DNA of 64,000 nucleotides from Sinomonas humi (GTDB lineage Bacteria > Actinomycetota > Actinomycetes > Actinomycetales > Micrococcaceae): positions 62,001-126,000 of the forward strand of contig NZ_JTDL01000145.1 of NCBI RefSeq assembly GCF_000802235.1, given 5' to 3'. This document shows, one piece after another, positions 1-64,000 of the stretch (positions are counted from its first letter, which is position 1; each line of letters opens with the position of its first letter). A model generated the notes under the pieces. That model ran no database searches and was not told the origin of the DNA. It saw only the letters and a list, made by a program, of their open reading frames with translations. The position numbers and the translations under genes are program-made.

Positions 1-128
1 TTCGGCCGGGCATCCGGCAGCACCCTCTGCACCTCGGCGAGCGCCTCGAGCCCCGACAGTCCACGCACCTTCGCGCCGTACAGCCCCGCAACCCCGGCTT
101 CGGGAGCCGCAGTTTTGTCGGCAGAAGG
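1..128 (-). pseudogene. Remnant of an unidentified host gene at the window edge
   Basis: On the minus strand a frame is open from a TAG at 129-131 to the window edge. It reads as ordinary high-GC coding sequence (it includes GLYGAKVRGLSGLEALAEV) but has no start codon at its upstream end. GC content falls sharply at about 110-130, exactly where the frame is interrupted. I infer a host gene cut by the arrival of the defence island; 42 codons are too few to name it. It could also be chance openness in GC-rich DNA. Confidence 0.25.
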
Positions 129-200
129 CTATATCTTGTCTCGCAGATGCTTCGTTTGAGGCGCTGGCCGAGAGCGGGCGTCGGATGGGGGGAAGACCCA

Positions 201-1823
201 ATGTCGGGTGTTGTCGAATATGCAGATTGGAACCGCGCGATCGGTGAGGCGTTCTTCGGACCTCATGCAGAGGGCGAGCTCGTCTACCTTGATTCCGATG
301 CTGATGCCTTCAGAGAAGCTTGCCGCCGAGTGGGCGTTGCCGAAGACGAGGCAGGCGATTCGCTGGGCTCAAGCGTCCGCTCCCTGCTGAATCTGAGGGG
401 GTCGCACAGGGCAACCTTCGCCAACTTCGATCAGATGACTACCCAATGGGCCCGTCGTCGAAGGAAGGCTGTCCGCGAAGGCGAGAGGACTCCGTTGCCG
501 CCCGTTATTGGGCTGCTCATGATCTTCTCGATGGCGGCGGAGCGAATGGGCGCTCGTGATCCCGGAACCGTTAAGACCGAGGCGGGCTATTACGCGCAAC
601 TGGAGAGGCTCCTCCGGATCCCGGTACCGGATTCAACGAGAATCAGGGCCAGCTTTCGTGCCACTTCCGAGACGTATTGGGAAGCGCTCAGCCTGTGGTT
701 GGAGGATCTGGACGGAGCCTATGGTCTACCGAGCGCTCATGCCCTGACTCACCGATACGTGGGTCTGCCGATTTCGCAGGCCCTGATTCGCGACACCGAG
801 CGTCGCCACATGCATTCGATGTTTGTCGATCAGGGTTTCGTTGTGGGCGTCCCGGTCTCCCATGAGGAGATGCGCGACGCAATCGAGAACTGGATTCATT
901 CCCCTTCGGCCGCCCCCAATGCCGCCTTCCGAAAGATGTGGGCGTCGGAGGAGACGCGGCCGAAGATTGCGGACGCTGCCATAGCTGAGCTGCTTGCATG
1001 GGATGGTGGCGGCATCATTGCGGGTCGGGGTCCGGACGCTAAAACTGGCGCTGCCCAAGGACGTTGCTTCCTCACAGTGAGGGAACGCCGCAAGGCTCTA
1101 AAACGAAGTTATGCGCTCGGCCTCGCGGTTAAGCAGGTGAGAGGTGTGGCTGGCGACGCCAGGATCAAGCTTGCGGGAAATGAGACTGCAACCGTTGATG
1201 TTTCCCCCTTCTCTTCGGGCCTGGCTGACTTGAGGACTCCGGCAGAGATAGCGCCCGATAGTCTGCTTGAAGGCGAAGTGATCATCGAGTGGGCAGACGG
1301 ATCTCGTGCTCAACGTTCTCCAAAGCGAGTCGTGGTCTTTGGCCAGGACGCGGCCACGGGCAGCTATATCGAGATTGACCGTATCGTTCCTTCACTGGGG
1401 AGCAGACTCCTCGTGAAGGACGAGGGGGACCTTGTAGCCGCAGCCGAGGCCATTCTCAAGGATGCTGCCGCTCCTGGATTCAAGCGAATCGATGGCCCGG
1501 GCTACGACTTGCCAGTTGGATGGGCCCTTTTCTCAGACGTTCAGTTGCTCCGAGCGCCTCGCAGCGACGAGATTCAGCGGCACCGGGATCTTTCTTGCCT
1601 TGAGCCGCGGATGAGTACGCAGCTTGCCATTCAAGGCGGTCTGAGGCTGCCGGGAAGGATTCCCAAGTGGGTGGCCGGGCGCGGGATGCACGTGGTGGTA
1701 ACGGCAGAGGGTGAGACGCCAGTAGATCTCGTCGCATCTCTACGAATCCTGAGACGCTTCAGGCCGAGGAGCGCTGGCTGGCGCGTGAAGTTGTTCCCCC
1801 TGCGTCCGTGCCTTTACTTGTGA
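201..1823 (+). CDS. Defence-operon protein, N-terminal part (split by frameshift; DruH-like by position)
   Basis: First gene of the putative anti-phage operon. I chose ATG 201 because GGGGGGAAG lies 7-8 bases upstream; an in-frame ATG at 147 lacks such a site. The protein starts MSGVVEYADWNRAIGEAFFG. I recognise no catalytic motif. The last 27 or so residues, after VDLVASL, are arginine-rich and unlike the rest. The minus-one frame over the same bases reads TNPETLQAEERWLAREVVPP and runs smoothly into the next reading frame. I infer that this gene and the next are one ancestral gene of about 1008 codons broken by a one-base loss near 1735-1745. A large unannotated protein directly before a DUF1998 helicase is the layout of Druantia type III (DruH-DruE). 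The homology itself is not shown here. Confidence 0.7.
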   Translation: MSGVVEYADWNRAIGEAFFGPHAEGELVYLDSDADAFREACRRVGVAEDEAGDSLGSSVRSLLNLRGSHRATFANFDQMTTQWARRRRKAVREGERTPLPPVIGLLMIFSMAAERMGARDPGTVKTEAGYYAQLERLLRIPVPDSTRIRASFRATSETYWEALSLWLEDLDGAYGLPSAHALTHRYVGLPISQALIRDTERRHMHSMFVDQGFVVGVPVSHEEMRDAIENWIHSPSAAPNAAFRKMWASEETRPKIADAAIAELLAWDGGGIIAGRGPDAKTGAAQGRCFLTVRERRKALKRSYALGLAVKQVRGVAGDARIKLAGNETATVDVSPFSSGLADLRTPAEIAPDSLLEGEVIIEWADGSRAQRSPKRVVVFGQDAATGSYIEIDRIVPSLGSRLLVKDEGDLVAAAEAILKDAAAPGFKRIDGPGYDLPVGWALFSDVQLLRAPRSDEIQRHRDLSCLEPRMSTQLAIQGGLRLPGRIPKWVAGRGMHVVVTAEGETPVDLVASLRILRRFRPRSAGWRVKLFPLRPCLYL

Positions 1824-3226
1824 GTGAGGAGGGCGAAGATATCGTCCTGTCGCTACGTCGGGGCAACAGCGTGCTTCAGGAACTTAAGGTTCGTGTCCGA
1901 TCATCTGATTCGCCCCGCGATGCGACCCTCCCCGATTTTGCTTCTCTTTGTCACGATGCTGAGGATCGTCTTTGGCCATTGACAGCTGTGCCGTTCGCAG
2001 CGGTACGAGACCTGATTGTTGATGGCATCGTGTGCTCTGGCGAAAGCTGCGAGGTCGGTGAAGTCTCGGTTCCCCGCGTTCCGGATTGGGTTGGCACCAG
2101 GGTGCCTATGGCTGAACAGAAGATGTTGCGGGTTCCAGCTATCGATTCAAACTCCTGCTTGATAACCGGCAAGCACAAAATGCAATTGCCGACTTTCGAT
2201 AAGCGGCCGAGGCATCCATGGATGTATGGAACATGCAGCGAATGTCATATCAGCAAACGTTATCCGACTTGGCCGCGGAAGTCCAAGGAAGTTGAAAATA
2301 GGCAGAGCGTGCGGAAAGGTCAACTGCCGCCGACAACGGCACTGTCTTCATGGCCTGATTTGATCGAAGCTGTAACTTGTCTCGGCCGAGGGACATATAG
2401 CGATTTCCGCTTCCTCGCAAGGCAAGTGGAGGACTCTGCTTTTTTTGTTCGACATGCGCTTACTTCTCTGGACGGACTGTCCGTTATCGAAGTCGAACGT
2501 GATCGCGAGCTTCGACCAATCAGCTGGGAGACTGCGCCCACCTGTGCAGCCGAACTACCCGACGGAGGCTGGATTCTCACAGGTCACTGGTCTCGAGACC
2601 TGAGAGGGTCCGTGCTCGATGACGTTGAGGCAGCCGGAGGATGGGTTCGGGCTACGCCCTTAGGCTCCGCGTCCTTGGCAGTCGTTGGCGGAGTTTCCCC
2701 GATCGACGCGGGGGAGATATTCGAGGGGCATAACGTAGAGGTGGCACCGTCCGCAGGGCTCACGCTCGCTATGGTCCTGCCGCGGCTGTCCGAAGTACTC
2801 AAGGGAGTCGTGGCCGTGCCCATGCCGTCTGTCGCAGAAGCTCTCTTTTTCGATTTGGGAAGCGCTCAATGGCGTCCGATATCGCATACGACGTTACCGG
2901 GCGCGTATAAGATCTCAAATCGCTTTAAGGATACTTATCTATTTCGGAGTCGGGAGGACGCCTCCAATGGAACTGCCCGGCGGGTGCTTCCTGAACTCGC
3001 AAAGCATTTGGCTGCCATGAGTGCGGCTAGGCCAATAGTTCGTTACGATCCGGACAGTGAGTTGCTAAGAGTGCCAGCCGGGTGCGAACTCCCAGGGCTT
3101 TTCGCTCGGTCTGCAATTATGTGCAGCGGGGAACTGCCTCAGTTTGAGGCAAAGTCGGCATCGCTCGCATACCCGAATATATCAGCTGAAGTAGCAGGCT
3201 TGCTCATTGGAAAGGTCATGTCGTGA
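1808..3226 (+). CDS. Defence-operon protein, C-terminal part of the split gene
   Basis: The 472-residue frame could begin at GTG 1808, but that codon has no ribosome binding site and overlaps the preceding frame by 16 bases. The frame is open upstream to a stop at 1712-1714, and the sequence between is protein-like, so it is best read as the continuation of the preceding gene. It has a cysteine plus CSECH-type cluster (codons around 2155 and 2233-2247) that could bind a metal. No enzyme family is recognised. The stop TGA overlaps the helicase start (GTGA at 3223-3226), so the two are probably translationally coupled. If the frameshift is real the full protein may not be made; if it is a sequencing error there is one intact gene of about 1008 residues. 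Confidence 0.7.
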   Translation: MPLLVSEEGEDIVLSLRRGNSVLQELKVRVRSSDSPRDATLPDFASLCHDAEDRLWPLTAVPFAAVRDLIVDGIVCSGESCEVGEVSVPRVPDWVGTRVPMAEQKMLRVPAIDSNSCLITGKHKMQLPTFDKRPRHPWMYGTCSECHISKRYPTWPRKSKEVENRQSVRKGQLPPTTALSSWPDLIEAVTCLGRGTYSDFRFLARQVEDSAFFVRHALTSLDGLSVIEVERDRELRPISWETAPTCAAELPDGGWILTGHWSRDLRGSVLDDVEAAGGWVRATPLGSASLAVVGGVSPIDAGEIFEGHNVEVAPSAGLTLAMVLPRLSEVLKGVVAVPMPSVAEALFFDLGSAQWRPISHTTLPGAYKISNRFKDTYLFRSREDASNGTARRVLPELAKHLAAMSAARPIVRYDPDSELLRVPAGCELPGLFARSAIMCSGELPQFEAKSASLAYPNISAEVAGLLIGKVMS

Positions 3227-6200
3227 ATAAACCCACGCCCCTAACGCTCGCGGCCGATCTGAAGGAAGCCCTCTTGCGGTACGTCAACTCCAACTACCGC
3301 CTACGTTCGCCCGGTCTCCGTGAAGAACGACTCGAACTATTGTCAGCAGATGGAAGAATCTTTGCGGAGCCCTTGGTCGAGCCCGTCCTGCCATATCCGT
3401 TGACAGATGATCTCGGAGAGGTCGCATCAGCGGCTGGCTATTCTGCCGAGACCGCGCGAGTGGTGGGCGATGCCCTATTCCGTCAGTTCGGAGCGGAGCG
3501 CCCAGGCATCCGGCGACATCAGGCTGAGGCAATAGGTTGGAACGCTGGCAGTGCGAGTCGACCTCCTAAGCATGTCGTGGTCACCTCGGGAACTGGCTCC
3601 GGTAAGACGGAAGCGTTCCTGCTGCCGATCCTTCTCCGTCTTGTAGAGGAGGCTCGGGGCTGGGAAAAGCAGCCTCTGCCCGTTCAGTGGTGGGAAGGTG
3701 CAGACGTTAAGACGTGGACTCCTCTAAGGAGCGGTGAAGGTCGACCAGCCGCTCTTCGAGCCCTCATCCTCTACCCCACCAATGCACTCGTCGAGGACCA
3801 GCTGTCTCGCCTGCGACAGGCCTTCCGCCGAATAGAGCAGTCGTTGCCACAAGCCCGCCTGTGGTTCGGGAGGTATACGAGCGCAACCATAGGCCGCAAT
3901 CGGATCCCTTCGTCTGGAGATGCGTCGGTGAAGGCTGCTGCCACCGAGATACAATCCCTCGCTCACGAATTCCGACAGCTGGCCGACTCGGGCAAGGCTT
4001 CAGAAGCTGATCTCGCGCTGTTTGCCGACCCAACGAATCATGAAATGGTCTGTCGCTGGGACATTGTGCAATCACCGCCAGATATCCTCATTTCAAACTT
4101 TGCCATGTTGAACGCGGTGCTTATGCGCGAATTTGAGAATGACATCTTTGCGCGAACTCGGTCATGGCTGGATGAGTCAGCGGAGAATACTTTTACTCTC
4201 GTTGTTGACGAGCTTCATTCATACAGAGGTGCTGCAGGTAGCGAGACCGCTCTGTTGATCCGGAGATTACTAGATAGACTAGGCCTCGGTGAGGGCAGTC
4301 CTCAGCTAAGGATCATCGCCGCTAGCGCTTCTCTGAATGACTCGAAAGAGGGGCGCGAATATCTTGAGGAGTTTTTTTCGGTTCCTCGAGAGAGCTTTGG
4401 GATATCGGCAGGTCAACCACGTCAGATCCGCGCAGTCCTGCCACTGGACCGCCAACAGGTCGTCGATCCAGCTCCGCGGATCTCCATGTCCTCCAGTGAA
4501 CTCTCGGAAGCTGTAGCAGCCGCTTGCTATCAGCCCGACGAAGGACGATATCGCGCACAGTACCTGACAGAGCTAGCGCGCAGATTGTTCGGGGAGCGAG
4601 ACGAGGGTCTCCTGGGCCTGGACAGAGTCTTTTCAGCAATTGCTCGTGATGGCGTGAATGGTGGAATCCCTCTTCGTGGTCACATGTTCGCACGAGTCTT
4701 GCCTGGCCTGTGGGCCTGTTCAAACATTGACTGCTCCGGTGTATCTCCGGCACACCGCGATGAGCATCGAAACGTCGGACGTCTATTCGCTGTTCCTGCC
4801 TCTGTCTGCGAATCCTGCGGCGCACGAGTCTTAGAACTGATCTACTGCCAAGAATGTGGCGACGCCAGCCTTGGCGGCTACTTTCTCACTCAAGGATCCG
4901 ACGGGATGGAGGTCTTGAGTTCGACCCCCGCTGGGGTTTCCGTCGACACCGCCAGTCTCGTCAGTAGCCGCCAGAGACGTGATTATCGTTGGGTCTGGCC
5001 ATGTCGCACAGAGGAGGCTCCTCTCGGAAAGACGACGTGGAGCCACGGCGAGGTCGAAATGTCCTGGCAACCCGCGGTGCTGTCTTCTACGGGCCAGCTA
5101 GAAATTGCCGCCGCCGAGGGTTCCAACGCATGGGTCGTCCAAGCTGGATCCAAGGGAGTTCTGGCGCACGAGTTGCCGGCCCTGCCTGGGCGCTGCCCGA
5201 GATGCGGTCACTCCGGTCGGCAGCAGACGGCTTCATTCGTTGCGGGTCATATATCGTCGCCACTCCATGGCCACGCTACGTCGGCATCGCAAGCGGTCTC
5301 TGTGTATCTTCGCCAGCTCTCACGTTCATTGGGAGAAAAGCCGTCAGATTACAAGACAATTGTATTCACCGATAACAGAGACTCCGCAGCGCGGACGGCG
5401 GCGGCGTTGGCCGTACGTCAGTACCACGACATTCTGGTCCAGGTGTTGCGGCGAGGACTCGATGAGGGGGCTCAGTTTGACCTGATCTCCTTGCTCGAGA
5501 TCTTCGTCAGCGACAAGGCTCAACTCAATGCGTCCCAGCTGGCGACGGTATCCGCTGCCCTCACTAAGGACCCGGCCCTTCTCTTAGCTGTGATGAAGCT
5601 CTCGCAGGGAATCGCCGACCCCGAAGACGAGGAATTGCTCGCATCGGTCCGGCATAGTGATCGTCAAGGCATCAATTGGAGCGATCTAAGAACTAATGCG
5701 GAACGGCAAATGGTCGAACTGGGCGTAAGTCCGGCCGGAGCCGGTTTCAGTTCCCTGATGAGTCTCGGAGCCGATTGGTATAAATACTACGATCCTCCTC
5801 AGCCCGGTATGTGGGTACAAGAAAGCCTGACAGAAATCAGTCTAGGACGGGACCTGATCCGAAGAAAATTGTCGGAAGAGATGTGCCGAACAATTTTCGA
5901 TTCGGGACGAAGGGACGTCGAGTCGGCAGGACTTGCCAGAATCTTGACGCCAGTGCAGGAGCTGCACGGTGTGGCACTCGCGAACAACGTTGTCGCTGAG
6001 TGCATTGCAAGTTGCGTACGGATTCTTGGCCTCGATGCCTACTATGACCAGTCATTCAGATCCCAGCTCTCCAGTGGAGGTACGCCTTCCAGCATCAAAC
6101 GATATCTGGAACGAGTGGCTAGGGTTCATGGTGTCGCAGCGGATCAGCTGGTGAATGCGGTTTATATCGCGCTTCGCGACAGTGGTCTGGTCGAGGAGTG

Positions 6201-8556
6201 GATTCTTCGAACAGATAAGTCGGATATTCCTTTGAAATTTGGTCCCTGCGACGATGATTTCTGGGAGTGTCAACAGTGCGGCTTTCGCCATGCTCACCCG
6301 TCTGCAGGGGTTTGCGCCAATAAGGGCTGCAGTTCAGTAATGCTCATGCGTCGACTTTGGCGGAATGTAGGCCCGGAGTACCAAGACTGGCTGTCAGATC
6401 AGTCAGTGCGACGTATTGCAGTTGCCGAATTGACAGCTCAGACGAAGCCTGCAGAGGAACAGAGGAAACGACAGCGGTGGTTCAGGGGCGTGAACCTGCC
6501 AGAACCCCAGGAGAACCCGCTTACTTGTGCGCTCGACGTCCTTAGCGTCACGACTACCATGGAAGTTGGAGTCGACATTGGCGCCCTGAACGCGACGTTG
6601 ATGGCAAATATGCCGCCCCAGCGATTTAACTATCAGCAGAGAGTGGGTCGGGCGGGACGTGCCGGCCAGCCGTTCTCGTTTGCCATAACGGCATGTAGGC
6701 CGAGTGCCCATGACGAATATTACTTTATCAATGCGAGTCGCATGACGGGCGATCTTCCTCCGCAACCCTTCCTCGATATGAGACGTTTGCGCATTGTTCA
6801 AAGGGTCATCGCGGCGGAGGTCCTTCGGCGAGCCTTTCTGGAGATGCCTGGGCGTCCCGAGTGGTCGCCTGAGTCGCTTCACGGAAGCTTTGGCAGAAAA
6901 GGCGAGTGGCCAGCGCGTAGGTCGTACGTGGGAGACTGGCTCCGTGAATCGGGGCAGGTGCGGCAAGTGGTTGTACTGCTTGCGCAGAAGACCGGTCTGG
7001 GTAGGGACGAGGTGGATGAGCTAGAAAGTTGGGCTCGGAAGGACCTGATCGGGCAGATCGATGACGTCTTGAAAGTTCCGGAGCTCGGCGGTTACGAAGA
7101 GTTGAGCCTCTTACTAGCGTTGGCGGGGGTGCTGCCGATGTACGGCTTCCCCACTCGCGTCCGGAAACTTTTCTACAAGCAACCTGGGCGCGACCTGGAA
7201 GAAGCAGTTGTTTCAGACCGTCCATTGGCGCTGTCCCTTACTTCGTATTCTCCTGGCTCGTCGACGGTGAGAGATCGCGTCGTTCACACGGCTGCCGGAT
7301 TCGCCCACTACACCCGCGAAAAGGGCCGATGGCTCGCGGCTGATCCGCTCGGCGCCAAGCATGCCGTTGCCCGTTGTCGGCAATGCGTAACAACCTTCGT
7401 AGATCAAAAGGTTTCCGGTGTCTGTTCCTCGTGTGGCGGTGCCATCGAGAGCTTTTCGATGTACGAGCCACTTGGCTTCAGAACCACCTACAAGGCCGCA
7501 GAGTTTCAGTTGGATGAGCCGCGCCCTGCTTCGAGAAGCCTGCCGACCTTTGCGGCCGCGCAGATGGAAACGTCGCTAATACAAATCGGAGCGGTAGATG
7601 TGCGCGTATTCGAAAGGGGCCGCGTACTCCAGTATAACGACAATAGGGGTCGTCTCTTCCGACTCCTGCGGCAGGATGATAAAACGGTGGTAGCGTCCGA
7701 CTCGGCGCTCTATCCTAAAGGATGGAAGGCGATGCCTACGACTGGGCAGGACTTGGGGCCTTGTGCGATCGGAGAAGTCCACACTACCGACGCTTTGACC
7801 GTTGACATCGTCCGCGCTCCTACTGACTCCGGCCGGCTCTTCTTGAACGATGCGCAAATTCCAGCCGCCAGGGCCGCATATTGGTCTCTCGCCGAGGTCT
7901 TGCGGAAGGGAGCTCAGCATCTGTTAGATATTGATCCTAGCGAGTTGCAAGCAGGTCTTGAGTATTTCAGTTCAGGCTTGGATCCCGTTGCACGCGTGTT
8001 TCTAGCCGACGCTCTCGACAATGGCGCCGGTTATGCCGTTGAGATCGGGACAGAGCAGAATTTCTCACGTCTTCTTCACGAGACGAGGACGGAGCTGTCC
8101 AAGGCCTATGAGTCGATCGAGCATGTGAGCTGCGGTAGTTCCTGCCCTGATTGTCTCCGGGCCTGGGATAATCAGCGGCTGCACGGCGCACTGGACTGGC
8201 GTCTGGCCTTGGATATGCTTGACATCGCCTCCGGTCACCCGCTGAAGCTGGAGCGGTGGACAGTTCGGACCGGCGAACTTAATGCTGTTGTCGGTCACAT
8301 CGGCGAAGGTCTCTTCATAGACGACTCTGGTCCAAATGGAATCCCGATAGTCGTCTTCGACGAAGGAGGCAGCGGTGCCGCTGTCGTGATCGGTCATCCT
8401 CTATGGAACCACGCCCCAGATCACTTCAACCCGGTTCAGCTGGAGACACTGGAGTACGTGCAGTCCCGTTACTCTCATCTCAAGGTTTTCATGAGTGACT
8501 ATTACGAGTTTGATCGAAGGGCGATTTCCGTTTTGGATGCTGCGATCAATGGGTGA
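3223..8556 (+). CDS. YprA-family DEAD/DEAH helicase with DUF1998 domain (DruE-like)
   Basis: Superfamily 2 helicase of 1777 residues, predicted to translocate on nucleic acid as the core of an anti-phage system. Visible motifs: Walker A TSGTGSGKT (about 121-129), motif II VVDELH (about 327-332), motif III ASAS, then a very long insert, then helicase C with TTTMEVGVDIGALNATLM and motif VI QRVGRAGRAG (about 1139-1148). Paired cysteines near residues 529-545 (CESCG, CQECG), 658 (CPRCG), 1018-1035 and 1385-1405 look like zinc knuckles. The DUF1998 signature CGSSCPDCLRAWDNQ lies near 1637-1651. About 100 residues follow it. Size and architecture match DruE of Druantia and related YprA-family defence helicases better than the shorter housekeeping YprA/MrfA. 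The start overlaps the previous stop by 4 bases, and its own stop overlaps the McrB start in the same way. Confidence 0.88.
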   Translation: MNKPTPLTLAADLKEALLRYVNSNYRLRSPGLREERLELLSADGRIFAEPLVEPVLPYPLTDDLGEVASAAGYSAETARVVGDALFRQFGAERPGIRRHQAEAIGWNAGSASRPPKHVVVTSGTGSGKTEAFLLPILLRLVEEARGWEKQPLPVQWWEGADVKTWTPLRSGEGRPAALRALILYPTNALVEDQLSRLRQAFRRIEQSLPQARLWFGRYTSATIGRNRIPSSGDASVKAAATEIQSLAHEFRQLADSGKASEADLALFADPTNHEMVCRWDIVQSPPDILISNFAMLNAVLMREFENDIFARTRSWLDESAENTFTLVVDELHSYRGAAGSETALLIRRLLDRLGLGEGSPQLRIIAASASLNDSKEGREYLEEFFSVPRESFGISAGQPRQIRAVLPLDRQQVVDPAPRISMSSSELSEAVAAACYQPDEGRYRAQYLTELARRLFGERDEGLLGLDRVFSAIARDGVNGGIPLRGHMFARVLPGLWACSNIDCSGVSPAHRDEHRNVGRLFAVPASVCESCGARVLELIYCQECGDASLGGYFLTQGSDGMEVLSSTPAGVSVDTASLVSSRQRRDYRWVWPCRTEEAPLGKTTWSHGEVEMSWQPAVLSSTGQLEIAAAEGSNAWVVQAGSKGVLAHELPALPGRCPRCGHSGRQQTASFVAGHISSPLHGHATSASQAVSVYLRQLSRSLGEKPSDYKTIVFTDNRDSAARTAAALAVRQYHDILVQVLRRGLDEGAQFDLISLLEIFVSDKAQLNASQLATVSAALTKDPALLLAVMKLSQGIADPEDEELLASVRHSDRQGINWSDLRTNAERQMVELGVSPAGAGFSSLMSLGADWYKYYDPPQPGMWVQESLTEISLGRDLIRRKLSEEMCRTIFDSGRRDVESAGLARILTPVQELHGVALANNVVAECIASCVRILGLDAYYDQSFRSQLSSGGTPSSIKRYLERVARVHGVAADQLVNAVYIALRDSGLVEEWILRTDKSDIPLKFGPCDDDFWECQQCGFRHAHPSAGVCANKGCSSVMLMRRLWRNVGPEYQDWLSDQSVRRIAVAELTAQTKPAEEQRKRQRWFRGVNLPEPQENPLTCALDVLSVTTTMEVGVDIGALNATLMANMPPQRFNYQQRVGRAGRAGQPFSFAITACRPSAHDEYYFINASRMTGDLPPQPFLDMRRLRIVQRVIAAEVLRRAFLEMPGRPEWSPESLHGSFGRKGEWPARRSYVGDWLRESGQVRQVVVLLAQKTGLGRDEVDELESWARKDLIGQIDDVLKVPELGGYEELSLLLALAGVLPMYGFPTRVRKLFYKQPGRDLEEAVVSDRPLALSLTSYSPGSSTVRDRVVHTAAGFAHYTREKGRWLAADPLGAKHAVARCRQCVTTFVDQKVSGVCSSCGGAIESFSMYEPLGFRTTYKAAEFQLDEPRPASRSLPTFAAAQMETSLIQIGAVDVRVFERGRVLQYNDNRGRLFRLLRQDDKTVVASDSALYPKGWKAMPTTGQDLGPCAIGEVHTTDALTVDIVRAPTDSGRLFLNDAQIPAARAAYWSLAEVLRKGAQHLLDIDPSELQAGLEYFSSGLDPVARVFLADALDNGAGYAVEIGTEQNFSRLLHETRTELSKAYESIEHVSCGSSCPDCLRAWDNQRLHGALDWRLALDMLDIASGHPLKLERWTVRTGELNAVVGHIGEGLFIDDSGPNGIPIVVFDEGGSGAAVVIGHPLWNHAPDHFNPVQLETLEYVQSRYSHLKVFMSDYYEFDRRAISVLDAAING

Positions 8557-10415
8557 GTTCATGTCTCAGTCTTGTGGAAGGTGTCGGTTTGAGTAACGAG
8601 TATGTGGCCGCGGTACAGGCTGCGGGGCACGGACCCGCGCCCGAGGTGGAGGCTGCCGGGCAGGCCATCATCCATGCGGGTATGCGGCGGGAGCAGTCTC
8701 CATACTGGACGGAATGCACGTGGACTGAAGAGAACGCGACAGAGCTGATTCGCCGGATCTATGAAAACGCCGACATGGGCGCCGGGAGCTTCCGTGAGAA
8801 ACTGAGGAAGCAGCTGGATGGTGCACCGAAAGCGGTATTTGTCTTGGCTGCCGAACTTATCTCGATTCATCTCCTCCCAATCTCGACAACCTTGGGTGCG
8901 ACCAAGCGGTCGAGGATTGAAGAGGTGCTTCAGTGGGCAGACACCGACTACACCATTCCCGAGGTAATCGAGCGGGCCTTTAGCGCCCCCGGATCTTTCG
9001 GGAGTGGCACCGGGTACAACACGAGCCAATGGGAGCATGTCGTCTGGCTCGCAAAGTTCGTCCAGCTGGTGAGCTCGTTGTCCCAGTCCCAGCGTGACGA
9101 GGCGCTCACGGCTCCCGAGGCGTTTGCCCGACTGACGGATGCTGTGGAGCATCGTGTGCAGGGAATCAGATTCGCCCTCGAGTACCTGGCTTGGCCGAGT
9201 TACTTCCCACCGGTCGTGAGTAGAGACCATCGAAGGAGGATCAGGGCCGCCTTCTCAGCCCAGATTGGCGGCGTCAGCGGAGACAGTGAGTTGGCGATCA
9301 GCCAAGATCTCGCAGCGATTCGTCTCCACCAAGAGCAGGAGTTCGGCCGAGGACAGGTCGAGTGGTACGACTCACCATTCCGCGAACAGTGGGATGCAGA
9401 GAAGCAGACGTCCAAGCTCGAAGAGATCGAAGTTGCGGCAGAGCGTTCTCACCCAACTGAATCGCAGAGGACTGCCGGCTCAGACGGGTTGCTGTTCGAC
9501 GTTAGTGATGAACTCGCCGACTCCTTGTTTGTGGACCGCGAGGGCCTGCAGGAGGTCATCGAACTGCTGAGGACGCGGAAGCAGATCGTCCTCTACGGCC
9601 CACCCGGGACGGGGAAAACCTTCTTGGCGCGTGCACTCGCTCGGCATCAGACTGGTGAGTCCAGCCAGGATCTCGTGACGACGGTCCAGTTCCATCCGTC
9701 CTACGCATATGAGGACTTTTTCGAAGGTTATCGACCGACGTCCGACGGCAAAGGGAACGTTGGCTTTCGACTCGACCCAGGCCCGCTACGCCGTATCGCT
9801 GCTGCAGCTGCTAAGCCTGAGAACCGCGACAGGCCTTTCTTCCTGATCATCGATGAGATGAACCGCGGGAATCTCGCGAAGGTATTTGGCGAGCTGTATT
9901 ACCTGCTCGAGTATAGAGATGAGGCGATCGCTCTTCAATACAGCCCCACCGAGTCCTTCTCTTTGCCGCCCAACCTGTTCCTCATAGGAACGATGAACAC
10001 AGCTGACCGCTCCATTGCAATGGTCGATGCGGCTATTCGACGACGATTCGCATTTGTGGAGCTCCACCCTCAAGAGGGGTTGATCGCGAACATGCTCTCG
10101 CGTTATCTCACGGCCAACGGTATGAGCCAACTGCGGGCGCAACTCCTCGACACCCTTAATAAGGAAATCGACCCCTCGGGGCGAGACCTGATGATCGGCC
10201 CCTCCTACTTCATGAAGCGCGACGCCGATTCTGAGGACGGGCTCAGCCGCATCTGGAAGTACGAGCTTCTTCCCTTACTAGAAGAGCACTACTACGGTCG
10301 GCTCGAACGAGCGCAGGTTCACGCCCAGTTTGGACTTGAAGGCATTCGCCGGCGAGCTACCATCTCTGCGCAGGCTCGGGACAGTGAGGGAGACGACGAT
10401 TCAGTCGAAAGCTGA
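8553..10415 (+). CDS. mcrB: McrB-like AAA+ GTPase of a type IV restriction system
   Basis: McrB proteins form hexamers that hydrolyse GTP and drive the McrC nuclease on modified DNA. The AAA+ module is clear: Walker A YGPPGTGKT (about 348-356), Walker B FLIIDEMNRGN (about 429-439), and the McrB signature GTMNTADRSI (about 480-489) followed by RRRFAFVEL. The 340 or so residues before it match no DNA-recognition domain I know; in McrB proteins this region reads the target. GTG 8553 is chosen because it overlaps the helicase stop as GTGA, implying coupled translation. A TTG lies 36 bases further in. The C-terminus overlaps the start of mcrC. I am sure of the family; the target is unknown. Confidence 0.9.
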   Translation: MSSCLSLVEGVGLSNEYVAAVQAAGHGPAPEVEAAGQAIIHAGMRREQSPYWTECTWTEENATELIRRIYENADMGAGSFREKLRKQLDGAPKAVFVLAAELISIHLLPISTTLGATKRSRIEEVLQWADTDYTIPEVIERAFSAPGSFGSGTGYNTSQWEHVVWLAKFVQLVSSLSQSQRDEALTAPEAFARLTDAVEHRVQGIRFALEYLAWPSYFPPVVSRDHRRRIRAAFSAQIGGVSGDSELAISQDLAAIRLHQEQEFGRGQVEWYDSPFREQWDAEKQTSKLEEIEVAAERSHPTESQRTAGSDGLLFDVSDELADSLFVDREGLQEVIELLRTRKQIVLYGPPGTGKTFLARALARHQTGESSQDLVTTVQFHPSYAYEDFFEGYRPTSDGKGNVGFRLDPGPLRRIAAAAAKPENRDRPFFLIIDEMNRGNLAKVFGELYYLLEYRDEAIALQYSPTESFSLPPNLFLIGTMNTADRSIAMVDAAIRRRFAFVELHPQEGLIANMLSRYLTANGMSQLRAQLLDTLNKEIDPSGRDLMIGPSYFMKRDADSEDGLSRIWKYELLPLLEEHYYGRLERAQVHAQFGLEGIRRRATISAQARDSEGDDDSVES

Positions 10416-11643
10416 ACCCCGTACCCACCTGGTGCTCGATGAGCTCGAGCGCGTGCCCCAGCGAGTGTTCGTCGATCCCTCGACTGCCCGCAAGATCGCT
10501 GGCTTGGGTCTCGTGACTATAACACCGGCTTGGGAGGGCGGCATGGACCTCTTACCCACAGGGCGGGTGGGTGCGATACAGGTCGAGGATCTTCTCATCG
10601 AGGTCAGACCGAAGGCAAGGGTTGGACTCGACCGCATCTTGTTCTTGCTAGGGTACGCTGCAGATCCGGGGTTTCGTCCAGATGACCTTGCCGGCGCGAC
10701 CTTCGATGATCTTTTCAGTGCTCTGGCCGAATCAGTGGCGCGACAAGTCGAACGAGCTCTCACGCTCGGTCCGATATCCGGATACGTGCGCGTTGAGGAG
10801 GCTCTGCGATCAGTTCGGGGCCGAATTAGGGTAGGCGAACAGATCGCGCGCCACCCCGGAATGCTGCTGCCCCTCGAAATGACCTTCGACGACTACACCG
10901 CCGATATACCAGAGAATCGGATACTCCGCTCGGCGATACGTCGGGTTCGAGGGCTTCCCAGACTAGCTCCGGATTTGTCCCGGCGTCTAGGACATTTGGA
11001 TGCGAAACTCGATGGAGTTGGCGTGCTTGCACCGGGGGAGCCTTTACCGGCATGGCACCCGTCACGACTCAATGCCCACTACCTCCCTTCATTGCGGATC
11101 GCAGAACTCGTTCTCAGAAACTTGTCTTCTGAAGCCGGGATCGGTGGGCAAACTATCGCCTCCTTCATTGTCGACATGGCGAAGGTTTTCGAGGACTTCG
11201 TGACGGTGGCTCTGCGCGTGGAACTGGGCAATCGAGGATACGCCGCTCAAGCGCAGTATCCGATTGTGCTCGACCAACCGCAGCCAGATGGAAACCAAGT
11301 ACGGATGTTTGCAGACGTGGTTCTGATGGCGAAAGGGCGCCCAGCGGGTGTATTTGATGCGAAGTACAAGGCGTCCTGGCGTGGATCGTATTCCAATGCC
11401 GATCAATACCAGATGCTGGCATACTGCACAGCGCTCGATGTCCGAATAGCATGGCTTCTCTATGCCGACTCTGGCGTTAGCCGAGCTCGGCGGATCGTCA
11501 ATACGGAAGTGTCGGTCAATGAGGTTCCCATCGATTTGTCTCGCAGCCCGAGCGAGCTGTTGGCCTCGATCGGCGACTTGGCGAAGGTAGTCCTGTCCTC
11601 GGACGAGTGGGGACAACCGTTGACGCGAGACTCGATCGCCTGA
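10384..11643 (+). CDS. mcrC: McrC-like PD-(D/E)xK nuclease subunit
   Basis: Partner of McrB and the likely DNA-cleaving subunit. The C-terminal half carries the nuclease signature: an aspartate in MFADVVL, then FDAKYK (D-x-K) about 20 residues later, then the helix ADQYQMLAYC with its conserved glutamine. The N-terminal half fits the McrC domain that contacts the McrB hexamer. The frame is open upstream to TTG 10330. I prefer GTG 10384, which cuts the overlap with mcrB from 86 to 32 bases, although neither start has a good ribosome binding site. Last gene of the lower-GC operon. Nothing resembling a mobile-element gene follows. Confidence 0.88.
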   Translation: MRETTIQSKAEPRTHLVLDELERVPQRVFVDPSTARKIAGLGLVTITPAWEGGMDLLPTGRVGAIQVEDLLIEVRPKARVGLDRILFLLGYAADPGFRPDDLAGATFDDLFSALAESVARQVERALTLGPISGYVRVEEALRSVRGRIRVGEQIARHPGMLLPLEMTFDDYTADIPENRILRSAIRRVRGLPRLAPDLSRRLGHLDAKLDGVGVLAPGEPLPAWHPSRLNAHYLPSLRIAELVLRNLSSEAGIGGQTIASFIVDMAKVFEDFVTVALRVELGNRGYAAQAQYPIVLDQPQPDGNQVRMFADVVLMAKGRPAGVFDAKYKASWRGSYSNADQYQMLAYCTALDVRIAWLLYADSGVSRARRIVNTEVSVNEVPIDLSRSPSELLASIGDLAKVVLSSDEWGQPLTRDSIA

Positions 11644-11699
11644 GAAGTCGGAAACCCCTTGCCCCACCATTGTGACCCATGCCATACTCTCTCTCGATA

Positions 11700-11714
11700 C
11701 GCATCGACGATACG
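11700..11714. promoter_or_regulatory. Probable operator of the LacI regulator (site 1)
   Basis: Imperfect 15-bp palindrome CGCATCGACGATACG, 28 bp before the lacI-type start codon. The same site with a T at its centre lies before the ABC transporter operon (12811-12825). LacI-family proteins bind odd or even palindromes of this size; autoregulation is inferred. Confidence 0.6.
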
Positions 11715-11742
11715 GTTCGACGAGCACGAGGAGGTGACTGCG

Positions 11743-12765
11743 ATGCCAACAAGCAAGGACGTAGCTCGCCTAGCCGGCGTCTCGCAGAGCACCGTCTCGT
11801 ACGTCATGAGCGGCCGTCGGCCCATCTCCGAGAAGACCCGCAAGCGCGTAGAAGACGCGATGGCGCAGCTCGCTTTTCAGCCGAACGCCGGCGCCCGCGC
11901 CCTCGCCAGTCGACGCAGTCAGGTCATCGGCCTCGCGATCCCGTTCGTGCCCGATCTGCACCGCGGCTCGATGATGGGGTTCATCTCCGTCATTGCCGCC
12001 TCGGCACGGCAGAGCGACTACGACATCCTCCTCGTCACCGATGACGAGGGCCCACAAGGCCTCGAGCGCGTCGTCGGCCAACAGCTCGTCGACGGGCTCA
12101 TCATCATGCAGGTCGAGGGCGACGACGCCCGCGTTCCCGTGATCCGCAACCTCCCCGTCCCGAGCGTCCTCATCGGTATCCCCGAGAAGCACGAGGGCCT
12201 CAAGTGCATCGACGCGGACTTCGAGCTCGCCGGCCAGATGTGCGTCGAGGAGCTCGCCAAGCTCGGCCACGAGACGGTGACGCTCGTGAACTGGCAGGAC
12301 GCCGTCGTCCGACGTCGCGTGAACTACGTCAAGCGGTTCCACCACGGCGTCGACAAGGCGGGCGCCGCAACAGGCGCCAAGATCATCCATGTCCCGGGCC
12401 GCGCCACGATCGCCGGCATGGAGAAGGCCGTCGCCAATGCCCTCGAGCAGACCAAGGGCGTCCCGGCCTTCATCGCCCCCGAAGCCGCCAACCAGGATCT
12501 TCTCGTCGAGGCCCTCAACAACTTGGGCCTCGTCCTCGGGAAGGACGTCTCCGTCGTCGTCAATTGCTCCGACAGCCTCGCCGAACGGCAGCGCATCCCG
12601 CTGACCACCATCGACTTCGAGCCCGACCAGGTCTCGCGCCGGGTTGTCCAGATGATCGTCCACGACCTCACCGAGCCCACGTCCAGGTCCCATGAGGCCC
12701 TGGAGCTCATCCGGCCAGTGTTCAAGCACCGGAAGAGCACCATCCGTCCGCGCCCCCAGCGCTGA
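11743..12765 (+). CDS. LacI-family transcriptional regulator
   Basis: Sugar-responsive repressor of 340 residues. The N-terminal helix-turn-helix is SKDVARLAGVSQSTVSYVMS, with the hinge helix PNAGARALASRR, then the periplasmic-binding-protein-like effector domain. ATG 11743 is chosen for the strong GAGGAGGTG just upstream; an in-frame ATG at 11659 would add an unusual leader. It precedes an ABC importer, GH127 glycosidase and sugar-catabolic genes on the same strand, and the two intergenic regions share one palindrome, so it probably controls that operon and itself. The inducer is probably an arabinose-containing sugar, judged only from the glycosidase. Confidence 0.92.
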   Translation: MPTSKDVARLAGVSQSTVSYVMSGRRPISEKTRKRVEDAMAQLAFQPNAGARALASRRSQVIGLAIPFVPDLHRGSMMGFISVIAASARQSDYDILLVTDDEGPQGLERVVGQQLVDGLIIMQVEGDDARVPVIRNLPVPSVLIGIPEKHEGLKCIDADFELAGQMCVEELAKLGHETVTLVNWQDAVVRRRVNYVKRFHHGVDKAGAATGAKIIHVPGRATIAGMEKAVANALEQTKGVPAFIAPEAANQDLLVEALNNLGLVLGKDVSVVVNCSDSLAERQRIPLTTIDFEPDQVSRRVVQMIVHDLTEPTSRSHEALELIRPVFKHRKSTIRPRPQR

Positions 12766-12810
12766 CATTCCTTACCCCTGCGAGCCGTTCCACCCCGGCA
12801 ACAATCGATA

Positions 12811-12825
12811 CGCATCGTCGATACG
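12811..12825. promoter_or_regulatory. Probable LacI operator before the ABC transporter operon (site 2)
   Basis: CGCATCGTCGATACG is the site 1 palindrome with one central base changed. It sits inside a direct duplication of CGATACGCATCG (12806-12817 and 12819-12830), 52-66 bp before the binding-protein start. The duplication may allow two dimers to bind. Confidence 0.62.
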
Positions 12826-12876
12826 CATCGACAACCCAAGAAGTGAAACATCCCCTAGAAGCGAAGGAGCTTTTCT

Positions 12877-14097
12877 GTGAAGAATTCACGCGTTTTCGCC
12901 GCGCTCGCTGGAGCGGCCTCCATCACGCTCGCCTTGGCGGCGTGCGGGTCGGGATCCAGCACCGCCTCCTCGGGCGGAAAGCAGACGCTGACGATCGAGG
13001 ACTACTACACCAGCACCTACGATCCGCTCTACAAGGACTGCGGCCAGCAGGTCGGCGTGAACGTGAACCCGGTGCACGTGGCCGGCGCGGCGCTGATCGC
13101 GAAGGTCCTCCAGCAGGCGTCCTCGAGGACGCTGCCCGACGTCCTGATGCTCGACAACCCGGACGTGCAGCAGATCGCCGCGACCGGCGCACTCGCGCCC
13201 CTCAAGGACTTCGGCGTCAGCGCGCCCGCGGGCGACGTTCCCGGCGTCGTCAACGCCGGCACTTACAACGGCCAGGTCTACGGCCTCGCACCGGTCATCA
13301 ACTCGATCGCGCTGTACTACAACGTTGACATGCTCAAGGCCGCAGGCATCACGCCGCCCAAGACCTGGGACGAGCTCAAGGCGGACGCGTCCAAGCTGAC
13401 GGACGCGAGCAAGGGCGTCTACGGCTTCGCGATGAGCAACATCAACACCTACGAGGGTACGTGGCAGTTCCTGCCGTTCTTCTGGACCAATGGGGGTGAC
13501 GAGAAGAACATCAACAGCCCGGGCGCCCAGCAGGCGCTGCAGCTCGTCGTCGACCTCCAGAACAACGGTTCGATGTCGAAGAGCTCGGTCACGTGGAGCC
13601 AGCAGGACGTGAACAACCAGTTCATGGCCGGCAAGGCCGCCATGATGATCAACGGCCCGTGGCAGCTGCCCGCGCTCAACGGCACGAAGGGCCTGAACTT
13701 CGCGAGCGTGCCGATCCCGACCCGCACGGCCGACCAGCAGATCGTCTCCCCACTCGGCGGCGAGACGTTCAACGTCCCGCAGACCGGCGACAAGACGAAG
13801 ATGGGGCTCGCAGCCAAGTTCGTCAACTGCCTCAACACGCCGGCCACGCAGGTGAAGATCGCGGGGATCTCGGGCAACGTGCCCGCGCAGGAGTCGGCGG
13901 CCGCCGACTGGGCGAAGAGCCACCCGCAGGTCCAGTCGTTCGTCGAGACCGTGAAGACGGCCCGCGCCCGCACCGCCGAACTCGGCCCGAAGTGGCCCAC
14001 GGCCGCGACCGCCATCTACACGGCGGTTCAGAATGCGCTCACCGGCAAGGCATCACCGGCGGACGCGCTCCAGCAGGCGCAGGCGCAGAACAAGTAG
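12877..14097 (+). CDS. ABC transporter sugar-binding lipoprotein
   Basis: Extracellular solute-binding protein, family 1, 406 residues. The signal peptide ends in the lipobox LAAC (Cys23), so it should be anchored to the outer face of the membrane. Start GTG 12877 has GAAGGAG 8 bases upstream. The body resembles carbohydrate-binding proteins (for example MLDNPDVQQIAATGALAPL and NGPWQLPAL). It precedes two permeases; no ATPase is encoded in the operon, so a shared MsiK-type ATPase elsewhere is likely. Judged by the downstream GH127 enzyme, the ligand may be an arabinose-containing oligosaccharide. Confidence 0.9.
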   Translation: MKNSRVFAALAGAASITLALAACGSGSSTASSGGKQTLTIEDYYTSTYDPLYKDCGQQVGVNVNPVHVAGAALIAKVLQQASSRTLPDVLMLDNPDVQQIAATGALAPLKDFGVSAPAGDVPGVVNAGTYNGQVYGLAPVINSIALYYNVDMLKAAGITPPKTWDELKADASKLTDASKGVYGFAMSNINTYEGTWQFLPFFWTNGGDEKNINSPGAQQALQLVVDLQNNGSMSKSSVTWSQQDVNNQFMAGKAAMMINGPWQLPALNGTKGLNFASVPIPTRTADQQIVSPLGGETFNVPQTGDKTKMGLAAKFVNCLNTPATQVKIAGISGNVPAQESAAADWAKSHPQVQSFVETVKTARARTAELGPKWPTAATAIYTAVQNALTGKASPADALQQAQAQNK

Positions 14098-14106
14098 ACC
14101 GGGCAC

Positions 14107-14134
14107 GCCGGGGGCGGACAGCCCCGCCCCCGGC
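14107..14134 (+). terminator. Perfect 11-bp hairpin between binding protein and permeases
   Basis: GCCGGGGGCGG (14107-14117) pairs exactly with 14124-14134 around a 6-base loop, 10 bp after the lipoprotein stop. No U-tract follows. Such hairpins often protect or partly terminate the transcript so that more binding protein than permease is made. Confidence 0.55.
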
Positions 14135-14158
14135 ACCCGTTCCGCAAAGGAGCGTGAC

Positions 14159-15130
14159 ATGACCTCAGTGAGTGACATGACCTCAGTGGGCGGCCGCCTC
14201 GATCGGCGCGCGCGCCCGACGGCGGGCGGCCCGACGGCGCCGCGGCGCAGGCCCCGGCTCGGCCGCCAAGTGGCCAGGTGGCTCTTCGTCGCACCGGCCG
14301 TCATCTTCGTGCTGGTCTTCTTCGGCTATCCGATCGTGCAGAACGTGATGATGTCGCTGGAGAACTACACGACCACCACCTTCTACACGGGCGAGGCGCC
14401 GTGGGTCGGCTTCGCGAACTACGTCACCGTCTTCACGAACCCGCTGTTCACGACGACGGTGATCAACACCGCGCTGTTCACGGTCGGCTCGATCGTGTGC
14501 CAGTTCGTACTCGGCCTCGGGCTCGCGCTGTTCTTCAAACGGCATTTCCCGCTCGGCGGGTTCCTCCGCTCGCTGCTGCTCCTGCCGTGGCTGCTTCCGC
14601 TCATCGCCTCGGCTGCAGTGTGGAAGTGGATCCTGGACCAGGGCTCGGGAGCGCTCAACCAGTTCCTCGGCCTGTTCGGGGTGAGCCCCGTGCCGTGGCT
14701 CGTGAGCCCGAGCCTCGCGCTCGTCGCCGTGATCGGCGTGAACATCTGGCTCGGCATCCCGTTCAACACCACGATCCTCTACAGCGGCCTTCAGGCCGTG
14801 CCGGAGGAGCTCTACGAGGCGGCGTCGCTGGACGGGGCCGTCGGGTGGAAGGCGTTCTGGCACATCACGTGGCCGAGCATCCGCTCGGTGGTGGGCGTCG
14901 TCGTCGTCCTCGGTGTCGTGTACACACTCAAGGTTGTCGACATCATCCTCGGCCTCACCGGGGGAGGGCCCGCGAACTCGACCCAGACGCTCGCGACGTG
15001 GGCGTACCAGAACTCGTTCGTGCAGTTCCTGTTCGGCCAGGGCGCCGCCGTGAGCAACGTGCTGATCGCGGTCTCGCTCGTCTTTGCCCTGGTGTACCTC
15101 TCGATGACCCGCAAGGAGGTCGACGAATGA
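14159..15130 (+). CDS. Sugar ABC transporter permease (MalF type)
   Basis: Inner-membrane subunit of 323 residues with about six transmembrane segments. The EAA loop that docks the ATPase is visible as EAASLDGAVGWKAFWHITWP (about 221-240). ATG 14159 follows AAAGGAG. The first 16 codons contain a short duplication (MTSVSDMTSVGG), so a second possible start lies at codon 7. The stop overlaps the next permease as ATGA. Confidence 0.92.
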   Translation: MTSVSDMTSVGGRLDRRARPTAGGPTAPRRRPRLGRQVARWLFVAPAVIFVLVFFGYPIVQNVMMSLENYTTTTFYTGEAPWVGFANYVTVFTNPLFTTTVINTALFTVGSIVCQFVLGLGLALFFKRHFPLGGFLRSLLLLPWLLPLIASAAVWKWILDQGSGALNQFLGLFGVSPVPWLVSPSLALVAVIGVNIWLGIPFNTTILYSGLQAVPEELYEAASLDGAVGWKAFWHITWPSIRSVVGVVVVLGVVYTLKVVDIILGLTGGGPANSTQTLATWAYQNSFVQFLFGQGAAVSNVLIAVSLVFALVYLSMTRKEVDE

Positions 15131-15990
15131 CGACGGCGACGCAAGCAATCCTCGCGCCCGGCGGCGTGCGGAAGGACCGCAACCGGCCCTCGCGGAAATG
15201 GCCGATGACGGTGCTCGGCATCATCTTCCTGGCCATCATGATCTTCCCGGTCTACTGGATGATCAACAGCAGCCTCCAGGCGAACTCGGGGGCGGTGAAC
15301 ACGGACTGGTTCCCGATCCATCCCTCGTTCGCCGGCTACCAGACCGCCTTCGCGCAGCAGGGCACGAACCTCGTCACGAGCCTCATCGTCTCGGTGAGCA
15401 CCGTAGTGCTGACCCTCGCCGTCGCCACCCCGGCCGCGTACGGGCTCGCGCGGTTCAAGATGAAGGGAATGACGGCGTTCGTGTTCGTCCTGCTCATCAC
15501 CCAGATGATCCCCACGATCGTGATCGCGAATGCGCTCTACACGCTCTTCAACAGCGTGGGGCTGCTGAATTCGTACCTCGGCCTGATCCTCGCGGACAGC
15601 GCGGCGCAGATCCCGTTCTCGATCCTGCTCATGCGGGCGTTCATGACGTCGATCCCGCCCACCCTGGTGGAGGCGGCGCTGGTCGACGGCGCGAACAACT
15701 TCCGTGCGTTCGTCTCGATCGTCCTGCCGATCAGCAAGAACGCGATCATCACGGCGGCGCTGTTCGCCTTCCTCGGGGCGTGGGGCGACTTCCTGTTCGC
15801 CCTGACGCTCACGAGCACACCCGACGTCCGCCCGATCACCCTCGGCATCTACAACTACCTCGGCGCGAACGTGTCCCAATGGGGGCCGGTCATGGCTACG
15901 GCCGTGATCGCGTCCATCCCCGCTGGGGTGCTGCTCGTCCTTGCGCAGAAGTACATCGCGGCCGGCGCCCTCGGCGGCGCGGTCAAGTGA
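15127..15990 (+). CDS. Sugar ABC transporter permease (MalG type)
   Basis: Second permease of the importer, 287 residues, with an N-terminal [11 protein letters not shown] segment typical of MalG-like proteins and the EAA loop [20 protein letters not shown] (about 181-200). The 4-bp ATGA overlap with the upstream permease implies coupled translation. The heterodimer should form the channel for the sugar delivered by the lipoprotein. Confidence 0.92.
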
Positions 15991-16012
15991 AAGACGCGGT
16001 CAAGTGAAACGC

Positions 16013-16031
16013 GGCCGAGTGAAACTCGGCC
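16013..16031 (+). repeat. Hairpin within degenerate repeats after the permease gene
   Basis: GGCCGAGT and ACTCGGCC form an 8-bp perfect stem around GAA, 21 bp before the next start codon. The region 15979-16037 is built of three or four imperfect copies of a unit ending in AAGTGA, GAGTGA or ATGTGA, as if the 3' end of the permease gene had been duplicated. Possible mRNA-processing or translation-tuning element. Confidence 0.45.
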
Positions 16032-16051
16032 ATGTGACAAAGGAGAAACAC

Positions 16052-16846
16052 ATGAATTCGACGGCTGGACGACCACTGCGCGTCCTCGTCTGGGGAGAGA
16101 ACCGGCACGAGCAGGCTGAGCCGCACGTCGCCGAGATCTACCCGGACGGCATGCACAACGCCATCAAGGAGGGTATCGAGGAGAACCTCGGCGAGCGGGT
16201 CAGCGTCACGACGGCGCTGCTGGACGACCCCGAGCACGGGCTCACCGAGGAACGCCTCGCCCAGACGGACGTGCTGACCTGGTGGGGCCACGCGGCCCAC
16301 GCCGAGGTCTCGGACGAGGTGGTCGAGCGGGTGCACCGGCACGTTCTGGCCGGGATGGGCCTCGTGGTGCTGCACTCCGGCCACTGGTCGAAGATCTTCC
16401 AGAAGCTCATGGGCACCACGTGCACCCTGCGTTGGCGCAGCGAGAACGATCGCGAGCTCGTCTGGACGGTTGACCCGACCCATCCGATCGCGCAGGGCGT
16501 CCCGCACCCGATCGAGATCCCGCAGCAGGAGATGTACGGCGAGCAGTTCGACATCCCGCGGCCCGACGAGATCGTCTTCATCAGTTCGTTCTCCGGCGGC
16601 GAGGTCTTCCGCAGCGGCATCACGTTCCGGCGCGGCCACGGGAAGATCTTCTACTTCAGCCCCGGCGACCAGGACTTCCCCGTCTACCACCACAAGGACG
16701 TACGCCGCGTCATCGCGAACGGCGTCCGGTGGGCCGCCAGCGACCGGCCGGAGCGGGAGATGCCCGTTCTGCTGCGCTACGAGACCGGCGACTTCTTCAA
16801 TGGCCATGGTTACGAGGGCGCGATGCGTGACAGGGTCGGCAATTGA
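16052..16846 (+). CDS. ThuA-like domain protein (sugar catabolism)
   Basis: Protein of 264 residues in the trehalose-utilisation ThuA family, which has a class I glutamine-amidotransferase-like fold. Recognisable stretches are [22 protein letters not shown] and [14 protein letters not shown]. ThuA proteins act in disaccharide catabolism, often beside Gfo/Idh/MocA dehydrogenases as here; the exact reaction is uncertain. ATG 16052 has AAAGGAG 7 bases upstream. Its TGA overlaps the next ATG by one base, so the two genes are coupled. Confidence 0.88.
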
Positions 16847-17955
16847 TGGGCTCGTTCGCCGTCGTGCCCGACGACGGGCCCCTGCGGCTTGTCCTCGTGG
16901 GGGCGGGAAACATGGGGCGCGCGTGGCTTCGGATGATCGCGGGCACGCCGACCGTGCGCCTCGTCGGCCTGGTCGACCTGGACCTCAACCTCGCGCAGCG
17001 GGCGGCGGCGGAGCACGGGCTCGACGTCGTGATCGGCGACTCGCTCACCGCGGTCGCCGCGGAGTCCGGCGCTCAGGCGGTCATCGACGTGACCGTGCCG
17101 CCCGCGCACCACGCGGTCAACACCGAGGCGCTCCTGGCCGGGTTGCCCGTGCTGTGCGAGAAGCCGATCGCGCCGACGGTCACCGAGACGCTCTCGCTCA
17201 TCGCGACCGAGGAGGTCTCCGGGCAGCTTCTCATGACGAGCCAGTCCCGCCGGTACTACCCCGCGCTGGCGAGGCTGAAGAGCATGACGGCGACGCTCGG
17301 CGATATCGGGATCGTCACCACCGAGTTCTTCAAGGCCCCGCACTTCGGCGGCTTCCGGGACGAGATGGAGCACCCGCTGCTGGTGGACATGGCGATCCAC
17401 GCGTTCGACGCGGTCCGCTACCTGCTCGACGCCGATCCCGTCACCGTCGACTGCCGCACCTTCAACCCCTCGTGGAGCTGGTATCGCGGCGACGCCGCGG
17501 CGAATGCGATCTTCACGTTCGAGGGCGGCACGCGGTACACGTACACCGGCAGCTGGTGCAGTCCCGGGCTCGAGACGTCGTGGAACGGCAGCTGGCGGGT
17601 GAGCGGGGCCCGCGGCACGGCGGTGTGGGACGGCGACGGCGAACCCGCCGTCGTCCATGCGGAGGACGACGGCGCCCGGCCGGCCGAGGTGCCGGAGATC
17701 CGTTCCGAGATCGCCGGGGCGCTCGACGAGTTCGTCACGGCACTGCGCAGCGGGGAGACGCCGTCCGGCGACGTCCACTCGAACGTCCACAGCCTCGCGA
17801 TGGTCGAGGCCGCCGTGCTCTCCGCCTCGACGGGGCGCACTGTGGAGCTCGCAGCCGTGCTCGAGGACGCCTACCGCAAGGCGCTTGAGAACGAGCTGCG
17901 CGACGACGTGCGCGAGGCCCTGCGCTCGTGGGGTTCGCCGGCAAGGGAGGCATGA
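16846..17955 (+). CDS. Gfo/Idh/MocA-family oxidoreductase
   Basis: NAD(P)-dependent sugar or inositol dehydrogenase type, 369 residues. Rossmann motif VLVGAGNMGRAW at the N-terminus, the family's EKP motif in CEKPIAPTVTET, and a C-terminal alpha/beta domain with DMAIHAFDAVRYLL (catalytic-type Asp and His). ATG 16846 overlaps the ThuA stop (TGATG). The gene ends overlapping the GH127 start. It probably oxidises the sugar released by the operon; the substrate cannot be read from sequence. Confidence 0.9.
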   Translation: MGSFAVVPDDGPLRLVLVGAGNMGRAWLRMIAGTPTVRLVGLVDLDLNLAQRAAAEHGLDVVIGDSLTAVAAESGAQAVIDVTVPPAHHAVNTEALLAGLPVLCEKPIAPTVTETLSLIATEEVSGQLLMTSQSRRYYPALARLKSMTATLGDIGIVTTEFFKAPHFGGFRDEMEHPLLVDMAIHAFDAVRYLLDADPVTVDCRTFNPSWSWYRGDAAANAIFTFEGGTRYTYTGSWCSPGLETSWNGSWRVSGARGTAVWDGDGEPAVVHAEDDGARPAEVPEIRSEIAGALDEFVTALRSGETPSGDVHSNVHSLAMVEAAVLSASTGRTVELAAVLEDAYRKALENELRDDVREALRSWGSPAREA

Positions 17956-20003
17956 TGAGCACGAGTCCCAAATCCGTCACGGCCGCACCTGTGGCCGCGA
18001 CCGCTTTCGGCGTCGTCGGGTCGTCAGGCCAGGGCACTGCCTTGGGCGACGGCGTGCTCGGCCGCTGGCAGAGGCGCAACCGGGAGCGGACGATCCCGCA
18101 CGGCCTCGAGCAGCTCGAGGCCGTCGGGAACATCGACAACTTGCGTGGCGCAGCGGGGCTTTCGAATGCGCCGTTCCGCGGCCCCGTCTTCGCCGACAGC
18201 GACGTGTACAAGACACTCGAGGCCGTCGCGTGGGAGCTCGGACACGAAGGCGACGAGGCTCTCCGGACCTTCTACGACGACACCGTCGCGCTCCTAGAGA
18301 AGGCACAGGAGGACGGGGGATACCTGAACTCCGCGTATCAGCTGGCAGATGCGGGAGGCACTCCACGTCGAGACCACGCCACGGTGCGCGAGCGCTGGAG
18401 CGATTTCGCGTTCGGGCACGAACTGTACTGCGCGGGCCACCTGATCCAGGCTGCGGTGGCCGCCGCGCGTTCGCTCGGCGACGACCGACTGCTCGAGGTC
18501 GCGACCCGCTTTGCCGACCTCATTGTGCGCGAGTTCGGGGGACCGGAGTCTGCGGTGTACCCGGGGCACCCGGAGATCGAGTACGCGCTTGTCGAGCTCT
18601 ACCGCCTCACCGGGAAGCGGGAGTATCTCGAAACCGCTGCCGCCTTCATCGACCGGCGCGGCGCCGGGTGGCTCGGCGACGGCGTCTTCGGGAGGGCCTA
18701 CTACCAGGACGACGCCCCGGTCCGGGACACGGAGATCATGCGCGGCCACGCCGTCCGTGCCATCTACCTCAACAGCGGCGTGGCCGACGTCTACCTCGAG
18801 ACAGGCGACCGACCGCTGCTCGCGGCCCTCGAGACGCAGTGGGACGATATGGTCTCCCGCCGCAGCTACGTCACGGGAGGAACGGGGTCTAGGCACCGCG
18901 ACGAGTCGTTCGGCGACGCGTACGAGCTGCCGAGTGATCGGGCCTACGCCGAGACCTGCGCCGGAATCGCGGCCATGCACTGGGCGTGGAGGATGTATCT
19001 GGCCACCGGCGGGGCGAAGTACGCCGACTTCTTCGAAACCGCCCTCTACAACGTCGTCGCAGACGGCCTCGCCGAATCGGGTGACGCCTTCTTCTACAGC
19101 AATCCCCTGCAACTGCGCGCGGATCACCTCTCCGTGCAGGAGGAGGCGGCGGCAACCCGGCTGAGCTGGTACTACTGCGCGTGCTGCCCGCCAAATCTCA
19201 TGCGCACCTTCGCGAGCCTTGAGGGCTACCTCGCGGGCGTGCGCGACGGCGAACTGCAGCTCGTGCAGTACACGCGGTCGCGGATCGAAGCCGAGGTGCA
19301 GGGCGGCCGTTGCGTGCTCGACGTCGACACCGAGTACCCGGCCGACGGCCGCGTGCGCATCACCGTGGCCGAGGCCTCGCGCGGCGCCGGCTCCCACGAT
19401 GGCCCTCTCGGCGCGCTCTCGCTGCGGGTTCCTGCCTGGTGTGGGGGAGTGCGCATCGTCGTCAACGGCGCGGCCGTCACTGCCGAGCCCGCCGACGGCT
19501 GGATCCGGCTCGACAACGCGCTCGCGGAAGGCACCGTCGTCGAGCTCGACTTCGACCTGACGCCGCAAGTGCTGCTCCCCGACGAAAGGATCGACGCGAT
19601 CCGCGGCTGCGCCGCCGTGCGCCGCGGCCCAGTCGTCTACTGTCTCGAGCAGCGCGACAATGAGGCAGACGTCGACCGAGCCGCCCTTGACCCCGCGGCC
19701 CTAGATCGCGCCACCCGCGACCCGGACGAGCCCCTCGTTGAGACGGACATCTCGACCGAGCTCGGACCGATACTCGAGACGTCCGGCGCGGTGAGGGAGA
19801 GCGGCGTCGGCGAGCTGTACGCGCCGAGCGGCCGGAAGCGGCCGACCTCGGAGCGCGCTGTTCTTCCCTCAGGGCGCACCGTTCTTCCCTCAGGGCGCAC
19901 CGTTTTTCCCTCGGAGTGCACAGTCCTTCGCCTCCGGCCGTACGCGACGTGGGGCAACGGCGATCCGGGCGCCATGCGGATCTGGATCCCTATCGCCCGC
20001 TGA
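17952..20003 (+). CDS. GH127 beta-L-arabinofuranosidase-type glycosidase
   Basis: Glycoside hydrolase of 683 residues without a signal peptide, so intracellular. GH127 enzymes use a cysteine nucleophile in a zinc-thiolate site. The expected residues are present: Glu334 and Cys336 in AETCAG, and Cys411-Cys412 in CACCPPN. These align with E338, C340, C417 and C418 of the Bifidobacterium enzyme. ATG 17952 gives an ATGA overlap with the upstream gene; ATG 17955 has better spacing from GGGAGG. The C-terminal sandwich domain contains a four-unit heptad duplication (bases 19848-19931) not expected in the family. Likely role: splitting an imported beta-L-arabinoside. Confidence 0.92.
   Translation: MMSTSPKSVTAAPVAATAFGVVGSSGQGTALGDGVLGRWQRRNRERTIPHGLEQLEAVGNIDNLRGAAGLSNAPFRGPVFADSDVYKTLEAVAWELGHEGDEALRTFYDDTVALLEKAQEDGGYLNSAYQLADAGGTPRRDHATVRERWSDFAFGHELYCAGHLIQAAVAAARSLGDDRLLEVATRFADLIVREFGGPESAVYPGHPEIEYALVELYRLTGKREYLETAAAFIDRRGAGWLGDGVFGRAYYQDDAPVRDTEIMRGHAVRAIYLNSGVADVYLETGDRPLLAALETQWDDMVSRRSYVTGGTGSRHRDESFGDAYELPSDRAYAETCAGIAAMHWAWRMYLATGGAKYADFFETALYNVVADGLAESGDAFFYSNPLQLRADHLSVQEEAAATRLSWYYCACCPPNLMRTFASLEGYLAGVRDGELQLVQYTRSRIEAEVQGGRCVLDVDTEYPADGRVRITVAEASRGAGSHDGPLGALSLRVPAWCGGVRIVVNGAAVTAEPADGWIRLDNALAEGTVVELDFDLTPQVLLPDERIDAIRGCAAVRRGPVVYCLEQRDNEADVDRAALDPAALDRATRDPDEPLVETDISTELGPILETSGAVRESGVGELYAPSGRKRPTSERAVLPSGRTVLPSGRTVFPSECTVLRLRPYATWGNGDPGAMRIWIPIAR
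19848..19931 (+). repeat. Four 21-bp tandem units inside the GH127 gene
   Basis: The units encode SERAVLP, SGRTVLP, SGRTVFP and SECTVLR. The two central copies are nearly identical (TCAGGGCGCACCGTT). The period is a multiple of three, so the frame is kept and seven residues are added per copy. Confidence 0.8.
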
Positions 20004-20072
20004 ACCCGCCCTCACGGAGGCCGCGTTCGGGCGCCGGCTACATGCGACGGCGAGGATGTGGGAATCCTGTTG

Positions 20073-20115
20073 CGGAATGTCACGCATTCAACCCTTTTGA
20101 ATGCGTGACATTCCG
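20073..20115. terminator. 19-bp perfect inverted repeat between convergent genes
   Basis: GGAATGTCACGCATTCAA (20074-20091) pairs without mismatch with 20097-20114 around CCCTT; C20073-G20115 adds one pair. It lies between the GH127 gene and a convergent monooxygenase gene. No U-tract flanks it, so bidirectional termination is likely but not certain. Confidence 0.6.
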
Positions 20116-20151
20116 GGGGACTGCTGGTCGGGTCTCCACTCACAGCCCGTC

Positions 20152-21633
20152 CTAAGCCGCAGCGGGCGGCCCGAACCAGCTGGTCATTGCCTCCTGCAGT
20201 CCGTTGCTTGAGCCGTCGCCGACCCATGCGACGTAGCCATCCGGGCGAACCAGAACGGCGCTGGGAGCGCCGACCGTGCCAAGGACCGGAAGCTCCCAAC
20301 GGCCGCGGTATTGGGCGTCGACCAGCTGGACTCGCTCGGCCCAAGGGCTGACGTCGAGCGCCCCGGGCTCGCCGAGGTTGAGCAGCACGGGCCGCGCCGA
20401 GTGCAGCAGGGAGAACACCCGGACGGGCCCGTTGGCAGTTTCGAGATCGAGGTCCGGCACGCGACGGCCGAGCAAGGGGTGGCCCTCGCCGAGGTCGTAA
20501 TGGATATCGAGGCCGCTCATCATGCCGGCGATCCGCTTGCGCGGCTCGTCCATGGCCAGCAACTCGGTCACGATGTCGCGGAGGGCGTCCGTTCGTTCGT
20601 CGGTGCGGCTCAGGGCGACTTGGGCCATCGTGTTGTGCAGCACCCGGGCGGCGACTGGGTGCCGCTCAGCGTGGTACGTATCCAGCAGGCTCTCCGGCGA
20701 AGTCCCCTTTACCACCTGCGCGAGTTTCCAGCCGAGGTTCACCGCGTCCTGAACGCCGACGCCCAGGCCTTGGCCGCCCATCGGGGAGTGCACGTGAGCG
20801 GCATCGCCTGCCAACAGCACGCGTCCTTTTCGATAGGCGGCCGCCTGCCGGGTCGCGTCGGTGAACCGCGAGATCCAAGCTGCATTTCGCAATCCGAAGT
20901 CCGTGCCGTAGACGGCGATGAGCGCCCTGCTCAGGTCCTTGAGGGTCGGGTTTTCGGTTCGCCCGGGAAGCTCCTCGGTCACCATGCAGCGGACGGATCG
21001 ACCGCCGGATGTGCCTGTTCCCTCGACCTTTGACAGTCCGTGGAGTCCAGGGCCCTGACGGCGCAGGCCCCACTCGGGCTCCTCGTCCATCTCGACCTCG
21101 GCGATCAGACTGCTCGTTGTCGCCTCCCAGCCAACGAATTCGATGCCCGCCGTCTTGCGCACCAGGCTGCGACCCCCGTCGCAGCCCACGAGATATTCGG
21201 CGCGCACCGGATCGCCGTCGCTCAGTCCGACGACGACACCGCCGGAGTCTTGCGCGAAGCCCGTCACCTCGCGCCCGCGGTGGGTCGGCACTCCAAGTTC
21301 GTCGACCCAGTCGGCCAGCGTGTGCTCGATGTGCTGCTGCGCGAGGCCGAGACCGTAGTTGTGCCGAGTCGGGAAGTCGCTGATGTCGAGGCGGATCCAG
21401 GCAAAGCCGCCGACCTGCCCGGTCTGGCCCTGATCCAGGAACCGATCCGCGATCCCGCGCTGATCCAGCACCTCGATCGTGCGCGACGAGAAGCCGAGGG
21501 CCCGTTGGCCGATGAGGGCCAGGGTTTCGCGCCGTTCCAGGACCGCGACGTCGACCCCCGCGAGCGCCAATTCTCCCGCCAGCATGAGGCCGGTTGGACC
21601 CGCGCCGACAATCACCACTTGATGTTCGGTCAT
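20152..21633 (-). CDS. FAD-dependent aromatic monooxygenase (PheA/TfdB family)
   Basis: Flavoprotein hydroxylase of 493 residues. It has the N-terminal dinucleotide motif VVIVGAGPTGLMLAG, the DG motif YLVGCDGGRSLVRKTAG, and the GD motif LAGDAAHVHSPMGGQGLGVG that binds the FAD ribityl chain. Relatives hydroxylate phenols, polyketides or rifamycins using NAD(P)H and oxygen; the substrate here is unknown. It is monocistronic and divergent from a GH16 lipoprotein gene across a 180-bp gap in which I see no clear operator. Confidence 0.9.
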   Translation of the reverse strand: MTEHQVVIVGAGPTGLMLAGELALAGVDVAVLERRETLALIGQRALGFSSRTIEVLDQRGIADRFLDQGQTGQVGGFAWIRLDISDFPTRHNYGLGLAQQHIEHTLADWVDELGVPTHRGREVTGFAQDSGGVVVGLSDGDPVRAEYLVGCDGGRSLVRKTAGIEFVGWEATTSSLIAEVEMDEEPEWGLRRQGPGLHGLSKVEGTGTSGGRSVRCMVTEELPGRTENPTLKDLSRALIAVYGTDFGLRNAAWISRFTDATRQAAAYRKGRVLLAGDAAHVHSPMGGQGLGVGVQDAVNLGWKLAQVVKGTSPESLLDTYHAERHPVAARVLHNTMAQVALSRTDERTDALRDIVTELLAMDEPRKRIAGMMSGLDIHYDLGEGHPLLGRRVPDLDLETANGPVRVFSLLHSARPVLLNLGEPGALDVSPWAERVQLVDAQYRGRWELPVLGTVGAPSAVLVRPDGYVAWVGDGSSNGLQEAMTSWFGPPAAA

Positions 21634-21813
21634 GAAACTTGAGAGCTTCTCATCTTGATTCCATTCCCTGCAACTTGTGTCGCCTGCAATGGTTCCGCGT
21701 TTGCTTCACTTTGGGTGTTCTGCCTAGCGTTGACCCGCGTTCGTGACCAAATCGTTATCGCGGACAACGAATTGTAGGCGGGCGGGGGCGCCGTTGAAGA
21801 AGAGGACGACCCC

Positions 21814-22914
21814 ATGAAATCCGATGTCTTGATATCTCGCAAACGTCACCTTGTGGTGCTCGCAGCAGCGGCCCTGGCCCTCGCGGGCTGCGCCGGATCG
21901 GGGACGAGCCCGACGGCAGCGCCCACGAGTTCGCCGTCGGTCGCTGCGCTCGCCAAGACGGGAGGTGGGGCGATGCCCACTCCGAGCAGCACGCCGACCT
22001 CGGCCAAGCCCACGACCAGTGGGGCCCCGACGCCGGGCAGCACCACTAGCAGCGCTCCGATCTCGAACGGAACCGCAAGCGGGACGACGGCGTCCGCAGC
22101 CGCTTCGATGGCGAACTCAGCGCCCGCCGGAGGTTCGGCGCCCGCTGGGGGTTCGGTGCCGGCGGCGGGAACGGCGTCGTCGCCGATCGCCAACGCGGTT
22201 GCGGCAAGCACGACCGACGGGTCGCAGGCTGCCCTCACTCAGGGCTGGGGCCCGGTCACGGCAGGCGACGAGTTCAACTATTCAGGGGCGCCCGACCCGA
22301 TGAAATGGAGCGTCTACAACTCGGCCGGAAACGCCGGACAGGGACTCCGTTCCCCTCAGGCGATCAGCGTGAACAACGGCATGATGACCATCTCGGGAAA
22401 CTCCGCGGGAACCACTGGCGGTATGAGCGCCAAGTTCTCGCGCCAACAGTATGGCCGGTACGAGGTCAGGATGAGGACCAGCGCCAACGAGCCGCAGTAC
22501 CACGCCGTGTCTATCCTGTGGCCGGACACGACATCTGCGAAATGCTCTGAGATCGATTTCGCCGAGCAGAACGGAAATCTCGCCGGTATCAACTTCTTCC
22601 TCCACTACGGCTGCGCCAATGGGGTCCAGACCTATGCGACCAAGCCACTCGATCTGACCCAGTGGCACAACTATGCAGTTCAGGTTTGCCCCTCAGGTGT
22701 GACGGGCTACGTTGACGGCCAGGCCTGGTTCAAGGACACCAATCCGGCGCACCAACCCGGGCAGTCCATGCATCAGACACTGCAGCTCGACTGGTTCCCG
22801 ACCGGGCAGCCCACCAAACCGGCAACGATGAACGTTGACTGGGTGCGCGACTACAGCATCAACGGCACCGGAAGCGGCGCTTCGGGGACGGTGGCAGCAA
22901 CGCCCCAATGCTGA
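21814..22914 (+). CDS. Secreted GH16-family glycoside hydrolase lipoprotein
   Basis: Protein of 366 residues: a lipoprotein signal peptide with lipobox LAGC (Cys26), a low-complexity Ala/Thr/Ser/Pro/Gly linker of roughly 110 residues, then a jelly-roll domain. The GH16 catalytic motif ExDxxE is seen as EIDFAE (246-251), so both acidic catalytic residues are present. Typical GH16 substrates are beta-1,3-glucans or galactans. The long linker should hold the enzyme off the membrane, within or beyond the cell wall. Start ATG 21814 follows AGAGGACG. Confidence 0.87.
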   Translation: MKSDVLISRKRHLVVLAAAALALAGCAGSGTSPTAAPTSSPSVAALAKTGGGAMPTPSSTPTSAKPTTSGAPTPGSTTSSAPISNGTASGTTASAAASMANSAPAGGSAPAGGSVPAAGTASSPIANAVAASTTDGSQAALTQGWGPVTAGDEFNYSGAPDPMKWSVYNSAGNAGQGLRSPQAISVNNGMMTISGNSAGTTGGMSAKFSRQQYGRYEVRMRTSANEPQYHAVSILWPDTTSAKCSEIDFAEQNGNLAGINFFLHYGCANGVQTYATKPLDLTQWHNYAVQVCPSGVTGYVDGQAWFKDTNPAHQPGQSMHQTLQLDWFPTGQPTKPATMNVDWVRDYSINGTGSGASGTVAATPQC

Positions 22915-22948
22915 GCCGGGTGTCGAGGCCTAGCCGCTTAGGGGCCGC

Positions 22949-25087
22949 TTAGCCGCCGGGAACCGGGTCGTGGCGTAGATACTCCCGGCGGAAGCGGCCG
23001 GTGCCGGCGGTGAGGGCGCGGAGTTCGACGGCGTACCGGAGGAGCTCGACGTCGGGCACCTCGGCGCTGATCTCGGTCAGCGGTTCGCCGGACGAACTCC
23101 CCGAGCCAGCGGAGGTCGTGCCCGTGAGCCGGCCGCGGCGTGAAGAGAGATCGCTCATGACGGCGCCGACGTAGTCGTCGGGGACGCTGATCGTGACCGA
23201 TGAGACGGGCTCGAGGAGCTGGATCTTCGCCGCCGCGGCCGCCTCCCGGAGCGCGAGGGCGCCCGCCGCCTGGAAGGCCGCGTCCGAGGAGTCCACGCTG
23301 TGGGTCTTGCCGCCCACGAGCGTGACGCGGATGTCGACGACGGGGAAGCCCTTCGCAACGCCCTTCTCCATCTGCGACCGTACGCCCTTCTCCACCGAGA
23401 CGATGAACGGCCCAGGGATCACGCCGCCCACGATCTTGTCCACGAACTCGAACCCGCCGCCGCGCTCGAGCGGCTCGACCTCGATGTCGCAGATCGCATA
23501 CTGGCCGTGCCCGCCCGACTGCTTCACATACCGCCCGTGGCCTGCCGCGCCCTCGGCGAACGTCTCGCGCAAGGGGGTGACGACGTCGACCGTCTGAAGC
23601 TTGACCCCCTGCTCGCGGAGCCTGTCCAGCACGACCTCCGCGTGTGCCTCGCCCATGCACCACAGCACGAGCTGATGAGTCTCGGAGTTGCGCTCGACCC
23701 GCAGCGTCGGGTCGCCAGCCGCGACCCTTGCGAGGTTCTTCGCGAGCGCGTCCTCGTCCCCGTGGGATGCCGCCTCGACGGCCACGGGCATGAGCGGCTC
23801 CGGCATGTCCCATGCCGCGACGAGGAGGGGCCGCTCGCGCGAGGACACCGTGTCGCCGGTCTCGGCGGAGACCCGCGCGATCGCGCAGAGATCGCCCGCG
23901 ACCGCGTACTGCACCGGCCGGAGGTTTGAGCCGAACGGCGAATAGAGGTGGCCGAGGCGCTCGTCGCTGTCGTGGTCCGGGTGGCCACGTTCCTCGAGGC
24001 CGTGTCCCGCTATGTGCACCGGCGTGTCCTCGTGGAGAGTCCCCGAGAAGAGGCGCACGAGGCAGACCCGTCCGAGGAACGGATCGACGGTGGTCCGGAC
24101 GACCTCGCCCACGAGCGGGCCATTTGGATCGCACGTGAGATCCTCGACCGGGTTGCCGTTCAGCTCGCTCACTTCGGGAACGGCGTGTTCCGCCGGCGAG
24201 GGGAAGCCTCGCGTGAGGACTTCGAGGAGTTCGGCGGTGCCCAGGCCATTCGTCGCCGAGGTCGGTATGACGGGGAAGAAGGAGCCGCGGGCGACGGCGG
24301 TCTCGAGATCCCCGATGAGCGTGTCGAGGGAGATTTCCTCGCCTCCGAGATACCGGTCCATGAGGGTCTCGTCCTCGCTCTCGGCGATGATTCCCTCGAT
24401 GAGTTCGCCGCGTGCAGCGTCCCACTCCGCGAGCTCGCTCTGCTCCGCCGGACGGAAGGTCGGCTGCAGCTCGTCTCCCGAGTAATCCGACACCGTGCCA
24501 GAAAGCAGCCCGAGCAGTCCGGTGACAGCGCCGTCGTCGCGGAGGGGGAGATAAAGGGGGAGCACCGACTCGCCGAAGGCTGCGCGGCATTCGGCGAAGA
24601 CGCCGTCGTAATCCGCTCGGGGATGGTCGAGCCTGCTGATGACGACGGCGCGCGGCATGCCAACCCGTTCGCACTCGGCCCAGAGCGCCGTCGTCGTCGC
24701 GTCGACACCGTCGACCGCCGAGACCACGAACAGCGCGCCGTCGGCAGCGCGCAGGCCAGCGCGAAGCTCGCCCACGAAGTCCGCGTAGCCGGGCGTGTCG
24801 AGCAGGTTCACCTTGATATCGCCGACGACGACGGGAGCCACCGAGAGCGTCACGGATCGCTGCTGGTGCACGGCCGAAGGATCGGAATCACTCACAGTCG
24901 TGCCGTCCGCGATCGACCCCATCCTCGAAATGGCGCCCGTCGAGGCGAGCACGGCCTCGAGCAGCATGGTCTTGCCCGCGCCCGAATGGCCCACGAGCAC
25001 CACGTTGCGGATGAGTTCCGGTCGGTCCGGTGCTGCCTCCGGGCTGACAGTCCCTTTTGCTGGGCCGTTCGTGCCTTTGGCCGACAT
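22949..25087 (-). CDS. fusA2: Elongation factor G-like protein (EF-G2)
   Basis: Translational GTPase paralogue of 712 residues with the EF-G domain order. P-loop GHSGAGKT near residue 35 and the G3 motif DTPGYADF near 98 are intact. The G4 position, NKxD in true EF-G, reads SRLD (VVISRLDHPRAD), which should weaken guanine recognition. The C-terminal domain IV region (GHGRYVKQSGGHGQYA, PGPFIVSVEKGV) is conserved. Actinobacteria commonly carry such a paralogue besides the canonical fusA of the str operon; its function is poorly defined. I chose ATG 25087 (MSAKG) behind GGGAGG rather than longer starts to 25237 that overlap the neighbouring kinase gene. Confidence 0.9.
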   Translation of the reverse strand: MSAKGTNGPAKGTVSPEAAPDRPELIRNVVLVGHSGAGKTMLLEAVLASTGAISRMGSIADGTTVSDSDPSAVHQQRSVTLSVAPVVVGDIKVNLLDTPGYADFVGELRAGLRAADGALFVVSAVDGVDATTTALWAECERVGMPRAVVISRLDHPRADYDGVFAECRAAFGESVLPLYLPLRDDGAVTGLLGLLSGTVSDYSGDELQPTFRPAEQSELAEWDAARGELIEGIIAESEDETLMDRYLGGEEISLDTLIGDLETAVARGSFFPVIPTSATNGLGTAELLEVLTRGFPSPAEHAVPEVSELNGNPVEDLTCDPNGPLVGEVVRTTVDPFLGRVCLVRLFSGTLHEDTPVHIAGHGLEERGHPDHDSDERLGHLYSPFGSNLRPVQYAVAGDLCAIARVSAETGDTVSSRERPLLVAAWDMPEPLMPVAVEAASHGDEDALAKNLARVAAGDPTLRVERNSETHQLVLWCMGEAHAEVVLDRLREQGVKLQTVDVVTPLRETFAEGAAGHGRYVKQSGGHGQYAICDIEVEPLERGGGFEFVDKIVGGVIPGPFIVSVEKGVRSQMEKGVAKGFPVVDIRVTLVGGKTHSVDSSDAAFQAAGALALREAAAAAKIQLLEPVSSVTISVPDDYVGAVMSDLSSRRGRLTGTTSAGSGSSSGEPLTEISAEVPDVELLRYAVELRALTAGTGRFRREYLRHDPVPGG

Positions 25088-25152
25088 GCTCGCCTCCCTG
25101 TTCCGGGTCCGGGCCTTAATCGTGCTCCTTTCGGACGCCGGACGGCGAGGAC

Positions 25153-26721
25153 TTACGACAAAGTCATATGCTGCTTCGCCCTCCGCAGGGGCAGGCGAAG
25201 GGTGAAGACGCTTCCCACACCGACCTCGCTCGTGCACTCGAGTTCGCCGCCGTGCTGCTCGGCGACCTCCTTTGCGAGCGCAAGCCCGAGACCCGTGCCG
25301 GGAATGCCCGCTCGGACGGCGGCGTCGCTCCGCTGGAAGCGGGTGAAGAGGCGCTTGAGATCCTCGGGGTCGATGCCGAGTCCCTCATCCGCAATCTCGC
25401 ATACGGCCCACGGGCCCTCCTCCCGTGCGACGAGGCGGACTGTGGTGCCGGGCTGCGAATACTTGAGTGCATTGGAGACGAGATTGTTGAGCACGCGGAC
25501 GAGACCCGTGCGATCGCCGAGAATCGGGAGGGCCGTCTCCGTGGAGAGATCGAGCGTGATGCCGTTGTTCGACGCCTCGGGGCTGAACGAGACGCTCGTC
25601 TGCTGAACAAGCTCTGCGAGGTCGAGCGGAAGCCGGATTCCGGCCGCCTCGTCGCCGGTGAGAGAGGCGGCGAGGATGTCGTCGACCATGTGGTTGAGGT
25701 GACGCGCGTTGCGCATCATGATCTGGAGGTCGGATTTCGCGGCGGGGCTCAGGGAGGGATCGTCCTGGAGCAGCTCCGCGTAGCCGAGGATATTCGTGAG
25801 GGGCGTGCGGAATTCGTGGGACATTGCTGCGAGGAACTTGTCGCGCGCGTGGACCGCCGCAACTACCTCCGTGACGTCGGTCGAGGCGAGGACGGTGCCA
25901 GCCGTGTCGCCCTGGACGTCTGCGAACTGGCGCCCGGAGATCGAGACGGTGCGGGCGTCGCTTCCCCGGCCGAGCCGGTAGACCTCATGCGCGATCGTCT
26001 CGCCCGAGAGGACCTTCGCGAGGGGACGTTGCTCCGCGGGGAGCAGCTCCTCGCTGCCGTCGCGATAGATCAAGAGCTCGGACTCGAGGGTCGTCTGGAC
26101 CCCCGGGGGGAGTGCAGCAAGGTACAGCTCGCGCTCCTTGGCGTTCAGGTAGGTGTTCTGGCCGTGGTCGTCGAGAACGAGGACGCCGACGTCGACGGTG
26201 TCGAGGACTGTATTCAGGAGGCGCTCACGGGTCTCGGTGCGCGCGAGCAGCTCCTCGACCCGCGCCTGCTGAGCCATGCCGCTGAGCGTCATGACCGAGG
26301 TACCGACGCCGATGGCGAGGAGCAGGAAGGGAACGAGGAGTTCGGCGGCGAGCCTGCTCGGCGTCGCGGTGCCGGCCAGGATCAGGGGAGCCCAGACCAT
26401 GAGGAGCGCGGCGAGGCCGCCGAGCGGGACCATGGTGCGCGGCTTGATCCCCGATCCTGCGAGCCACATCGTGGGGAAGACGCCGAGGAGTGAGAGCCCG
26501 TTGAGCGAGCTTCCGCTCGCGTAGTGAAGGAGGCTGAGCGGGGCGAAGTCGACCAGTGGGATGACGAGGAAGATCCCATAGGGGAGCCGGTCCCACGGGA
26601 GCGCGACGCACACTGCGAGGATCGCGAGCTCGGCTCCCTGCCCGATGAGGAATCTCGCGTCCGTGAAGACGATGGGATCGGCGATGGCTGCAATGACGCA
26701 CACGTGCCTCCAGATCCCCAT
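25153..26721 (-). CDS. Membrane sensor histidine kinase (orphan)
   Basis: Protein of about 522 residues. The N-terminal 140 residues form several hydrophobic segments, followed by a PAS-like domain (TVLDTVDVGVLVLDDHG), then HisKA with AAMSHEFRTPL (phospho-acceptor His near 301), N box NNLVSNALKYS, G1 DEGLGI and G2 GTGLGLALAKE. All kinase motifs are intact. No response regulator lies nearby; the adjacent gene encodes EF-G2. ATG 26721 is preferred; the frame continues upstream to 26772. Confidence 0.88.
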   Translation of the reverse strand: MGIWRHVCVIAAIADPIVFTDARFLIGQGAELAILAVCVALPWDRLPYGIFLVIPLVDFAPLSLLHYASGSSLNGLSLLGVFPTMWLAGSGIKPRTMVPLGGLAALLMVWAPLILAGTATPSRLAAELLVPFLLLAIGVGTSVMTLSGMAQQARVEELLARTETRERLLNTVLDTVDVGVLVLDDHGQNTYLNAKERELYLAALPPGVQTTLESELLIYRDGSEELLPAEQRPLAKVLSGETIAHEVYRLGRGSDARTVSISGRQFADVQGDTAGTVLASTDVTEVVAAVHARDKFLAAMSHEFRTPLTNILGYAELLQDDPSLSPAAKSDLQIMMRNARHLNHMVDDILAASLTGDEAAGIRLPLDLAELVQQTSVSFSPEASNNGITLDLSTETALPILGDRTGLVRVLNNLVSNALKYSQPGTTVRLVAREEGPWAVCEIADEGLGIDPEDLKRLFTRFQRSDAAVRAGIPGTGLGLALAKEVAEQHGGELECTSEVGVGSVFTLRLPLRRAKQHMTLS

Positions 26722-26831
26722 ACATGCCCCGGAACTTCCCCGGCAAGTCAATTGTGTGACCGGGAGCGTCACGGGGCCTAGATGTGACTTCAGGGCTGGG
26801 CGGCGGTTTACTTCCGCGGTCGGCTCAAGAA

Positions 26832-26869
26832 GTCAGGTGGGCGGCTGCCGTAGCAGCCGCCCACCTGAC
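26832..26869 (-). terminator. 17-bp perfect hairpin after the amidohydrolase gene
   Basis: GTCAGGTGGGCGGCTGC (26832-26848) pairs exactly with 26853-26869 around CGTA, 13 bp beyond the amidohydrolase stop. On the minus strand it is followed by TTCTT, consistent with an intrinsic terminator. Confidence 0.75.
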
Positions 26870-26882
26870 GTCCCGTGCTTGC

Positions 26883-28508
26883 TCAGGCCCTCACGGCTTC
26901 GCGCAGCCGCACCTCGCCGTCGAGCGCTGTCCCGAGCACCGCCGAGGCGGCGAGCTCGTCCGGCTCCGCGGTGAGTGGGTCCAGCTCGAGGAACGTCAGG
27001 TCCGCGCGCTTGCCGACCGTGATCGAGCCCGAGTTTGCCCACGTGCCCGCGGCCCGTGCCGCGTGCGAGGTGTATCCCTCGAGGGCTTGGCGGGCGGTGA
27101 GGGCCTGACCGGGCGCAATGGGTTCTTCACGGGTCCCGGCGCGGCGCCGGAGCTGCGCGTCGGCCATGATCGGCAGCGGCGGAAACGGGGCGATCGGCCA
27201 GTCGGAACCGAGCGCGAGCGTCGTGCCGAGGTCGCGAAGGTCGCGGCAACGCCAGGCCCGCTGTGCCCGGACCGGGCCGAGGCGGACGCTCCAGTTGTCG
27301 CTGTGATCGGCGCGCGAATAGTGGGTGCAGTGGGTCGGCTGCATCGACGCGACGACGCCGGAGCCGACGAAGCGTTCGACGACGGCGTCCGGCACGGTCT
27401 CGATGTGCTCGATGCGGTGCACGGCCCGAGCGCGGACGCCGGGGTCGAGGGCAAGAAGGGCATCGAGCACGAAGCCGACGCCGGCGTCTCCGATCGCGTG
27501 CGTGGCCGTGGGGACGCCGCGCTCGGCAAAGAACGCGACAGCCCGGGCGTACTCGACAGGGTCGGGCCAGTAGGCCGCCGTCGATTCGCCGAGCGTATCG
27601 GGCTCGTGCAGCCACGCGGTGCCGTTGTCGATGGTTCCGTCGATGAAGAGCTTGATCCCGGCCACCTCCCAACGCCGGCCGCCCGTGCCGATCGAAGCCG
27701 CCAGCGCCGACCAGTCCTCGGCTCCGGTGCCCGGGGAGCACCACGGGGAGCACCGCAAGCGGACGGGCAGTTCACCGCGTTCCTCGAGCGCCCGGTACAG
27801 GGCGGCCGATTCCTCGGCGTGATCCATGACGTGCACCCCGGTGAGGCCTGCGTCGGCGAAACTGTCGAGCACATCGGCGAGGCGCTCCCGCCGCTCCTCG
27901 AACGTCTCGGCCGGAAGGTGCCGCGCCACGAGTTCGCACGCAGGGAACTCGAGCAGGAGCCCGGTCGGGCTGCCGTCGGCGTCGCACACCACGGAGGCGG
28001 CGCCGTCGAACGATCTCGGCCCGTCGACCCCCGCGATCTCGAGGGCCCGGGAACTTGCGAGCGCCGAGTGGCCGTCGAACAGCCGCACGAACGCGGGCCT
28101 GCCGCCGAGGACGCCGTCGATCGCCGCCGCGGAGACGGGCGCGCCGCCGAACGCGTTCGGGTCGAGGCCCCAGGCCTGGACCCACTCGCCCGAGCCCACC
28201 CGCAACGCCTCCGCGGCCAGCCGCCGTCGTACTTCGTCGAGGTCCTGCACCCCGCTCAGGTCTGCGCCGGCGGTGATGTCGAGGCCGAACACCGGATGGG
28301 CGTGCCCGTCGACGAGCCCTGGCACGACGGTCGCGGAACCCAAGTCCACGATCTCGGTGTCAGGGCCCGCCCAGGAGGCGGCGTCGTCCTGCGTTCCGAC
28401 GGCGGCGATCCGCCCCCCGCTGACGGCGACCGCCCCCAACGGGGCGGGGTGTGCGGGGTCGAGGGTGTGGATGGTGCCGGCGAGGATGATGCGATCAGGC
28501 GAGGTCAT
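26883..28508 (-). CDS. Amidohydrolase (YtcJ-like, amidohydrolase 3 family)
   Basis: Metal-dependent hydrolase of 541 residues. The metal-binding HxH is seen in VDGHAHP, with later histidines in THAIGDAG and HRIEHIE and an acidic residue in LGSDWPIAP, as expected of the family. YtcJ-type enzymes hydrolyse amide or cyclic amide bonds in small molecules. ATG 28508 (MTSPDRII) overlaps the last 14 bases of the upstream permease gene, so the two are co-transcribed. The permease probably imports the substrate. Confidence 0.87.
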   Translation of the reverse strand: MTSPDRIILAGTIHTLDPAHPAPLGAVAVSGGRIAAVGTQDDAASWAGPDTEIVDLGSATVVPGLVDGHAHPVFGLDITAGADLSGVQDLDEVRRRLAAEALRVGSGEWVQAWGLDPNAFGGAPVSAAAIDGVLGGRPAFVRLFDGHSALASSRALEIAGVDGPRSFDGAASVVCDADGSPTGLLLEFPACELVARHLPAETFEERRERLADVLDSFADAGLTGVHVMDHAEESAALYRALEERGELPVRLRCSPWCSPGTGAEDWSALAASIGTGGRRWEVAGIKLFIDGTIDNGTAWLHEPDTLGESTAAYWPDPVEYARAVAFFAERGVPTATHAIGDAGVGFVLDALLALDPGVRARAVHRIEHIETVPDAVVERFVGSGVVASMQPTHCTHYSRADHSDNWSVRLGPVRAQRAWRCRDLRDLGTTLALGSDWPIAPFPPLPIMADAQLRRRAGTREEPIAPGQALTARQALEGYTSHAARAAGTWANSGSITVGKRADLTFLELDPLTAEPDELAASAVLGTALDGEVRLREAVRA

Positions 28509-30006
28509 GGATTTCAGTGCTCTCAGCTTCGGTGCTTCCGTCATGGGCTTCGGTGCTCCCGATGCGCGCGTAGGCGGCCGGGCGGGCGCGGCGCAGCCAT
28601 CGGGCGAGGAGGAGGCCGACCACGAAGACCACGGGCGCGATGGACATGAGGACCGCGTTGGTCACCGCGTCGGCGAACGTGAGGAGTTCGATATTGATGC
28701 CGATGAGCACGACGGCGGCGAACAGCAGGACCGCGCTCGCTGCGGTGAGCGGGACCGTGAGCCGGTTGCGAACCGCCTCCGGATGGCGGCGGAAGTAGAC
28801 GAGGGCCGCGATCGCAACGAGCCCCTGGAGGCCGACGATCCCGAAGATCCCGGGCGTATTAACCCAGATGAGCAGCTGCTGGTACGGGTCCGCGCCGAGC
28901 ACGGCGCACAGGCCGATGACGACGGCGGCAAGCAGCGTCTGGACCTGCCCGGCGCGGTGCGGCGACTTGTGCCTGGGATGAGTGTGCCCGAGGAATGCCG
29001 GGAGCACGCCGTCCTGGGCGAGCATGTAGACGTAGCGGTTGATGGCGTTGTGGAAGGCGAGCTGCGAGGCGTAGACGCTCGTGACGATGAGAATGTACAT
29101 CGCGACCTCGGCCCAAGGGCCTACGTACTGCGCGATGGTCGCGAAGAACATCCCCTGCTGCTGGCTGTTGGCCGCGTCGACCGCGCCGGAGTCGCCGTAC
29201 GCCTGGATGACCGTCCAGACGATGAACGCGTAGAACACCGACATGAAGCCGACGGCGATGAACGTCGCGCGGGGGACGGCGCGGTCAGGGTCGCGGGCCT
29301 CCCGGCGGTACAGCACGGTCGATTCGAAGCCCATGAACGCGGCAAAGCAGATGCCGAGGATTGCGAGCACGCCGGGGCTGAACATCGTCTGCGGGGCGAA
29401 CGATCCGATGGTGATTCCCTTGGCTCCGCCGTGGGCGAGGATCCCGACGCCCATGACGGCGAGGATCGCGGTCTCCGCGGTGAGCAGGACAGCGAGGACT
29501 TTGGCGCCGACGTCGATCCCCCGGTAGCCGAGGAACCACACCGCCGCGATCGCGGCGAAGGCGACGACGGGCCACGGGACGTTGAGGCCGAACACGAAGG
29601 AGAGCATCGCCTGGGTCTGGACGGCGAAGAGCCCGTACACCCCGACTTGGAGGCAGTTGTACGAGACCACGGCGACGATCGCCGCGGCGAGGCCGACCGT
29701 CTTGCCGAGGGCGATGGTGATGTAGGTGTAGAAGCCGCCGGCGGCCTTGGCATGGCGGGTCATCGCCATGAAGCCGATCGCGAAGAGGGCGAGCACAATG
29801 CCGGCCGCGAGGTAGCCGACGGGGGCGCCAATGCCTCCGCGGCTGATCGCGACAGGCGCGACGCCGGCCATCACCGTGAGCGGTGCGGCTGCTGAGATGA
29901 CGAGGAACGCGATGCCGAAGGTGCCGATCGCGTTCCGCTTGAGTCCGTCGCCGGGAGGGGCGTCCGGTACCGCGGGCGTGCCCGGGGTGGTCTCGGTCTG
30001 GGCCAT
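28495..30006 (-). CDS. APC-family amino acid permease
   Basis: Integral membrane transporter of 503 residues with about twelve hydrophobic segments; the APC start LKRNAIGTFGIAFLVISAAAP is clear. The C-terminus ends in a small repetitive acidic tail (STEAHDGSTEAESTEIHD). It is first in an operon with the amidohydrolase and divergent from a TetR gene across a 175-bp gap holding a palindrome. Probable role: uptake of an amino acid-like compound cleaved by the amidohydrolase. Confidence 0.9.
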   Translation of the reverse strand: MAQTETTPGTPAVPDAPPGDGLKRNAIGTFGIAFLVISAAAPLTVMAGVAPVAISRGGIGAPVGYLAAGIVLALFAIGFMAMTRHAKAAGGFYTYITIALGKTVGLAAAIVAVVSYNCLQVGVYGLFAVQTQAMLSFVFGLNVPWPVVAFAAIAAVWFLGYRGIDVGAKVLAVLLTAETAILAVMGVGILAHGGAKGITIGSFAPQTMFSPGVLAILGICFAAFMGFESTVLYRREARDPDRAVPRATFIAVGFMSVFYAFIVWTVIQAYGDSGAVDAANSQQQGMFFATIAQYVGPWAEVAMYILIVTSVYASQLAFHNAINRYVYMLAQDGVLPAFLGHTHPRHKSPHRAGQVQTLLAAVVIGLCAVLGADPYQQLLIWVNTPGIFGIVGLQGLVAIAALVYFRRHPEAVRNRLTVPLTAASAVLLFAAVVLIGINIELLTFADAVTNAVLMSIAPVVFVVGLLLARWLRRARPAAYARIGSTEAHDGSTEAESTEIHDLA

Positions 30007-30074
30007 GGGGAGTCCTTGGGTAGGTCTGGGATCTGGGGTTGGGTTCTTGGGCTGAGAAGAGATCTCAGAGGCAT

Positions 30075-30095
30075 AAATCGAAAGCCTTTCGGTTT
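30075..30095. promoter_or_regulatory. Probable TetR operator
   Basis: Imperfect 21-bp palindrome with core CGAAAGCCTTTCG flanked by AAAT and GTTT, in the divergent gap between the permease gene and the TetR gene. Its position suits repression of both promoters. Confidence 0.5.
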
Positions 30096-30181
30096 AGTAT
30101 GCGGCACGGTGACGTGCAGCACAAGAGGTAGGGTCGAATGGCCGGCTGGACCGCACTGGAAACCGGCGGATTGGAGTTGTC

Positions 30182-30811
30182 GTGGCGCGCCCTTCGGAGC
30201 CCCTCATCACCGTGGAGGCCGTCACTGACGCGGCGCTCGAGCTCGTGGACGAGAGCGGCGACTTCAGCCTCCCGCGGGTAGCGAAGCGGATCGGCGTGAC
30301 CCAGTCCTCGATCTATCACCACGTGAAGGGGCGCGACGAGATCGTCGAGCGGATGCGGCGCCGGGTCATCGAGTCGACCCCTCGCTCCGCCGTCGACGGC
30401 CTCCCCTGGGACGATGCCCTCCGAACCCTCATCCGGGCCTACCGCGACGGCTTCGCCCGGCATCCGCGCCTCGCGCCGCTCCTCGTGCAGCAGACGGTTC
30501 AGGACGAGCTCGTGATCGGCCTCTACGAGGACATCGCCCGCACGCTGGAACGGGCCGGATTCTCGGGCGCTGAAGTCCTCGCGGCGATATCGACCATCGA
30601 CTCCTTCGCCATCGGTGCAGCCCTGGACCTCGCCGCGCCCGACGTCGTGTGGGCGCCGCCGGGGGAGGGGTACCCGACGCTCTCGCGCGCTCTGAGCCAC
30701 GCCCCCGCCCCGGCCCAGCGCGCGGAGGAGGCCTTCGAGTTCGGCCTGAGCGTGTTTGTCGAGGGGCTGCGCGCGCGGCTCGGGGCGCGGAACACGTCGC
30801 GGAACGGCTGA
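30182..30811 (+). CDS. TetR-family transcriptional regulator
   Basis: Protein of 209 residues with an N-terminal helix-turn-helix (LPRVAKRIGVTQSSIYHHVK, about 30-49) and a helical ligand-binding domain of typical length. GTG 30182 is the start; a GGAG (30173-30176) precedes it by about 5 bases. Divergent from the amino acid permease/amidohydrolase operon, which is its likely target. Confidence 0.9.
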   Translation: MARPSEPLITVEAVTDAALELVDESGDFSLPRVAKRIGVTQSSIYHHVKGRDEIVERMRRRVIESTPRSAVDGLPWDDALRTLIRAYRDGFARHPRLAPLLVQQTVQDELVIGLYEDIARTLERAGFSGAEVLAAISTIDSFAIGAALDLAAPDVVWAPPGEGYPTLSRALSHAPAPAQRAEEAFEFGLSVFVEGLRARLGARNTSRNG

Positions 30812-30822
30812 GGCAAGCAAAA

Positions 30823-30858
30823 GGCGCCGCCCTCCGGTGAGGACCGGACGGCGGCGCC
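30823..30858. terminator. Bidirectional hairpin between tetR-type and VOC genes
   Basis: GGCGCCGCCCTCCGG pairs with CCGGACGGCGGCGCC with one mismatch around a 6-base loop. It lies between convergent genes; A-rich bases precede it (GCAAAA), giving a short U-run on the minus strand. Confidence 0.7.
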
Positions 30859-30876
30859 AGCTTGGCTGTGGTTCGG

Positions 30877-31281
30877 CTACGCCTGCTGGATGCGGACGGT
30901 GTTGCCTGCGGGGTCGCGGAGGGCAGCGTCGCGGACGCCCCACGGCTGGCTCACCGGCTCCTGCAGAACCTCCACACCCGGTGCTGCGGCGGCCTTCTCG
31001 AACGTCGCGTCGAGGTCTTCGGTGCTGAAGTTGATGCCGCCCAGCTCGCCCTTCGCGAGCAGCGCCGCGATGGTCTCGCCGTCCTCCTTCGAACGGCCAG
31101 CCTGCGGCTGGGACAGCACAATCTGGATCTCGGGCTGGTTCGGTGTGCTGAGTACGATCCACCGGAAGCCCTCGCGGGCGACCTCGTTCTGGACGGTCAG
31201 GCCGAGGGTGTCGCGGTAGAACGAGACGGCCGCGTCCGGATCGTCGACGAGTACGTGAACGGTGCTGATGGAGACTGTCAT
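30877..31281 (-). CDS. VOC-family protein (glyoxalase/dioxygenase fold)
   Basis: Protein of 134 residues with the paired beta-alpha-beta modules of the vicinal-oxygen-chelate fold: VHVLVDDPDAAVSFYRDTLG and the C-terminal RDAALRDPAGNTVRIQQ. The activity is not predictable. It lies 10 bp after an AraC-type regulator gene, a common pairing, and is last in a probable three-gene unit. Confidence 0.85.
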   Translation of the reverse strand: MTVSISTVHVLVDDPDAAVSFYRDTLGLTVQNEVAREGFRWIVLSTPNQPEIQIVLSQPQAGRSKEDGETIAALLAKGELGGINFSTEDLDATFEKAAAAPGVEVLQEPVSQPWGVRDAALRDPAGNTVRIQQA

Positions 31282-31291
31282 GGAAATGATG

Positions 31292-31759
31292 CTAGGTCGG
31301 CGTTGAAACGAGTGCTTCTTCGAAACTGCTCGATTCGGGGTTGGATTCCCGAGCGGGTGCCCCCGTCTTCCGCGGGCGCGTAACGACCATAATGTGGCAG
31401 CTCGGGAGGACCCGCCAATCCTCGTGATTTCCCGCCCGATATGAGGACGGCGATTCTCCGACGAGTTCCGTGAACCGAGAAGAGAACGAGCCCAAACTCG
31501 TACAGCCGACAGCGAAGCAGATTTCAGTCACGCTCAATTCCCCATAGCGCAGGAGTGCCTTGGCCCGCTCGATCCGCCGAGTCATGAGATAGGCGTACGG
31601 CGTTTCCGAATAGGCCTCGCGGAAGCGCCTGCTGAAATGCGCCGTCGACATGAGCGCCGTGCGAGCGAGCGAGGCGACGTCGAGCGGCTCGGCGTACTCG
31701 CGGTCCATTCGATCGCGGGCACGGCGCAACCTCTTCAATTCGTCGAGATCAACACCCAT
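31292..31759 (-). CDS. Short AraC-type helix-turn-helix regulator
   Basis: Protein of 155 residues consisting almost only of the two-helix-turn-helix AraC DNA-binding domain (LDVASLARTALMSTAHFSRR and VTEICFAVGCTSLGSFSSRF). It lacks the usual N-terminal sensor domain, so any signal must come from elsewhere. It lies between an SDR gene (18 bp gap) and a VOC gene (10 bp gap) on the same strand. Confidence 0.88.
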   Translation of the reverse strand: MGVDLDELKRLRRARDRMDREYAEPLDVASLARTALMSTAHFSRRFREAYSETPYAYLMTRRIERAKALLRYGELSVTEICFAVGCTSLGSFSSRFTELVGESPSSYRAGNHEDWRVLPSCHIMVVTRPRKTGAPARESNPESSSFEEALVSTPT

Positions 31760-31777
31760 GCGTTCAGTGTGCCTGAA

Positions 31778-32551
31778 TCAGAGATTCCGGACGAGCCCGC
31801 CGTCGCACCTGAGCGCGACTCCCGTGATGTACGACGCCGGAGCGCTGCAAAGGAAGGCGGCGGCGGCGCCGAATTCCTCGGGCGTGCCATAACGGCGGGC
31901 GGGAATGCCCTCGCGGGACTCGTGCTGGACCTCGTCCACGGAGATGCCTCGCCGACTCGCAGCATCGGCGTCGAGTTCGGCCACGCGGTCGGTCGCGATG
32001 CGGCCCGGCAGGAGAAGGTTGACCGTCACGCCGTCGGCGGCGACCTCGGCCGCGAGGGTCTTGAGGTAGTTCGCGAGGGCGGCGCGGCCGGCGTTCGACG
32101 ACGCAAGGTTGGGCAAGGGCGCCACGATGCCGCTTGATCCAACCGCAAGGACGCGGCCCCACCGCCGCTGCCGCATTCCTGGAAGGACCCGCGAGATGAG
32201 GTCGTGCTGCGGCCGCACGAGCCGGTCGAACGCGATAGCCAGCTCCTCGGAGCTGAGTTCGGCTGCAGTGCTCGGGCGGGGCCCGGGGCCGTTGAGGACG
32301 GCGATGTCGATCGGTCCGAGCCGTTCCTCGGCCTGGTCGACGGCCGACGCGATGGCACCAGGCGCCAGGAGGTCCGCACCGATGGCGACCGCCCCTGGAA
32401 GGGACTCCGCTATCTGCTCGGCGAGCTCCCGCCGTCGTCCGGTAATGGCGACGCGCGCTCCCTCGGCGGCGAGGGCGCGCGCGACGGCGAGCCCGAGACC
32501 GGACGTCGAGGCCGAGACGAAAGCAGTCTTCCCTGTGATTCCGAGGTCCAT
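31778..32551 (-). CDS. SDR-family protein lacking the catalytic Tyr-Lys pair
   Basis: Rossmann-fold protein of 257 residues. The cofactor motif is altered (VSASTSGLGLA instead of TGxxxGxG). Ser of the triad is kept (AVGSSG), but YxxxK reads SNAGR, with Ser for Tyr and Arg for Lys. The C-terminus TGVALRCDGGL is typical. Either it uses another chemistry or it is non-catalytic. First gene of a probable SDR-AraC-VOC unit. Confidence 0.85.
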   Translation of the reverse strand: MDLGITGKTAFVSASTSGLGLAVARALAAEGARVAITGRRRELAEQIAESLPGAVAIGADLLAPGAIASAVDQAEERLGPIDIAVLNGPGPRPSTAAELSSEELAIAFDRLVRPQHDLISRVLPGMRQRRWGRVLAVGSSGIVAPLPNLASSNAGRAALANYLKTLAAEVAADGVTVNLLLPGRIATDRVAELDADAASRRGISVDEVQHESREGIPARRYGTPEEFGAAAAFLCSAPASYITGVALRCDGGLVRNL

Positions 32552-32605
32552 CAGTCCATTCTTGCGGACGAGCAGGCCGTCCTTCCTGAACCGCCCTGCG
32601 AATCC

Positions 32606-33373
32606 TCAGTCGATCCGCTCGCGGCCTCCGAGCGGATGCCGATCGAGCGCCGCCGTGAGCCGGGCGACCTGCTCCGTGAGCGCCTCGACCTTCGCCTCGA
32701 GCGTCTCGTCGACGGCCTCCACCTCAGCTTCCACCTCCGCCTCGACCTCGGCCGCGGTCTCCGCCGTGATGTTCTCGACGAGCCACGCCGCGATCGACGC
32801 TGTCACGACGCCGAGGACGGCGATGCCCGCGACCATGAGCACGGCCGCGACGCATCGGCCGACGAAGGTCACGGGGTAGTGGTCGCCGTATCCGACGGTC
32901 GTGATCGTCTCGAGTGCCCACCAGACCGCGTCGCCGAAGGAGCGGATGTTGGAGCCGGGCACGTTCTGTTCAACGTCCTCGGCAGCTAGCGCCCCGCAGT
33001 AGAGGATCATCCCCGCCGCACCGAAGACGTACAGGAGCAGCCGGCCCCGCAGCGCGTCCCCGGCACGGATCTGCAGCACGCGCAGGAACGTCACGAGTCG
33101 GAGCAGGCGCAGGGGGCGCAGAGCAGGAAGCGCGAGGATCGCGAGTTCGTGCAGGTTGCGGATGAACCAACGCCCGCGGTTGGGCGCGAGCGCGAGCTGA
33201 ACGAAATAGTCCACGATGAACACAGCCCAGCACGCGAAGACGAGGACATCGGCCCAGATGCCCTCCCTTTCGGGCAGGTCAGCGATGACCTGCACGGAGT
33301 ACGCCACGAGGAACACGACGGCCGCACCGATCATGGGCCACTCGGAAAGCCTCCGCCACCGCTCCAGAGTCAT
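32606..33373 (-). CDS. Voltage-gated-type potassium channel subunit
   Basis: Membrane protein of 255 residues: several N-terminal helices including an arginine-rich segment (LRPLRLLRLVTFLRVLQIR) resembling a voltage sensor, then a pore loop with the selectivity filter TTVGYGD (about 157-163). The C-terminal 70 residues are an acidic predicted coiled coil with AEVEAEVEAEVEAV repeats, probably for tetramer assembly. Monocistronic; divergent from a PaaK-like gene. Confidence 0.88.
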   Translation of the reverse strand: MTLERWRRLSEWPMIGAAVVFLVAYSVQVIADLPEREGIWADVLVFACWAVFIVDYFVQLALAPNRGRWFIRNLHELAILALPALRPLRLLRLVTFLRVLQIRAGDALRGRLLLYVFGAAGMILYCGALAAEDVEQNVPGSNIRSFGDAVWWALETITTVGYGDHYPVTFVGRCVAAVLMVAGIAVLGVVTASIAAWLVENITAETAAEVEAEVEAEVEAVDETLEAKVEALTEQVARLTAALDRHPLGGRERID

Positions 33374-33533
33374 GGCCGCAGGGTACTCCAGCGCGGGCAG
33401 GATGGGGCCCGAGTGAGCGGCACAGCTTTGCGCCCCCGGAAATCCGAGGCGGGTTCCTTCGGTGAAGTCACGATTCGGCAGCGGAGGCTAATGGCCCTAT
33501 CCAAGCCAATGACGGCGACCTAGTCTGGGCCGC

Positions 33534-34898
33534 ATGAGCGCCGTGGACGCCGAGCTGTTGACTCGCCTCCTAGCGCTCCGTGCGGCATGGAGAACTCATG
33601 AGCACTGGAGTCCTGCGCGCATTGCCTCCCAGCAGACCGAGGCCTTCCAGCGGCTCCGGTCTTACGCCGTCGCCCGCTCGCCCTTCTACCGGGAGCGCTA
33701 CGCGGGCCTCGAGGGAGCGCCGCTCACCGCCCTGCCGCCGGTGACCAAGGACGAGCTCATGGACCACTTCGATGAGGCGGTCACCGCTCCGAGCCTTCGC
33801 CTGTCCGACATCGAGGAGCACCTCCACAACCTGGTGGAGAACGACGCCGACCCGTCAGTCCCGTGGCGCGGACGCTGGTGGGCCGCGGCGAGCGCGGGGA
33901 CGACAGGGCGGCGTGGGATCTTCATCTGGGATCACCGCGAGTGGGCGGCTGTCATCGCCTCCTACGCGCGCGTGCCGAGCTGGGCGGGGATCTTCAGCAG
34001 GATCAAGAGACCAGCGCGGGTAGCGATGGTGACGACGCGCCGCCCGAGCCACCAATCCGCCATCATCAGCGCAACGTTCAACTCCCTCCTCTTCCCGACG
34101 TTGCGGCTGGACGCCAGTGACAGCCCGGCAGACCTCGCCGCTCGCCTCGGCGCCTTCCATCCCGATCTGCTCGTCGGCTTCCCGTCTGCACTCCGCCCCC
34201 TCGCGCTGGAGCAGCTCGCCGGTCGCCTCGACATTGAGCCCCGTGCCGTCGTCGCGACCTCCGAGATCCTGGGCGTGCCCGAGTCGAGGGACCTCGAAGC
34301 GGCGTGGGGGAGCCCTCCCGTGGACATCTACGCCACGACCGAGACCGCGTGCATCGCCTCGACATGCACGGCTGGGCGACGGCACGTGTACGAGGACGTC
34401 GTCATCGTCGAGCCGGTCGACGCCGACTACCGCCCCGTACCGCCCGGCATCACCGGGGAGCGTCTTCTCGTCACGGTCCTGTTCTCGCGCACTCTTCCGC
34501 TCATCCGCTATGAGATGTCCGATCGCGTCCGGTTGGGTGAGCGCGGCTGCCCGTGCGGGCGGTCGTTCAGGCTGCTGGAGGGAGTCGAGGGCCGGACCGA
34601 AGACATCCTCCGGCTCCCGGCTGCCGGGGGCACTGTCGCAGTCCATCCCAACGTGTTCCACGAGATCCTCGAGGAAGCGCCCGTGACGGGCTGGCAGGTG
34701 GTCCAACGGGAGGACGGACTCGATGTCCTCGTGGCCGGCACGCCGCTCGGCACCGATCTGCAAGGCCTGCGGGACGCGATTGCGCAGCGCCTCACGGAGC
34801 AGGGCGTTGTCAGCACACCGGTCCGCGTCTTCCCGGTCCACGAGGTGCCGCGCACACCCCTCGGCAAAGCGAAGCTCGTGCGCGGCCTGGGCCCCTAG
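33534..34898 (+). CDS. Phenylacetate-CoA ligase-like adenylate-forming enzyme
   Basis: AMP-binding protein of 454 residues of the PaaK/CapK type. The ATP-binding loop appears as SAGTTGRRG, then IYATTETACIA, LIRYEMSDRV and CPCGRSF, all typical of PaaK-like proteins. The C-terminal EVPRTPLGKAKLV carries the expected lysine. The acid substrate is unknown. A possible -10 (TAGTCT) ends only 8 bases before ATG 33534, so the transcript may be nearly leaderless. Confidence 0.85.
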   Translation: MSAVDAELLTRLLALRAAWRTHEHWSPARIASQQTEAFQRLRSYAVARSPFYRERYAGLEGAPLTALPPVTKDELMDHFDEAVTAPSLRLSDIEEHLHNLVENDADPSVPWRGRWWAAASAGTTGRRGIFIWDHREWAAVIASYARVPSWAGIFSRIKRPARVAMVTTRRPSHQSAIISATFNSLLFPTLRLDASDSPADLAARLGAFHPDLLVGFPSALRPLALEQLAGRLDIEPRAVVATSEILGVPESRDLEAAWGSPPVDIYATTETACIASTCTAGRRHVYEDVVIVEPVDADYRPVPPGITGERLLVTVLFSRTLPLIRYEMSDRVRLGERGCPCGRSFRLLEGVEGRTEDILRLPAAGGTVAVHPNVFHEILEEAPVTGWQVVQREDGLDVLVAGTPLGTDLQGLRDAIAQRLTEQGVVSTPVRVFPVHEVPRTPLGKAKLVRGLGP

Positions 34899-34984
34899 GG
34901 GCAGCACCTGGCCTGCCCGTGGACAGGCTTCGGCCGCCGCCTTACCATCTATGGCAAGCGCTGGGGAAGGCCTCGGAGAGCGTC

Positions 34985-37741
34985 ATGTCCACAGCACCCA
35001 TTGGATCCGCCCCCGCGCTCGAAGTCCTCGAGCTCCGCGTCCACGGCGTCCGCAACACACCACCCCAGGAAATGCTCGGCACCCCCGTCGACAATGTCGA
35101 GCTCGCGCACGACGGCGTTATCCCCTTGGGGGACAATCTCGCCGGCTTCTACACCCCCAAGACCTCGCTGCCGGGCCAGAAGACCCGCCTCGAGGCCTAC
35201 AGCTGGGGCAACCTCGACCGCTTCTCGAAGGGGAACACCCTCCTCGGGAAGATCGGCAGGGTCCTCTACAACCTGGGCTGGTTCCTCATCGCGCCGTTCG
35301 GCTTCGCCAACGCCGCCTACTGGGCCCGCGCGTTCCGGCCCGACCCGAGCCGCGAGGGCGGCCTCCGTACGGGCAGCGGAGGTGCGATGGTGCGTTTGTT
35401 CGGCCTGCTCCTGACGCTCTTGCTCGTCGCCGCGGTCTCCACCGTCGCGTTCGACCTCGTGGCAGTCCAGTGCTTCCAGCCCACGGGAACCCCCGGCACG
35501 TGGAAGGTCTGCAGCGCGCTCCCGTCGCAGTTCGACGGCCTTCGAGACCTCACGCGGGGCCAGCGCCTCGCGGCCCTCTCGCTCGCGCCGATCCTCGCCG
35601 TCGTCCTCGTCGCGCTCCTGGGCCTCGTGAGCGACGTCCGCTTCCGCACGCGCGCGGGCGACGCCGCCCGCGCCCTGGCCAACCCGACCCAGGAGGATGC
35701 GTTCGCGCTCGCGGTTCCGAGCCTCTGGGTCCGCCGGCGCATCAATTCGCCGACCGGGATGCTGCATCTCGCGGCGAGCATCCACCTCGTCGTCATCCTC
35801 CTCATGGCGGACGCGTGGCCTCGGGACGGCGCGAGTGCGCCTGCGCTCCTGTGCGTTGCAGGCGTGCAGCTCGTGGTCGTCGCGGGTGTAGTCGCGGCGT
35901 GGGCCCGCTCGGTGCATCCGCCGATCGTCTCGGACTTCTGGTCGAGCCGCTACCTGTGGGCCGGACTGCTCGTGGCCGCGGCTCTCCTGACCTACCTCGC
36001 ATGCGTCGTGACCGAGGTCCAGCTCCCCAACGAGACCCCGAGGGCCCCGTTCACGTCCGGGCAGCTCACGCCGACGATCATCCTCGTGTGCCTCACGATC
36101 CTCGCGACGGTCGGCTGCGTCGTACGCTCGGGCTACAACGAGTGGATCGCGACGTCGGTGCTCACCGTCGGCGTCGCCGCCCTCGTCGTCGCCGTGGGCG
36201 GCTGGCTCGACCCGCTCGGGTGGGCTGCCAACGCAGCGGCGCTCGCCGTCGTCGTCCTCTCCGGGCTCGGCTTCGTGGTGCCGTTCGTCGTGCTGCGCCG
36301 GCGGGACCCGCACCGGCGAGAGCACGCGTGGCACGGCGCTGGGCCGGGGGTCTTCATGTACCTCGCGCTCGTGGTGGCCGCGTTCCTCGCTTCCGCCGTC
36401 GCCCTCGGCATCGGCTCATACCTCCGCGCGGGCCGGCTGCAATCGACCCCCGACCGGTCCGACCCGCTCTTCCGCGACCTCACGATCCCCGCGGGCGCCC
36501 ATGACATCGCCGTCCCGACGGCCTTCTGGGCCTTCGGGGGAGTGCTCGCGCTCATCGTCGTGTTCGTCGCGGGGCTGCTGTGCGTGCTCGCCTGGTTCGG
36601 GATGCGCAAGGCCGTCATCGCGAGCCCACCCGTCGACCCGTCCGAGGCGGTCTTCGCCCGCGAGATCGATGCTGTTCGCCGCTCGAGCGCGTTCATGCAG
36701 CGCGCCGAGCCGCTCCTGCACACCCTGAGCTGGGTCGTGGGCGTGACGGTCACGGTCTCGCTCGCCTTCACGGTCATGCGGCAGGCGCAGGGCGTCACCG
36801 GCCGTTGGGCCTGGGTGCAGAGCGTGCTGGCGGGGTGGTTCGGCGGCCCCGCGGGGGTCGCGGGGTTCTTCGCCATCGCCCAGTGGGTGGTGCTCACGAG
36901 CGTCGTGCTCGGCGCGCTCGCCGTCCTCACCGCGGCAGTCACCAATGCCGCCACGCTCGGGCGCGGGCGTCCGCTCGGGCTCCTGTGGGATCTCATGGCG
37001 TGGCTCCCGAGGGCGGCGCATCCCTTCGGCCCCGCGTGCTTCTCGGAACGCGCCGTCCCAGAGCTCGCGGACCGCATGATCCGTTGGCTCGAGCCGGACG
37101 GGATCCCCGCGCCACGACGCCGCGTGCTCCTCGCGACCCACAGCCTCGGAACCGTGCTGGGCGTCGCAGCGCTGTTCCACTTGGCGGCGCTCGGCCGGAT
37201 GGACCTCCTCCGGAAGGTGCGCCTCCTGACGTTCGGCATGCAGCTGCGCCCGTACTTCGGCCGGTTCTTCCCCGAGCTCTTCGGGCCCGAGGTGCTGGGC
37301 ACACCGGGTGTCGCCGGGCCGTCGTTCTGGTCCGCGGATCCTTGGGCTGGCAAGGACCTGGACGGCCAGGCTCTCGGAACCGCCTCGGGGCGCGGGCCTG
37401 GGCGGAAGCTGCGGGCGGTCGCCAAACCGGCGCCGGCAGCGGCGAACGACGGCGCGGGGTCGCCTCCAGCGGCTTCGGTCCCGCTCACGGGGCTGCTCGA
37501 CATTCCCGCGGGCGCGTTCAGCCTCGTGCCCCGCCCGCAGCCCGTGTGGATCAATCTGTGGCGGCGCACCGATTACCTCGGCTTCCCCGGCTACTCGTAT
37601 TCGGCCGAGCCGAACAACCTCGACCGGCTCGCCCTCGAGATGGAGCCCGATTCGTACATGGCTCGCGTCGCAACCCACGGCAACTACCTTCCGACGCTCG
37701 CGTACCTCCAAGCCCGGGACGACCTCCTCGTGGGGTGGTGA
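34985..37741 (+). CDS. Large multi-pass membrane protein with a lipase-like serine elbow
   Basis: Protein of 918 residues with about ten hydrophobic segments in its middle part. The N-terminal cytoplasmic part starts VLELRVHGVRNTPP, an HG motif like the oxyanion loop of alpha/beta hydrolases. A soluble part near residue 719 has THSLGT, the GxSxG-type nucleophile elbow in relaxed form. This suggests a hydrolase fold interrupted by a membrane domain. I do not recognise a named family. ATG 34985 is chosen, although the frame is open from 34553, because the sequence upstream belongs to the preceding gene in another frame. Confidence 0.75.
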   Translation: MSTAPIGSAPALEVLELRVHGVRNTPPQEMLGTPVDNVELAHDGVIPLGDNLAGFYTPKTSLPGQKTRLEAYSWGNLDRFSKGNTLLGKIGRVLYNLGWFLIAPFGFANAAYWARAFRPDPSREGGLRTGSGGAMVRLFGLLLTLLLVAAVSTVAFDLVAVQCFQPTGTPGTWKVCSALPSQFDGLRDLTRGQRLAALSLAPILAVVLVALLGLVSDVRFRTRAGDAARALANPTQEDAFALAVPSLWVRRRINSPTGMLHLAASIHLVVILLMADAWPRDGASAPALLCVAGVQLVVVAGVVAAWARSVHPPIVSDFWSSRYLWAGLLVAAALLTYLACVVTEVQLPNETPRAPFTSGQLTPTIILVCLTILATVGCVVRSGYNEWIATSVLTVGVAALVVAVGGWLDPLGWAANAAALAVVVLSGLGFVVPFVVLRRRDPHRREHAWHGAGPGVFMYLALVVAAFLASAVALGIGSYLRAGRLQSTPDRSDPLFRDLTIPAGAHDIAVPTAFWAFGGVLALIVVFVAGLLCVLAWFGMRKAVIASPPVDPSEAVFAREIDAVRRSSAFMQRAEPLLHTLSWVVGVTVTVSLAFTVMRQAQGVTGRWAWVQSVLAGWFGGPAGVAGFFAIAQWVVLTSVVLGALAVLTAAVTNAATLGRGRPLGLLWDLMAWLPRAAHPFGPACFSERAVPELADRMIRWLEPDGIPAPRRRVLLATHSLGTVLGVAALFHLAALGRMDLLRKVRLLTFGMQLRPYFGRFFPELFGPEVLGTPGVAGPSFWSADPWAGKDLDGQALGTASGRGPGRKLRAVAKPAPAAANDGAGSPPAASVPLTGLLDIPAGAFSLVPRPQPVWINLWRRTDYLGFPGYSYSAEPNNLDRLALEMEPDSYMARVATHGNYLPTLAYLQARDDLLVGW

Positions 37742-37788
37742 GGAGCCTTCGCCCTCTAAATGTCGCCCGGGGGCGCTATCGTGGCCGC

Positions 37789-38538
37789 GTGACTCACACA
37801 GCCGCCGGCTATGCCGCCGCCGTCGACCGCCTCGACCTCCTGACCCAGCGCTTCGCCTCTGCCGCCGAGCGGGTCTCGGACTGGGGAGCGCCTGTACCCG
37901 CGTGTCCGAGGTGGACCGCCCGCAAGCTCGTGGTCCACCTGGGGCTCATCCACGCCTGGGCGGCCTCGGCGATCGGCGCGAGCCATGCCCCGCCCGAGGC
38001 CCAGTTCGACCTCGGTGACGCACCTCTGCCCACGTGGTACCGCGCGCGGGCCGGCGAACTCATCGCGACGCTGCGGGCGTCGGCGCCAGACTCGACGGCC
38101 TGGACCCTGTGGGGCGAGCGAGTGGCCGCGTTCTGGGCGCGCCGGCAGGGGCACGAGACGATCGTGCACACGTTCGACCTCGCGCAATCGCTTGGCGCTG
38201 GAGCGGGGGAGCCCCGGGCTGACCTCTGGTCGGTGCCCGAAGACCTTGCGCTCGACGGTATCCGCGAGGTCGTCGAAGGGTTCTATCCGCGGCAGGTGCG
38301 GCTCGGGCGGTCGGCGGGCCTGCCCGGCGTCGTCCGCATCGAAGTGCGCACGGACGACGGCGCGTTGCTCGCAACGCTCGATGTCCCCGCCCGCGACGGG
38401 AGCTCCGATGGGCCGCTGCTCGGCACTCTCAGGGGGAGCGCCTCCCAGCTGTACCTCGGCCTCTGGGGCCGCGCCCCTCTCCCGGGCGCCGACGCCGAAC
38501 TGGCTGAAGCTATCCACGCCGCAAGGCTCACGCCGTAG
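37789..38538 (+). CDS. Maleylpyruvate isomerase-family mycothiol-dependent protein
   Basis: Protein of 249 residues of the DinB-like MDMPI family. Conserved features are the N-terminal helix with YAAAVDRLDLL, CPRWTARKLVVHLGLIHAW with its metal-type histidines, and RRQGHETIVHTFDL. These proteins use the actinobacterial thiol mycothiol; the reaction here is unknown. GTG 37789 is the likely start. Confidence 0.83.
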   Translation: MTHTAAGYAAAVDRLDLLTQRFASAAERVSDWGAPVPACPRWTARKLVVHLGLIHAWAASAIGASHAPPEAQFDLGDAPLPTWYRARAGELIATLRASAPDSTAWTLWGERVAAFWARRQGHETIVHTFDLAQSLGAGAGEPRADLWSVPEDLALDGIREVVEGFYPRQVRLGRSAGLPGVVRIEVRTDDGALLATLDVPARDGSSDGPLLGTLRGSASQLYLGLWGRAPLPGADAELAEAIHAARLTP

Positions 38539-38594
38539 GATGTGGGCGCCGGCCATACCCGAGCCGCCCCTGTTAGAAGGAGGACGCAGTCACC

Positions 38595-39272
38595 ATGGTT
38601 CGCCGACCCGAGGTCATCGTCTTCGACGTCAATGAGACCCTCTCCGACATGTCGCCCATGGGCGAGCGGTTCGCCGAGGTGGGAGCACCTGCCACGCTCG
38701 CGAAGGTGTGGTTCGCCTCGCTCCTACGGGATGGATTCGCGCTTGCCGCTGCTGGCGACAATGGCGACTTCGCCGAGATCGGCGCTGAGGTCCTGCGGGG
38801 CATCCTGCGTGGCCAGGAGCTGAACCGATCTCTCGAGGAAGCCGTCCAGCATGTGATGTCCGGGATGCTCGGCCTGAGCGTCCACCCGGACGTGGCCGAC
38901 GGCGTCCGCGCACTGGCCGAGGGCGGGTTCCGGCTCGTGACGCTCACCAACGGCGGGACCCTCGTCGCGAAGCAACTGCTCGAAGGGGCGGGTTTGCGGG
39001 ACTCGTTCGAGGCGCTCCTCTCGGTCGCGGATGCGCCGTTGTGGAAGCCTGCGGCGTCGTCGTACGCGTACGGCGCGACGGCCTGCGGGGTATCGGCCGA
39101 GGACATGATGCTCGTCGCTGTGCATCCATGGGACATCCATGGCGCTGCGAAGGCGGGGCTCCAGACTGCATGGATCAACCGGGCAGATGCTGCCTATCCC
39201 TCCTACTTCACGGATCCGGGCGTGGTCGCGCCCGGCATCGACGGCCTGGCCGAGCTGCTGGGGGCCGGATGA
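38595..39272 (+). CDS. Haloacid dehalogenase, type II
   Basis: HAD hydrolase of 225 residues. The nucleophile motif FDVNETL (Asp near residue 11) is that of L-2-haloacid dehalogenases, followed by LTNGG, WKPAASSY and AVHPWDIHGA. The family removes halide from 2-haloalkanoic acids, but many members are uncharacterised phosphatase-like enzymes. A good AGAAGGAGG lies before ATG 38595. Confidence 0.88.
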   Translation: MVRRPEVIVFDVNETLSDMSPMGERFAEVGAPATLAKVWFASLLRDGFALAAAGDNGDFAEIGAEVLRGILRGQELNRSLEEAVQHVMSGMLGLSVHPDVADGVRALAEGGFRLVTLTNGGTLVAKQLLEGAGLRDSFEALLSVADAPLWKPAASSYAYGATACGVSAEDMMLVAVHPWDIHGAAKAGLQTAWINRADAAYPSYFTDPGVVAPGIDGLAELLGAG

Positions 39273-39335
39273 GGGACGGCGAGAGGGCTCCCTGGAGTGG
39301 TTCGAAGGGCTGACAATCGCTAGGCAGAAAGCCTC

Positions 39336-39365
39336 TTGACAGGCGCGTCACGGAGTTAATAAAAT
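39336..39365 (+). promoter_or_regulatory. Strong sigma-70-type promoter before the peptidase gene
   Basis: Consensus -35 TTGACA (39336-39341), 18-bp spacer, then TAAAAT (39360-39365), in a local AT-rich patch. It predicts a 5' leader of about 190 bases before ATG 39564; the leader contains a GCGGCCGG/CCGGCCGC hairpin near its end. Confidence 0.65.
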
Positions 39366-39563
39366 CGAAGGACAAACAACCGAATCGGTCCTGATTCCCC
39401 CAGCGTCTGGACCGAACGCGCCAGCCGGGCATCGGACCCGTCCTTTCAAAGAGGCCTCCTCCTTGCGGGGGTCGAGCTGCGAACCCGGCTGGATGCGCAC
39501 TTCCGCCCCTGCGGCCCGCATCAGCTGCGGCCGGTCCCGGCCGCCGTGCAAAGGTCTCCACCC

Positions 39564-40343
39564 ATGACCACTCCCACCACCTCTCATGGCACTCACGGCT
39601 ACGGCTGGGTGCCCGACGTTCCAGACCAGCGCGACTACCTCTTCGCGGCGCCGCCCGAAGTCCTCGGCGCCCTCCCGGCGTCGACCGATCTCACCGCCCA
39701 GTGTCCGCCTGTCTACGATCAAGGCCAGCTTGGCTCGTGCACCGCGAACGCCATCGCCGGCGCCCTCGAGTTCGATGCCGACAAGGAGGGCATCTCCGGG
39801 TACACGACCCCGTCGCGTCTCTTCATCTACTACAACGAACGAGTCATGGAGAACACGGTCTCGAGCGATTCGGGCGCGCAGATTCGTGACGGGATCAAGT
39901 CCGTCGGCGCGCAAGGCGCGTGCCCGGAGGCGGAGTGGCCGTACGAGATTGCGAAGTTCGCGGATCAGCCCAGCCAGCAGTGCTACACCGACGCGAAGGA
40001 GCACCGCGCGGTTGCCTACCAGCGCGTGGCCAGGAGCCTCCAGCAGATGCAGGGCTGCCTTGCCGCCGGCTATCCCTTCGTCTTCGGCTTCACCGTGTAC
40101 GAATCGTTCGAGAGCCAGGAAGTCGCACAGTCGGGCGTCGCGCCGATGCCTGCTCCGAACGAGCAGGTCCTGGGTGGGCACGCCGTCGTCGCCGTCGGCT
40201 ACGACAACGCAAGCCAGCGCTTCCGTGTGCGGAACTCATGGGGCACGGGGTGGGGCCAAGGAGGCTACTTCACCATGCCGTACCAGTACCTCCTCTCGAC
40301 GGGCCTCTCGAGCGATTTTTGGACCATTCGAATGGTCAGCTAA
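39564..40343 (+). CDS. Papain-like (C1A) cysteine peptidase without signal peptide
   Basis: Protein of 259 residues with a full C1 active site: Gln53 and Cys59 in DQGQLGSCTAN, His206 in GGHAVVAVGYD, Asn224 in NSWGTGWGQGGY. It starts directly with GYGWVPDVPDQRDY, a common start of bacterial C1 peptidases, without propeptide or signal sequence. It is followed by a strong terminator, so it is its own transcription unit. Substrate unknown. Confidence 0.9.
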   Translation: MTTPTTSHGTHGYGWVPDVPDQRDYLFAAPPEVLGALPASTDLTAQCPPVYDQGQLGSCTANAIAGALEFDADKEGISGYTTPSRLFIYYNERVMENTVSSDSGAQIRDGIKSVGAQGACPEAEWPYEIAKFADQPSQQCYTDAKEHRAVAYQRVARSLQQMQGCLAAGYPFVFGFTVYESFESQEVAQSGVAPMPAPNEQVLGGHAVVAVGYDNASQRFRVRNSWGTGWGQGGYFTMPYQYLLSTGLSSDFWTIRMVS

Positions 40344-40367
40344 AGCCGAATAGCGGGGATTCGGGAT

Positions 40368-40410
40368 GGATCGGGCGTGCTGCGGGTGCGCGCCCGATCC
40401 TTTTTCTTCT
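40368..40410 (+). terminator. Intrinsic terminator after the peptidase gene
   Basis: GGATCGGGCG (40368-40377) pairs perfectly with 40391-40400, followed directly by TTTTTCTTCTT. The long U-tract makes this the clearest terminator in the window. Confidence 0.88.
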
Positions 40411-40573
40411 TGCAGTCCGCCCGACCCCTGCGCGCTCTCGGTTCGTGGCGATCCCGCAAGCCGGGACTCTTGGCCCTTGGGCCCTCCCGGTGGGCTCGGC
40501 GATCCTGAAATGGATCCCCCCCGCACGCATCCCATCAGTCGTGGTCGCTATGAGAGCCACGGGAAGGAAATCC

Positions 40574-41017
40574 ATGATCGTCTCGTCTCTCTCGGCCCCT
40601 GCTCCATTGCTCAGGAAAGATGCGCTTCTGGCCCGATGGGCAAACGTGCGCACGTCACTCCTTCTCCAAGGCGCGCCTGCGAATCGTGCCGCCACCGAGG
40701 CTGCGTGCGCGGGAGCGCTCGAGGCGTGGGAAATGATCAATGGATTGCGCCGCCGCGAGCGGGCAGTGGGAAGCGTTGCAACAGCCTCGACGCTCGAGGC
40801 AGCCTTGCGTCCTCTCCAGGACGTCATCATCCAACTGCTTCACAGTCCCGGCGACCCCGAAGGGGCCGACGAGGCGGTGCGGAACGCGCAGCGCAGCTTC
40901 GAGACGGTCGCCCGCAGTCGGGCTGCCCGCACTGATCCGCGTGCGCTCACGGCCGTCGGCGCGGTGTTCGGTTCCCTTGACGAGCTTCTCGATCCCCTGG
41001 GCGCGGCGGCAGTCTGA
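40574..41017 (+). CDS. Small helical protein of unknown function
   Basis: Protein of 147 residues, mostly alanine-rich helix (ATEAACAGALEAWEMINGL, EGADEAVRNAQRSFETVARS), with no signal peptide or membrane segment. No family recognised. ATG 40574 follows GAAGGA by about 6 bases; the frame continues upstream, but through the peptidase terminator. It is bracketed by two intrinsic terminators, so it is a separate unit. Confidence 0.6.
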   Translation: MIVSSLSAPAPLLRKDALLARWANVRTSLLLQGAPANRAATEAACAGALEAWEMINGLRRRERAVGSVATASTLEAALRPLQDVIIQLLHSPGDPEGADEAVRNAQRSFETVARSRAARTDPRALTAVGAVFGSLDELLDPLGAAAV

Positions 41018-41045
41018 CGGCCGCTTGACGGAGCCACGGCAGTTT

Positions 41046-41087
41046 GAAGGCGTGAAGGCCTGTCTGAGGCCCTCACGCCTTCTTTCT
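41046..41087 (+). terminator. Intrinsic terminator after the small helical protein
   Basis: GAAGGCGTGA (41046-41055) pairs with TCACGCCTTC (41073-41082), with inner pairing of GGCC blocks, followed by TTTCTT. Confidence 0.85.
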
Positions 41088-41176
41088 TGCAGTGTATTTG
41101 AATGATCAAATCCGGTAGGGTCTTGAGAATTGGCAGACGGACCGAGTCGGCGACCACCACAGGGAGCGATCTACCC

Positions 41177-43090
41177 ATGCCCGAGAAGCTGCAGCCCTTC
41201 CTCCACGACCTCGAAGTCGTCCTTCGGGCCCCTACGCAGGCGTGGTCCGGCCGCGACGGACAGATCCGAGCCGCCTCGCCCGGCAACGCAACAGTCCAAG
41301 GGGTCATGCATTCGGACGTACGCGTGCTCAGCGAAGCAGTGCTCGAGGTCGGCGGCCGCGAGCCCGAGCCCGCGGGCTCGTGGCACGACGACGACGGGCG
41401 GCTCGTCGTCGTCGGCCTTCCCCGCAACCTGGCTGCGGCCTGGGGAGACCCGGTTGCCCGCATCCGCCGCACGCGTCGCGTCGAGCCGGGTGTTGTGGAG
41501 GAGGAGATCGAGTTCTCGTCCGCCACGGAGGAACCGGTCTCGGCTGACGTGAGTATTCGGCTCGCGGCCGACCTCGCTCCCATGGAGGCCGTGAAGTCGG
41601 GCATTCCCACCCAGCCGATAGCAGCTTCCGAGGCCGACGGCGCGCTGAGCTGGTCCGCGGGCGAGGTGACGGCCGCCGTGGAAGCGCCGGGCGCCGTCGT
41701 CGACCTCTCCGACCCAGCACACCCGGTGCTGCGATGGTCGCTCACTGCGTCCGCTTCAGCACCCGCCCGCGTCTCATGGCGGGTCAGGGCGGAGGACCGG
41801 ATCGCGGTCGTGGTGGGCGCGGCCGGTCCCGCGCCGATCGATTGGCGGGGACTGCGGCGTCCCTCGGACGTGCGGCTCGCGCGCTTCCTCGAGCAATCGC
41901 TCCGTGATCTCGACGGACTCCGCATGTCGCTACCCGACCTTGAGCGCTGCGAATTCCTGGCCGCCGGAGCACCGTGGTTCTTCACGCTATTCGGGCGGGA
42001 CTCGCTCTGGGCCGCCCGGTTCCTCCTGCCGCTCGGTACGGAGCTCGCCGAAGGCACGCTCACGGCACTTGCCTCGTTCCAAGGGGCGAAGATCGATCCG
42101 GAGTCGCAGGAGGCGCCCGGGAAGATCATGCACGAGCTGAGACGGACGGCGCTCACGCTGCACGGCGAGAAGATCAGCCTCCCGCCCATCTACTACGGGA
42201 CTGTCGACGCCACGGCTCTGTGGGTCTGCCTCCTCTACGACGCCTGGCGCAGCGGAATGGCAGTCGACGCCGTTGAGCGGCTTCTGCCCCACGCCGAGCG
42301 CGCCCTTGCCTGGATCGCGGACGGTGTCCTCGACGGGTACCTCAACTATCTCGACACAACCGGGCACGGGCTCGCGAACCAAGGCTGGAAGGATTCTGCC
42401 GACTCGGTGCAGTTCCGCGACGGAAGACTCGCCAAGGGGCCGATCTCGCTGTGCGAGGTGCAGGGGTACGCCCACGAAGCCCTCGTGCACGGGGCAGAAC
42501 TCCTCGAGGCCTTCGGTCACGTCGGCGCTCAGGCCGGGGCTGCCCCCGCGCAGCTGCGGGATGCCGCGGCTGCGCTTGCCGAACGCTTCAGGGCGGACTT
42601 CTGGCTCGAGGACGAGCGCGGGCCATATGTCGCGATAGCACTCGACGGTTCCGGGACGCCGGTGGACACCGTGGCGTCGAACATGGGCCACCTGCTCGGA
42701 ACGGGCCTCCTCAGCGCGGATGAGGAGGCGATCGTCGCACGGCGGCTTGTGGACCCGGAGCTCGATTCGGGCTACGGCCTTCGGACTCTTGCAACCTCGA
42801 GCGCCGGCTATTGGCCCCTCAAGTACCACGGCGGTTCAGTCTGGGCGCACGATACGGCCATCGCGATCCTCGGGCTTGCCCGCTCCGGCCACCGGGACGC
42901 TGCCGTCCAATTGGGGGAAGGGCTGCTCAAGGCAGCGGAGTCGTTCGATTACCGGATGCCGGAGCTGCATTCAGGTGACTCGGCGGCCATTGCGACTCGT
43001 GCCCTCCCATATCCCTCGGCGTGCCGGCCGCAGGCGTGGTCGGCGGCCTCCGCCGTCGTCATTGCGGACGTCCTCGGGGAGCTGGGCTAG
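41177..43090 (+). CDS. Amylo-alpha-1,6-glucosidase / glycogen-debranching-type glycosidase
   Basis: Protein of 637 residues: an N-terminal beta domain typical of the glycogen-debranching N-terminal family (QGVMHSDVRVLSEAVLEVGG), then an (alpha/alpha)6 barrel with APWFFTLFGRDSLWAARFLL, NQGWKDSADSVQFRDG and YPSACRPQAWSAAS. The GRDSLW and WKDS acids are those expected in the catalytic cleft. Function by family: hydrolysis of alpha-1,6 branches or related glucosides. ATG 41177 has GGGAG about 10 bases upstream; ATG 41102 is the longer alternative. Confidence 0.85.
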   Translation: MPEKLQPFLHDLEVVLRAPTQAWSGRDGQIRAASPGNATVQGVMHSDVRVLSEAVLEVGGREPEPAGSWHDDDGRLVVVGLPRNLAAAWGDPVARIRRTRRVEPGVVEEEIEFSSATEEPVSADVSIRLAADLAPMEAVKSGIPTQPIAASEADGALSWSAGEVTAAVEAPGAVVDLSDPAHPVLRWSLTASASAPARVSWRVRAEDRIAVVVGAAGPAPIDWRGLRRPSDVRLARFLEQSLRDLDGLRMSLPDLERCEFLAAGAPWFFTLFGRDSLWAARFLLPLGTELAEGTLTALASFQGAKIDPESQEAPGKIMHELRRTALTLHGEKISLPPIYYGTVDATALWVCLLYDAWRSGMAVDAVERLLPHAERALAWIADGVLDGYLNYLDTTGHGLANQGWKDSADSVQFRDGRLAKGPISLCEVQGYAHEALVHGAELLEAFGHVGAQAGAAPAQLRDAAAALAERFRADFWLEDERGPYVAIALDGSGTPVDTVASNMGHLLGTGLLSADEEAIVARRLVDPELDSGYGLRTLATSSAGYWPLKYHGGSVWAHDTAIAILGLARSGHRDAAVQLGEGLLKAAESFDYRMPELHSGDSAAIATRALPYPSACRPQAWSAASAVVIADVLGELG

Positions 43091-43102
43091 CCGCCCCTCC
43101 CG

Positions 43103-43470
43103 TTTGGTGGTCACCTCCGGACGGTGCGCCTCCGTTTGGTGGTCATCTCCTGACGGTGCGCCTTGGTTTGGTGGTCACGTCCCGACGGTGTGGGTTGGTT
43201 TGGTGGTCATGTCCTGACGGTGCGGGTTGGTTTGGTGGTCATCTCCTGACGGTGCGCCTTGGTTTGGTGGTCATCTCCTGACGGTGCGCCTTGGTTTGGT
43301 GGTCATCTCCTGACGGTGCGCCTTGGTTTGGTGGTCATCTCTCGACGGTGCGGGTTGGTTTCTTGGCGACTCCGCACCGTCGGGAGGTGACTTCTGGATG
43401 GGCTGGGACCGTCGTGAGGTGACTTCTGGATGGGACGGGACCGTCGGGAGGTGACTTCTGGACGGATTAG
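43103..43470. repeat. 32-bp tandem repeat array with internal inversion
   Basis: The 376-bp gap between two convergent genes holds no gene. Eight copies of a 32-bp unit begin at 43103, 43135, 43167, 43199, 43231, 43263, 43295 and 43327 (unit start TTTGGTGGTCATCTCCTGAC), and a partial copy at 43359. Three further copies then read in reverse-complement orientation, ACCGTCGGGAGGTGAC starting at 43376, 43408 and 43440, still at 32-bp spacing. Units differ by point changes. There are no unique spacers, so this is not CRISPR. Confidence 0.92.
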
Positions 43471-44774
43471 GGGCGTGCCCACTTCGGCGCGTGCTCGGGG
43501 AGCGGCCCGATCCCCACAAGCCGCGCGGGGACAACCCGGAGCGCCGGCACGGCGTCGAGCAAGCGAAGGGGGAGCGGGGTGCGCTCGGAGGTCGTCCAAT
43601 CCGACCCTTTTCCGGCATCCTCGTCGAGCACTTTGCCCACGACGGCGCGGTGCGCGAGCTGCTGGAACCCTTGGATCAGCACAGTGGGCCACCATCGGCG
43701 CCGCTGCACGCTCTGCAGCACGGCCTCAGGCACGGCGCCGCCGCGAGCGAGCGCTGGCCGCAGGATGCGCGCAGCCGCGACCGCGTCCTGAACGGCGAGA
43801 TTGATTCCGACGCCGCCGACCGGGCTCATCGCGTGGGCCGCGTCCCCGATAGCGAGGAACCCCGGGAGATGCCAGCGGGCAAGTCGATCGAGGCGCACGT
43901 CGAGCAGCTTGACGTCGTCGAACGACGCCGGTGCCTCGCCGAGGCGGTCGGCCAGCCACGGCTGGACCTCGCCCAACCGGTCGCGGAAGGCCGCGATGCC
44001 CTCAGCGCGGAGCTTCGCGTCGGCTCCCTTCCGGATGATGTAGCCGCACTGCCAGTAGTCTCCTCGGTCGATCATGATGAGGAACTGGCCACGGTGGATC
44101 CTTCCGAGAGCGCCCTCCGGATCTGACGCCTTGCGGGGCACTCGGAACCACCACACGTCCATCGGCACCCCGAACGTCGAGGGCTCGAGCCCCGCGGCGG
44201 AGCGAACCCTGGAGCCGCGACCGTCACACGCGACAACGAGGTCTGCTTCGAGGCGGTGCTCCGTTCCGTCGTCCTGGCCCTGTTGCCCGTGCGCCGCTCG
44301 GCTCCGCCACACGACGCCGGTGACGCGCCCGCCGTCGGGCGCCCCGCCGTCGTCGGCCCCCTCGCGAAGTAAGCCCGTCACCTCGGCCTCCCGCAGGAGC
44401 CGGAATCCCGGTTCCTTGTTCGCGGCCTCCGCGAGCAGTTCAAGCAGGTCCCGCTGCGGGACGAGGGCGATGTAGTTGTGAGGACCGTGGAGGCGGGAAA
44501 GGTCACCCAGCTGGGCGGGGCCGGAATCGAGGTCGGCCCCGACCCATGTGATCCGCCGCTGGGGGAGTGCTTCGAAGGCGGGCCCGAGCCCGAGCTCGTC
44601 GAGCAGCGCCAGGGTCGAGGGATGCACGGTGTCGCCACGGAAGTCCCGCAGGAAGTCGGCGTGCTTTTCGAGGACCGTGACCTCGATCCCTCCGCGGGCG
44701 AGCAGCAGCCCCAGGAACATGCCGGCGGGGCCCCCGCCGGCGATCGCGACGCGCGTGCGCTCCATCGCAGCCAT
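43467..44774 (-). CDS. FAD-dependent oxidoreductase (UbiH-like aromatic hydroxylase type)
   Basis: Flavoprotein of 435 residues with VAIAGGGPAGMFLGLLLARG, the DG motif VVACDGRGSRVRSAAG, and the GD motif LAIGDAAHAMSPVGGVGINLA. The last 40 residues (PLPRLLDAVPALR-type region) are membrane-proximal in some relatives. Substrate unknown. I chose ATG 44774; ATG 44765 and an upstream extension to 44837 are possible. The C-terminus runs to the edge of the 32-bp repeat array. Confidence 0.88.
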   Translation of the reverse strand: MAAMERTRVAIAGGGPAGMFLGLLLARGGIEVTVLEKHADFLRDFRGDTVHPSTLALLDELGLGPAFEALPQRRITWVGADLDSGPAQLGDLSRLHGPHNYIALVPQRDLLELLAEAANKEPGFRLLREAEVTGLLREGADDGGAPDGGRVTGVVWRSRAAHGQQGQDDGTEHRLEADLVVACDGRGSRVRSAAGLEPSTFGVPMDVWWFRVPRKASDPEGALGRIHRGQFLIMIDRGDYWQCGYIIRKGADAKLRAEGIAAFRDRLGEVQPWLADRLGEAPASFDDVKLLDVRLDRLARWHLPGFLAIGDAAHAMSPVGGVGINLAVQDAVAAARILRPALARGGAVPEAVLQSVQRRRWWPTVLIQGFQQLAHRAVVGKVLDEDAGKGSDWTTSERTPLPLRLLDAVPALRVVPARLVGIGPLPEHAPKWARP

Positions 44775-44824
44775 GGCCCCAAGCCTAGCGGCGGGGAGAA
44801 CGGCGGAGTGAAGCTTGAATAGAA

Positions 44825-44890
44825 GCGAACGCCGCACCGTGACGCGGGGCCATCCGGGTGAGATGGGATGCGTCTCGGTGCGGCGTTCGC
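44825..44890. repeat. REP-like palindrome, copy 1
   Basis: GCGAACGCCGCACCG (44825-44839) pairs perfectly with 44876-44890. Nested inside are GACGC/GCGTC and CCATC/GATGG stems, giving a long cruciform-like structure after the racemase gene. The outer arms match those at 47691-47747. Confidence 0.7.
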
Positions 44891-44918
44891 ACTCGGGAAG
44901 GTGGCGGGTACTGCTGCC

Positions 44919-45689
44919 TTACGCGGCTGGTTCGACGATTGGCGCTTCCTGCACAGCAGCTTCCGGAAGGGAGGGGGCCGGCCAGCCCACTACCTTCTTG
45001 GGCCGGGGCTTCGCGAAGGTGCGGACCTTCGACGTCGTGAGCCCGAGGCGCACGAGGGACTCGGCGGCGGCGACGGCGGCAGCGACGCCGTCGACCACGG
45101 GGACCCCGCAGCGTTCGCGGATGCGTTCCTCGAGCTCCGCCATGCCACCGCAGCCGAGCACGATCACCTCGGCCTTGTCCTCCCGTACCGCCCATTCCGC
45201 CTCGGCGACAATCGCCTCGACCGCGCGCTGCGGGTCCGCCTCGAGCTCGAGGACCGCCATCCCCGAAGCGCGTACCGAGGCGCACCGTGCGTCGAGCCCG
45301 GCGAGCTTGAGCCGATCCTCGATGAGCGGGACGGTGCGATCGAGCGTCGTGACGACCGAGTACTTGTGGCCGAGGTACATCGCGGTCGCCGCGGCGGCTT
45401 CCGTAATGTCGACGACGGGCACATCGAGCAGCTCCTGGAGCCCCTCTCGCCCGTGCTCGCCGTAGCCGGCCTGGACGACTGCGTCGAACTCGCCGTCGTA
45501 CTTCGTCACGGCGTCCATCACGGCGATCGCGGCGAGATAGCTCTCGAAGTTGCCCTCGCACGAATCGGCACCGAACCGAGGCGTGATGCCCACGATCTCC
45601 GTGCCCGGCAGGGCCGCGCGGCGGGCCTGTGCCGCTATGGCGTCCGTCATGGACTGGGTGGTGTTGACATTGGCGACGAGGATGCGCAT
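44919..45689 (-). CDS. Asp/Glu/hydantoin racemase-superfamily enzyme with one catalytic Cys
   Basis: Protein of 256 residues beginning RILVANVNTTQSMT. The second active-site cysteine is present in VLGCGGMAE (near residue 180). At the first site, where racemases have a Cys (typically ACFGD), the sequence reads AGYGE, so Gly replaces Cys. This one-cysteine pattern resembles arylmalonate decarboxylase more than a two-base racemase. It lies 83 bp after an NCS1 permease gene on the same strand, suggesting metabolism of an imported hydantoin- or allantoin-like compound. Confidence 0.82.
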   Translation of the reverse strand: MRILVANVNTTQSMTDAIAAQARRAALPGTEIVGITPRFGADSCEGNFESYLAAIAVMDAVTKYDGEFDAVVQAGYGEHGREGLQELLDVPVVDITEAAAATAMYLGHKYSVVTTLDRTVPLIEDRLKLAGLDARCASVRASGMAVLELEADPQRAVEAIVAEAEWAVREDKAEVIVLGCGGMAELEERIRERCGVPVVDGVAAAVAAAESLVRLGLTTSKVRTFAKPRPKKVVGWPAPSLPEAAVQEAPIVEPAA

Positions 45690-45772
45690 CGGAAACTCTC
45701 TGGGTCGTAGCGAAGCCGGGAGGCGAGGAAGGCTGGTGTGGGCGTCTAGCGGCGGGTTGGCCGTGGCCCGGG

Positions 45773-47392
45773 TCAGTGGACCACCGGGACGGCGATCGCC
45801 TCGCCGTCGGCGTCGTGGAACTGGCGACGGCGGTCGGCCACGAGCCAGTACGCGATGGCGCCGAGCCCCGCGCCGAAGAACCAGGCGAACTCGGAGAGGA
45901 CGTTGAGCGCTGGGACGAACGCGATGGCGAGGGCGACGGCGGCCGCGGGGACGAGCGCGACGATCGCCCGCGGGTTGACGCCACGGCGGTAGTGGTACTC
46001 GCCGGTGGACTCCTCCGTGTAGAGCTCACGGACATTGACGCGACCGCGGCGAACGAGCCAGTAGTCGGCCATGATGACGCCGAACAGCGGGCCGAGCAGG
46101 GCACCGAGGCCACCCAGGAAGTACACGATCACCGTGGGGTTGTTGTAGAGGTTCCACGGCAGGATCACGAGGCCGATCACCGCGGAGACAAGCGCGGCCT
46201 TGCGGAAGTTGAGGCGCTTCGGGAAGAGGTTCGTGAGTGCGTACGTCGGGGCGACGAAGTTCGCCATGAGATTGACCGCGACCGTTAGCACGAGGAGTGC
46301 GAGCGACGCGCCAGCGAGGAGGAACGTGTTTGGGATCGCCTGGACGACGTCGGACGGGGACGTGATGATCCGGCCGTCGATCTTGAACTGGGCTCCGGCG
46401 AGGACAACGCTGATCGCGCCGAACAGGAGCATGTTGATGGGAATGCCCCAGAAGTTGCCCTTGACGATCGACTTCTTGGACTTGGCTGCCCGAGTGAAGT
46501 CGCAGAAGTTGAGGACGAACGTGCCGTAGATCGAGACCCAGAGGGCACCGCCGCCGAAGATATGCCCCCACATCGCCGGTCCCGTGAGGCTCGTGTTCGT
46601 GTGCCAGGCGATGGAGAAGCCAGCGCGGCCGAACATCCAGACGGCGAGGGCGAGCATGGTGACGAGGATGATCGGGCCAGCGAAGGCCTCGTACTTGCGG
46701 ATCATCTCCATTCCGTAGCTCACGATGATGACCTGCACGATCCACAGTGCGACGAACGCGATCCAGCCGAGCGGGGAGAGGCCGAGGATGTCGCCTTGGT
46801 CGAGGGGCTTGAGGCCTGGCGCGAGTGCCACGAGGAGCACGCGGAGGACGACGGAGGCGAGGTACGTCTGGATGCCGAACCACGCGATGGCGACGCCGCC
46901 GCGGATCAGCGCGGGGATCTGCGCGCCGTGGATGCCGAACGAGATGCGGCTCATGACGGGGAACGGAACGCCTGTCTTCTGCCCCATGAAGCCCGAGAGC
47001 GTGAGCAGCCCGAACAGGAGTGCGGCGCCGAATCCCAGCGCGCCGAGCACCTGCCAGCCGCCGAGCCCGAGGGCGAAGAGACCGATCGCGAACGCGTAGT
47101 TGCCCAGGCTGTGCACGTCGTTGGCCCAGAGGGTGAAGATGCTGTACGCGCTCCAGCTGCGGCCCGACCGCTGGGTCGGGGCGAGGTCGCGGTTGTAGAG
47201 GCGTGGGCTGAGGGCGACGGGGATCGAGCGGGACGGGAAGGACGACGACGGCGACTGGGCCGTGCCCGTCGGCTCCCCGGGGGTCGGGGTTGATTCGGGG
47301 TTCGTGCCGGTGCTCGTGCCGCTGGCTGCGGCTTGGGCGTCGACGTTGGGGGCTGTCAGCGGTTGGACGGCGATGTCCGGATTGCTGTTCAT
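45773..47392 (-). CDS. NCS1-family nucleobase/hydantoin/allantoin symporter
   Basis: Membrane transporter of 539 residues with about twelve helices. The family start SPRLYNRDLAPT is followed by FTLWANDVHSLGNYAFAIG, and inside lie GIQTYLAS and NFWGIPINMLLFG. A Ser/Thr/Pro-rich tail of about 55 residues precedes the family start, longer than usual. It pairs with the downstream racemase-like gene. The upstream gap holds an inverted repeat that may bind a GntR-type regulator. Confidence 0.9.
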   Translation of the reverse strand: MNSNPDIAVQPLTAPNVDAQAAASGTSTGTNPESTPTPGEPTGTAQSPSSSFPSRSIPVALSPRLYNRDLAPTQRSGRSWSAYSIFTLWANDVHSLGNYAFAIGLFALGLGGWQVLGALGFGAALLFGLLTLSGFMGQKTGVPFPVMSRISFGIHGAQIPALIRGGVAIAWFGIQTYLASVVLRVLLVALAPGLKPLDQGDILGLSPLGWIAFVALWIVQVIIVSYGMEMIRKYEAFAGPIILVTMLALAVWMFGRAGFSIAWHTNTSLTGPAMWGHIFGGGALWVSIYGTFVLNFCDFTRAAKSKKSIVKGNFWGIPINMLLFGAISVVLAGAQFKIDGRIITSPSDVVQAIPNTFLLAGASLALLVLTVAVNLMANFVAPTYALTNLFPKRLNFRKAALVSAVIGLVILPWNLYNNPTVIVYFLGGLGALLGPLFGVIMADYWLVRRGRVNVRELYTEESTGEYHYRRGVNPRAIVALVPAAAVALAIAFVPALNVLSEFAWFFGAGLGAIAYWLVADRRRQFHDADGEAIAVPVVH

Positions 47393-47690
47393 TGTTCTCT
47401 TTCGGATCGGTACTGGCGGATTGGGGGTCCGCGTTTGGGGATCCGCTGGCCTGTTCTGGCTGTGAGGCTCAGCTGTCCGGCTCGATGGCCGGTGTGCGAG
47501 GAGTCTCGGTTTGGTGTGACCGGCCTCTCATCGCTTGGTATACAAACTACTCTGGGATACCAAAGCTGGCAAGAGGTCGGGAGAAAGTGATATTTGAAGT
47601 TCTTTTGCTGGTTCTTGGGATACCGGAACTTGCGGTTGGTGAAATGCTCCGTCCCGCCGCCCCGGTCACCTTGAAACCGCCCATAATGCA
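47393..47690. other. Non-coding control region before the NCS1 gene
   Basis: No gene is supported here. The only structure seen is the TTGGTAT/ATACCAA inverted repeat at 47535-47563 and a related GGATACC near 47619. The region is noticeably less GC-rich near 47530-47640, as expected of a promoter. Together with 47691-47835 (the REP-like hairpin plus 88 bp in which I see nothing) it forms a 443-bp gap. Confidence 0.6.
47535..47563. promoter_or_regulatory. Candidate operator of the NCS1/racemase unit
   Basis: TTGGTAT (47535-47541) and ATACCAA (47557-47563) form a spaced inverted repeat 143-171 bp before the permease start; GGATACC recurs near 47619. TGGTAT-type half-sites are common for GntR/FadR regulators; no such regulator gene is in the window. 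Confidence 0.4.
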
Positions 47691-47747
47691 GCAAACGCCG
47701 CATCTTCCGCTTCCGTCGAAGACGGAGGCGGCCGATGCGGCGTTTGC
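47691..47747. repeat. REP-like palindrome, copy 2 (possible terminator of the rpf-like gene)
   Basis: GCAAACGCCGCATC (47691-47704) pairs perfectly with 47734-47747. Inside, CCGCTTCCGTC pairs with GACGGAGGCGG around GAA with one wobble. The 57 bases can form one nearly uninterrupted hairpin 89 bp after the rpf-like stop. Confidence 0.72.
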
Positions 47748-47835
47748 GGAGTCGGCGCTAGCGCGCTGCCGGCGTAGGCCTCGCTCCTGCCCGGGCTCGA
47801 GAGCCCTTCTGGATCGAGACCTGCCGGACCGAGCC

Positions 47836-48540
<705 letters not shown>

Positions 48541-48589
48541 TCAGATGCTCGGGACTCCATCGGCACTCGTTCCGTCCCCGGAAGTCGAC

Positions 48590-48660
48590 GTGCGCCGCCG
48601 GTCCCTGACAGTTTGAGGTCAGGACGATGGTGACTGCGCAAACGGCGGCGAGCGATGGAC
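48590..48660 (-). promoter_or_regulatory. Structured 5' leader of the rpf-like gene
   Basis: In the 274-bp gap upstream of the rpf-like gene, CGCCGCCG and CGGCGGCG can close a stem enclosing a second hairpin, GTCCTGAC/GTCAGGGAC. Rpf genes in actinobacteria are often under riboswitch or antiterminator control, but I could not find the c-di-AMP (ydaO) core, so the class is unknown. Confidence 0.3.
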
Positions 48661-48808
48661 GGCAGTACCCGGCATATGCAGCCGAAGGCGCAAAATGCCT
48701 CGGCGTTGTGCCCGCTGGGTCGGGCGGTCCGTTACCGAACCTTGACCTACCCTAGAGTACAAATCCTTCGTTGCCAAATCGTGATCGAGGGCCGCCCGAC
48801 CTCGGCGC

Positions 48809-51800
48809 TCACTCGATGAGGCTTCGCACATCCTCTGCCTTGAGAGCGGAGGAGAACATGGCGTCGTCGTCCATGACGGAAGTGAAGAGCGCGGCCTTCT
48901 TCTCTTTGAGCTGCATGACCTTCTCCTCGATCGTCCCCTTGGCCACGAGCCGGTACGTCATGACAGCGCGCTCCTGCCCGATCCGGTGTGCGCGGTCCAC
49001 AGCCTGGGCCTCGGCGGCAGGGTTCCACCACGGATCTAGGAGGAAGCAGTAATCGGCCTCGGTCAGGTTGAGGCCGAAGCCCCCCGCCTTGAGGGAGATG
49101 AGGAAGACTGGCGCGTCACCTTCCTTGAAGGAGCGGACGACGGCGCCCCGTCGCTTCGTGGAACCGTCCAGGTAGGCGTAGGGGATCCCAGCGGCATCGA
49201 GACGTTCGGCCGCCTTGCGAAGAAACGACGTGAACTGGCTGAACACGAGTGCGCGATGGCCCTCGGCGATCACGTCGTCGAGCTGCTCGAGCAGCACGTC
49301 GAGCTTGGCTGGGGAGACGCCCTCGAGTGCTGGGTCGACGAGGGCAGGATCCAGCGCCATGAGCCGCAGGAGCGTGAGCGAGCGGAAGACGATGAACCTG
49401 TTCCGGTCCAGGTCCTCGACGAGCCCGAGCACTTTTTCGCGTTCACGCTGAAGGTACTGCTCGTAGAGCCGTCGGTGCTTCGGTGCGAGGTCGACGTCGA
49501 GCCGCTGCTCGACCTTGGCCGGCAGTTCGGAGGCCACCGCTTCCTTGGTGCGGCGCAGCATGAGAGGCCGAACGCGCCTCCGGAGCCGGGCGAGGCGCTT
49601 GGCGTCGCCATTCTTCTCGATGGGTCGGGCAAACTCCTGCGCGAAGACGCTGGCCCCGGGAAAGAGCCCCGGCGCGACGATCGCGAAGAGGGACCACAGC
49701 TCCATGAGGTTGTTCTCGAGCGGCGTGCCGGTCAGCGCGAGCTTGAAGGGGGTTTCGAGGTCCCGGGCGAACTGGTGGGCCTTCGTGGCTCGATTCTTGA
49801 GGAACTGGGCCTCGTCCATGATGAGGCCGTCCCACGGGAGCGCGGAGTAGGCATCGGCGTCCAGGCGGAAGAGGGCGTAGCTGGTGACCACGACGTCGGC
49901 ACCCGCCACGGCCTCCGAGAGCGGTAGCCCGGACGCCCCTTGAGTGTCGGTGACCGCGACCGTCCGCAGCGACGGCGCGAAGCGCTCGGCTTCGACGGCC
50001 CAGTTGGGCACCACCGAGGTCGGCGCGACGACAAGGAAAGGCGCCCGCCCGGCGTCGTTCGCCGATTCCGGAGCCGCGCCGCTCGCCGCGTCGCCTGCCT
50101 GACCGCCCGACTCCCGCGCGTGAAGCAGCAGCGCGAGCGTCTGCAGGGTCTTGCCGAGCCCCATGTCGTCCGCGAGGACCCCGCCGAGGCCGTGCCGCCA
50201 CAGGAACGCGAGCCACTCGAAGCCCTCGTGCTGGTAAGGGCGCAACTGAGCGGCGAGGCCAGCCGGGACCGGAACCGGGTCCAGGGCCTCGGGCTCGAGG
50301 AGCCCGCGCACGGTCTTGCGCCATCGAGGTGGCTCGACCGTCTCGCCCGCGAGCTCGGCGATCTCATCCCACAGCCCCGCTTGGTACAGGCTCAGTCGGG
50401 GTGGCTTGGGCGCGCCGCCTTCGGCCTTCCACTCGCGCAGTTCGTGGGAGGCATCGATGATTTCCTTCAGGCGCAGGATCTCCGGCGTATCGATCCTGAA
50501 CCACGACTTGTCCGGGAGCATGATCTTCGTCCGCCCCCGCGCGAGCGCCACGAACACGTCCTGAAACGCGACCTGCCGCCCCTCGACCGTGATCATGAGC
50601 CCCAGATCGAACCAGTCCCGCTTGTCGCTCTCGACCGCGCTCAACACCAGCTCGGGCGCGCCGTCGAGCCGCCGGTAGGCCGGCTTGTCCCCGCGCAGGA
50701 CCACCTCGAGGCCCTCGACCTTCCTCAGCTCGGGCAGCGTGCGCTCGGCGAAGTCCGCGGTGTCGAGATCCGTGAGGGTCGCGTCGCCGAGTGCCCTCCG
50801 GCCGAGCGCGCTGTCCTCGAGGGCGTCCGCAACGCGGCCGACGACGGCGGCCTCCTCGATCTCGTCCCTCGCGTGCCGCTCGTCCGGGGCGGCGTAGAGC
50901 GCGAGCTGCCGTACGTCGTCGCCCGTTCGGTACTCCCAGTGCCACGCGAGACGCAGCCGGTCCTTCGGCTCGAACGTCGCGGTGAGCACCAGGACGGGCG
51001 GCTCGATCGGCGGGAGCTCGACGCTGCCGTCGCTGCTCGAGACGGCCAGGCTTCGAGCAAGGTCCGGGTACAGCTCACCGAAGAACACTTCGCGGTCCTC
51101 GTCCGGGACCAGAATCGGTTCGCGATGCCGCAGGAGTGCCCGCTCGCGATCCGTCAGCGGGTGCGAGGCAGGGGCGAGCACGATGAGCTCGTCCTTGCCG
51201 TTCCGCAGCGCGGCGTACGCGCCGTGGTCGCCGATCGGACCGGCCGACGACGCCGGAACCTCCTCGCCGTCGAAGGCGAGCGACGGGGCCACAGTCAGCC
51301 CGCCGTCGTCCGCCTTCCGGACGTCCACGCTCACCTCCGCGACGCCCGCCACGTGGATCTGTACCGTGTTCTTTGCCCCCACGAGCTCGATCCCGGCGCC
51401 AGCCGCCTCGTTCAGCACGTTCCACCAGAGCGGGCTGTTGAAGTCGTCCACGTAGATCCAGGGATCGTTGGGACGCCAATAATTGCCCCCGTCCGCGAGC
51501 TGGAGCGGCTGAACCTGCTGAAGGACCCGGAACTGGGCGGGCTCGAAGCTGCCCGCGTAGTCGCGGCGGCCGAACGTTGACCAGCTGAGGCTTCCGCGGT
51601 TCCATCGGCCGGTTGCCGGGTCCTTGCTCACAGGCCTGATGCCGAGCTTGATGCCCTCGCGGTGCTGCCTCGCGTATTCGAGCCCGTACTTCTTCCTCTT
51701 GTGCGCGTCGAGGTCGCGCAGTTCGAACTGGAGGGCCAGCCGGCTGCGTTGCGCCGAGCCCGGCGTCGACCCGGCCGGCGTCAGGATCTCGGCGAGGGCC

Positions 51801-52225
51801 ATGCGCCACGCCGGTTGCTTCTTGCGCTTCGCGGCTGTGGGGGAGGCGACGCCCATGCGTGCCCGCACGGTCTGCTCGTTCGCGGCGAGGACTGCCGCGA
51901 GCATGTGCTTGCAGTCGCTCCCGACGGGGCACGTGCACCAGCCGCCCTCGTAGAGGTCCCGGCCAGGTGCTTGACGAATGCGCACGAGGCACTCGTAGGG
52001 CTCGGGCTCGCTGCCTTGCACCTCCGCGGTGAGCTCGCCGCTCTTGGCGTTCCAGTCGAAGCTCAGGACGTGCCCCCCTCGCGCGTACGCCGTCGCCCGC
52101 GCGAGCGTGGTCGGGCCTACGGTCCGGACGAGCCCGTGGACGTCGACCATCGGCAGGTCCGCGGCACGCGTTCCGTTCGTCGCTGGCTGACTTGTCTTCG
52201 GCTCATCAGCGGGGGAGAAGGGCAC
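48809..52225 (-). CDS. SNF2-family helicase with SWIM zinc finger
   Basis: ATPase of 1138 residues. A SWIM finger (CTCPVGSDCKHML) near residue 100 precedes a long middle region, then the SNF2 core: DDMGLGKT (about 687-694), DEAQ in IMDEAQFLKN (about 803), and helicase C ending AHRIGQERAVMTYRLVAKGT. Bacterial relatives (RapA/HepA-like) remodel nucleoprotein or RNA polymerase complexes; the specific role is unknown. GTG 52225 is chosen for the GGGAGG 8-9 bases upstream; the frame continues to 52339. Confidence 0.9.
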   Translation of the reverse strand: MPFSPADEPKTSQPATNGTRAADLPMVDVHGLVRTVGPTTLARATAYARGGHVLSFDWNAKSGELTAEVQGSEPEPYECLVRIRQAPGRDLYEGGWCTCPVGSDCKHMLAAVLAANEQTVRARMGVASPTAAKRKKQPAWRMALAEILTPAGSTPGSAQRSRLALQFELRDLDAHKRKKYGLEYARQHREGIKLGIRPVSKDPATGRWNRGSLSWSTFGRRDYAGSFEPAQFRVLQQVQPLQLADGGNYWRPNDPWIYVDDFNSPLWWNVLNEAAGAGIELVGAKNTVQIHVAGVAEVSVDVRKADDGGLTVAPSLAFDGEEVPASSAGPIGDHGAYAALRNGKDELIVLAPASHPLTDRERALLRHREPILVPDEDREVFFGELYPDLARSLAVSSSDGSVELPPIEPPVLVLTATFEPKDRLRLAWHWEYRTGDDVRQLALYAAPDERHARDEIEEAAVVGRVADALEDSALGRRALGDATLTDLDTADFAERTLPELRKVEGLEVVLRGDKPAYRRLDGAPELVLSAVESDKRDWFDLGLMITVEGRQVAFQDVFVALARGRTKIMLPDKSWFRIDTPEILRLKEIIDASHELREWKAEGGAPKPPRLSLYQAGLWDEIAELAGETVEPPRWRKTVRGLLEPEALDPVPVPAGLAAQLRPYQHEGFEWLAFLWRHGLGGVLADDMGLGKTLQTLALLLHARESGGQAGDAASGAAPESANDAGRAPFLVVAPTSVVPNWAVEAERFAPSLRTVAVTDTQGASGLPLSEAVAGADVVVTSYALFRLDADAYSALPWDGLIMDEAQFLKNRATKAHQFARDLETPFKLALTGTPLENNLMELWSLFAIVAPGLFPGASVFAQEFARPIEKNGDAKRLARLRRRVRPLMLRRTKEAVASELPAKVEQRLDVDLAPKHRRLYEQYLQREREKVLGLVEDLDRNRFIVFRSLTLLRLMALDPALVDPALEGVSPAKLDVLLEQLDDVIAEGHRALVFSQFTSFLRKAAERLDAAGIPYAYLDGSTKRRGAVVRSFKEGDAPVFLISLKAGGFGLNLTEADYCFLLDPWWNPAAEAQAVDRAHRIGQERAVMTYRLVAKGTIEEKVMQLKEKKAALFTSVMDDDAMFSSALKAEDVRSLIE

Positions 52226-52278
52226 AATGCCATCCTCCCACGCACCCCCGACACTCCTCGGCCCGCTTCGGGCAAGCG

Positions 52279-53619
52279 CTACAGCGATGCGGCCGCCTCG
52301 GGCACCTGCAGTCCGGTGCCGAGCCCGCGCACGGTCCACCCGGCCTCACGCCACACTTCGCGGTCGAGGACGTTCCGCGCATCGACCATCACGGGCTGGG
52401 CGACGAGCTCGGCAATGTCGTCGGGGCTCAGCTCCCGGTACTCGGCCCACTCGGTCAGGAGCAGGACGAGCTCGGCACCCTCGCAGGCGGCCGCAAGCGT
52501 GGCCTCGAACTGGAGCTGCGGGTACCGCATGCACGCGTTGTTGATGGCCTTCGGATCCGTGACCACCACGTGGGCGCCCGCCTCCGCGAGCCGCAGGGCG
52601 ACGTCGAGCGCTGGCGAGTCACGGATGTCGTCGGTGTCCGGCTTGAAGGCTGCGCCGAGGACGGCGAGGCGCCTCCCGACGACCGAGCCGCCGCACAGCT
52701 CGGCGGCAACAGCTGCGACCCGCGTCCGCTGGCCCACGTTGATCGAGTCGACGAGGCCCATCCATCCATCCACCGAGTCGACGCCGAGCTCCCGGGCCTG
52801 CGCCCGGAACGAGCGGATGTCCTTGGGGAGGCAGCCCCCGCCGAAGCCGAGCCCTGCCGCCAGGTACCGCTGCCCGATCCGCGGGTCCAGCCCCATCGCG
52901 GCGGCGAGCTGCGTGACATCCGCGCCGGCCGCATCACAGAGCTCGGACATAGCGTTGATGTACGAGAGTTTCGTCGCGAGATAGGCGTTGGCTGCCGACT
53001 TGATGAGCTCCGCCGTCGCGAAGTTGCACACGAGCCGCGGCACGCCCGCGTGCAGGAGCGGCGCGTAGACCTCGTCGAGCGCGCGGAGCACTGCGGGGGC
53101 GGCAGCATCGCCGTCGTCCACCCCGTACACGAGGCGATCCGGCACGAGCGAGTCCTTGACCGCGGTGCCCTGCCGCAGGAACTCGGGGTTCCAGGCGAGC
53201 TCGACCTCCGCCTCGCCGAGCCACGCCCGCACCCGCCGGACCGTCCCCACCGGCACAGTGGACTTGCCGACGACGACGGAGCCCGCCTTCGCGTGCTCCG
53301 CGAGAGAGCGGGTGGCGGCCTCGAGGTACGTGAGGTCGGCGAGTTCGCTCGTCTTCGACTGCGGGGTGCCGACGCAGAGGAAGTGGACGTCGCAGTCCCG
53401 GACGAGGTCCATGCTCGTGGCGAAGTCGAGGCGGCCGGTTGCGCCGCCCTCGGCAAGGAGTTCCTCGAGGCCAGGCTCGAAGAACGGCGCGAAGCCGCGC
53501 GCGAGCTGGCTGACCTTGTGGGAGTCGGTGTCGATGCCTACGACCACGTGGCCCATCGATGCGAGAGTGGCGGCGTGGACGGCCCCAAGGTAGCCGCATC
53601 CGATGACCGAGATTCTCAT
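52279..53619 (-). CDS. ugd: UDP-glucose 6-dehydrogenase
   Basis: Enzyme of 446 residues that oxidises UDP-glucose to UDP-glucuronate in two steps. NAD-binding ISVIGCGYLGAVHA at the N-terminus, STVPVGT, the catalytic cysteine in GFGGGCLPKD (near residue 261), and AFKPDTDDIRDSPAL in the UDP-binding domain. It lies 25 bp after a glycosyltransferase gene on the same strand, suggesting exopolysaccharide or glycolipid synthesis. Confidence 0.95.
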   Translation of the reverse strand: MRISVIGCGYLGAVHAATLASMGHVVVGIDTDSHKVSQLARGFAPFFEPGLEELLAEGGATGRLDFATSMDLVRDCDVHFLCVGTPQSKTSELADLTYLEAATRSLAEHAKAGSVVVGKSTVPVGTVRRVRAWLGEAEVELAWNPEFLRQGTAVKDSLVPDRLVYGVDDGDAAAPAVLRALDEVYAPLLHAGVPRLVCNFATAELIKSAANAYLATKLSYINAMSELCDAAGADVTQLAAAMGLDPRIGQRYLAAGLGFGGGCLPKDIRSFRAQARELGVDSVDGWMGLVDSINVGQRTRVAAVAAELCGGSVVGRRLAVLGAAFKPDTDDIRDSPALDVALRLAEAGAHVVVTDPKAINNACMRYPQLQFEATLAAACEGAELVLLLTEWAEYRELSPDDIAELVAQPVMVDARNVLDREVWREAGWTVRGLGTGLQVPEAAASL

Positions 53620-53644
53620 TCAGGTTCCTTTCGGGGAGTCGGCT

Positions 53645-54790
53645 TCAGCGCACGGCGAGGGACGCGCGGGCCGTGATGACGTCGTCGTAATGGCGCACTA
53701 GCTGATCGCAGATCGTGGACCACGTGCGGCCCTGGACGCTGCGCAGGGCCGCTTCGGCGAACGCGGCTCGCTTCGCGTCGTCGCCGATGAGGTCCTGCAC
53801 ATACGAACGGAGCTCGTCGAGGTGCCCCGGCGTGTAGAGCCACCCAGTCTTCGAGTTCTCGACCAGGTCCAGCGGGCCTCCGCGCCCCGTCGCGACGACC
53901 GGCACCCCCGAGGCCATGGCCTCCTGGATGGTCTGGCAGAACGTCTCGAATTCGCCCGGATGGACGAAGAGGTCGAAGCTAGCGACTATTCGCGCGAGGT
54001 CTTCGCCGCCTTGGAATCCCGTGAAGTGGGCGCGCGGCAACTGGGCCTCGAGGGCTGGCCGGAGCGGGCCATCGCCCACGATGACGAGCTGCGTGTCCGG
54101 CAGATCGGCGAGCACGCGGAGGTCCTCGACCTGCTTCTCGGCGGCGAGCCGGCCCACGTAGCCGATGATCTTCTTCCGCCGTCCACCCGCGCCGCCCGTC
54201 ATCGAAGCCCGCCACGCGCCGTCGCGCTTCGCAGGGTTGAAGCGCTGGGTGTCCACGCCGCGGCGCCACAGCTCAGCGTCGAAGATCCCGCGGCCCCGCA
54301 GCTGGTTGAGTGCAAAGGTCGACGGCGCGAGGGTGCGGTCCGCGAGGAGGTGGATCTTCTCGACCCGTTCCCACGCCCAGTTCTCGAGGAACGGCACTCC
54401 GTACCGGGCCGCGTAGCTGGGCACTTCGGTCTGGTAGATGGCCACCGTGGGGATGCCGAGGCTGTGGGCGGCGCGGACGGCGCGCCACCCCAGCTCGAAC
54501 GGCGAGGCGAGGTGCACGACGTCGGGCGCGAACCGCTTGAGGATCCGACGGACCTTCGGCACGGCGCCGAACGCGACGCGGACCTTCGCGTAGCCCACCA
54601 TCGGCATCGACGGCAGGCGATGGACGAGTGCTCCGGAGACGTATTCCGGCCCCGTCCCCATCTCGCCCGCTGGGGCAATCACGAGCACCTCGTCTCCGCG
54701 CTCCTGAAGGTGCTCCAGGACCCGCAGAACCGAATGGACCACTCCGTTCATCTGGGGCAGGAACGATTCGGCGACTATCGCAATCCTCAC
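53645..54790 (-). CDS. GT4-family glycosyltransferase (MgtA-like alpha-mannosyltransferase type)
   Basis: GT-B enzyme of 381 residues beginning RIAIVAESFLPQMNGVVHSV, with PDVVHLASPFELG, YQTEVPSYAARYG, GYVGRLAAEKQVEDL and the C-terminal EFETFCQTIQEAMASGVPVV. These match actinobacterial GDP-mannose-dependent mannosyltransferases of the MgtA/PimB type, which build mannolipids. The likely start is GTG 54790; open frame further upstream runs through the 31-bp repeats and is not credible. Probably co-transcribed with ugd. Confidence 0.88.
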   Translation of the reverse strand: MRIAIVAESFLPQMNGVVHSVLRVLEHLQERGDEVLVIAPAGEMGTGPEYVSGALVHRLPSMPMVGYAKVRVAFGAVPKVRRILKRFAPDVVHLASPFELGWRAVRAAHSLGIPTVAIYQTEVPSYAARYGVPFLENWAWERVEKIHLLADRTLAPSTFALNQLRGRGIFDAELWRRGVDTQRFNPAKRDGAWRASMTGGAGGRRKKIIGYVGRLAAEKQVEDLRVLADLPDTQLVIVGDGPLRPALEAQLPRAHFTGFQGGEDLARIVASFDLFVHPGEFETFCQTIQEAMASGVPVVATGRGGPLDLVENSKTGWLYTPGHLDELRSYVQDLIGDDAKRAAFAEAALRSVQGRTWSTICDQLVRHYDDVITARASLAVR

Positions 54791-54905
54791 GCTTCCACGG
54801 TTCCGCGCGCGACTGACGGTCGGGCGGAAACGGCGTGACAGCGAGGGGAAGGCTTGGTTAACGCGAGGATTTGCCCTAGGCGTTTCGGGTACGCCTAATC
54901 GCGCT

Positions 54906-55029
54906 CTGAGCCGTCTCGGGTACGGATACTCCCGCCCTGAGCCGTCTCGGGTACGGATACTCCCGCCCTGAGCCGTCTCGGGTACGGATACTCCCGCCCT
55001 GAGCCGTCTCGGGTACGGATACTCGCGTT
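54906..55029. repeat. 31-bp tandem repeat array
   Basis: Four copies at exact 31-bp spacing begin at 54906, 54937, 54968 and 54999 (unit start CTGAGCCGTCTCGGGTACGG). The first three are identical and the last diverges at its end. A degenerate copy (TTTCGGGTACGCC) lies near 54878. The array sits 116-240 bp before the glycosyltransferase start and 48 bp from the end of the MFS gene. Confidence 0.92.
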
Positions 55030-55076
55030 GAATCAGCGTCCGGCCAGGGAAATCCGCGGAGTGGCGGGCGCCCGAC

Positions 55077-56273
55077 TCAAGACGACGGGAGGCTGGCCCT
55101 TCTCGGCGCCGCTGCAGAGAGGGCAGCCACGACGACGGCGAGAACTCCGAGCCCCCATCCAATCCCCGCCCCAGAGGCGACGGCGCCGACGAGGAGCGGC
55201 CCTCCGGCGTCGCCCATTTCACGGCCTAGCTCGGCGCTGCCCATGGTGCGCCCCAGACGCTCGGGGGGCGTCGCGTCGGCGAGGTGGGCGAAGGCGATGG
55301 GCGTCGCAACTCCGATCCCGCCGCCCACGAGGAGCGCCGCGATATACACAGCGAGAGCGGTCGCGCTCCCGCCCGCCAGAGGGAGGAGGGCCGCGACGGC
55401 TGCCCCGAGCGCGATTGAGAGGAGCCCGCCGGTCATGCCCACCCGGTCCGCGATCCGCCCTGCATCGCGAAGTCGCCCGACGCGCGGCTGGACGAGCGAG
55501 GACGCGAGCGCGAGGACGGTGACGACGGCGATGCTCTCCAGGGTTCCGAGGCCCGCCCGGGCCGCGAGCGCGGGCAGGAAGCCGACGGCCGCCCCGAGCG
55601 ATCCGGTCGCTCCGGCGAGCACGAGGGTTGGGCCGAGAAACGAGCGGTCGGTCAGCTGACGCGCGAGGTCCGCCACGGTGTAGCGGGGCCGAGGGAGCGG
55701 CTCGAGCCGGGGCACGGCAACGGCCACCCAGACGGCGACGACGAGAGCCAGCGCCGCGAGAACTCCGAAGAGGGCCGGGAAGCCGCCCACGATGAGGGCG
55801 CCTGCGCCGAGCAGCGGCCCAAACGCGTAGCCGAGCCCCTTCCATGATCCGTAACGGCCGAAGTAGCGCCCGGTGTTCTTGCCGGCAAGCCGTGCGACGC
55901 CGGCGGACGACGCTGGGGAGAAGGCGGAGGCCGCCGCCCCTTGGCCCAGCCGGGCAAGCGCGAGGACGAGCGGCTGGCCCGACCAGAGCCCCACGAAAGA
56001 TGCGACGGCGAAACCGATCAGTCCGCCCACGATGACTGGCTTGGGGCCGATCCTGTCCGAGAGCGAGCCGAAGACGGGCTTGAGGAATACCTCCGCCACG
56101 TCGTACAGGGCGAGCAGCACACCGAGGACCAGAAGATTGAGGCCAAGATTCCCAGTGCTGCTCTCCGCGCCAAGGGCCGCCGCGATGCTGTGGGCGCCGA
56201 AGGCGGTCGTGAAGCCGGCCGCGTACAGGGGCACGACGGCGGTGCTCGCCGCCGGGGGGTGTGGTTGGCTCAC
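55077..56273 (-). CDS. MFS transporter (probable drug or metabolite exporter)
   Basis: Membrane protein of 398 residues with about twelve hydrophobic segments. The MFS loop 2-3 motif appears as GSLSDRIGPKPVIV. The substrate is unknown. It is divergent from an old-yellow-enzyme gene; oxidative or electrophile stress could link the two, but no regulator gene is present. Confidence 0.88.
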   Translation of the reverse strand: MSQPHPPAASTAVVPLYAAGFTTAFGAHSIAAALGAESSTGNLGLNLLVLGVLLALYDVAEVFLKPVFGSLSDRIGPKPVIVGGLIGFAVASFVGLWSGQPLVLALARLGQGAAASAFSPASSAGVARLAGKNTGRYFGRYGSWKGLGYAFGPLLGAGALIVGGFPALFGVLAALALVVAVWVAVAVPRLEPLPRPRYTVADLARQLTDRSFLGPTLVLAGATGSLGAAVGFLPALAARAGLGTLESIAVVTVLALASSLVQPRVGRLRDAGRIADRVGMTGGLLSIALGAAVAALLPLAGGSATALAVYIAALLVGGGIGVATPIAFAHLADATPPERLGRTMGSAELGREMGDAGGPLLVGAVASGAGIGWGLGVLAVVVAALSAAAPRRASLPSS

Positions 56274-56414
56274 CGGTGAATTCTACGGACACGACGACGG
56301 CGCGGACTCCGCCGAGTTGGTCCGCGCCGCCGGTTTCGGTTGGCTCGTGGATTGACCTGTCGCTTTCAACCCGTTCGAGAGGGCGGGCGCAAGTCGCAGC
56401 ATCAACGTCTTAAT

Positions 56415-56443
56415 TTTACGTCCTGTAGTGGACTCGGTTATGT
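56415..56443 (+). promoter_or_regulatory. Candidate promoter of the old-yellow-enzyme gene
   Basis: TTTACG and TTATGT separated by 17 bp, in a patch of low GC (TTAATTTTACG), 36 bp before the leader peptide start. Confidence 0.4.
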
Positions 56444-56478
56444 GCAGAAGATCACATCTGGTGAGGAGGAAGGGCGGA

Positions 56479-56514
56479 ATGCCAAGAGGTTCAGAGCGGT
56501 TGCCGCCAGCATGA
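56479..56514 (+). CDS. 11-residue leader peptide coupled to the old-yellow-enzyme gene
   Basis: ATG 56479 is preceded by a strong GAGGAGGAAGGG and encodes MPRGSERLPPA before a TGA that overlaps the ATG of the downstream gene as ATGA. The downstream start has no ribosome binding site of its own. This suggests that ribosomes load at the leader and reinitiate. No stall motif is obvious. Confidence 0.45.
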   Translation: MPRGSERLPPA

Positions 56515-57653
56515 CCCTTGAGAGCACCGAAACCGGCCGCGCCACCCTTGCAGACCTCTTCACCCCTGTCGATCTCGGCGCCCTCCGCGTTCCCAACCGC
56601 TTTGCGATGGCGCCGATGACGCGCGAGTTCTCGCCCGAAGGGACCGTTACGGACGAGGTGATCTCCTACTACGCCCGCCGGGCTGCTGCCGGCGTCGGCC
56701 TTCTCATCACCGAAGGCGTCTACGTCTCCGAAGACTCGGGTCCAAGCATCCGGGTTCCGCGTCTCTTCGGCGAGCCCCAGCTCGAGGCGTGGAAGCGCCT
56801 TGTCGAGGCCGTCCACGCCGAGGGCGGCCTGATCGCCCCGCAGCTGTGGCACCTCGGGGCCGAGCGCGGTGATCACCCGCAGTACAACTCCGATCTGCCG
56901 ACCCTGAGCCCGTCCGGACTCTCGTCGTCCGGAAAGACACGGGGGCGCGCGGCGACAATCGCGGAACTCGAGCGCATCCGCGACGACTTCGCCCGCGCCG
57001 CGGCAGCAGCAAAGGCGGCCGGCTTCGATGCCGTCGAGCTCCACGGCGCCCACGGCTACCTGCTCGACCAGTTCCTCTGGGAGGGGACGAACCGCCGTGA
57101 AGACAGCTACGGCGGCTCACTCGAGGCCCGCACCCGCTTCCCAGCCGAAGTTGCCGCCGCGGTGCGCGCTGCCGTCGGGCCCGAGATGCCGGTCATCTTC
57201 CGGTTCTCCCAGTGGAAGTCCGGCGACTACACGGCCCGAATCGCCAAGACACCCGCTGAGCTAGAGCTCCTCCTGGGTGCGCTCGCGGAGGCCGGCGTCT
57301 CGGTGTTCCATGCCTCGACCCGCCGCCATTGGGAACCGGCATTCCCGGAGGCCGAGGGGCCCGAAGCACAGCTCGGGCTCGCCGGCTGGGCGAAGAAGGT
57401 CACGGGGCTGCCCTCGATCGCGGTGGGTTCCGTCGGGCTCAACCAGGCCTTCCAGGTCGCGTTCCAAGAGGGCGGCCGCGCCGAGACGGCTGGCCTTGAG
57501 CCGCTCCTCGACCAGTTCGCCCGTGGCGAGTTCGACCTGATGGCCGTGGGCCGTGTGCTCCTGAGCGATCCGGCCTGGGTCGCGAAGGTCCGCGATGGCC
57601 GGTTCGGTGAGATCCGTTCCTTCCACGCTGAGGACCGCGAGACGCTCAGCTGA
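56511..57653 (+). CDS. NADH:flavin oxidoreductase (old yellow enzyme family)
   Basis: FMN enzyme of 380 residues with a TIM-barrel fold: N-terminal LADLFTPVDLGALRVPNRFAM, the motif HGAHGYLLDQFLWEGTNRRED, YGGSLEARTRF, and FDLMAVGRVLLSDPAW for phosphate binding. Family members reduce activated alkenes. ATG 56511 lies within ATGA at the end of a leader peptide; the frame is open upstream to 56340, but without protein-like sequence. Confidence 0.9.
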   Translation: MTLESTETGRATLADLFTPVDLGALRVPNRFAMAPMTREFSPEGTVTDEVISYYARRAAAGVGLLITEGVYVSEDSGPSIRVPRLFGEPQLEAWKRLVEAVHAEGGLIAPQLWHLGAERGDHPQYNSDLPTLSPSGLSSSGKTRGRAATIAELERIRDDFARAAAAAKAAGFDAVELHGAHGYLLDQFLWEGTNRREDSYGGSLEARTRFPAEVAAAVRAAVGPEMPVIFRFSQWKSGDYTARIAKTPAELELLLGALAEAGVSVFHASTRRHWEPAFPEAEGPEAQLGLAGWAKKVTGLPSIAVGSVGLNQAFQVAFQEGGRAETAGLEPLLDQFARGEFDLMAVGRVLLSDPAWVAKVRDGRFGEIRSFHAEDRETLS

Positions 57654-57818
57654 GTTCACCCGCGCTCCCGCCCGCTTGTGTTTTCCCAATCGGTCGGGGG
57701 CGCGGCGTGTCTCGCCGCGACGCCTTCCCGGAGCATCAGAAGTGGGCCGGAGCGCGGGCGTCCAGCCAGTCGTAGTCGCCCAACCCCCGGTGTGCCTGAT
57801 CCGCCTTGAGCACCGTCC

Positions 57819-59159
57819 ATGGCACAGTGGGACCCGATGAAATTGCGCTCCGACCAGTCCGGGATCCGCGGCCTGCCGATGCCTCTGTGGCTCCAAGGCG
57901 GCGCGGAGGCGCTCCAGGCTGTGCTCATCTCCGCAGTGGCCGCGCTCGTCCCCATCGCGGCGGTCTGGCTCACCGGCGGCTTCGGTTCGCTGCAGCCCGC
58001 GGATGCAATCCGGCTCGGCGGCCAGGCATGGCTGCTCGTCCACGGCGTCCCGCTCTACCTCTCCGAAGCGGCTCCGGCATCCGACGGCGGCGCGGCGCCG
58101 TCCGCGCCCACCGTCCTGAGCCTCATTCCCCTGGGCTTCGCACTCCTGCCGTTCCTGCTCTCGTGGCGTTCGGGCCGCCGCCTCGCCCGCGCTTCGTACG
58201 CGGAGACCCTGTGGCAGGGCCTCCTCGGAGCAGCGGCCCTCTACGCGCTCGCTGGCTTCGCGACCGCATTCGTATGCAGCACGAACGCGGTCAGCGCAAA
58301 CGTGGCCCTTGCGGCGTCGGTTCCGCTCATCCCGGTCGGGTTCGGGCTCATTGTCGGTGCGCGCCGCGAAGCCGGCTCGTGGAGCCGACTCATCGGGGTG
58401 GACGCGGTCGACTGGATCGCGCGCACGGGTCAGTATTCGCGCTGGGCGGGCAGTTATCTGTGGGCAGTCGTCCGGGCGGGGTTCGTCGCCGCGGTTGCCG
58501 CCTTTGGACTTGCTTCGGCGCTTTTGGCACTGGACCTGGCCATCCGCTGGGCGAACGTGGTCACGGTCTACGAGGCCCTCGGGGCCGGCGGCGTGGGGGG
58601 TGGCGCGCTGACGGTGGCACAGTTGGGCTACGTGCCGAACCTCGCTGTCTGGTCCCTCGGCTGGTCCTCGGGAGCCGGGGTGATTCTCGGCGCGGGCTCG
58701 AAGGCCAGCGCACTTTCGACGGCGGTCGGTCCGCTGCCGCCGATCCCCGTCCTTGCCGCCCTCCCTACGTCGTCCGCGTCCGTCGCCGCCGCCGCCGTCG
58801 TGCTCCCAGTCCTCGCCGGCGTACTGGGCGGCTGGTGGTTCCAGCGTGCAGGGGAGGACCACTTCGACGAGTGGATCTCCATCAAGGTCCCCGCACGCTG
58901 GTTCTCCGCATCGGTCTCGGCCCTCGTCCTCGGGGCCCTCGTCGGCGCCGTCGCCGGGGCGTTCGCCGCGGTCGCAGCATTTCTCTCGGGCGGCTCGGCG
59001 GGGATAGGCCGCTACTCGGCCGTGGGCCCGAACCCGCTTTCGATGCTCGTTTGGGTGGGGATCGAAGTGGCCATCGGGACGATCGTGGGCTATGCGCTCG
59101 CGCCGTGGCTCGAGCGCGGCCAGCTCGCCCGCACCAACGCCGAATCAGTCAACGCGTGA
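57819..59159 (+). CDS. DUF6350 membrane protein (PerM-like)
   Basis: Multi-pass membrane protein of 446 residues, rich in Ala and Gly. Actinobacterial proteins of this family sit next to purN, as here (44-bp gap), and PerM of mycobacteria affects cell division. ATG 57819 or the ATG six codons later may be the start. Assignment rests on topology and neighbourhood. Confidence 0.75.
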   Translation: MAQWDPMKLRSDQSGIRGLPMPLWLQGGAEALQAVLISAVAALVPIAAVWLTGGFGSLQPADAIRLGGQAWLLVHGVPLYLSEAAPASDGGAAPSAPTVLSLIPLGFALLPFLLSWRSGRRLARASYAETLWQGLLGAAALYALAGFATAFVCSTNAVSANVALAASVPLIPVGFGLIVGARREAGSWSRLIGVDAVDWIARTGQYSRWAGSYLWAVVRAGFVAAVAAFGLASALLALDLAIRWANVVTVYEALGAGGVGGGALTVAQLGYVPNLAVWSLGWSSGAGVILGAGSKASALSTAVGPLPPIPVLAALPTSSASVAAAAVVLPVLAGVLGGWWFQRAGEDHFDEWISIKVPARWFSASVSALVLGALVGAVAGAFAAVAAFLSGGSAGIGRYSAVGPNPLSMLVWVGIEVAIGTIVGYALAPWLERGQLARTNAESVNA

Positions 59160-59203
59160 ACCAGGCAACCAACCGGCCGCGGGATCTCGCCTATCGTGGA
59201 TCC

Positions 59204-59815
59204 ATGCGCATCGTGGTCCTCGTCTCCGGCACCGGCTCGAACCTCCAAGCGGTCATCGACGCCGTGAAGGCGGGCGAGCTCGACGTCGAGATCGCCGCTG
59301 TCGGAGCGGACCGCGAGGGGACGTACGGGATCGAGCGCTCCGAGGAAGCCGGTCTCGAGACCTTCGTAGTCAACTTCAACTCGTTCGAGACCCGCGCCGA
59401 GTGGGACGCCGCGCTTGCGGAGAAGATCGCTTCCTACGCCCCCGATGTCGTGGTCTCCTCGGGATTCATGCGGATCGTGAGCGCCGACTTCATCGAGCGC
59501 TTCGCCGGCCGTTACCTCAACACGCACCCGGCCCTCTTGCCCGCCTTCCCGGGGGCGCACGGGGTCCGCGACGCGCTCGCCTATGGCGTCAAGGTCACGG
59601 GCTGCACTGTTCATTGGGCGGACGCCGGGGTGGACACCGGGCCGATCATCGCCCAGGAGGCACTCGCCGTCGAAGCGGACGACGACGAAGAGTCCCTCCA
59701 CGAGCGGATCAAGGTCGTCGAGCGCCGGCTCCTCATCGACGTCCTGCGCCGCCTCGCAGCGGGCGAGATCGAGACGCCATCATCCGATGGGGGGATGCGC
59801 ACTTCCGCCTTTTGA
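59204..59815 (+). CDS. purN: Phosphoribosylglycinamide formyltransferase
   Basis: Purine synthesis enzyme of 203 residues that transfers formyl from 10-formyl-tetrahydrofolate to GAR. Start MRIVVLVSGTGSNLQAV; catalytic Asn and His in YLNTHPALLPAFPGAHG; Asp in HWADAGVDTGPIIAQE. All key residues are present and the length is normal. Confidence 0.96.
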   Translation: MRIVVLVSGTGSNLQAVIDAVKAGELDVEIAAVGADREGTYGIERSEEAGLETFVVNFNSFETRAEWDAALAEKIASYAPDVVVSSGFMRIVSADFIERFAGRYLNTHPALLPAFPGAHGVRDALAYGVKVTGCTVHWADAGVDTGPIIAQEALAVEADDDEESLHERIKVVERRLLIDVLRRLAAGEIETPSSDGGMRTSAF

Positions 59816-59843
59816 CGGGTGCCGGAGTGCGCCTGAGGGCGTC

Positions 59844-60758
59844 ATGCTCGAAGCTATGAGAGCAAATCCTTCCGACCTTGCCGTCCGCGTCCGCGGGCTG
59901 CGCAAGGTCTACGGCGACCTGAACGCCGTGGACGGCATCGACTTGGACATCGCACGCGGCGAGACGTTCGCACTGCTCGGTCCCAACGGTGCCGGAAAGT
60001 CGACGACTGTCGAGATTCTCGAGGGCTACCGGCACCGCACTGGCGGGGAGGTTAGTGTCCTGGGAGTCGACCCCGCCCACGCGAGGCTTGACTGGAAGGC
60101 CCGCCTCGGCATTGTGCTCCAATCGACGGGGGAGAGCGGCCAGTACACGGTCCGGGAGCAGCTCTCCCATTTTGCGCGCTTCTACCCGAATCCCCGGAAG
60201 GTCGGGGAGGTGATCGCGGCCGTCGGCCTCGAAAGGCAGGCCAACACCCGCATCGGCAAGCTCTCGGGAGGCCAGCAGCGCCGCGTGGATGTCGCGCTCG
60301 CCATCGTCGGGCGCCCCGAGCTCCTGTTTCTCGACGAGCCCACCACGGGCTTCGACCCCGAAGCCCGTCACGAGTTCTGGGGTCTCATCGAGGAGCTCAA
60401 GTCCGAGGGAACAACGATCCTCCTCACCACGCACTACCTCGACGAGGCCGCTCGGCTTGGCGATCGCGGAGGGGTGATCGTGGGCGGCCGGCTCATCGCC
60501 GTCGGGCGCATCGACGAGCTGGGCGGGGCTGAAGCCCGCATCCCCCTCGTGCGCTGGTACGACGAGGCGGGGGTGCGGCGCGAGGAGCGCACCGAGCGCC
60601 CTGCCGAGCGCGTCGTGGAGCTCGCGCGCCAGCTGGGCGAGCCGCGCGAGCTCGAGGTGATCCGGCCGAGCCTCGAGGATGTCTATCTTGGCCTCGTCCA
60701 TGCAGCGGGCTCGCCCTCTCCTGCGCCCGAATCGGCCAAAGAGGAGGAACCGGCATGA
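59844..60758 (+). CDS. ABC transporter ATP-binding protein (ABC-2 exporter)
   Basis: ATPase of 304 residues: Walker A LLGPNGAGKST, signature LSGGQQRR, Walker B LLFLDEPTTGFDPEA, switch histidine in TTHYLDEA. The C-terminal extension is that of drug- or polyketide-exporting ATPases (DrrA type). ATG 59844 (MLEAMRAN) or ATG 59856 is the start. The stop overlaps the permease start by 4 bases. Confidence 0.93.
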   Translation: MLEAMRANPSDLAVRVRGLRKVYGDLNAVDGIDLDIARGETFALLGPNGAGKSTTVEILEGYRHRTGGEVSVLGVDPAHARLDWKARLGIVLQSTGESGQYTVREQLSHFARFYPNPRKVGEVIAAVGLERQANTRIGKLSGGQQRRVDVALAIVGRPELLFLDEPTTGFDPEARHEFWGLIEELKSEGTTILLTTHYLDEAARLGDRGGVIVGGRLIAVGRIDELGGAEARIPLVRWYDEAGVRREERTERPAERVVELARQLGEPRELEVIRPSLEDVYLGLVHAAGSPSPAPESAKEEEPA

Positions 60759-61567
60759 GCATCCTCTCCCACGGGGTGGCCCGCACGGGCTACGAGACGA
60801 AGGGCTATTTCCGCTCTCCCGACAGCGTCTTCTTCACCTTCCTGTTCCCGATGCTCATGCTCGGGATCTTTGCGGCCGCATTCAGCTCTCGAGGTGACAT
60901 CGGGCTCGGGCCGGGTTCGAGCGATCACGTGTCCGTGGCCGGCTACTACCTCCCCGGAATGCTTGCCGCCGGCATCCTGCTCTCCGGAGTGCAGAATCTT
61001 GCGGTCGACATTGCGGGCGAGAAGGGCGACGGGACGCTCAAACGCCTAGGTGGGACGCCCCTTTCGCCCATCTCCTACTTCCTCGGCAAGCTCGGCCGGG
61101 TATTCGTGACGGGCATCCTCCAGGCCGCGCTTCTTCTCGCGGTCGCTAATCTCGCTTTCGGCGTCTCACTGCCGAGAGCGTGGAGCGCATGGGGAACATT
61201 CGCGTGGGTCTTCGTGCTCGGCACCGTCACGTCCGCGCTTCTCGGCATCGCGCTCTCGGCGCTTCCCCGCAGCAGCCGGAGCGCTACTGCCGTGGTCGTC
61301 CCGATTGTCCTGGTCCTGCAGTTCATCTCGGGCGTGTACCTTCAGTTTTCGATGCTTCCCGCCTGGATGCAGAATCTCGCGAGCGTCTTCCCGCTCAAGT
61401 GGATCGCCCAGGGCATGCGCTCAGTGTTCCTGCCCGACGGGTTCAAGGTCCTCGAACAGAACGGGACCTGGGATCTGGGGTGGGTCGCCGTGTGGCTCGT
61501 GGTGTGGCTCGTCGTCGGCCTCGTGATCAGCCGCCTCACCTTCCGGTGGATCCGGCAGGACGCGTGA
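60755..61567 (+). CDS. ABC-2 type permease
   Basis: Permease of 270 residues with about six helices, carrying the ABC-2 features GEKGDGTLKRLGGTPLSP and the final PLKWIAQGMR segment. Partner of the upstream ATPase (ATGA overlap). Export substrate unknown. Confidence 0.93.
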   Translation: MSILSHGVARTGYETKGYFRSPDSVFFTFLFPMLMLGIFAAAFSSRGDIGLGPGSSDHVSVAGYYLPGMLAAGILLSGVQNLAVDIAGEKGDGTLKRLGGTPLSPISYFLGKLGRVFVTGILQAALLLAVANLAFGVSLPRAWSAWGTFAWVFVLGTVTSALLGIALSALPRSSRSATAVVVPIVLVLQFISGVYLQFSMLPAWMQNLASVFPLKWIAQGMRSVFLPDGFKVLEQNGTWDLGWVAVWLVVWLVVGLVISRLTFRWIRQDA

Positions 61568-61603
61568 CGCGACCCGCGGATCCAGCGGCTGCGGCGAGCG
61601 GCT

Positions 61604-62149
61604 CTAGATGCCGGCGCCCGGATCTGCCGCGCCGGTGCTTCCGGTCTGGGTGTTTCCGGTATCCGTGCCTGAGCCGAACACCTCGCCCGACTGCGGGGCG
61701 GAGTCGACCTGGCCCCTCCACGCGCCGGTCTCGGAGTCGCGCGACTCGATGAACTCCTTGAACTTCTTGAGGTCGGACCGGACTTGGAGGTCGTCAGCAC
61801 CAAAGAAGGATCCGAGCTTCTCGACAGCGGAATCCGGATCCCATTGGAACTCGACGTTGACGCGCGTGGTCTTGGGGCCCAGGGAATCGAACGTCACCAC
61901 ACCGGCGTGCTCCACACCGTCGACGCTCTTCCAGGCGACGCGCTGGTCTGGCTGCTGCTCGGTGACGATCGTGTCGAACTCGCGGGTCTGGCCGCCCACT
62001 TTCGTGGTCCAGTGGAGGTGCGTGTCGTCCCGCTGGACCACTGACTCGACCCCTCCCATGAATTGGGGGAAGGACTCGAACTGGGTCCACTGGTTGTAGG
62101 CCTGGGAAACGGGGACGTTGACGTCGACAGACTGGCGGACGGTGGCCAT
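61604..62149 (-). CDS. SRPBCC-family (polyketide cyclase/START-like) protein
   Basis: Protein of 181 residues with a START-like fold: VRQSVDVNVPVSQAYNQWTQ, FPQFMGGVESV and a central beta region WTTKVGGQTREFDTIV. The last 40 residues are Gly/Ser/Thr/Asp-rich and disordered. Proteins of this type are common beside stress genes; the ligand is unknown. Confidence 0.87.
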   Translation of the reverse strand: MATVRQSVDVNVPVSQAYNQWTQFESFPQFMGGVESVVQRDDTHLHWTTKVGGQTREFDTIVTEQQPDQRVAWKSVDGVEHAGVVTFDSLGPKTTRVNVEFQWDPDSAVEKLGSFFGADDLQVRSDLKKFKEFIESRDSETGAWRGQVDSAPQSGEVFGSGTDTGNTQTGSTGAADPGAGI

Positions 62150-62309
62150 GGCGCTCTCCTTGGCTTGGGCTGCGTCGGGAACGGGGACCGCGGTCGCGTC
62201 CCCGAAGGACTTGTGCGGTTGGCCATTGCTTGACCTGGCCGTGCCGTGGCTGGCACGCGTCCACCGTAGGCACGGGCCGTCGGGAGGGTCAACGGCCCGT
62301 GCAGCGGTC

Positions 62310-62756
62310 TCAGGACGCCTTGGGCTTCTTGACAGTCTTCACGACCGTGCGGCGCTTCCGGTTGAGGACGAGGGCGACGCCGATAGCCGCGAGCCACGTG
62401 TCCTTCGCCATGGCGACGCCCGCCTGGGTCGGCCGGATCCCGTCCGCTTCGGTAAGCCCAGGCGTCTTCGCGTAGACAGCGACGAGGGCTGTTCCGAACG
62501 CGGTCAGGCCCAGGCCAGCGAGCTTGGTCGGCACGATGGGAAGGACGAGTGCACCCCCGAGCGCGATCTCGCCCGCGGCAAGGGCCTTGCCGAACGTCGC
62601 AGCGGGAAGCTGCTTGACCTGCGGGATGGCATTGGCCGCCATTCCTTGGAGGGCTGCAGCCCGTTCCTCGTCAAGCGAGAGCTTCGAAACGCCCGAATTG
62701 ATCAGGTACGCCCCCGTGACGAGGCGGAGGACGGCGTGGCTCGGCGAAAATCCCAT
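62310..62756 (-). CDS. Small membrane protein, DoxX-like
   Basis: Protein of 148 residues with three or four hydrophobic segments (VLRLVTGAYLINSGVSKL, ALAAGEIALGGALVLPIV, LTAFGTALVAVYA) and a very basic C-terminus (RKRRTVVKTVKKPK). The layout resembles DoxX-type redox membrane proteins, but I do not see enough to assign it firmly. Confidence 0.65.
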   Translation of the reverse strand: MGFSPSHAVLRLVTGAYLINSGVSKLSLDEERAAALQGMAANAIPQVKQLPAATFGKALAAGEIALGGALVLPIVPTKLAGLGLTAFGTALVAVYAKTPGLTEADGIRPTQAGVAMAKDTWLAAIGVALVLNRKRRTVVKTVKKPKAS

Positions 62757-62860
62757 GGTGGTCTCCTTCGTTCCCGGCGTGCGGCATGCGCCTCCAGCCT
62801 ATGGAGGCCCAGCCTGATTGTCAGCCGTGTGGTGTGGGCGTGTGTTTGGCGAGGTGCGGT

Positions 62861-63436
62861 CTAGGCGGCGTGACGGCGCCGGAGCAGCGTGCGGATGCCG
62901 AGGACGACGAGGGGCCCTGCAAGCCACGGTCCTGCCACGATGAGCGGGTCCATCCAGACGTGCGAAAGGTCCGAGCGATTCTGTCCGAAGCGCGACGAAA
63001 CGGGGTGGTGCCCGGCTTCTGCAAGGATTCCGGTCTCCGTGATCGGGTTGTCGGGCCGAGTGCTCACGAACGAGCGGGCGTGCGATTCCCACGCGTCGAC
63101 GCGGTCGCCGAGGATGAGGAGGAGCCAGTGGGCGGCGCGTCCTTCGCTGAACTTCGCGTACGCCAGTCTCCGGATTGCTCCCGAGAATCCCTTGAGGGGA
63201 ACGGAGGTCCCGAAGACGGGGGTGACGAACTTGTGCTCGATCGAATGCTCGCGGGTTTCGTCCCCGGGCTGGCGGTCCGGGAAATCCCAGTGGGCGCCGC
63301 TCGCTCCGGGATCGTACTTCTCCCGGGGCACCGAGGGCCTGTCCCGGGGATCGAGGTCCGCTCCCCAGCCCGGGATGCGGGCCCTGAGCTCCTCTGAGGA
63401 GGGATTCTGGTACGGCTTCTCTGCTGTGTAGGGCAT
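62861..63436 (-). CDS. Hypothetical protein with C-terminal membrane segment
   Basis: Protein of 191 residues: a proline- and charge-rich N-terminus (PGWGADLDPRDRPSVPREKY), a central part with RRLAYAKFSEGRAAHWLLLILGDRVDAWESHARS, and one C-terminal hydrophobic segment (VAGPWLAGPLVVLGIRTLL). No family recognised. It lies 13 bp after a zinc alcohol dehydrogenase gene on the same strand and is probably co-transcribed with it. Confidence 0.7.
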   Translation of the reverse strand: MPYTAEKPYQNPSSEELRARIPGWGADLDPRDRPSVPREKYDPGASGAHWDFPDRQPGDETREHSIEHKFVTPVFGTSVPLKGFSGAIRRLAYAKFSEGRAAHWLLLILGDRVDAWESHARSFVSTRPDNPITETGILAEAGHHPVSSRFGQNRSDLSHVWMDPLIVAGPWLAGPLVVLGIRTLLRRRHAA

Positions 63437-63449
63437 GGCGCATTCCCTC

Positions 63450-64000
63450 TCAGGCGGCGTTCGGGAGGATGAGCGGCTTGATGCAGCCGTCGAGCTTCGC
63501 GGAGAAGATGTGGTAGCCCTCTGCGATGTGCTCGAGCGGGATCCGGTGTGTCACAAGCTCGCTCGGCTTGAGGTACCCGTTCCGGATGTGCTCGAAGAGC
63601 CTGGGCCACTGACGCTTGACGGGGCATTGATTGGCGCGAATTGTGAGGCCCTTGTTCATCGCGTCGCCGAACTTGACGGCGCTGAAGATCGGCCCGTACG
63701 CGCCCAAGACCGAGACCGTCCCGCCCTTGCGGACGGCGTCGATCGCCCAGTTGAGCGCGATCGGCGAGCCGCCTTGGAGCTTGAGCTTGGCGGCCGCGAC
63801 GTGTTGGAGCAGGTTGCCGTCGGCCTCGGCTCCCACGGCATCGATAACGACGTCCGCTCCGAGATATTCGGTGTCCTTCTTGAGCTGGAGCACAATGTCG
63901 TCGTATTCCGTGAAGTTGTACGTCTCGGCGTGGGCGAACGTGCGCGCCTTTTCGAGGCGGTAGTCGAGATGGTCGACGACGACGACGCGGCCCGCGCCCA
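63450..64000 (-). CDS. Zinc-dependent alcohol dehydrogenase (C-terminal part; runs off the window)
   Basis: The frame is open to the window edge, so the N-terminal catalytic zinc domain is not seen. The visible part is the cofactor domain: GRVVVVDHLDYRLEKARTF, LGADVVIDAVGAEADG, GGTVSVLGAYGP, and the C-terminal PSELVTHRIPLEHIAEGYHI. These match medium-chain dehydrogenases of the glutathione-independent formaldehyde dehydrogenase type. Confidence 0.88.
   Translation of the reverse strand, partial: GAGRVVVVDHLDYRLEKARTFAHAETYNFTEYDDIVLQLKKDTEYLGADVVIDAVGAEADGNLLQHVAAAKLKLQGGSPIALNWAIDAVRKGGTVSVLGAYGPIFSAVKFGDAMNKGLTIRANQCPVKRQWPRLFEHIRNGYLKPSELVTHRIPLEHIAEGYHIFSAKLDGCIKPLILPNAA

What the first reader, a model, noticed from the sequence alone, without database searches (positions are those of the whole stretch)
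201..11643. Candidate composite defence system: DruE-like helicase module joined to McrBC
Seen: a large protein of unknown function, a 1777-residue DUF1998 helicase, McrB and McrC in one operon, with GTGA overlaps at 3223 and 8553 and an mcrB/mcrC overlap. Known: DUF1998/YprA-family helicases are the core of Druantia, DISARM, Dpd and the more recently proposed ARMADA-type systems, and McrBC is a separate type IV restriction system that cuts modified DNA. Inference: translation coupling across the boundary suggests one machine in which the helicase feeds or licenses a GTP-driven nuclease, rather than two systems that merely sit together.
Basis: partly seen in the sequence, partly recalled or inferred. 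Interest (0 to 1): 0.85.

Follow-up and report, generated by a model that had tools for sequence, protein, structure and literature searches.

The report
Druantia core genes joined to McrBC
An actinobacterium carries, on what looks like one acquired DNA cassette, the two core genes of a known anti-phage system (Druantia) directly followed by a second known one (McrBC); the pairing was not seen in the relatives examined and one core gene is frame-broken in this assembly, so it looks like a rare stacking of two defences rather than a new conserved machine.

Summary
The operon exists. The DUF1998 helicase is DruE of the Druantia II kind. The "large unknown protein" is DruF, broken into two reading frames near 1733-1745. 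McrB and McrC keep their motifs. The GTGA overlaps at 3223 and 8553 are real.

The composite is not conserved. Of 103 distinct DruF-DruE loci from other genomes, 0 have McrC and 1 has an McrB fragment, 8 kb away. Of 20 McrBC loci fetched, 0 have DruF. DruE and McrC do not co-occur in genomes above chance.

Evidence for a local unit remains. The genes seem to lie in one ~11.7 kb cassette of low GC, missing from a same-genus genome. In 31 of the 103 loci a third gene follows druE within 30 bases, often the nuclease DruK. The 7 loci closest by DruE have no cytosine methyltransferase; 5 have a methyl-directed enzyme, an HNH enzyme or ZacA downstream. This McrB lacks a middle domain that 8 of 9 aligned relatives have.

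Best reading: DruFE and McrBC transferred and made together, separable in function. Bolder reading, not excluded: McrBC fills DruE's nuclease slot.

The parts
201..1823 (+). druF, N-terminal half (540 aa; homology ends about 1733-1745, the rest of the frame is open by chance)
   Evidence: PADLOC DruF2 1.3e-103, profile 23-519 of 1030; tblastn with 7 intact relatives ends in frame 3 at 1730-1745
1730..1745 (+). reading-frame break in druF (frame 3 to frame 2)
   Evidence: the 7 closest relatives have one intact druF (1006-1018 aa matched); no long homopolymer there, by eye
1808..3226 (+). druF, C-terminal half (472 aa from a GTG; the homologous frame begins upstream, at about 1733-1745)
   Evidence: PADLOC DruF2 2.9e-93, profile 535-1006 of 1011; also DruL4 2e-15
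3223..8556 (+). druE, YprA-family (DUF1998/MZB) SF2 helicase, 1777 aa; GTGA overlap with druF
   Evidence: PADLOC DruE2 1438.8 bits, DruE4 1276.3; DEAD, Helicase_C, MZB; helicase motifs invariant in 4 homologues
8553..10415 (+). mcrB, AAA+ GTPase, 620 aa; GTGA overlap with druE
   Evidence: AAA_5 1e-18; NF008457 McrB 1.5e-46, below its curated cut-off; PDB McrB 6hz4 7e-49
8613..9407 (+). helical N-terminal region of McrB (residues 21-285; helical by a very poor single-sequence model)
   Evidence: matches the N-terminal regions of 12 of 19 McrB relatives, best L141 4.1e-75; secondary structure only
9417..9491 (+). 25-residue linker (residues 289-313) where 8 of 9 aligned relatives have a 167-178-residue middle domain
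9507..10325 (+). McrB GTPase domain: Walker A 349-356, D434, E435, N482, T483, D485
   Evidence: columns invariant over 18 McrBs, the window's included
10330..11643 (+). mcrC (437 aa from TTG 10330, or 419 aa from GTG 10384), PD-(D/E)xK nuclease with D329 and D343-A-K345 (numbering from 10330)
   Evidence: PF10117 8.1e-53; D329 and D343 each in 20 of 21 rows, K345 in fewer
11656..11656 (.). right edge of the cassette: homology to 5 same-genus genomes starts here; the left edge, seen in one genome, lies about 41 bases before the window (contig C52:61959)

Best explanation
It is a DruF-DruE core of the Druantia II kind, with no druM in the genome and no DruG match in the operon, followed by McrBC, all on what looks like one horizontally acquired cassette. 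Shown: gene content, overlaps, right edge, GC, absence of the pairing in the relatives examined, and the druF frame break. Inferred: DruE, like type III DruE, loads on single-stranded tails of phage DNA and opens it. DruF is the likely sensor or regulator. McrB translocates on DNA with GTP and McrC cuts. Translation coupling makes the proteins together. The modules most likely act in parallel on the same phage DNA and can each work alone; help of DruE for McrBC is possible but not shown. Whether DruF still works here is unknown.
For: Family identities. 4-base overlaps. One cassette: the right edge, 12-13 bases after the mcrC stop, is the same against the 5 same-genus genomes that have the flank (5 of 14 searched). 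In G007 the sequence just left of druF lies 778 bases from that flank, without the operon. GC is 57.6% (druFE) and 58.7% (mcrBC) against 62.1% left and 68.5% right. The modules are apart elsewhere: 0 McrC in 103 DruFE loci, 0 DruF in 20 McrBC loci. DruFE is also followed by genes of other defences: SauUSI-like, HNH, ZacA, PtuA-like. Type III DruE loads on 3' single-stranded DNA (PMC13192584, passages).
Against: The exact GTGA coupling, the missing middle domain of McrB, and the coupled third gene in 31 of 103 other DruFE loci fit a tighter link than mere neighbours. The druF frame break, if real, could make the Druantia arm dead and leave McrBC alone. The left edge of the cassette rests on one genome at ~65% identity. 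Only one locus has the pair, so statements about it rest on one case.
Confidence: 0.58

Rival explanations
1. One machine: McrBC has been captured as the exchangeable nuclease of DruFE. DruE's own C-terminal nuclease is predicted inactive in Druantia II, so a nuclease coded downstream would do the cutting; here McrBC, without the middle domain of its relatives, is aimed by DruF/DruE.
For: 31 of 103 DruFE loci have a same-strand third gene within 30 bases of druE: 13 in a cluster whose scanned members L049 and L054 are DruK, a PD-(D/E)xK nuclease (12 of the 31 match DruK by phmmer), 13 in a ~650-aa family whose scanned member L104 has only weak helicase and NERD+UvrD matches, 5 others. Closest 7 loci: SauUSI-like methyl-directed enzyme in 2 (nearly identical) and HNH enzyme in 2. 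McrB lacks the middle domain that 8 of 9 aligned relatives have (these 9 were picked from 19, being 9 of the 12 that share the N-terminal region). An inactive Vsr domain in Druantia I/II DruE is stated in PMC12458937 (passages). In PMC13192584 (passages) DruE can serve by engaging DNA while Zorya supplies the main effector activity against T3.
Against: 0 of 103 other loci use McrBC. McrBs without the middle domain also stand without DruFE (L237, L238). In the closest 7 loci the next gene starts 102-789 bases after druE, so it is not coupled. ZacA and PtuA-like genes next to DruFE show that plain stacking occurs.
Confidence: 0.2
2. Decayed cassette: druF is truly broken, DruFE is dead, and only McrBC still protects.
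For: The frame break lies inside a region that is one protein in the 7 closest relatives. In the DruF model of L043 the matching residues 506-508 fall in a strand of the beta-sheet region, not at a boundary between large parts.
Against: Neither half nor druE has a further break; identity to L043 and L008 stays 40-45% on both sides, and to the seven relatives as a whole it is 42-45% on the N side and 34-41% on the C side. A draft assembly of 156 contigs can hold an error. Elsewhere the N and C halves of DruF are separate ORFs (for example L098-L100), though cut at another place.
Confidence: 0.17
3. The druF break is bridged by programmed frameshifting, or the two halves are made as two proteins on purpose.
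For: A GTG at 1808 could start the second half; both halves are kept open.
Against: No slippery heptamer seen by eye at 1730-1745; the 7 closest relatives do not do this.
Confidence: 0.05

Closest known systems
Druantia type II (DruM, DruF, DruG, DruE)
   Same: DruE best matches DruE2 and DruF best matches DruF2
   Different: No DruM-type methyltransferase in the genome (0 PF00145), no family named DruG among the operon's PADLOC hits; McrBC follows druE; druF frame-broken
Druantia type IV (DruE, DruF, DruL; PADLOC 2021, PMC8565338, passages)
   Same: DruF plus DruE without DruM and DruG; the C half of DruF matches DruL4
   Different: The type II profiles of DruE and DruF score higher; the 7 closest relatives have one fused DruF, not DruF plus DruL
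DruFE with DruK (PD-(D/E)xK nuclease coupled to druE)
   Same: A nuclease gene directly after druE with a 4-base overlap (L049 and L054 scanned)
   Different: DruK there is one protein of ~350 aa; here a two-gene GTP-driven nuclease
McrBC (type IV restriction)
   Same: GTPase motifs and the McrC nuclease motif kept
   Different: Lacks the middle domain of 8 of 9 aligned relatives; sits behind druFE; scores for the NCBIfam McrB and McrC equivalogs are below their curated cut-offs
DISARM/ARMADA-like cassette with McrBC (association reported by Bell 2024, 2025; a case seen here at L144)
   Same: A YprA-family helicase operon with McrBC directly downstream on one strand
   Different: That cassette has a DpdE/DrmD-like helicase and a DrmMI/PglX-like protein and no DruF match; its helicase is a distant DruE homologue

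Membership tests
Druantia type II | DruE of the type II group | tested here: met
   DruE2 1438.8 bits, over DruE4 1276.3 and DruE1 526.9
Druantia type II | DruF | tested here: met
   both halves match DruF2, but the gene is frame-broken
Druantia type II | DruM cytosine methyltransferase | tested here: not met
   0 PF00145 matches in the own genome; the control search rings in 10 of 14 genomes
Druantia type II | DruG | tested here: not met
   no family named DruG among the PADLOC hits of the five operon ORFs (one hit of DruE not shown; that the library holds a DruG model is presumed); the rest of the genome was not tested
Druantia type IV | separate DruL gene | tested here: not met
   DruL4 similarity lies in the C half of DruF, which is fused in the 7 closest relatives
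[quoted passage not shown]
   no such second helicase or methyltransferase among the five operon ORFs
McrBC type IV restriction | McrB GTPase with NxxD motif and McrC PD-(D/E)xK nuclease | tested here: met
McrBC type IV restriction | cuts modified DNA | not testable with these tools
   needs an assay; no base-reading domain is identified in this McrB
CoCoNuT (Druantia I/II as 'Type IV CoCoNuT', Bell 2025) | inactivated CnuB (McrB-like) protein | tested here: inconclusive
   profile comparison of DruF with McrB: probability 0.2; Foldseek of a DruF model: no match under E 0.001, no McrB among the 50 of 542 rows shown
Conserved DruFE-McrBC composite system | same gene order in other genomes | tested here: not met
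   0 of 103 distinct DruFE loci with McrC (91 with at least 3.2 kb downstream of druE); 1 McrB fragment 8 kb away

The most novel reading that the evidence does not exclude
DruF-DruE is a targeting and DNA-opening core with an exchangeable nuclease slot. DruK fills it in many lineages; here a GTP-driven McrBC without the middle domain of its relatives fills it, aimed by DruFE instead of by base modification. The closest DruE clade would have swapped a self-marking cytosine methyltransferase for enzymes that attack methylated DNA.
Probability: 0.18. Interest if true: 0.68.

Novelty: new variant of a known kind. Interest (0 to 1): 0.4.

Why it matters
In Druantia II the helicase has a nuclease domain predicted dead (PMC12458937, passages), so in the papers I saw it is open what cuts the phage DNA. 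The comparison here points to a gene place after druE that holds different enzymes in different lineages, which makes the question testable by deleting or swapping that gene. The clade that holds this window has no C5-methyltransferase in any of 8 loci (window included), against 63 of 96 other loci. This suggests a simple rule: a DNA-methylating defence and a methyl-cutting one should not sit together. The count follows one clade, so it is a hint and not independent evidence.

Tried and rejected
One conserved machine: rejected as a conserved system. Co-evolution of McrB and DruE: not testable, one joint locus. DruF as a dead McrB: no support from profile comparison or Foldseek, both of limited reach. 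Middle domain of other McrBs as an EVE/YTH-like base reader: my guess from its sequence pattern and place; no Pfam match over a cut-off that covers it (weak hits to unrelated families only) and one chance-level PDB match, so I do not claim it; tblastn finds it in 7 plasmid records, each of which also has an McrB match. Structure of the window's McrB: single-sequence model useless, mean pLDDT 38.6. First genome-contig scan with DruE alone found nothing; the scan with alignment A1 worked (119 relatives, the best 80 kept). The 11 plasmid records with DruE homologues were not examined for McrBC. Promoter and terminator scan: no more sites than shuffles. Paper search for DruK with Druantia: none. 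An alignment of McrB with McrC was a mistake of mine and was not used. The paper search was swamped by the words 'drug' and 'drum'.

Full report
What is there. The window is contig C52:62001-126000 of a 4.4 Mb draft genome in 156 contigs. The named genomes with the closest DruE (52-54%) are Zafaria, Paeniglutamicibacter and Arthrobacter; the first two are Micrococcaceae, Arthrobacter by recall. Five ORFs run on the + strand: 201-1823, 1808-3226, 3223-8556, 8553-10415, and 10330- or 10384-11643. The first two are the halves of one gene, druF (PADLOC DruF2, profile 23-519 and 535-1006). tblastn with intact DruF of L008, L041, L042, L043, L062, L078 and L173 gives matches in frame 3 up to 1730-1745 and in frame 2 from 1733-1745 on. 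The third is DruE (DruE2 1438.8 bits). The last two are McrB and McrC; against the NCBIfam equivalogs both fall below the curated cut-off (159 of 637 bits and 68 of 338). Junctions 3223 and 8553 are GTGA. The 12 kb left of druF hold a LanM-like protein, a two-component pair and ABC genes by reading of the ORFs; by eye I saw no methyltransferase or defence gene there.

Are the proteins whole? DruE keeps its helicase motifs and zinc cysteines (invariant in 4 homologues). McrB keeps Walker A, D434, E435, N482 and D485 (invariant in 18 rows). McrC keeps D329 and D343 (each 20 of 21 rows). DruF is the exception.

One cassette. The LacI-type gene after mcrC was found in 5 of 14 same-genus genomes at E 1e-40. 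In these 5 the homology of the right flank starts at C52:73655-73656, about window 11656, 12-13 bases after the mcrC stop. In G007 the stretch C52:61254-61959, just left of druF, lies 778 bases from that right flank, without the operon; its identity is ~65%. Only this one of the 5 shows both flanks. In G009 the neighbour is a segment that lies at C52:37.5-39.3 kb in the window's own contig, so the region is fluid. GC is 57.6% for druFE and 58.7% for mcrBC, against 62.1% (12 kb left), 68.5% (right to the window's end) and 64.5% (C52:19.9-50 kb). The simplest inference is that the genes came together.

Is the pairing conserved? DruFE loci came from genome contigs (76 loci) and from the genome search. 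G330, G364 and G493 were not fetched because their places agree with L041, L062 and L042. Of 111 loci examined 8 were duplicates, leaving 103. All 96 that have 3 kb upstream have a same-strand DruF match in the locus; 91 have at least 3.2 kb downstream. With HMMs built from 27 McrB and 30 McrC ORF matches, the window's own included, McrC was found in 0 of 103. McrB was found in L045 (a 192-residue fragment 8 kb downstream) and, at 20 bits, in L054, which I count as chance. In the other direction I fetched 20 of the 32 other McrC places: the best 19, then G255, with G187 passed over. Upstream reach is about 11-14 kb, but L153 and L155 are cut short by contig ends. None has DruF; one, L144, has a distant DruE homologue. 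At genome level, DruE in 15 and McrC in 32 of 297 genomes share 2, the window's own included, where 1.6 are expected. So the pair is rare.

What follows druE elsewhere. In 31 of 103 loci a same-strand gene starts within 30 bases of the druE stop. 13 fall in a cluster whose scanned members L049 and L054 are DruK (12 of the 31 loci match DruK by phmmer), 13 in a cluster of ~650 aa whose scanned member L104 has only weak helicase matches, 5 are others. Genes there came from a simple codon-score caller of mine, so starts are rough; in the window's right flank it called spurious minus-strand genes. In the DruE tree (FastTree, 101 rows; L046, L067 and L114 left out as split or short) the window is sister, with support 100, to 7 rows. 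Downstream these have a SauUSI-like enzyme (L043 scanned; L078 nearly identical), HNH_2 proteins (L041 in Pfam; L062 by PADLOC HNH), ZacA (L042), an 816-aa protein without a family (L173), and a transposase-like gene (L008, named by eye). None of the 7 has a C5-methyltransferase in the locus; 63 of the other 96 do at 120 bits or more. With the window, Fisher p is 0.0004 but takes no account of the tree. The window's genome has no PF00145 match, so its McrBC would not meet 5-methylcytosine made by that family in its own cell.

The McrB. It shares a region of ~265 residues at the N end with 12 of 19 McrB relatives, and the GTPase with all 19. I aligned 9 of those 12: where L141, L142, L143, L144, L146, L149, L151 and L157 have 167-178 residues before the GTPase it has 25. 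L150 also lacks that domain but has an N-terminal extension with, by eye, a helix-turn-helix look. McrBs of Rhodococcus plasmid L237 and genome G274 (L238) match the N region and the GTPase and not the middle-domain profile, with no DruE or DruF match in the stretch fetched. So loss of the domain does not need DruFE. What the domain does is unknown.

DruF. AlphaFold of DruF of L043 (29 rows, none from the window; mean pLDDT 82.2) shows helices to about 265, mostly strands from about 285 to 565, a Cys/His cluster at 649-679, and an alpha/beta end. Foldseek gives nothing under E 0.001; many of the weak top rows are, as I recall their folds, proteins with Ig-like repeats. That is a hint only. In Druantia III the partner DruH has Ig-like domains and is thought to be the sensor (PMC13192584, passages).

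Mechanism. DruE of type III loads on 3' single-stranded DNA and, against T3, helps by engaging DNA while Zorya supplies the main effector activity (PMC13192584, passages). Type II DruE has a nuclease domain predicted inactive (PMC12458937, passages). From this I infer that DruFE here opens or holds phage DNA and that McrBC adds a GTP-driven cutter, made together by coupled translation. Parallel action is more likely than one machine, because nothing in the 103 other loci ties the two.

Literature. PMC12458937 (abstract and outline, section 5, passages) and PMC11090510 (passages) report a DISARM-like cassette or system associated with McrBC; the first names its YprA helicase and the canonical McrBC, and classes Druantia I/II as a fourth CoCoNuT group. 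L144 here looks like such a cassette: YprA helicase, DpdE/DrmD-like helicase, DrmMI/PglX-like protein, McrB, McrC on one strand. PMC8565338 (passages) defines Druantia IV. I saw no description of DruFE with McrBC in the searches, which cover open-licence papers only; of these I read passages of four papers (PMC12458937, PMC11090510, PMC8565338, PMC13192584).

Noticed in passing
C52:16201-19535 of the same contig (L240), about 43-46 kb left of the operon, outside the window: A second, different McrB-McrC pair; two called genes further lies a 1179-aa protein whose C-terminal part matches MkoA (4.2e-35).
   Followed up: partly
L098, L099, L100, L102, L107 (Streptomyces): DruE followed at 54-143 bases by an AAA ATPase like PtuA/PDC-M01A (L098 scanned; the other four by clustering); the N and C halves of DruF are separate ORFs upstream.
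   Followed up: partly
L203 and L204, L173: Genes after druE of 582 and 576 aa (gap 0) and of 816 aa (gap 618); L203 and L173 have no PADLOC match and no Pfam family over its cut-off; L204 was not scanned.
   Followed up: no
L144:2857-18001: ARMADA-like cassette with McrBC on one strand in another genome of the order.
   Followed up: partly
L007:1810-5049 (C52:51810-55049), left of the operon: LanM-like lanthipeptide synthetase beside two-component and ABC transporter genes; named by eye from the translations.
   Followed up: no
window 11659-16846: LacI-type regulator, sugar ABC transporter genes and a ThuA-like protein directly right of the cassette; named by eye.
   Followed up: no
L250 (G009) 3590-5413 and 13347-16525: Upstream of the same LacI gene another genome of the genus carries segments that lie at C52:34-39 kb in the window's contig: this region has been rearranged.
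   Followed up: no
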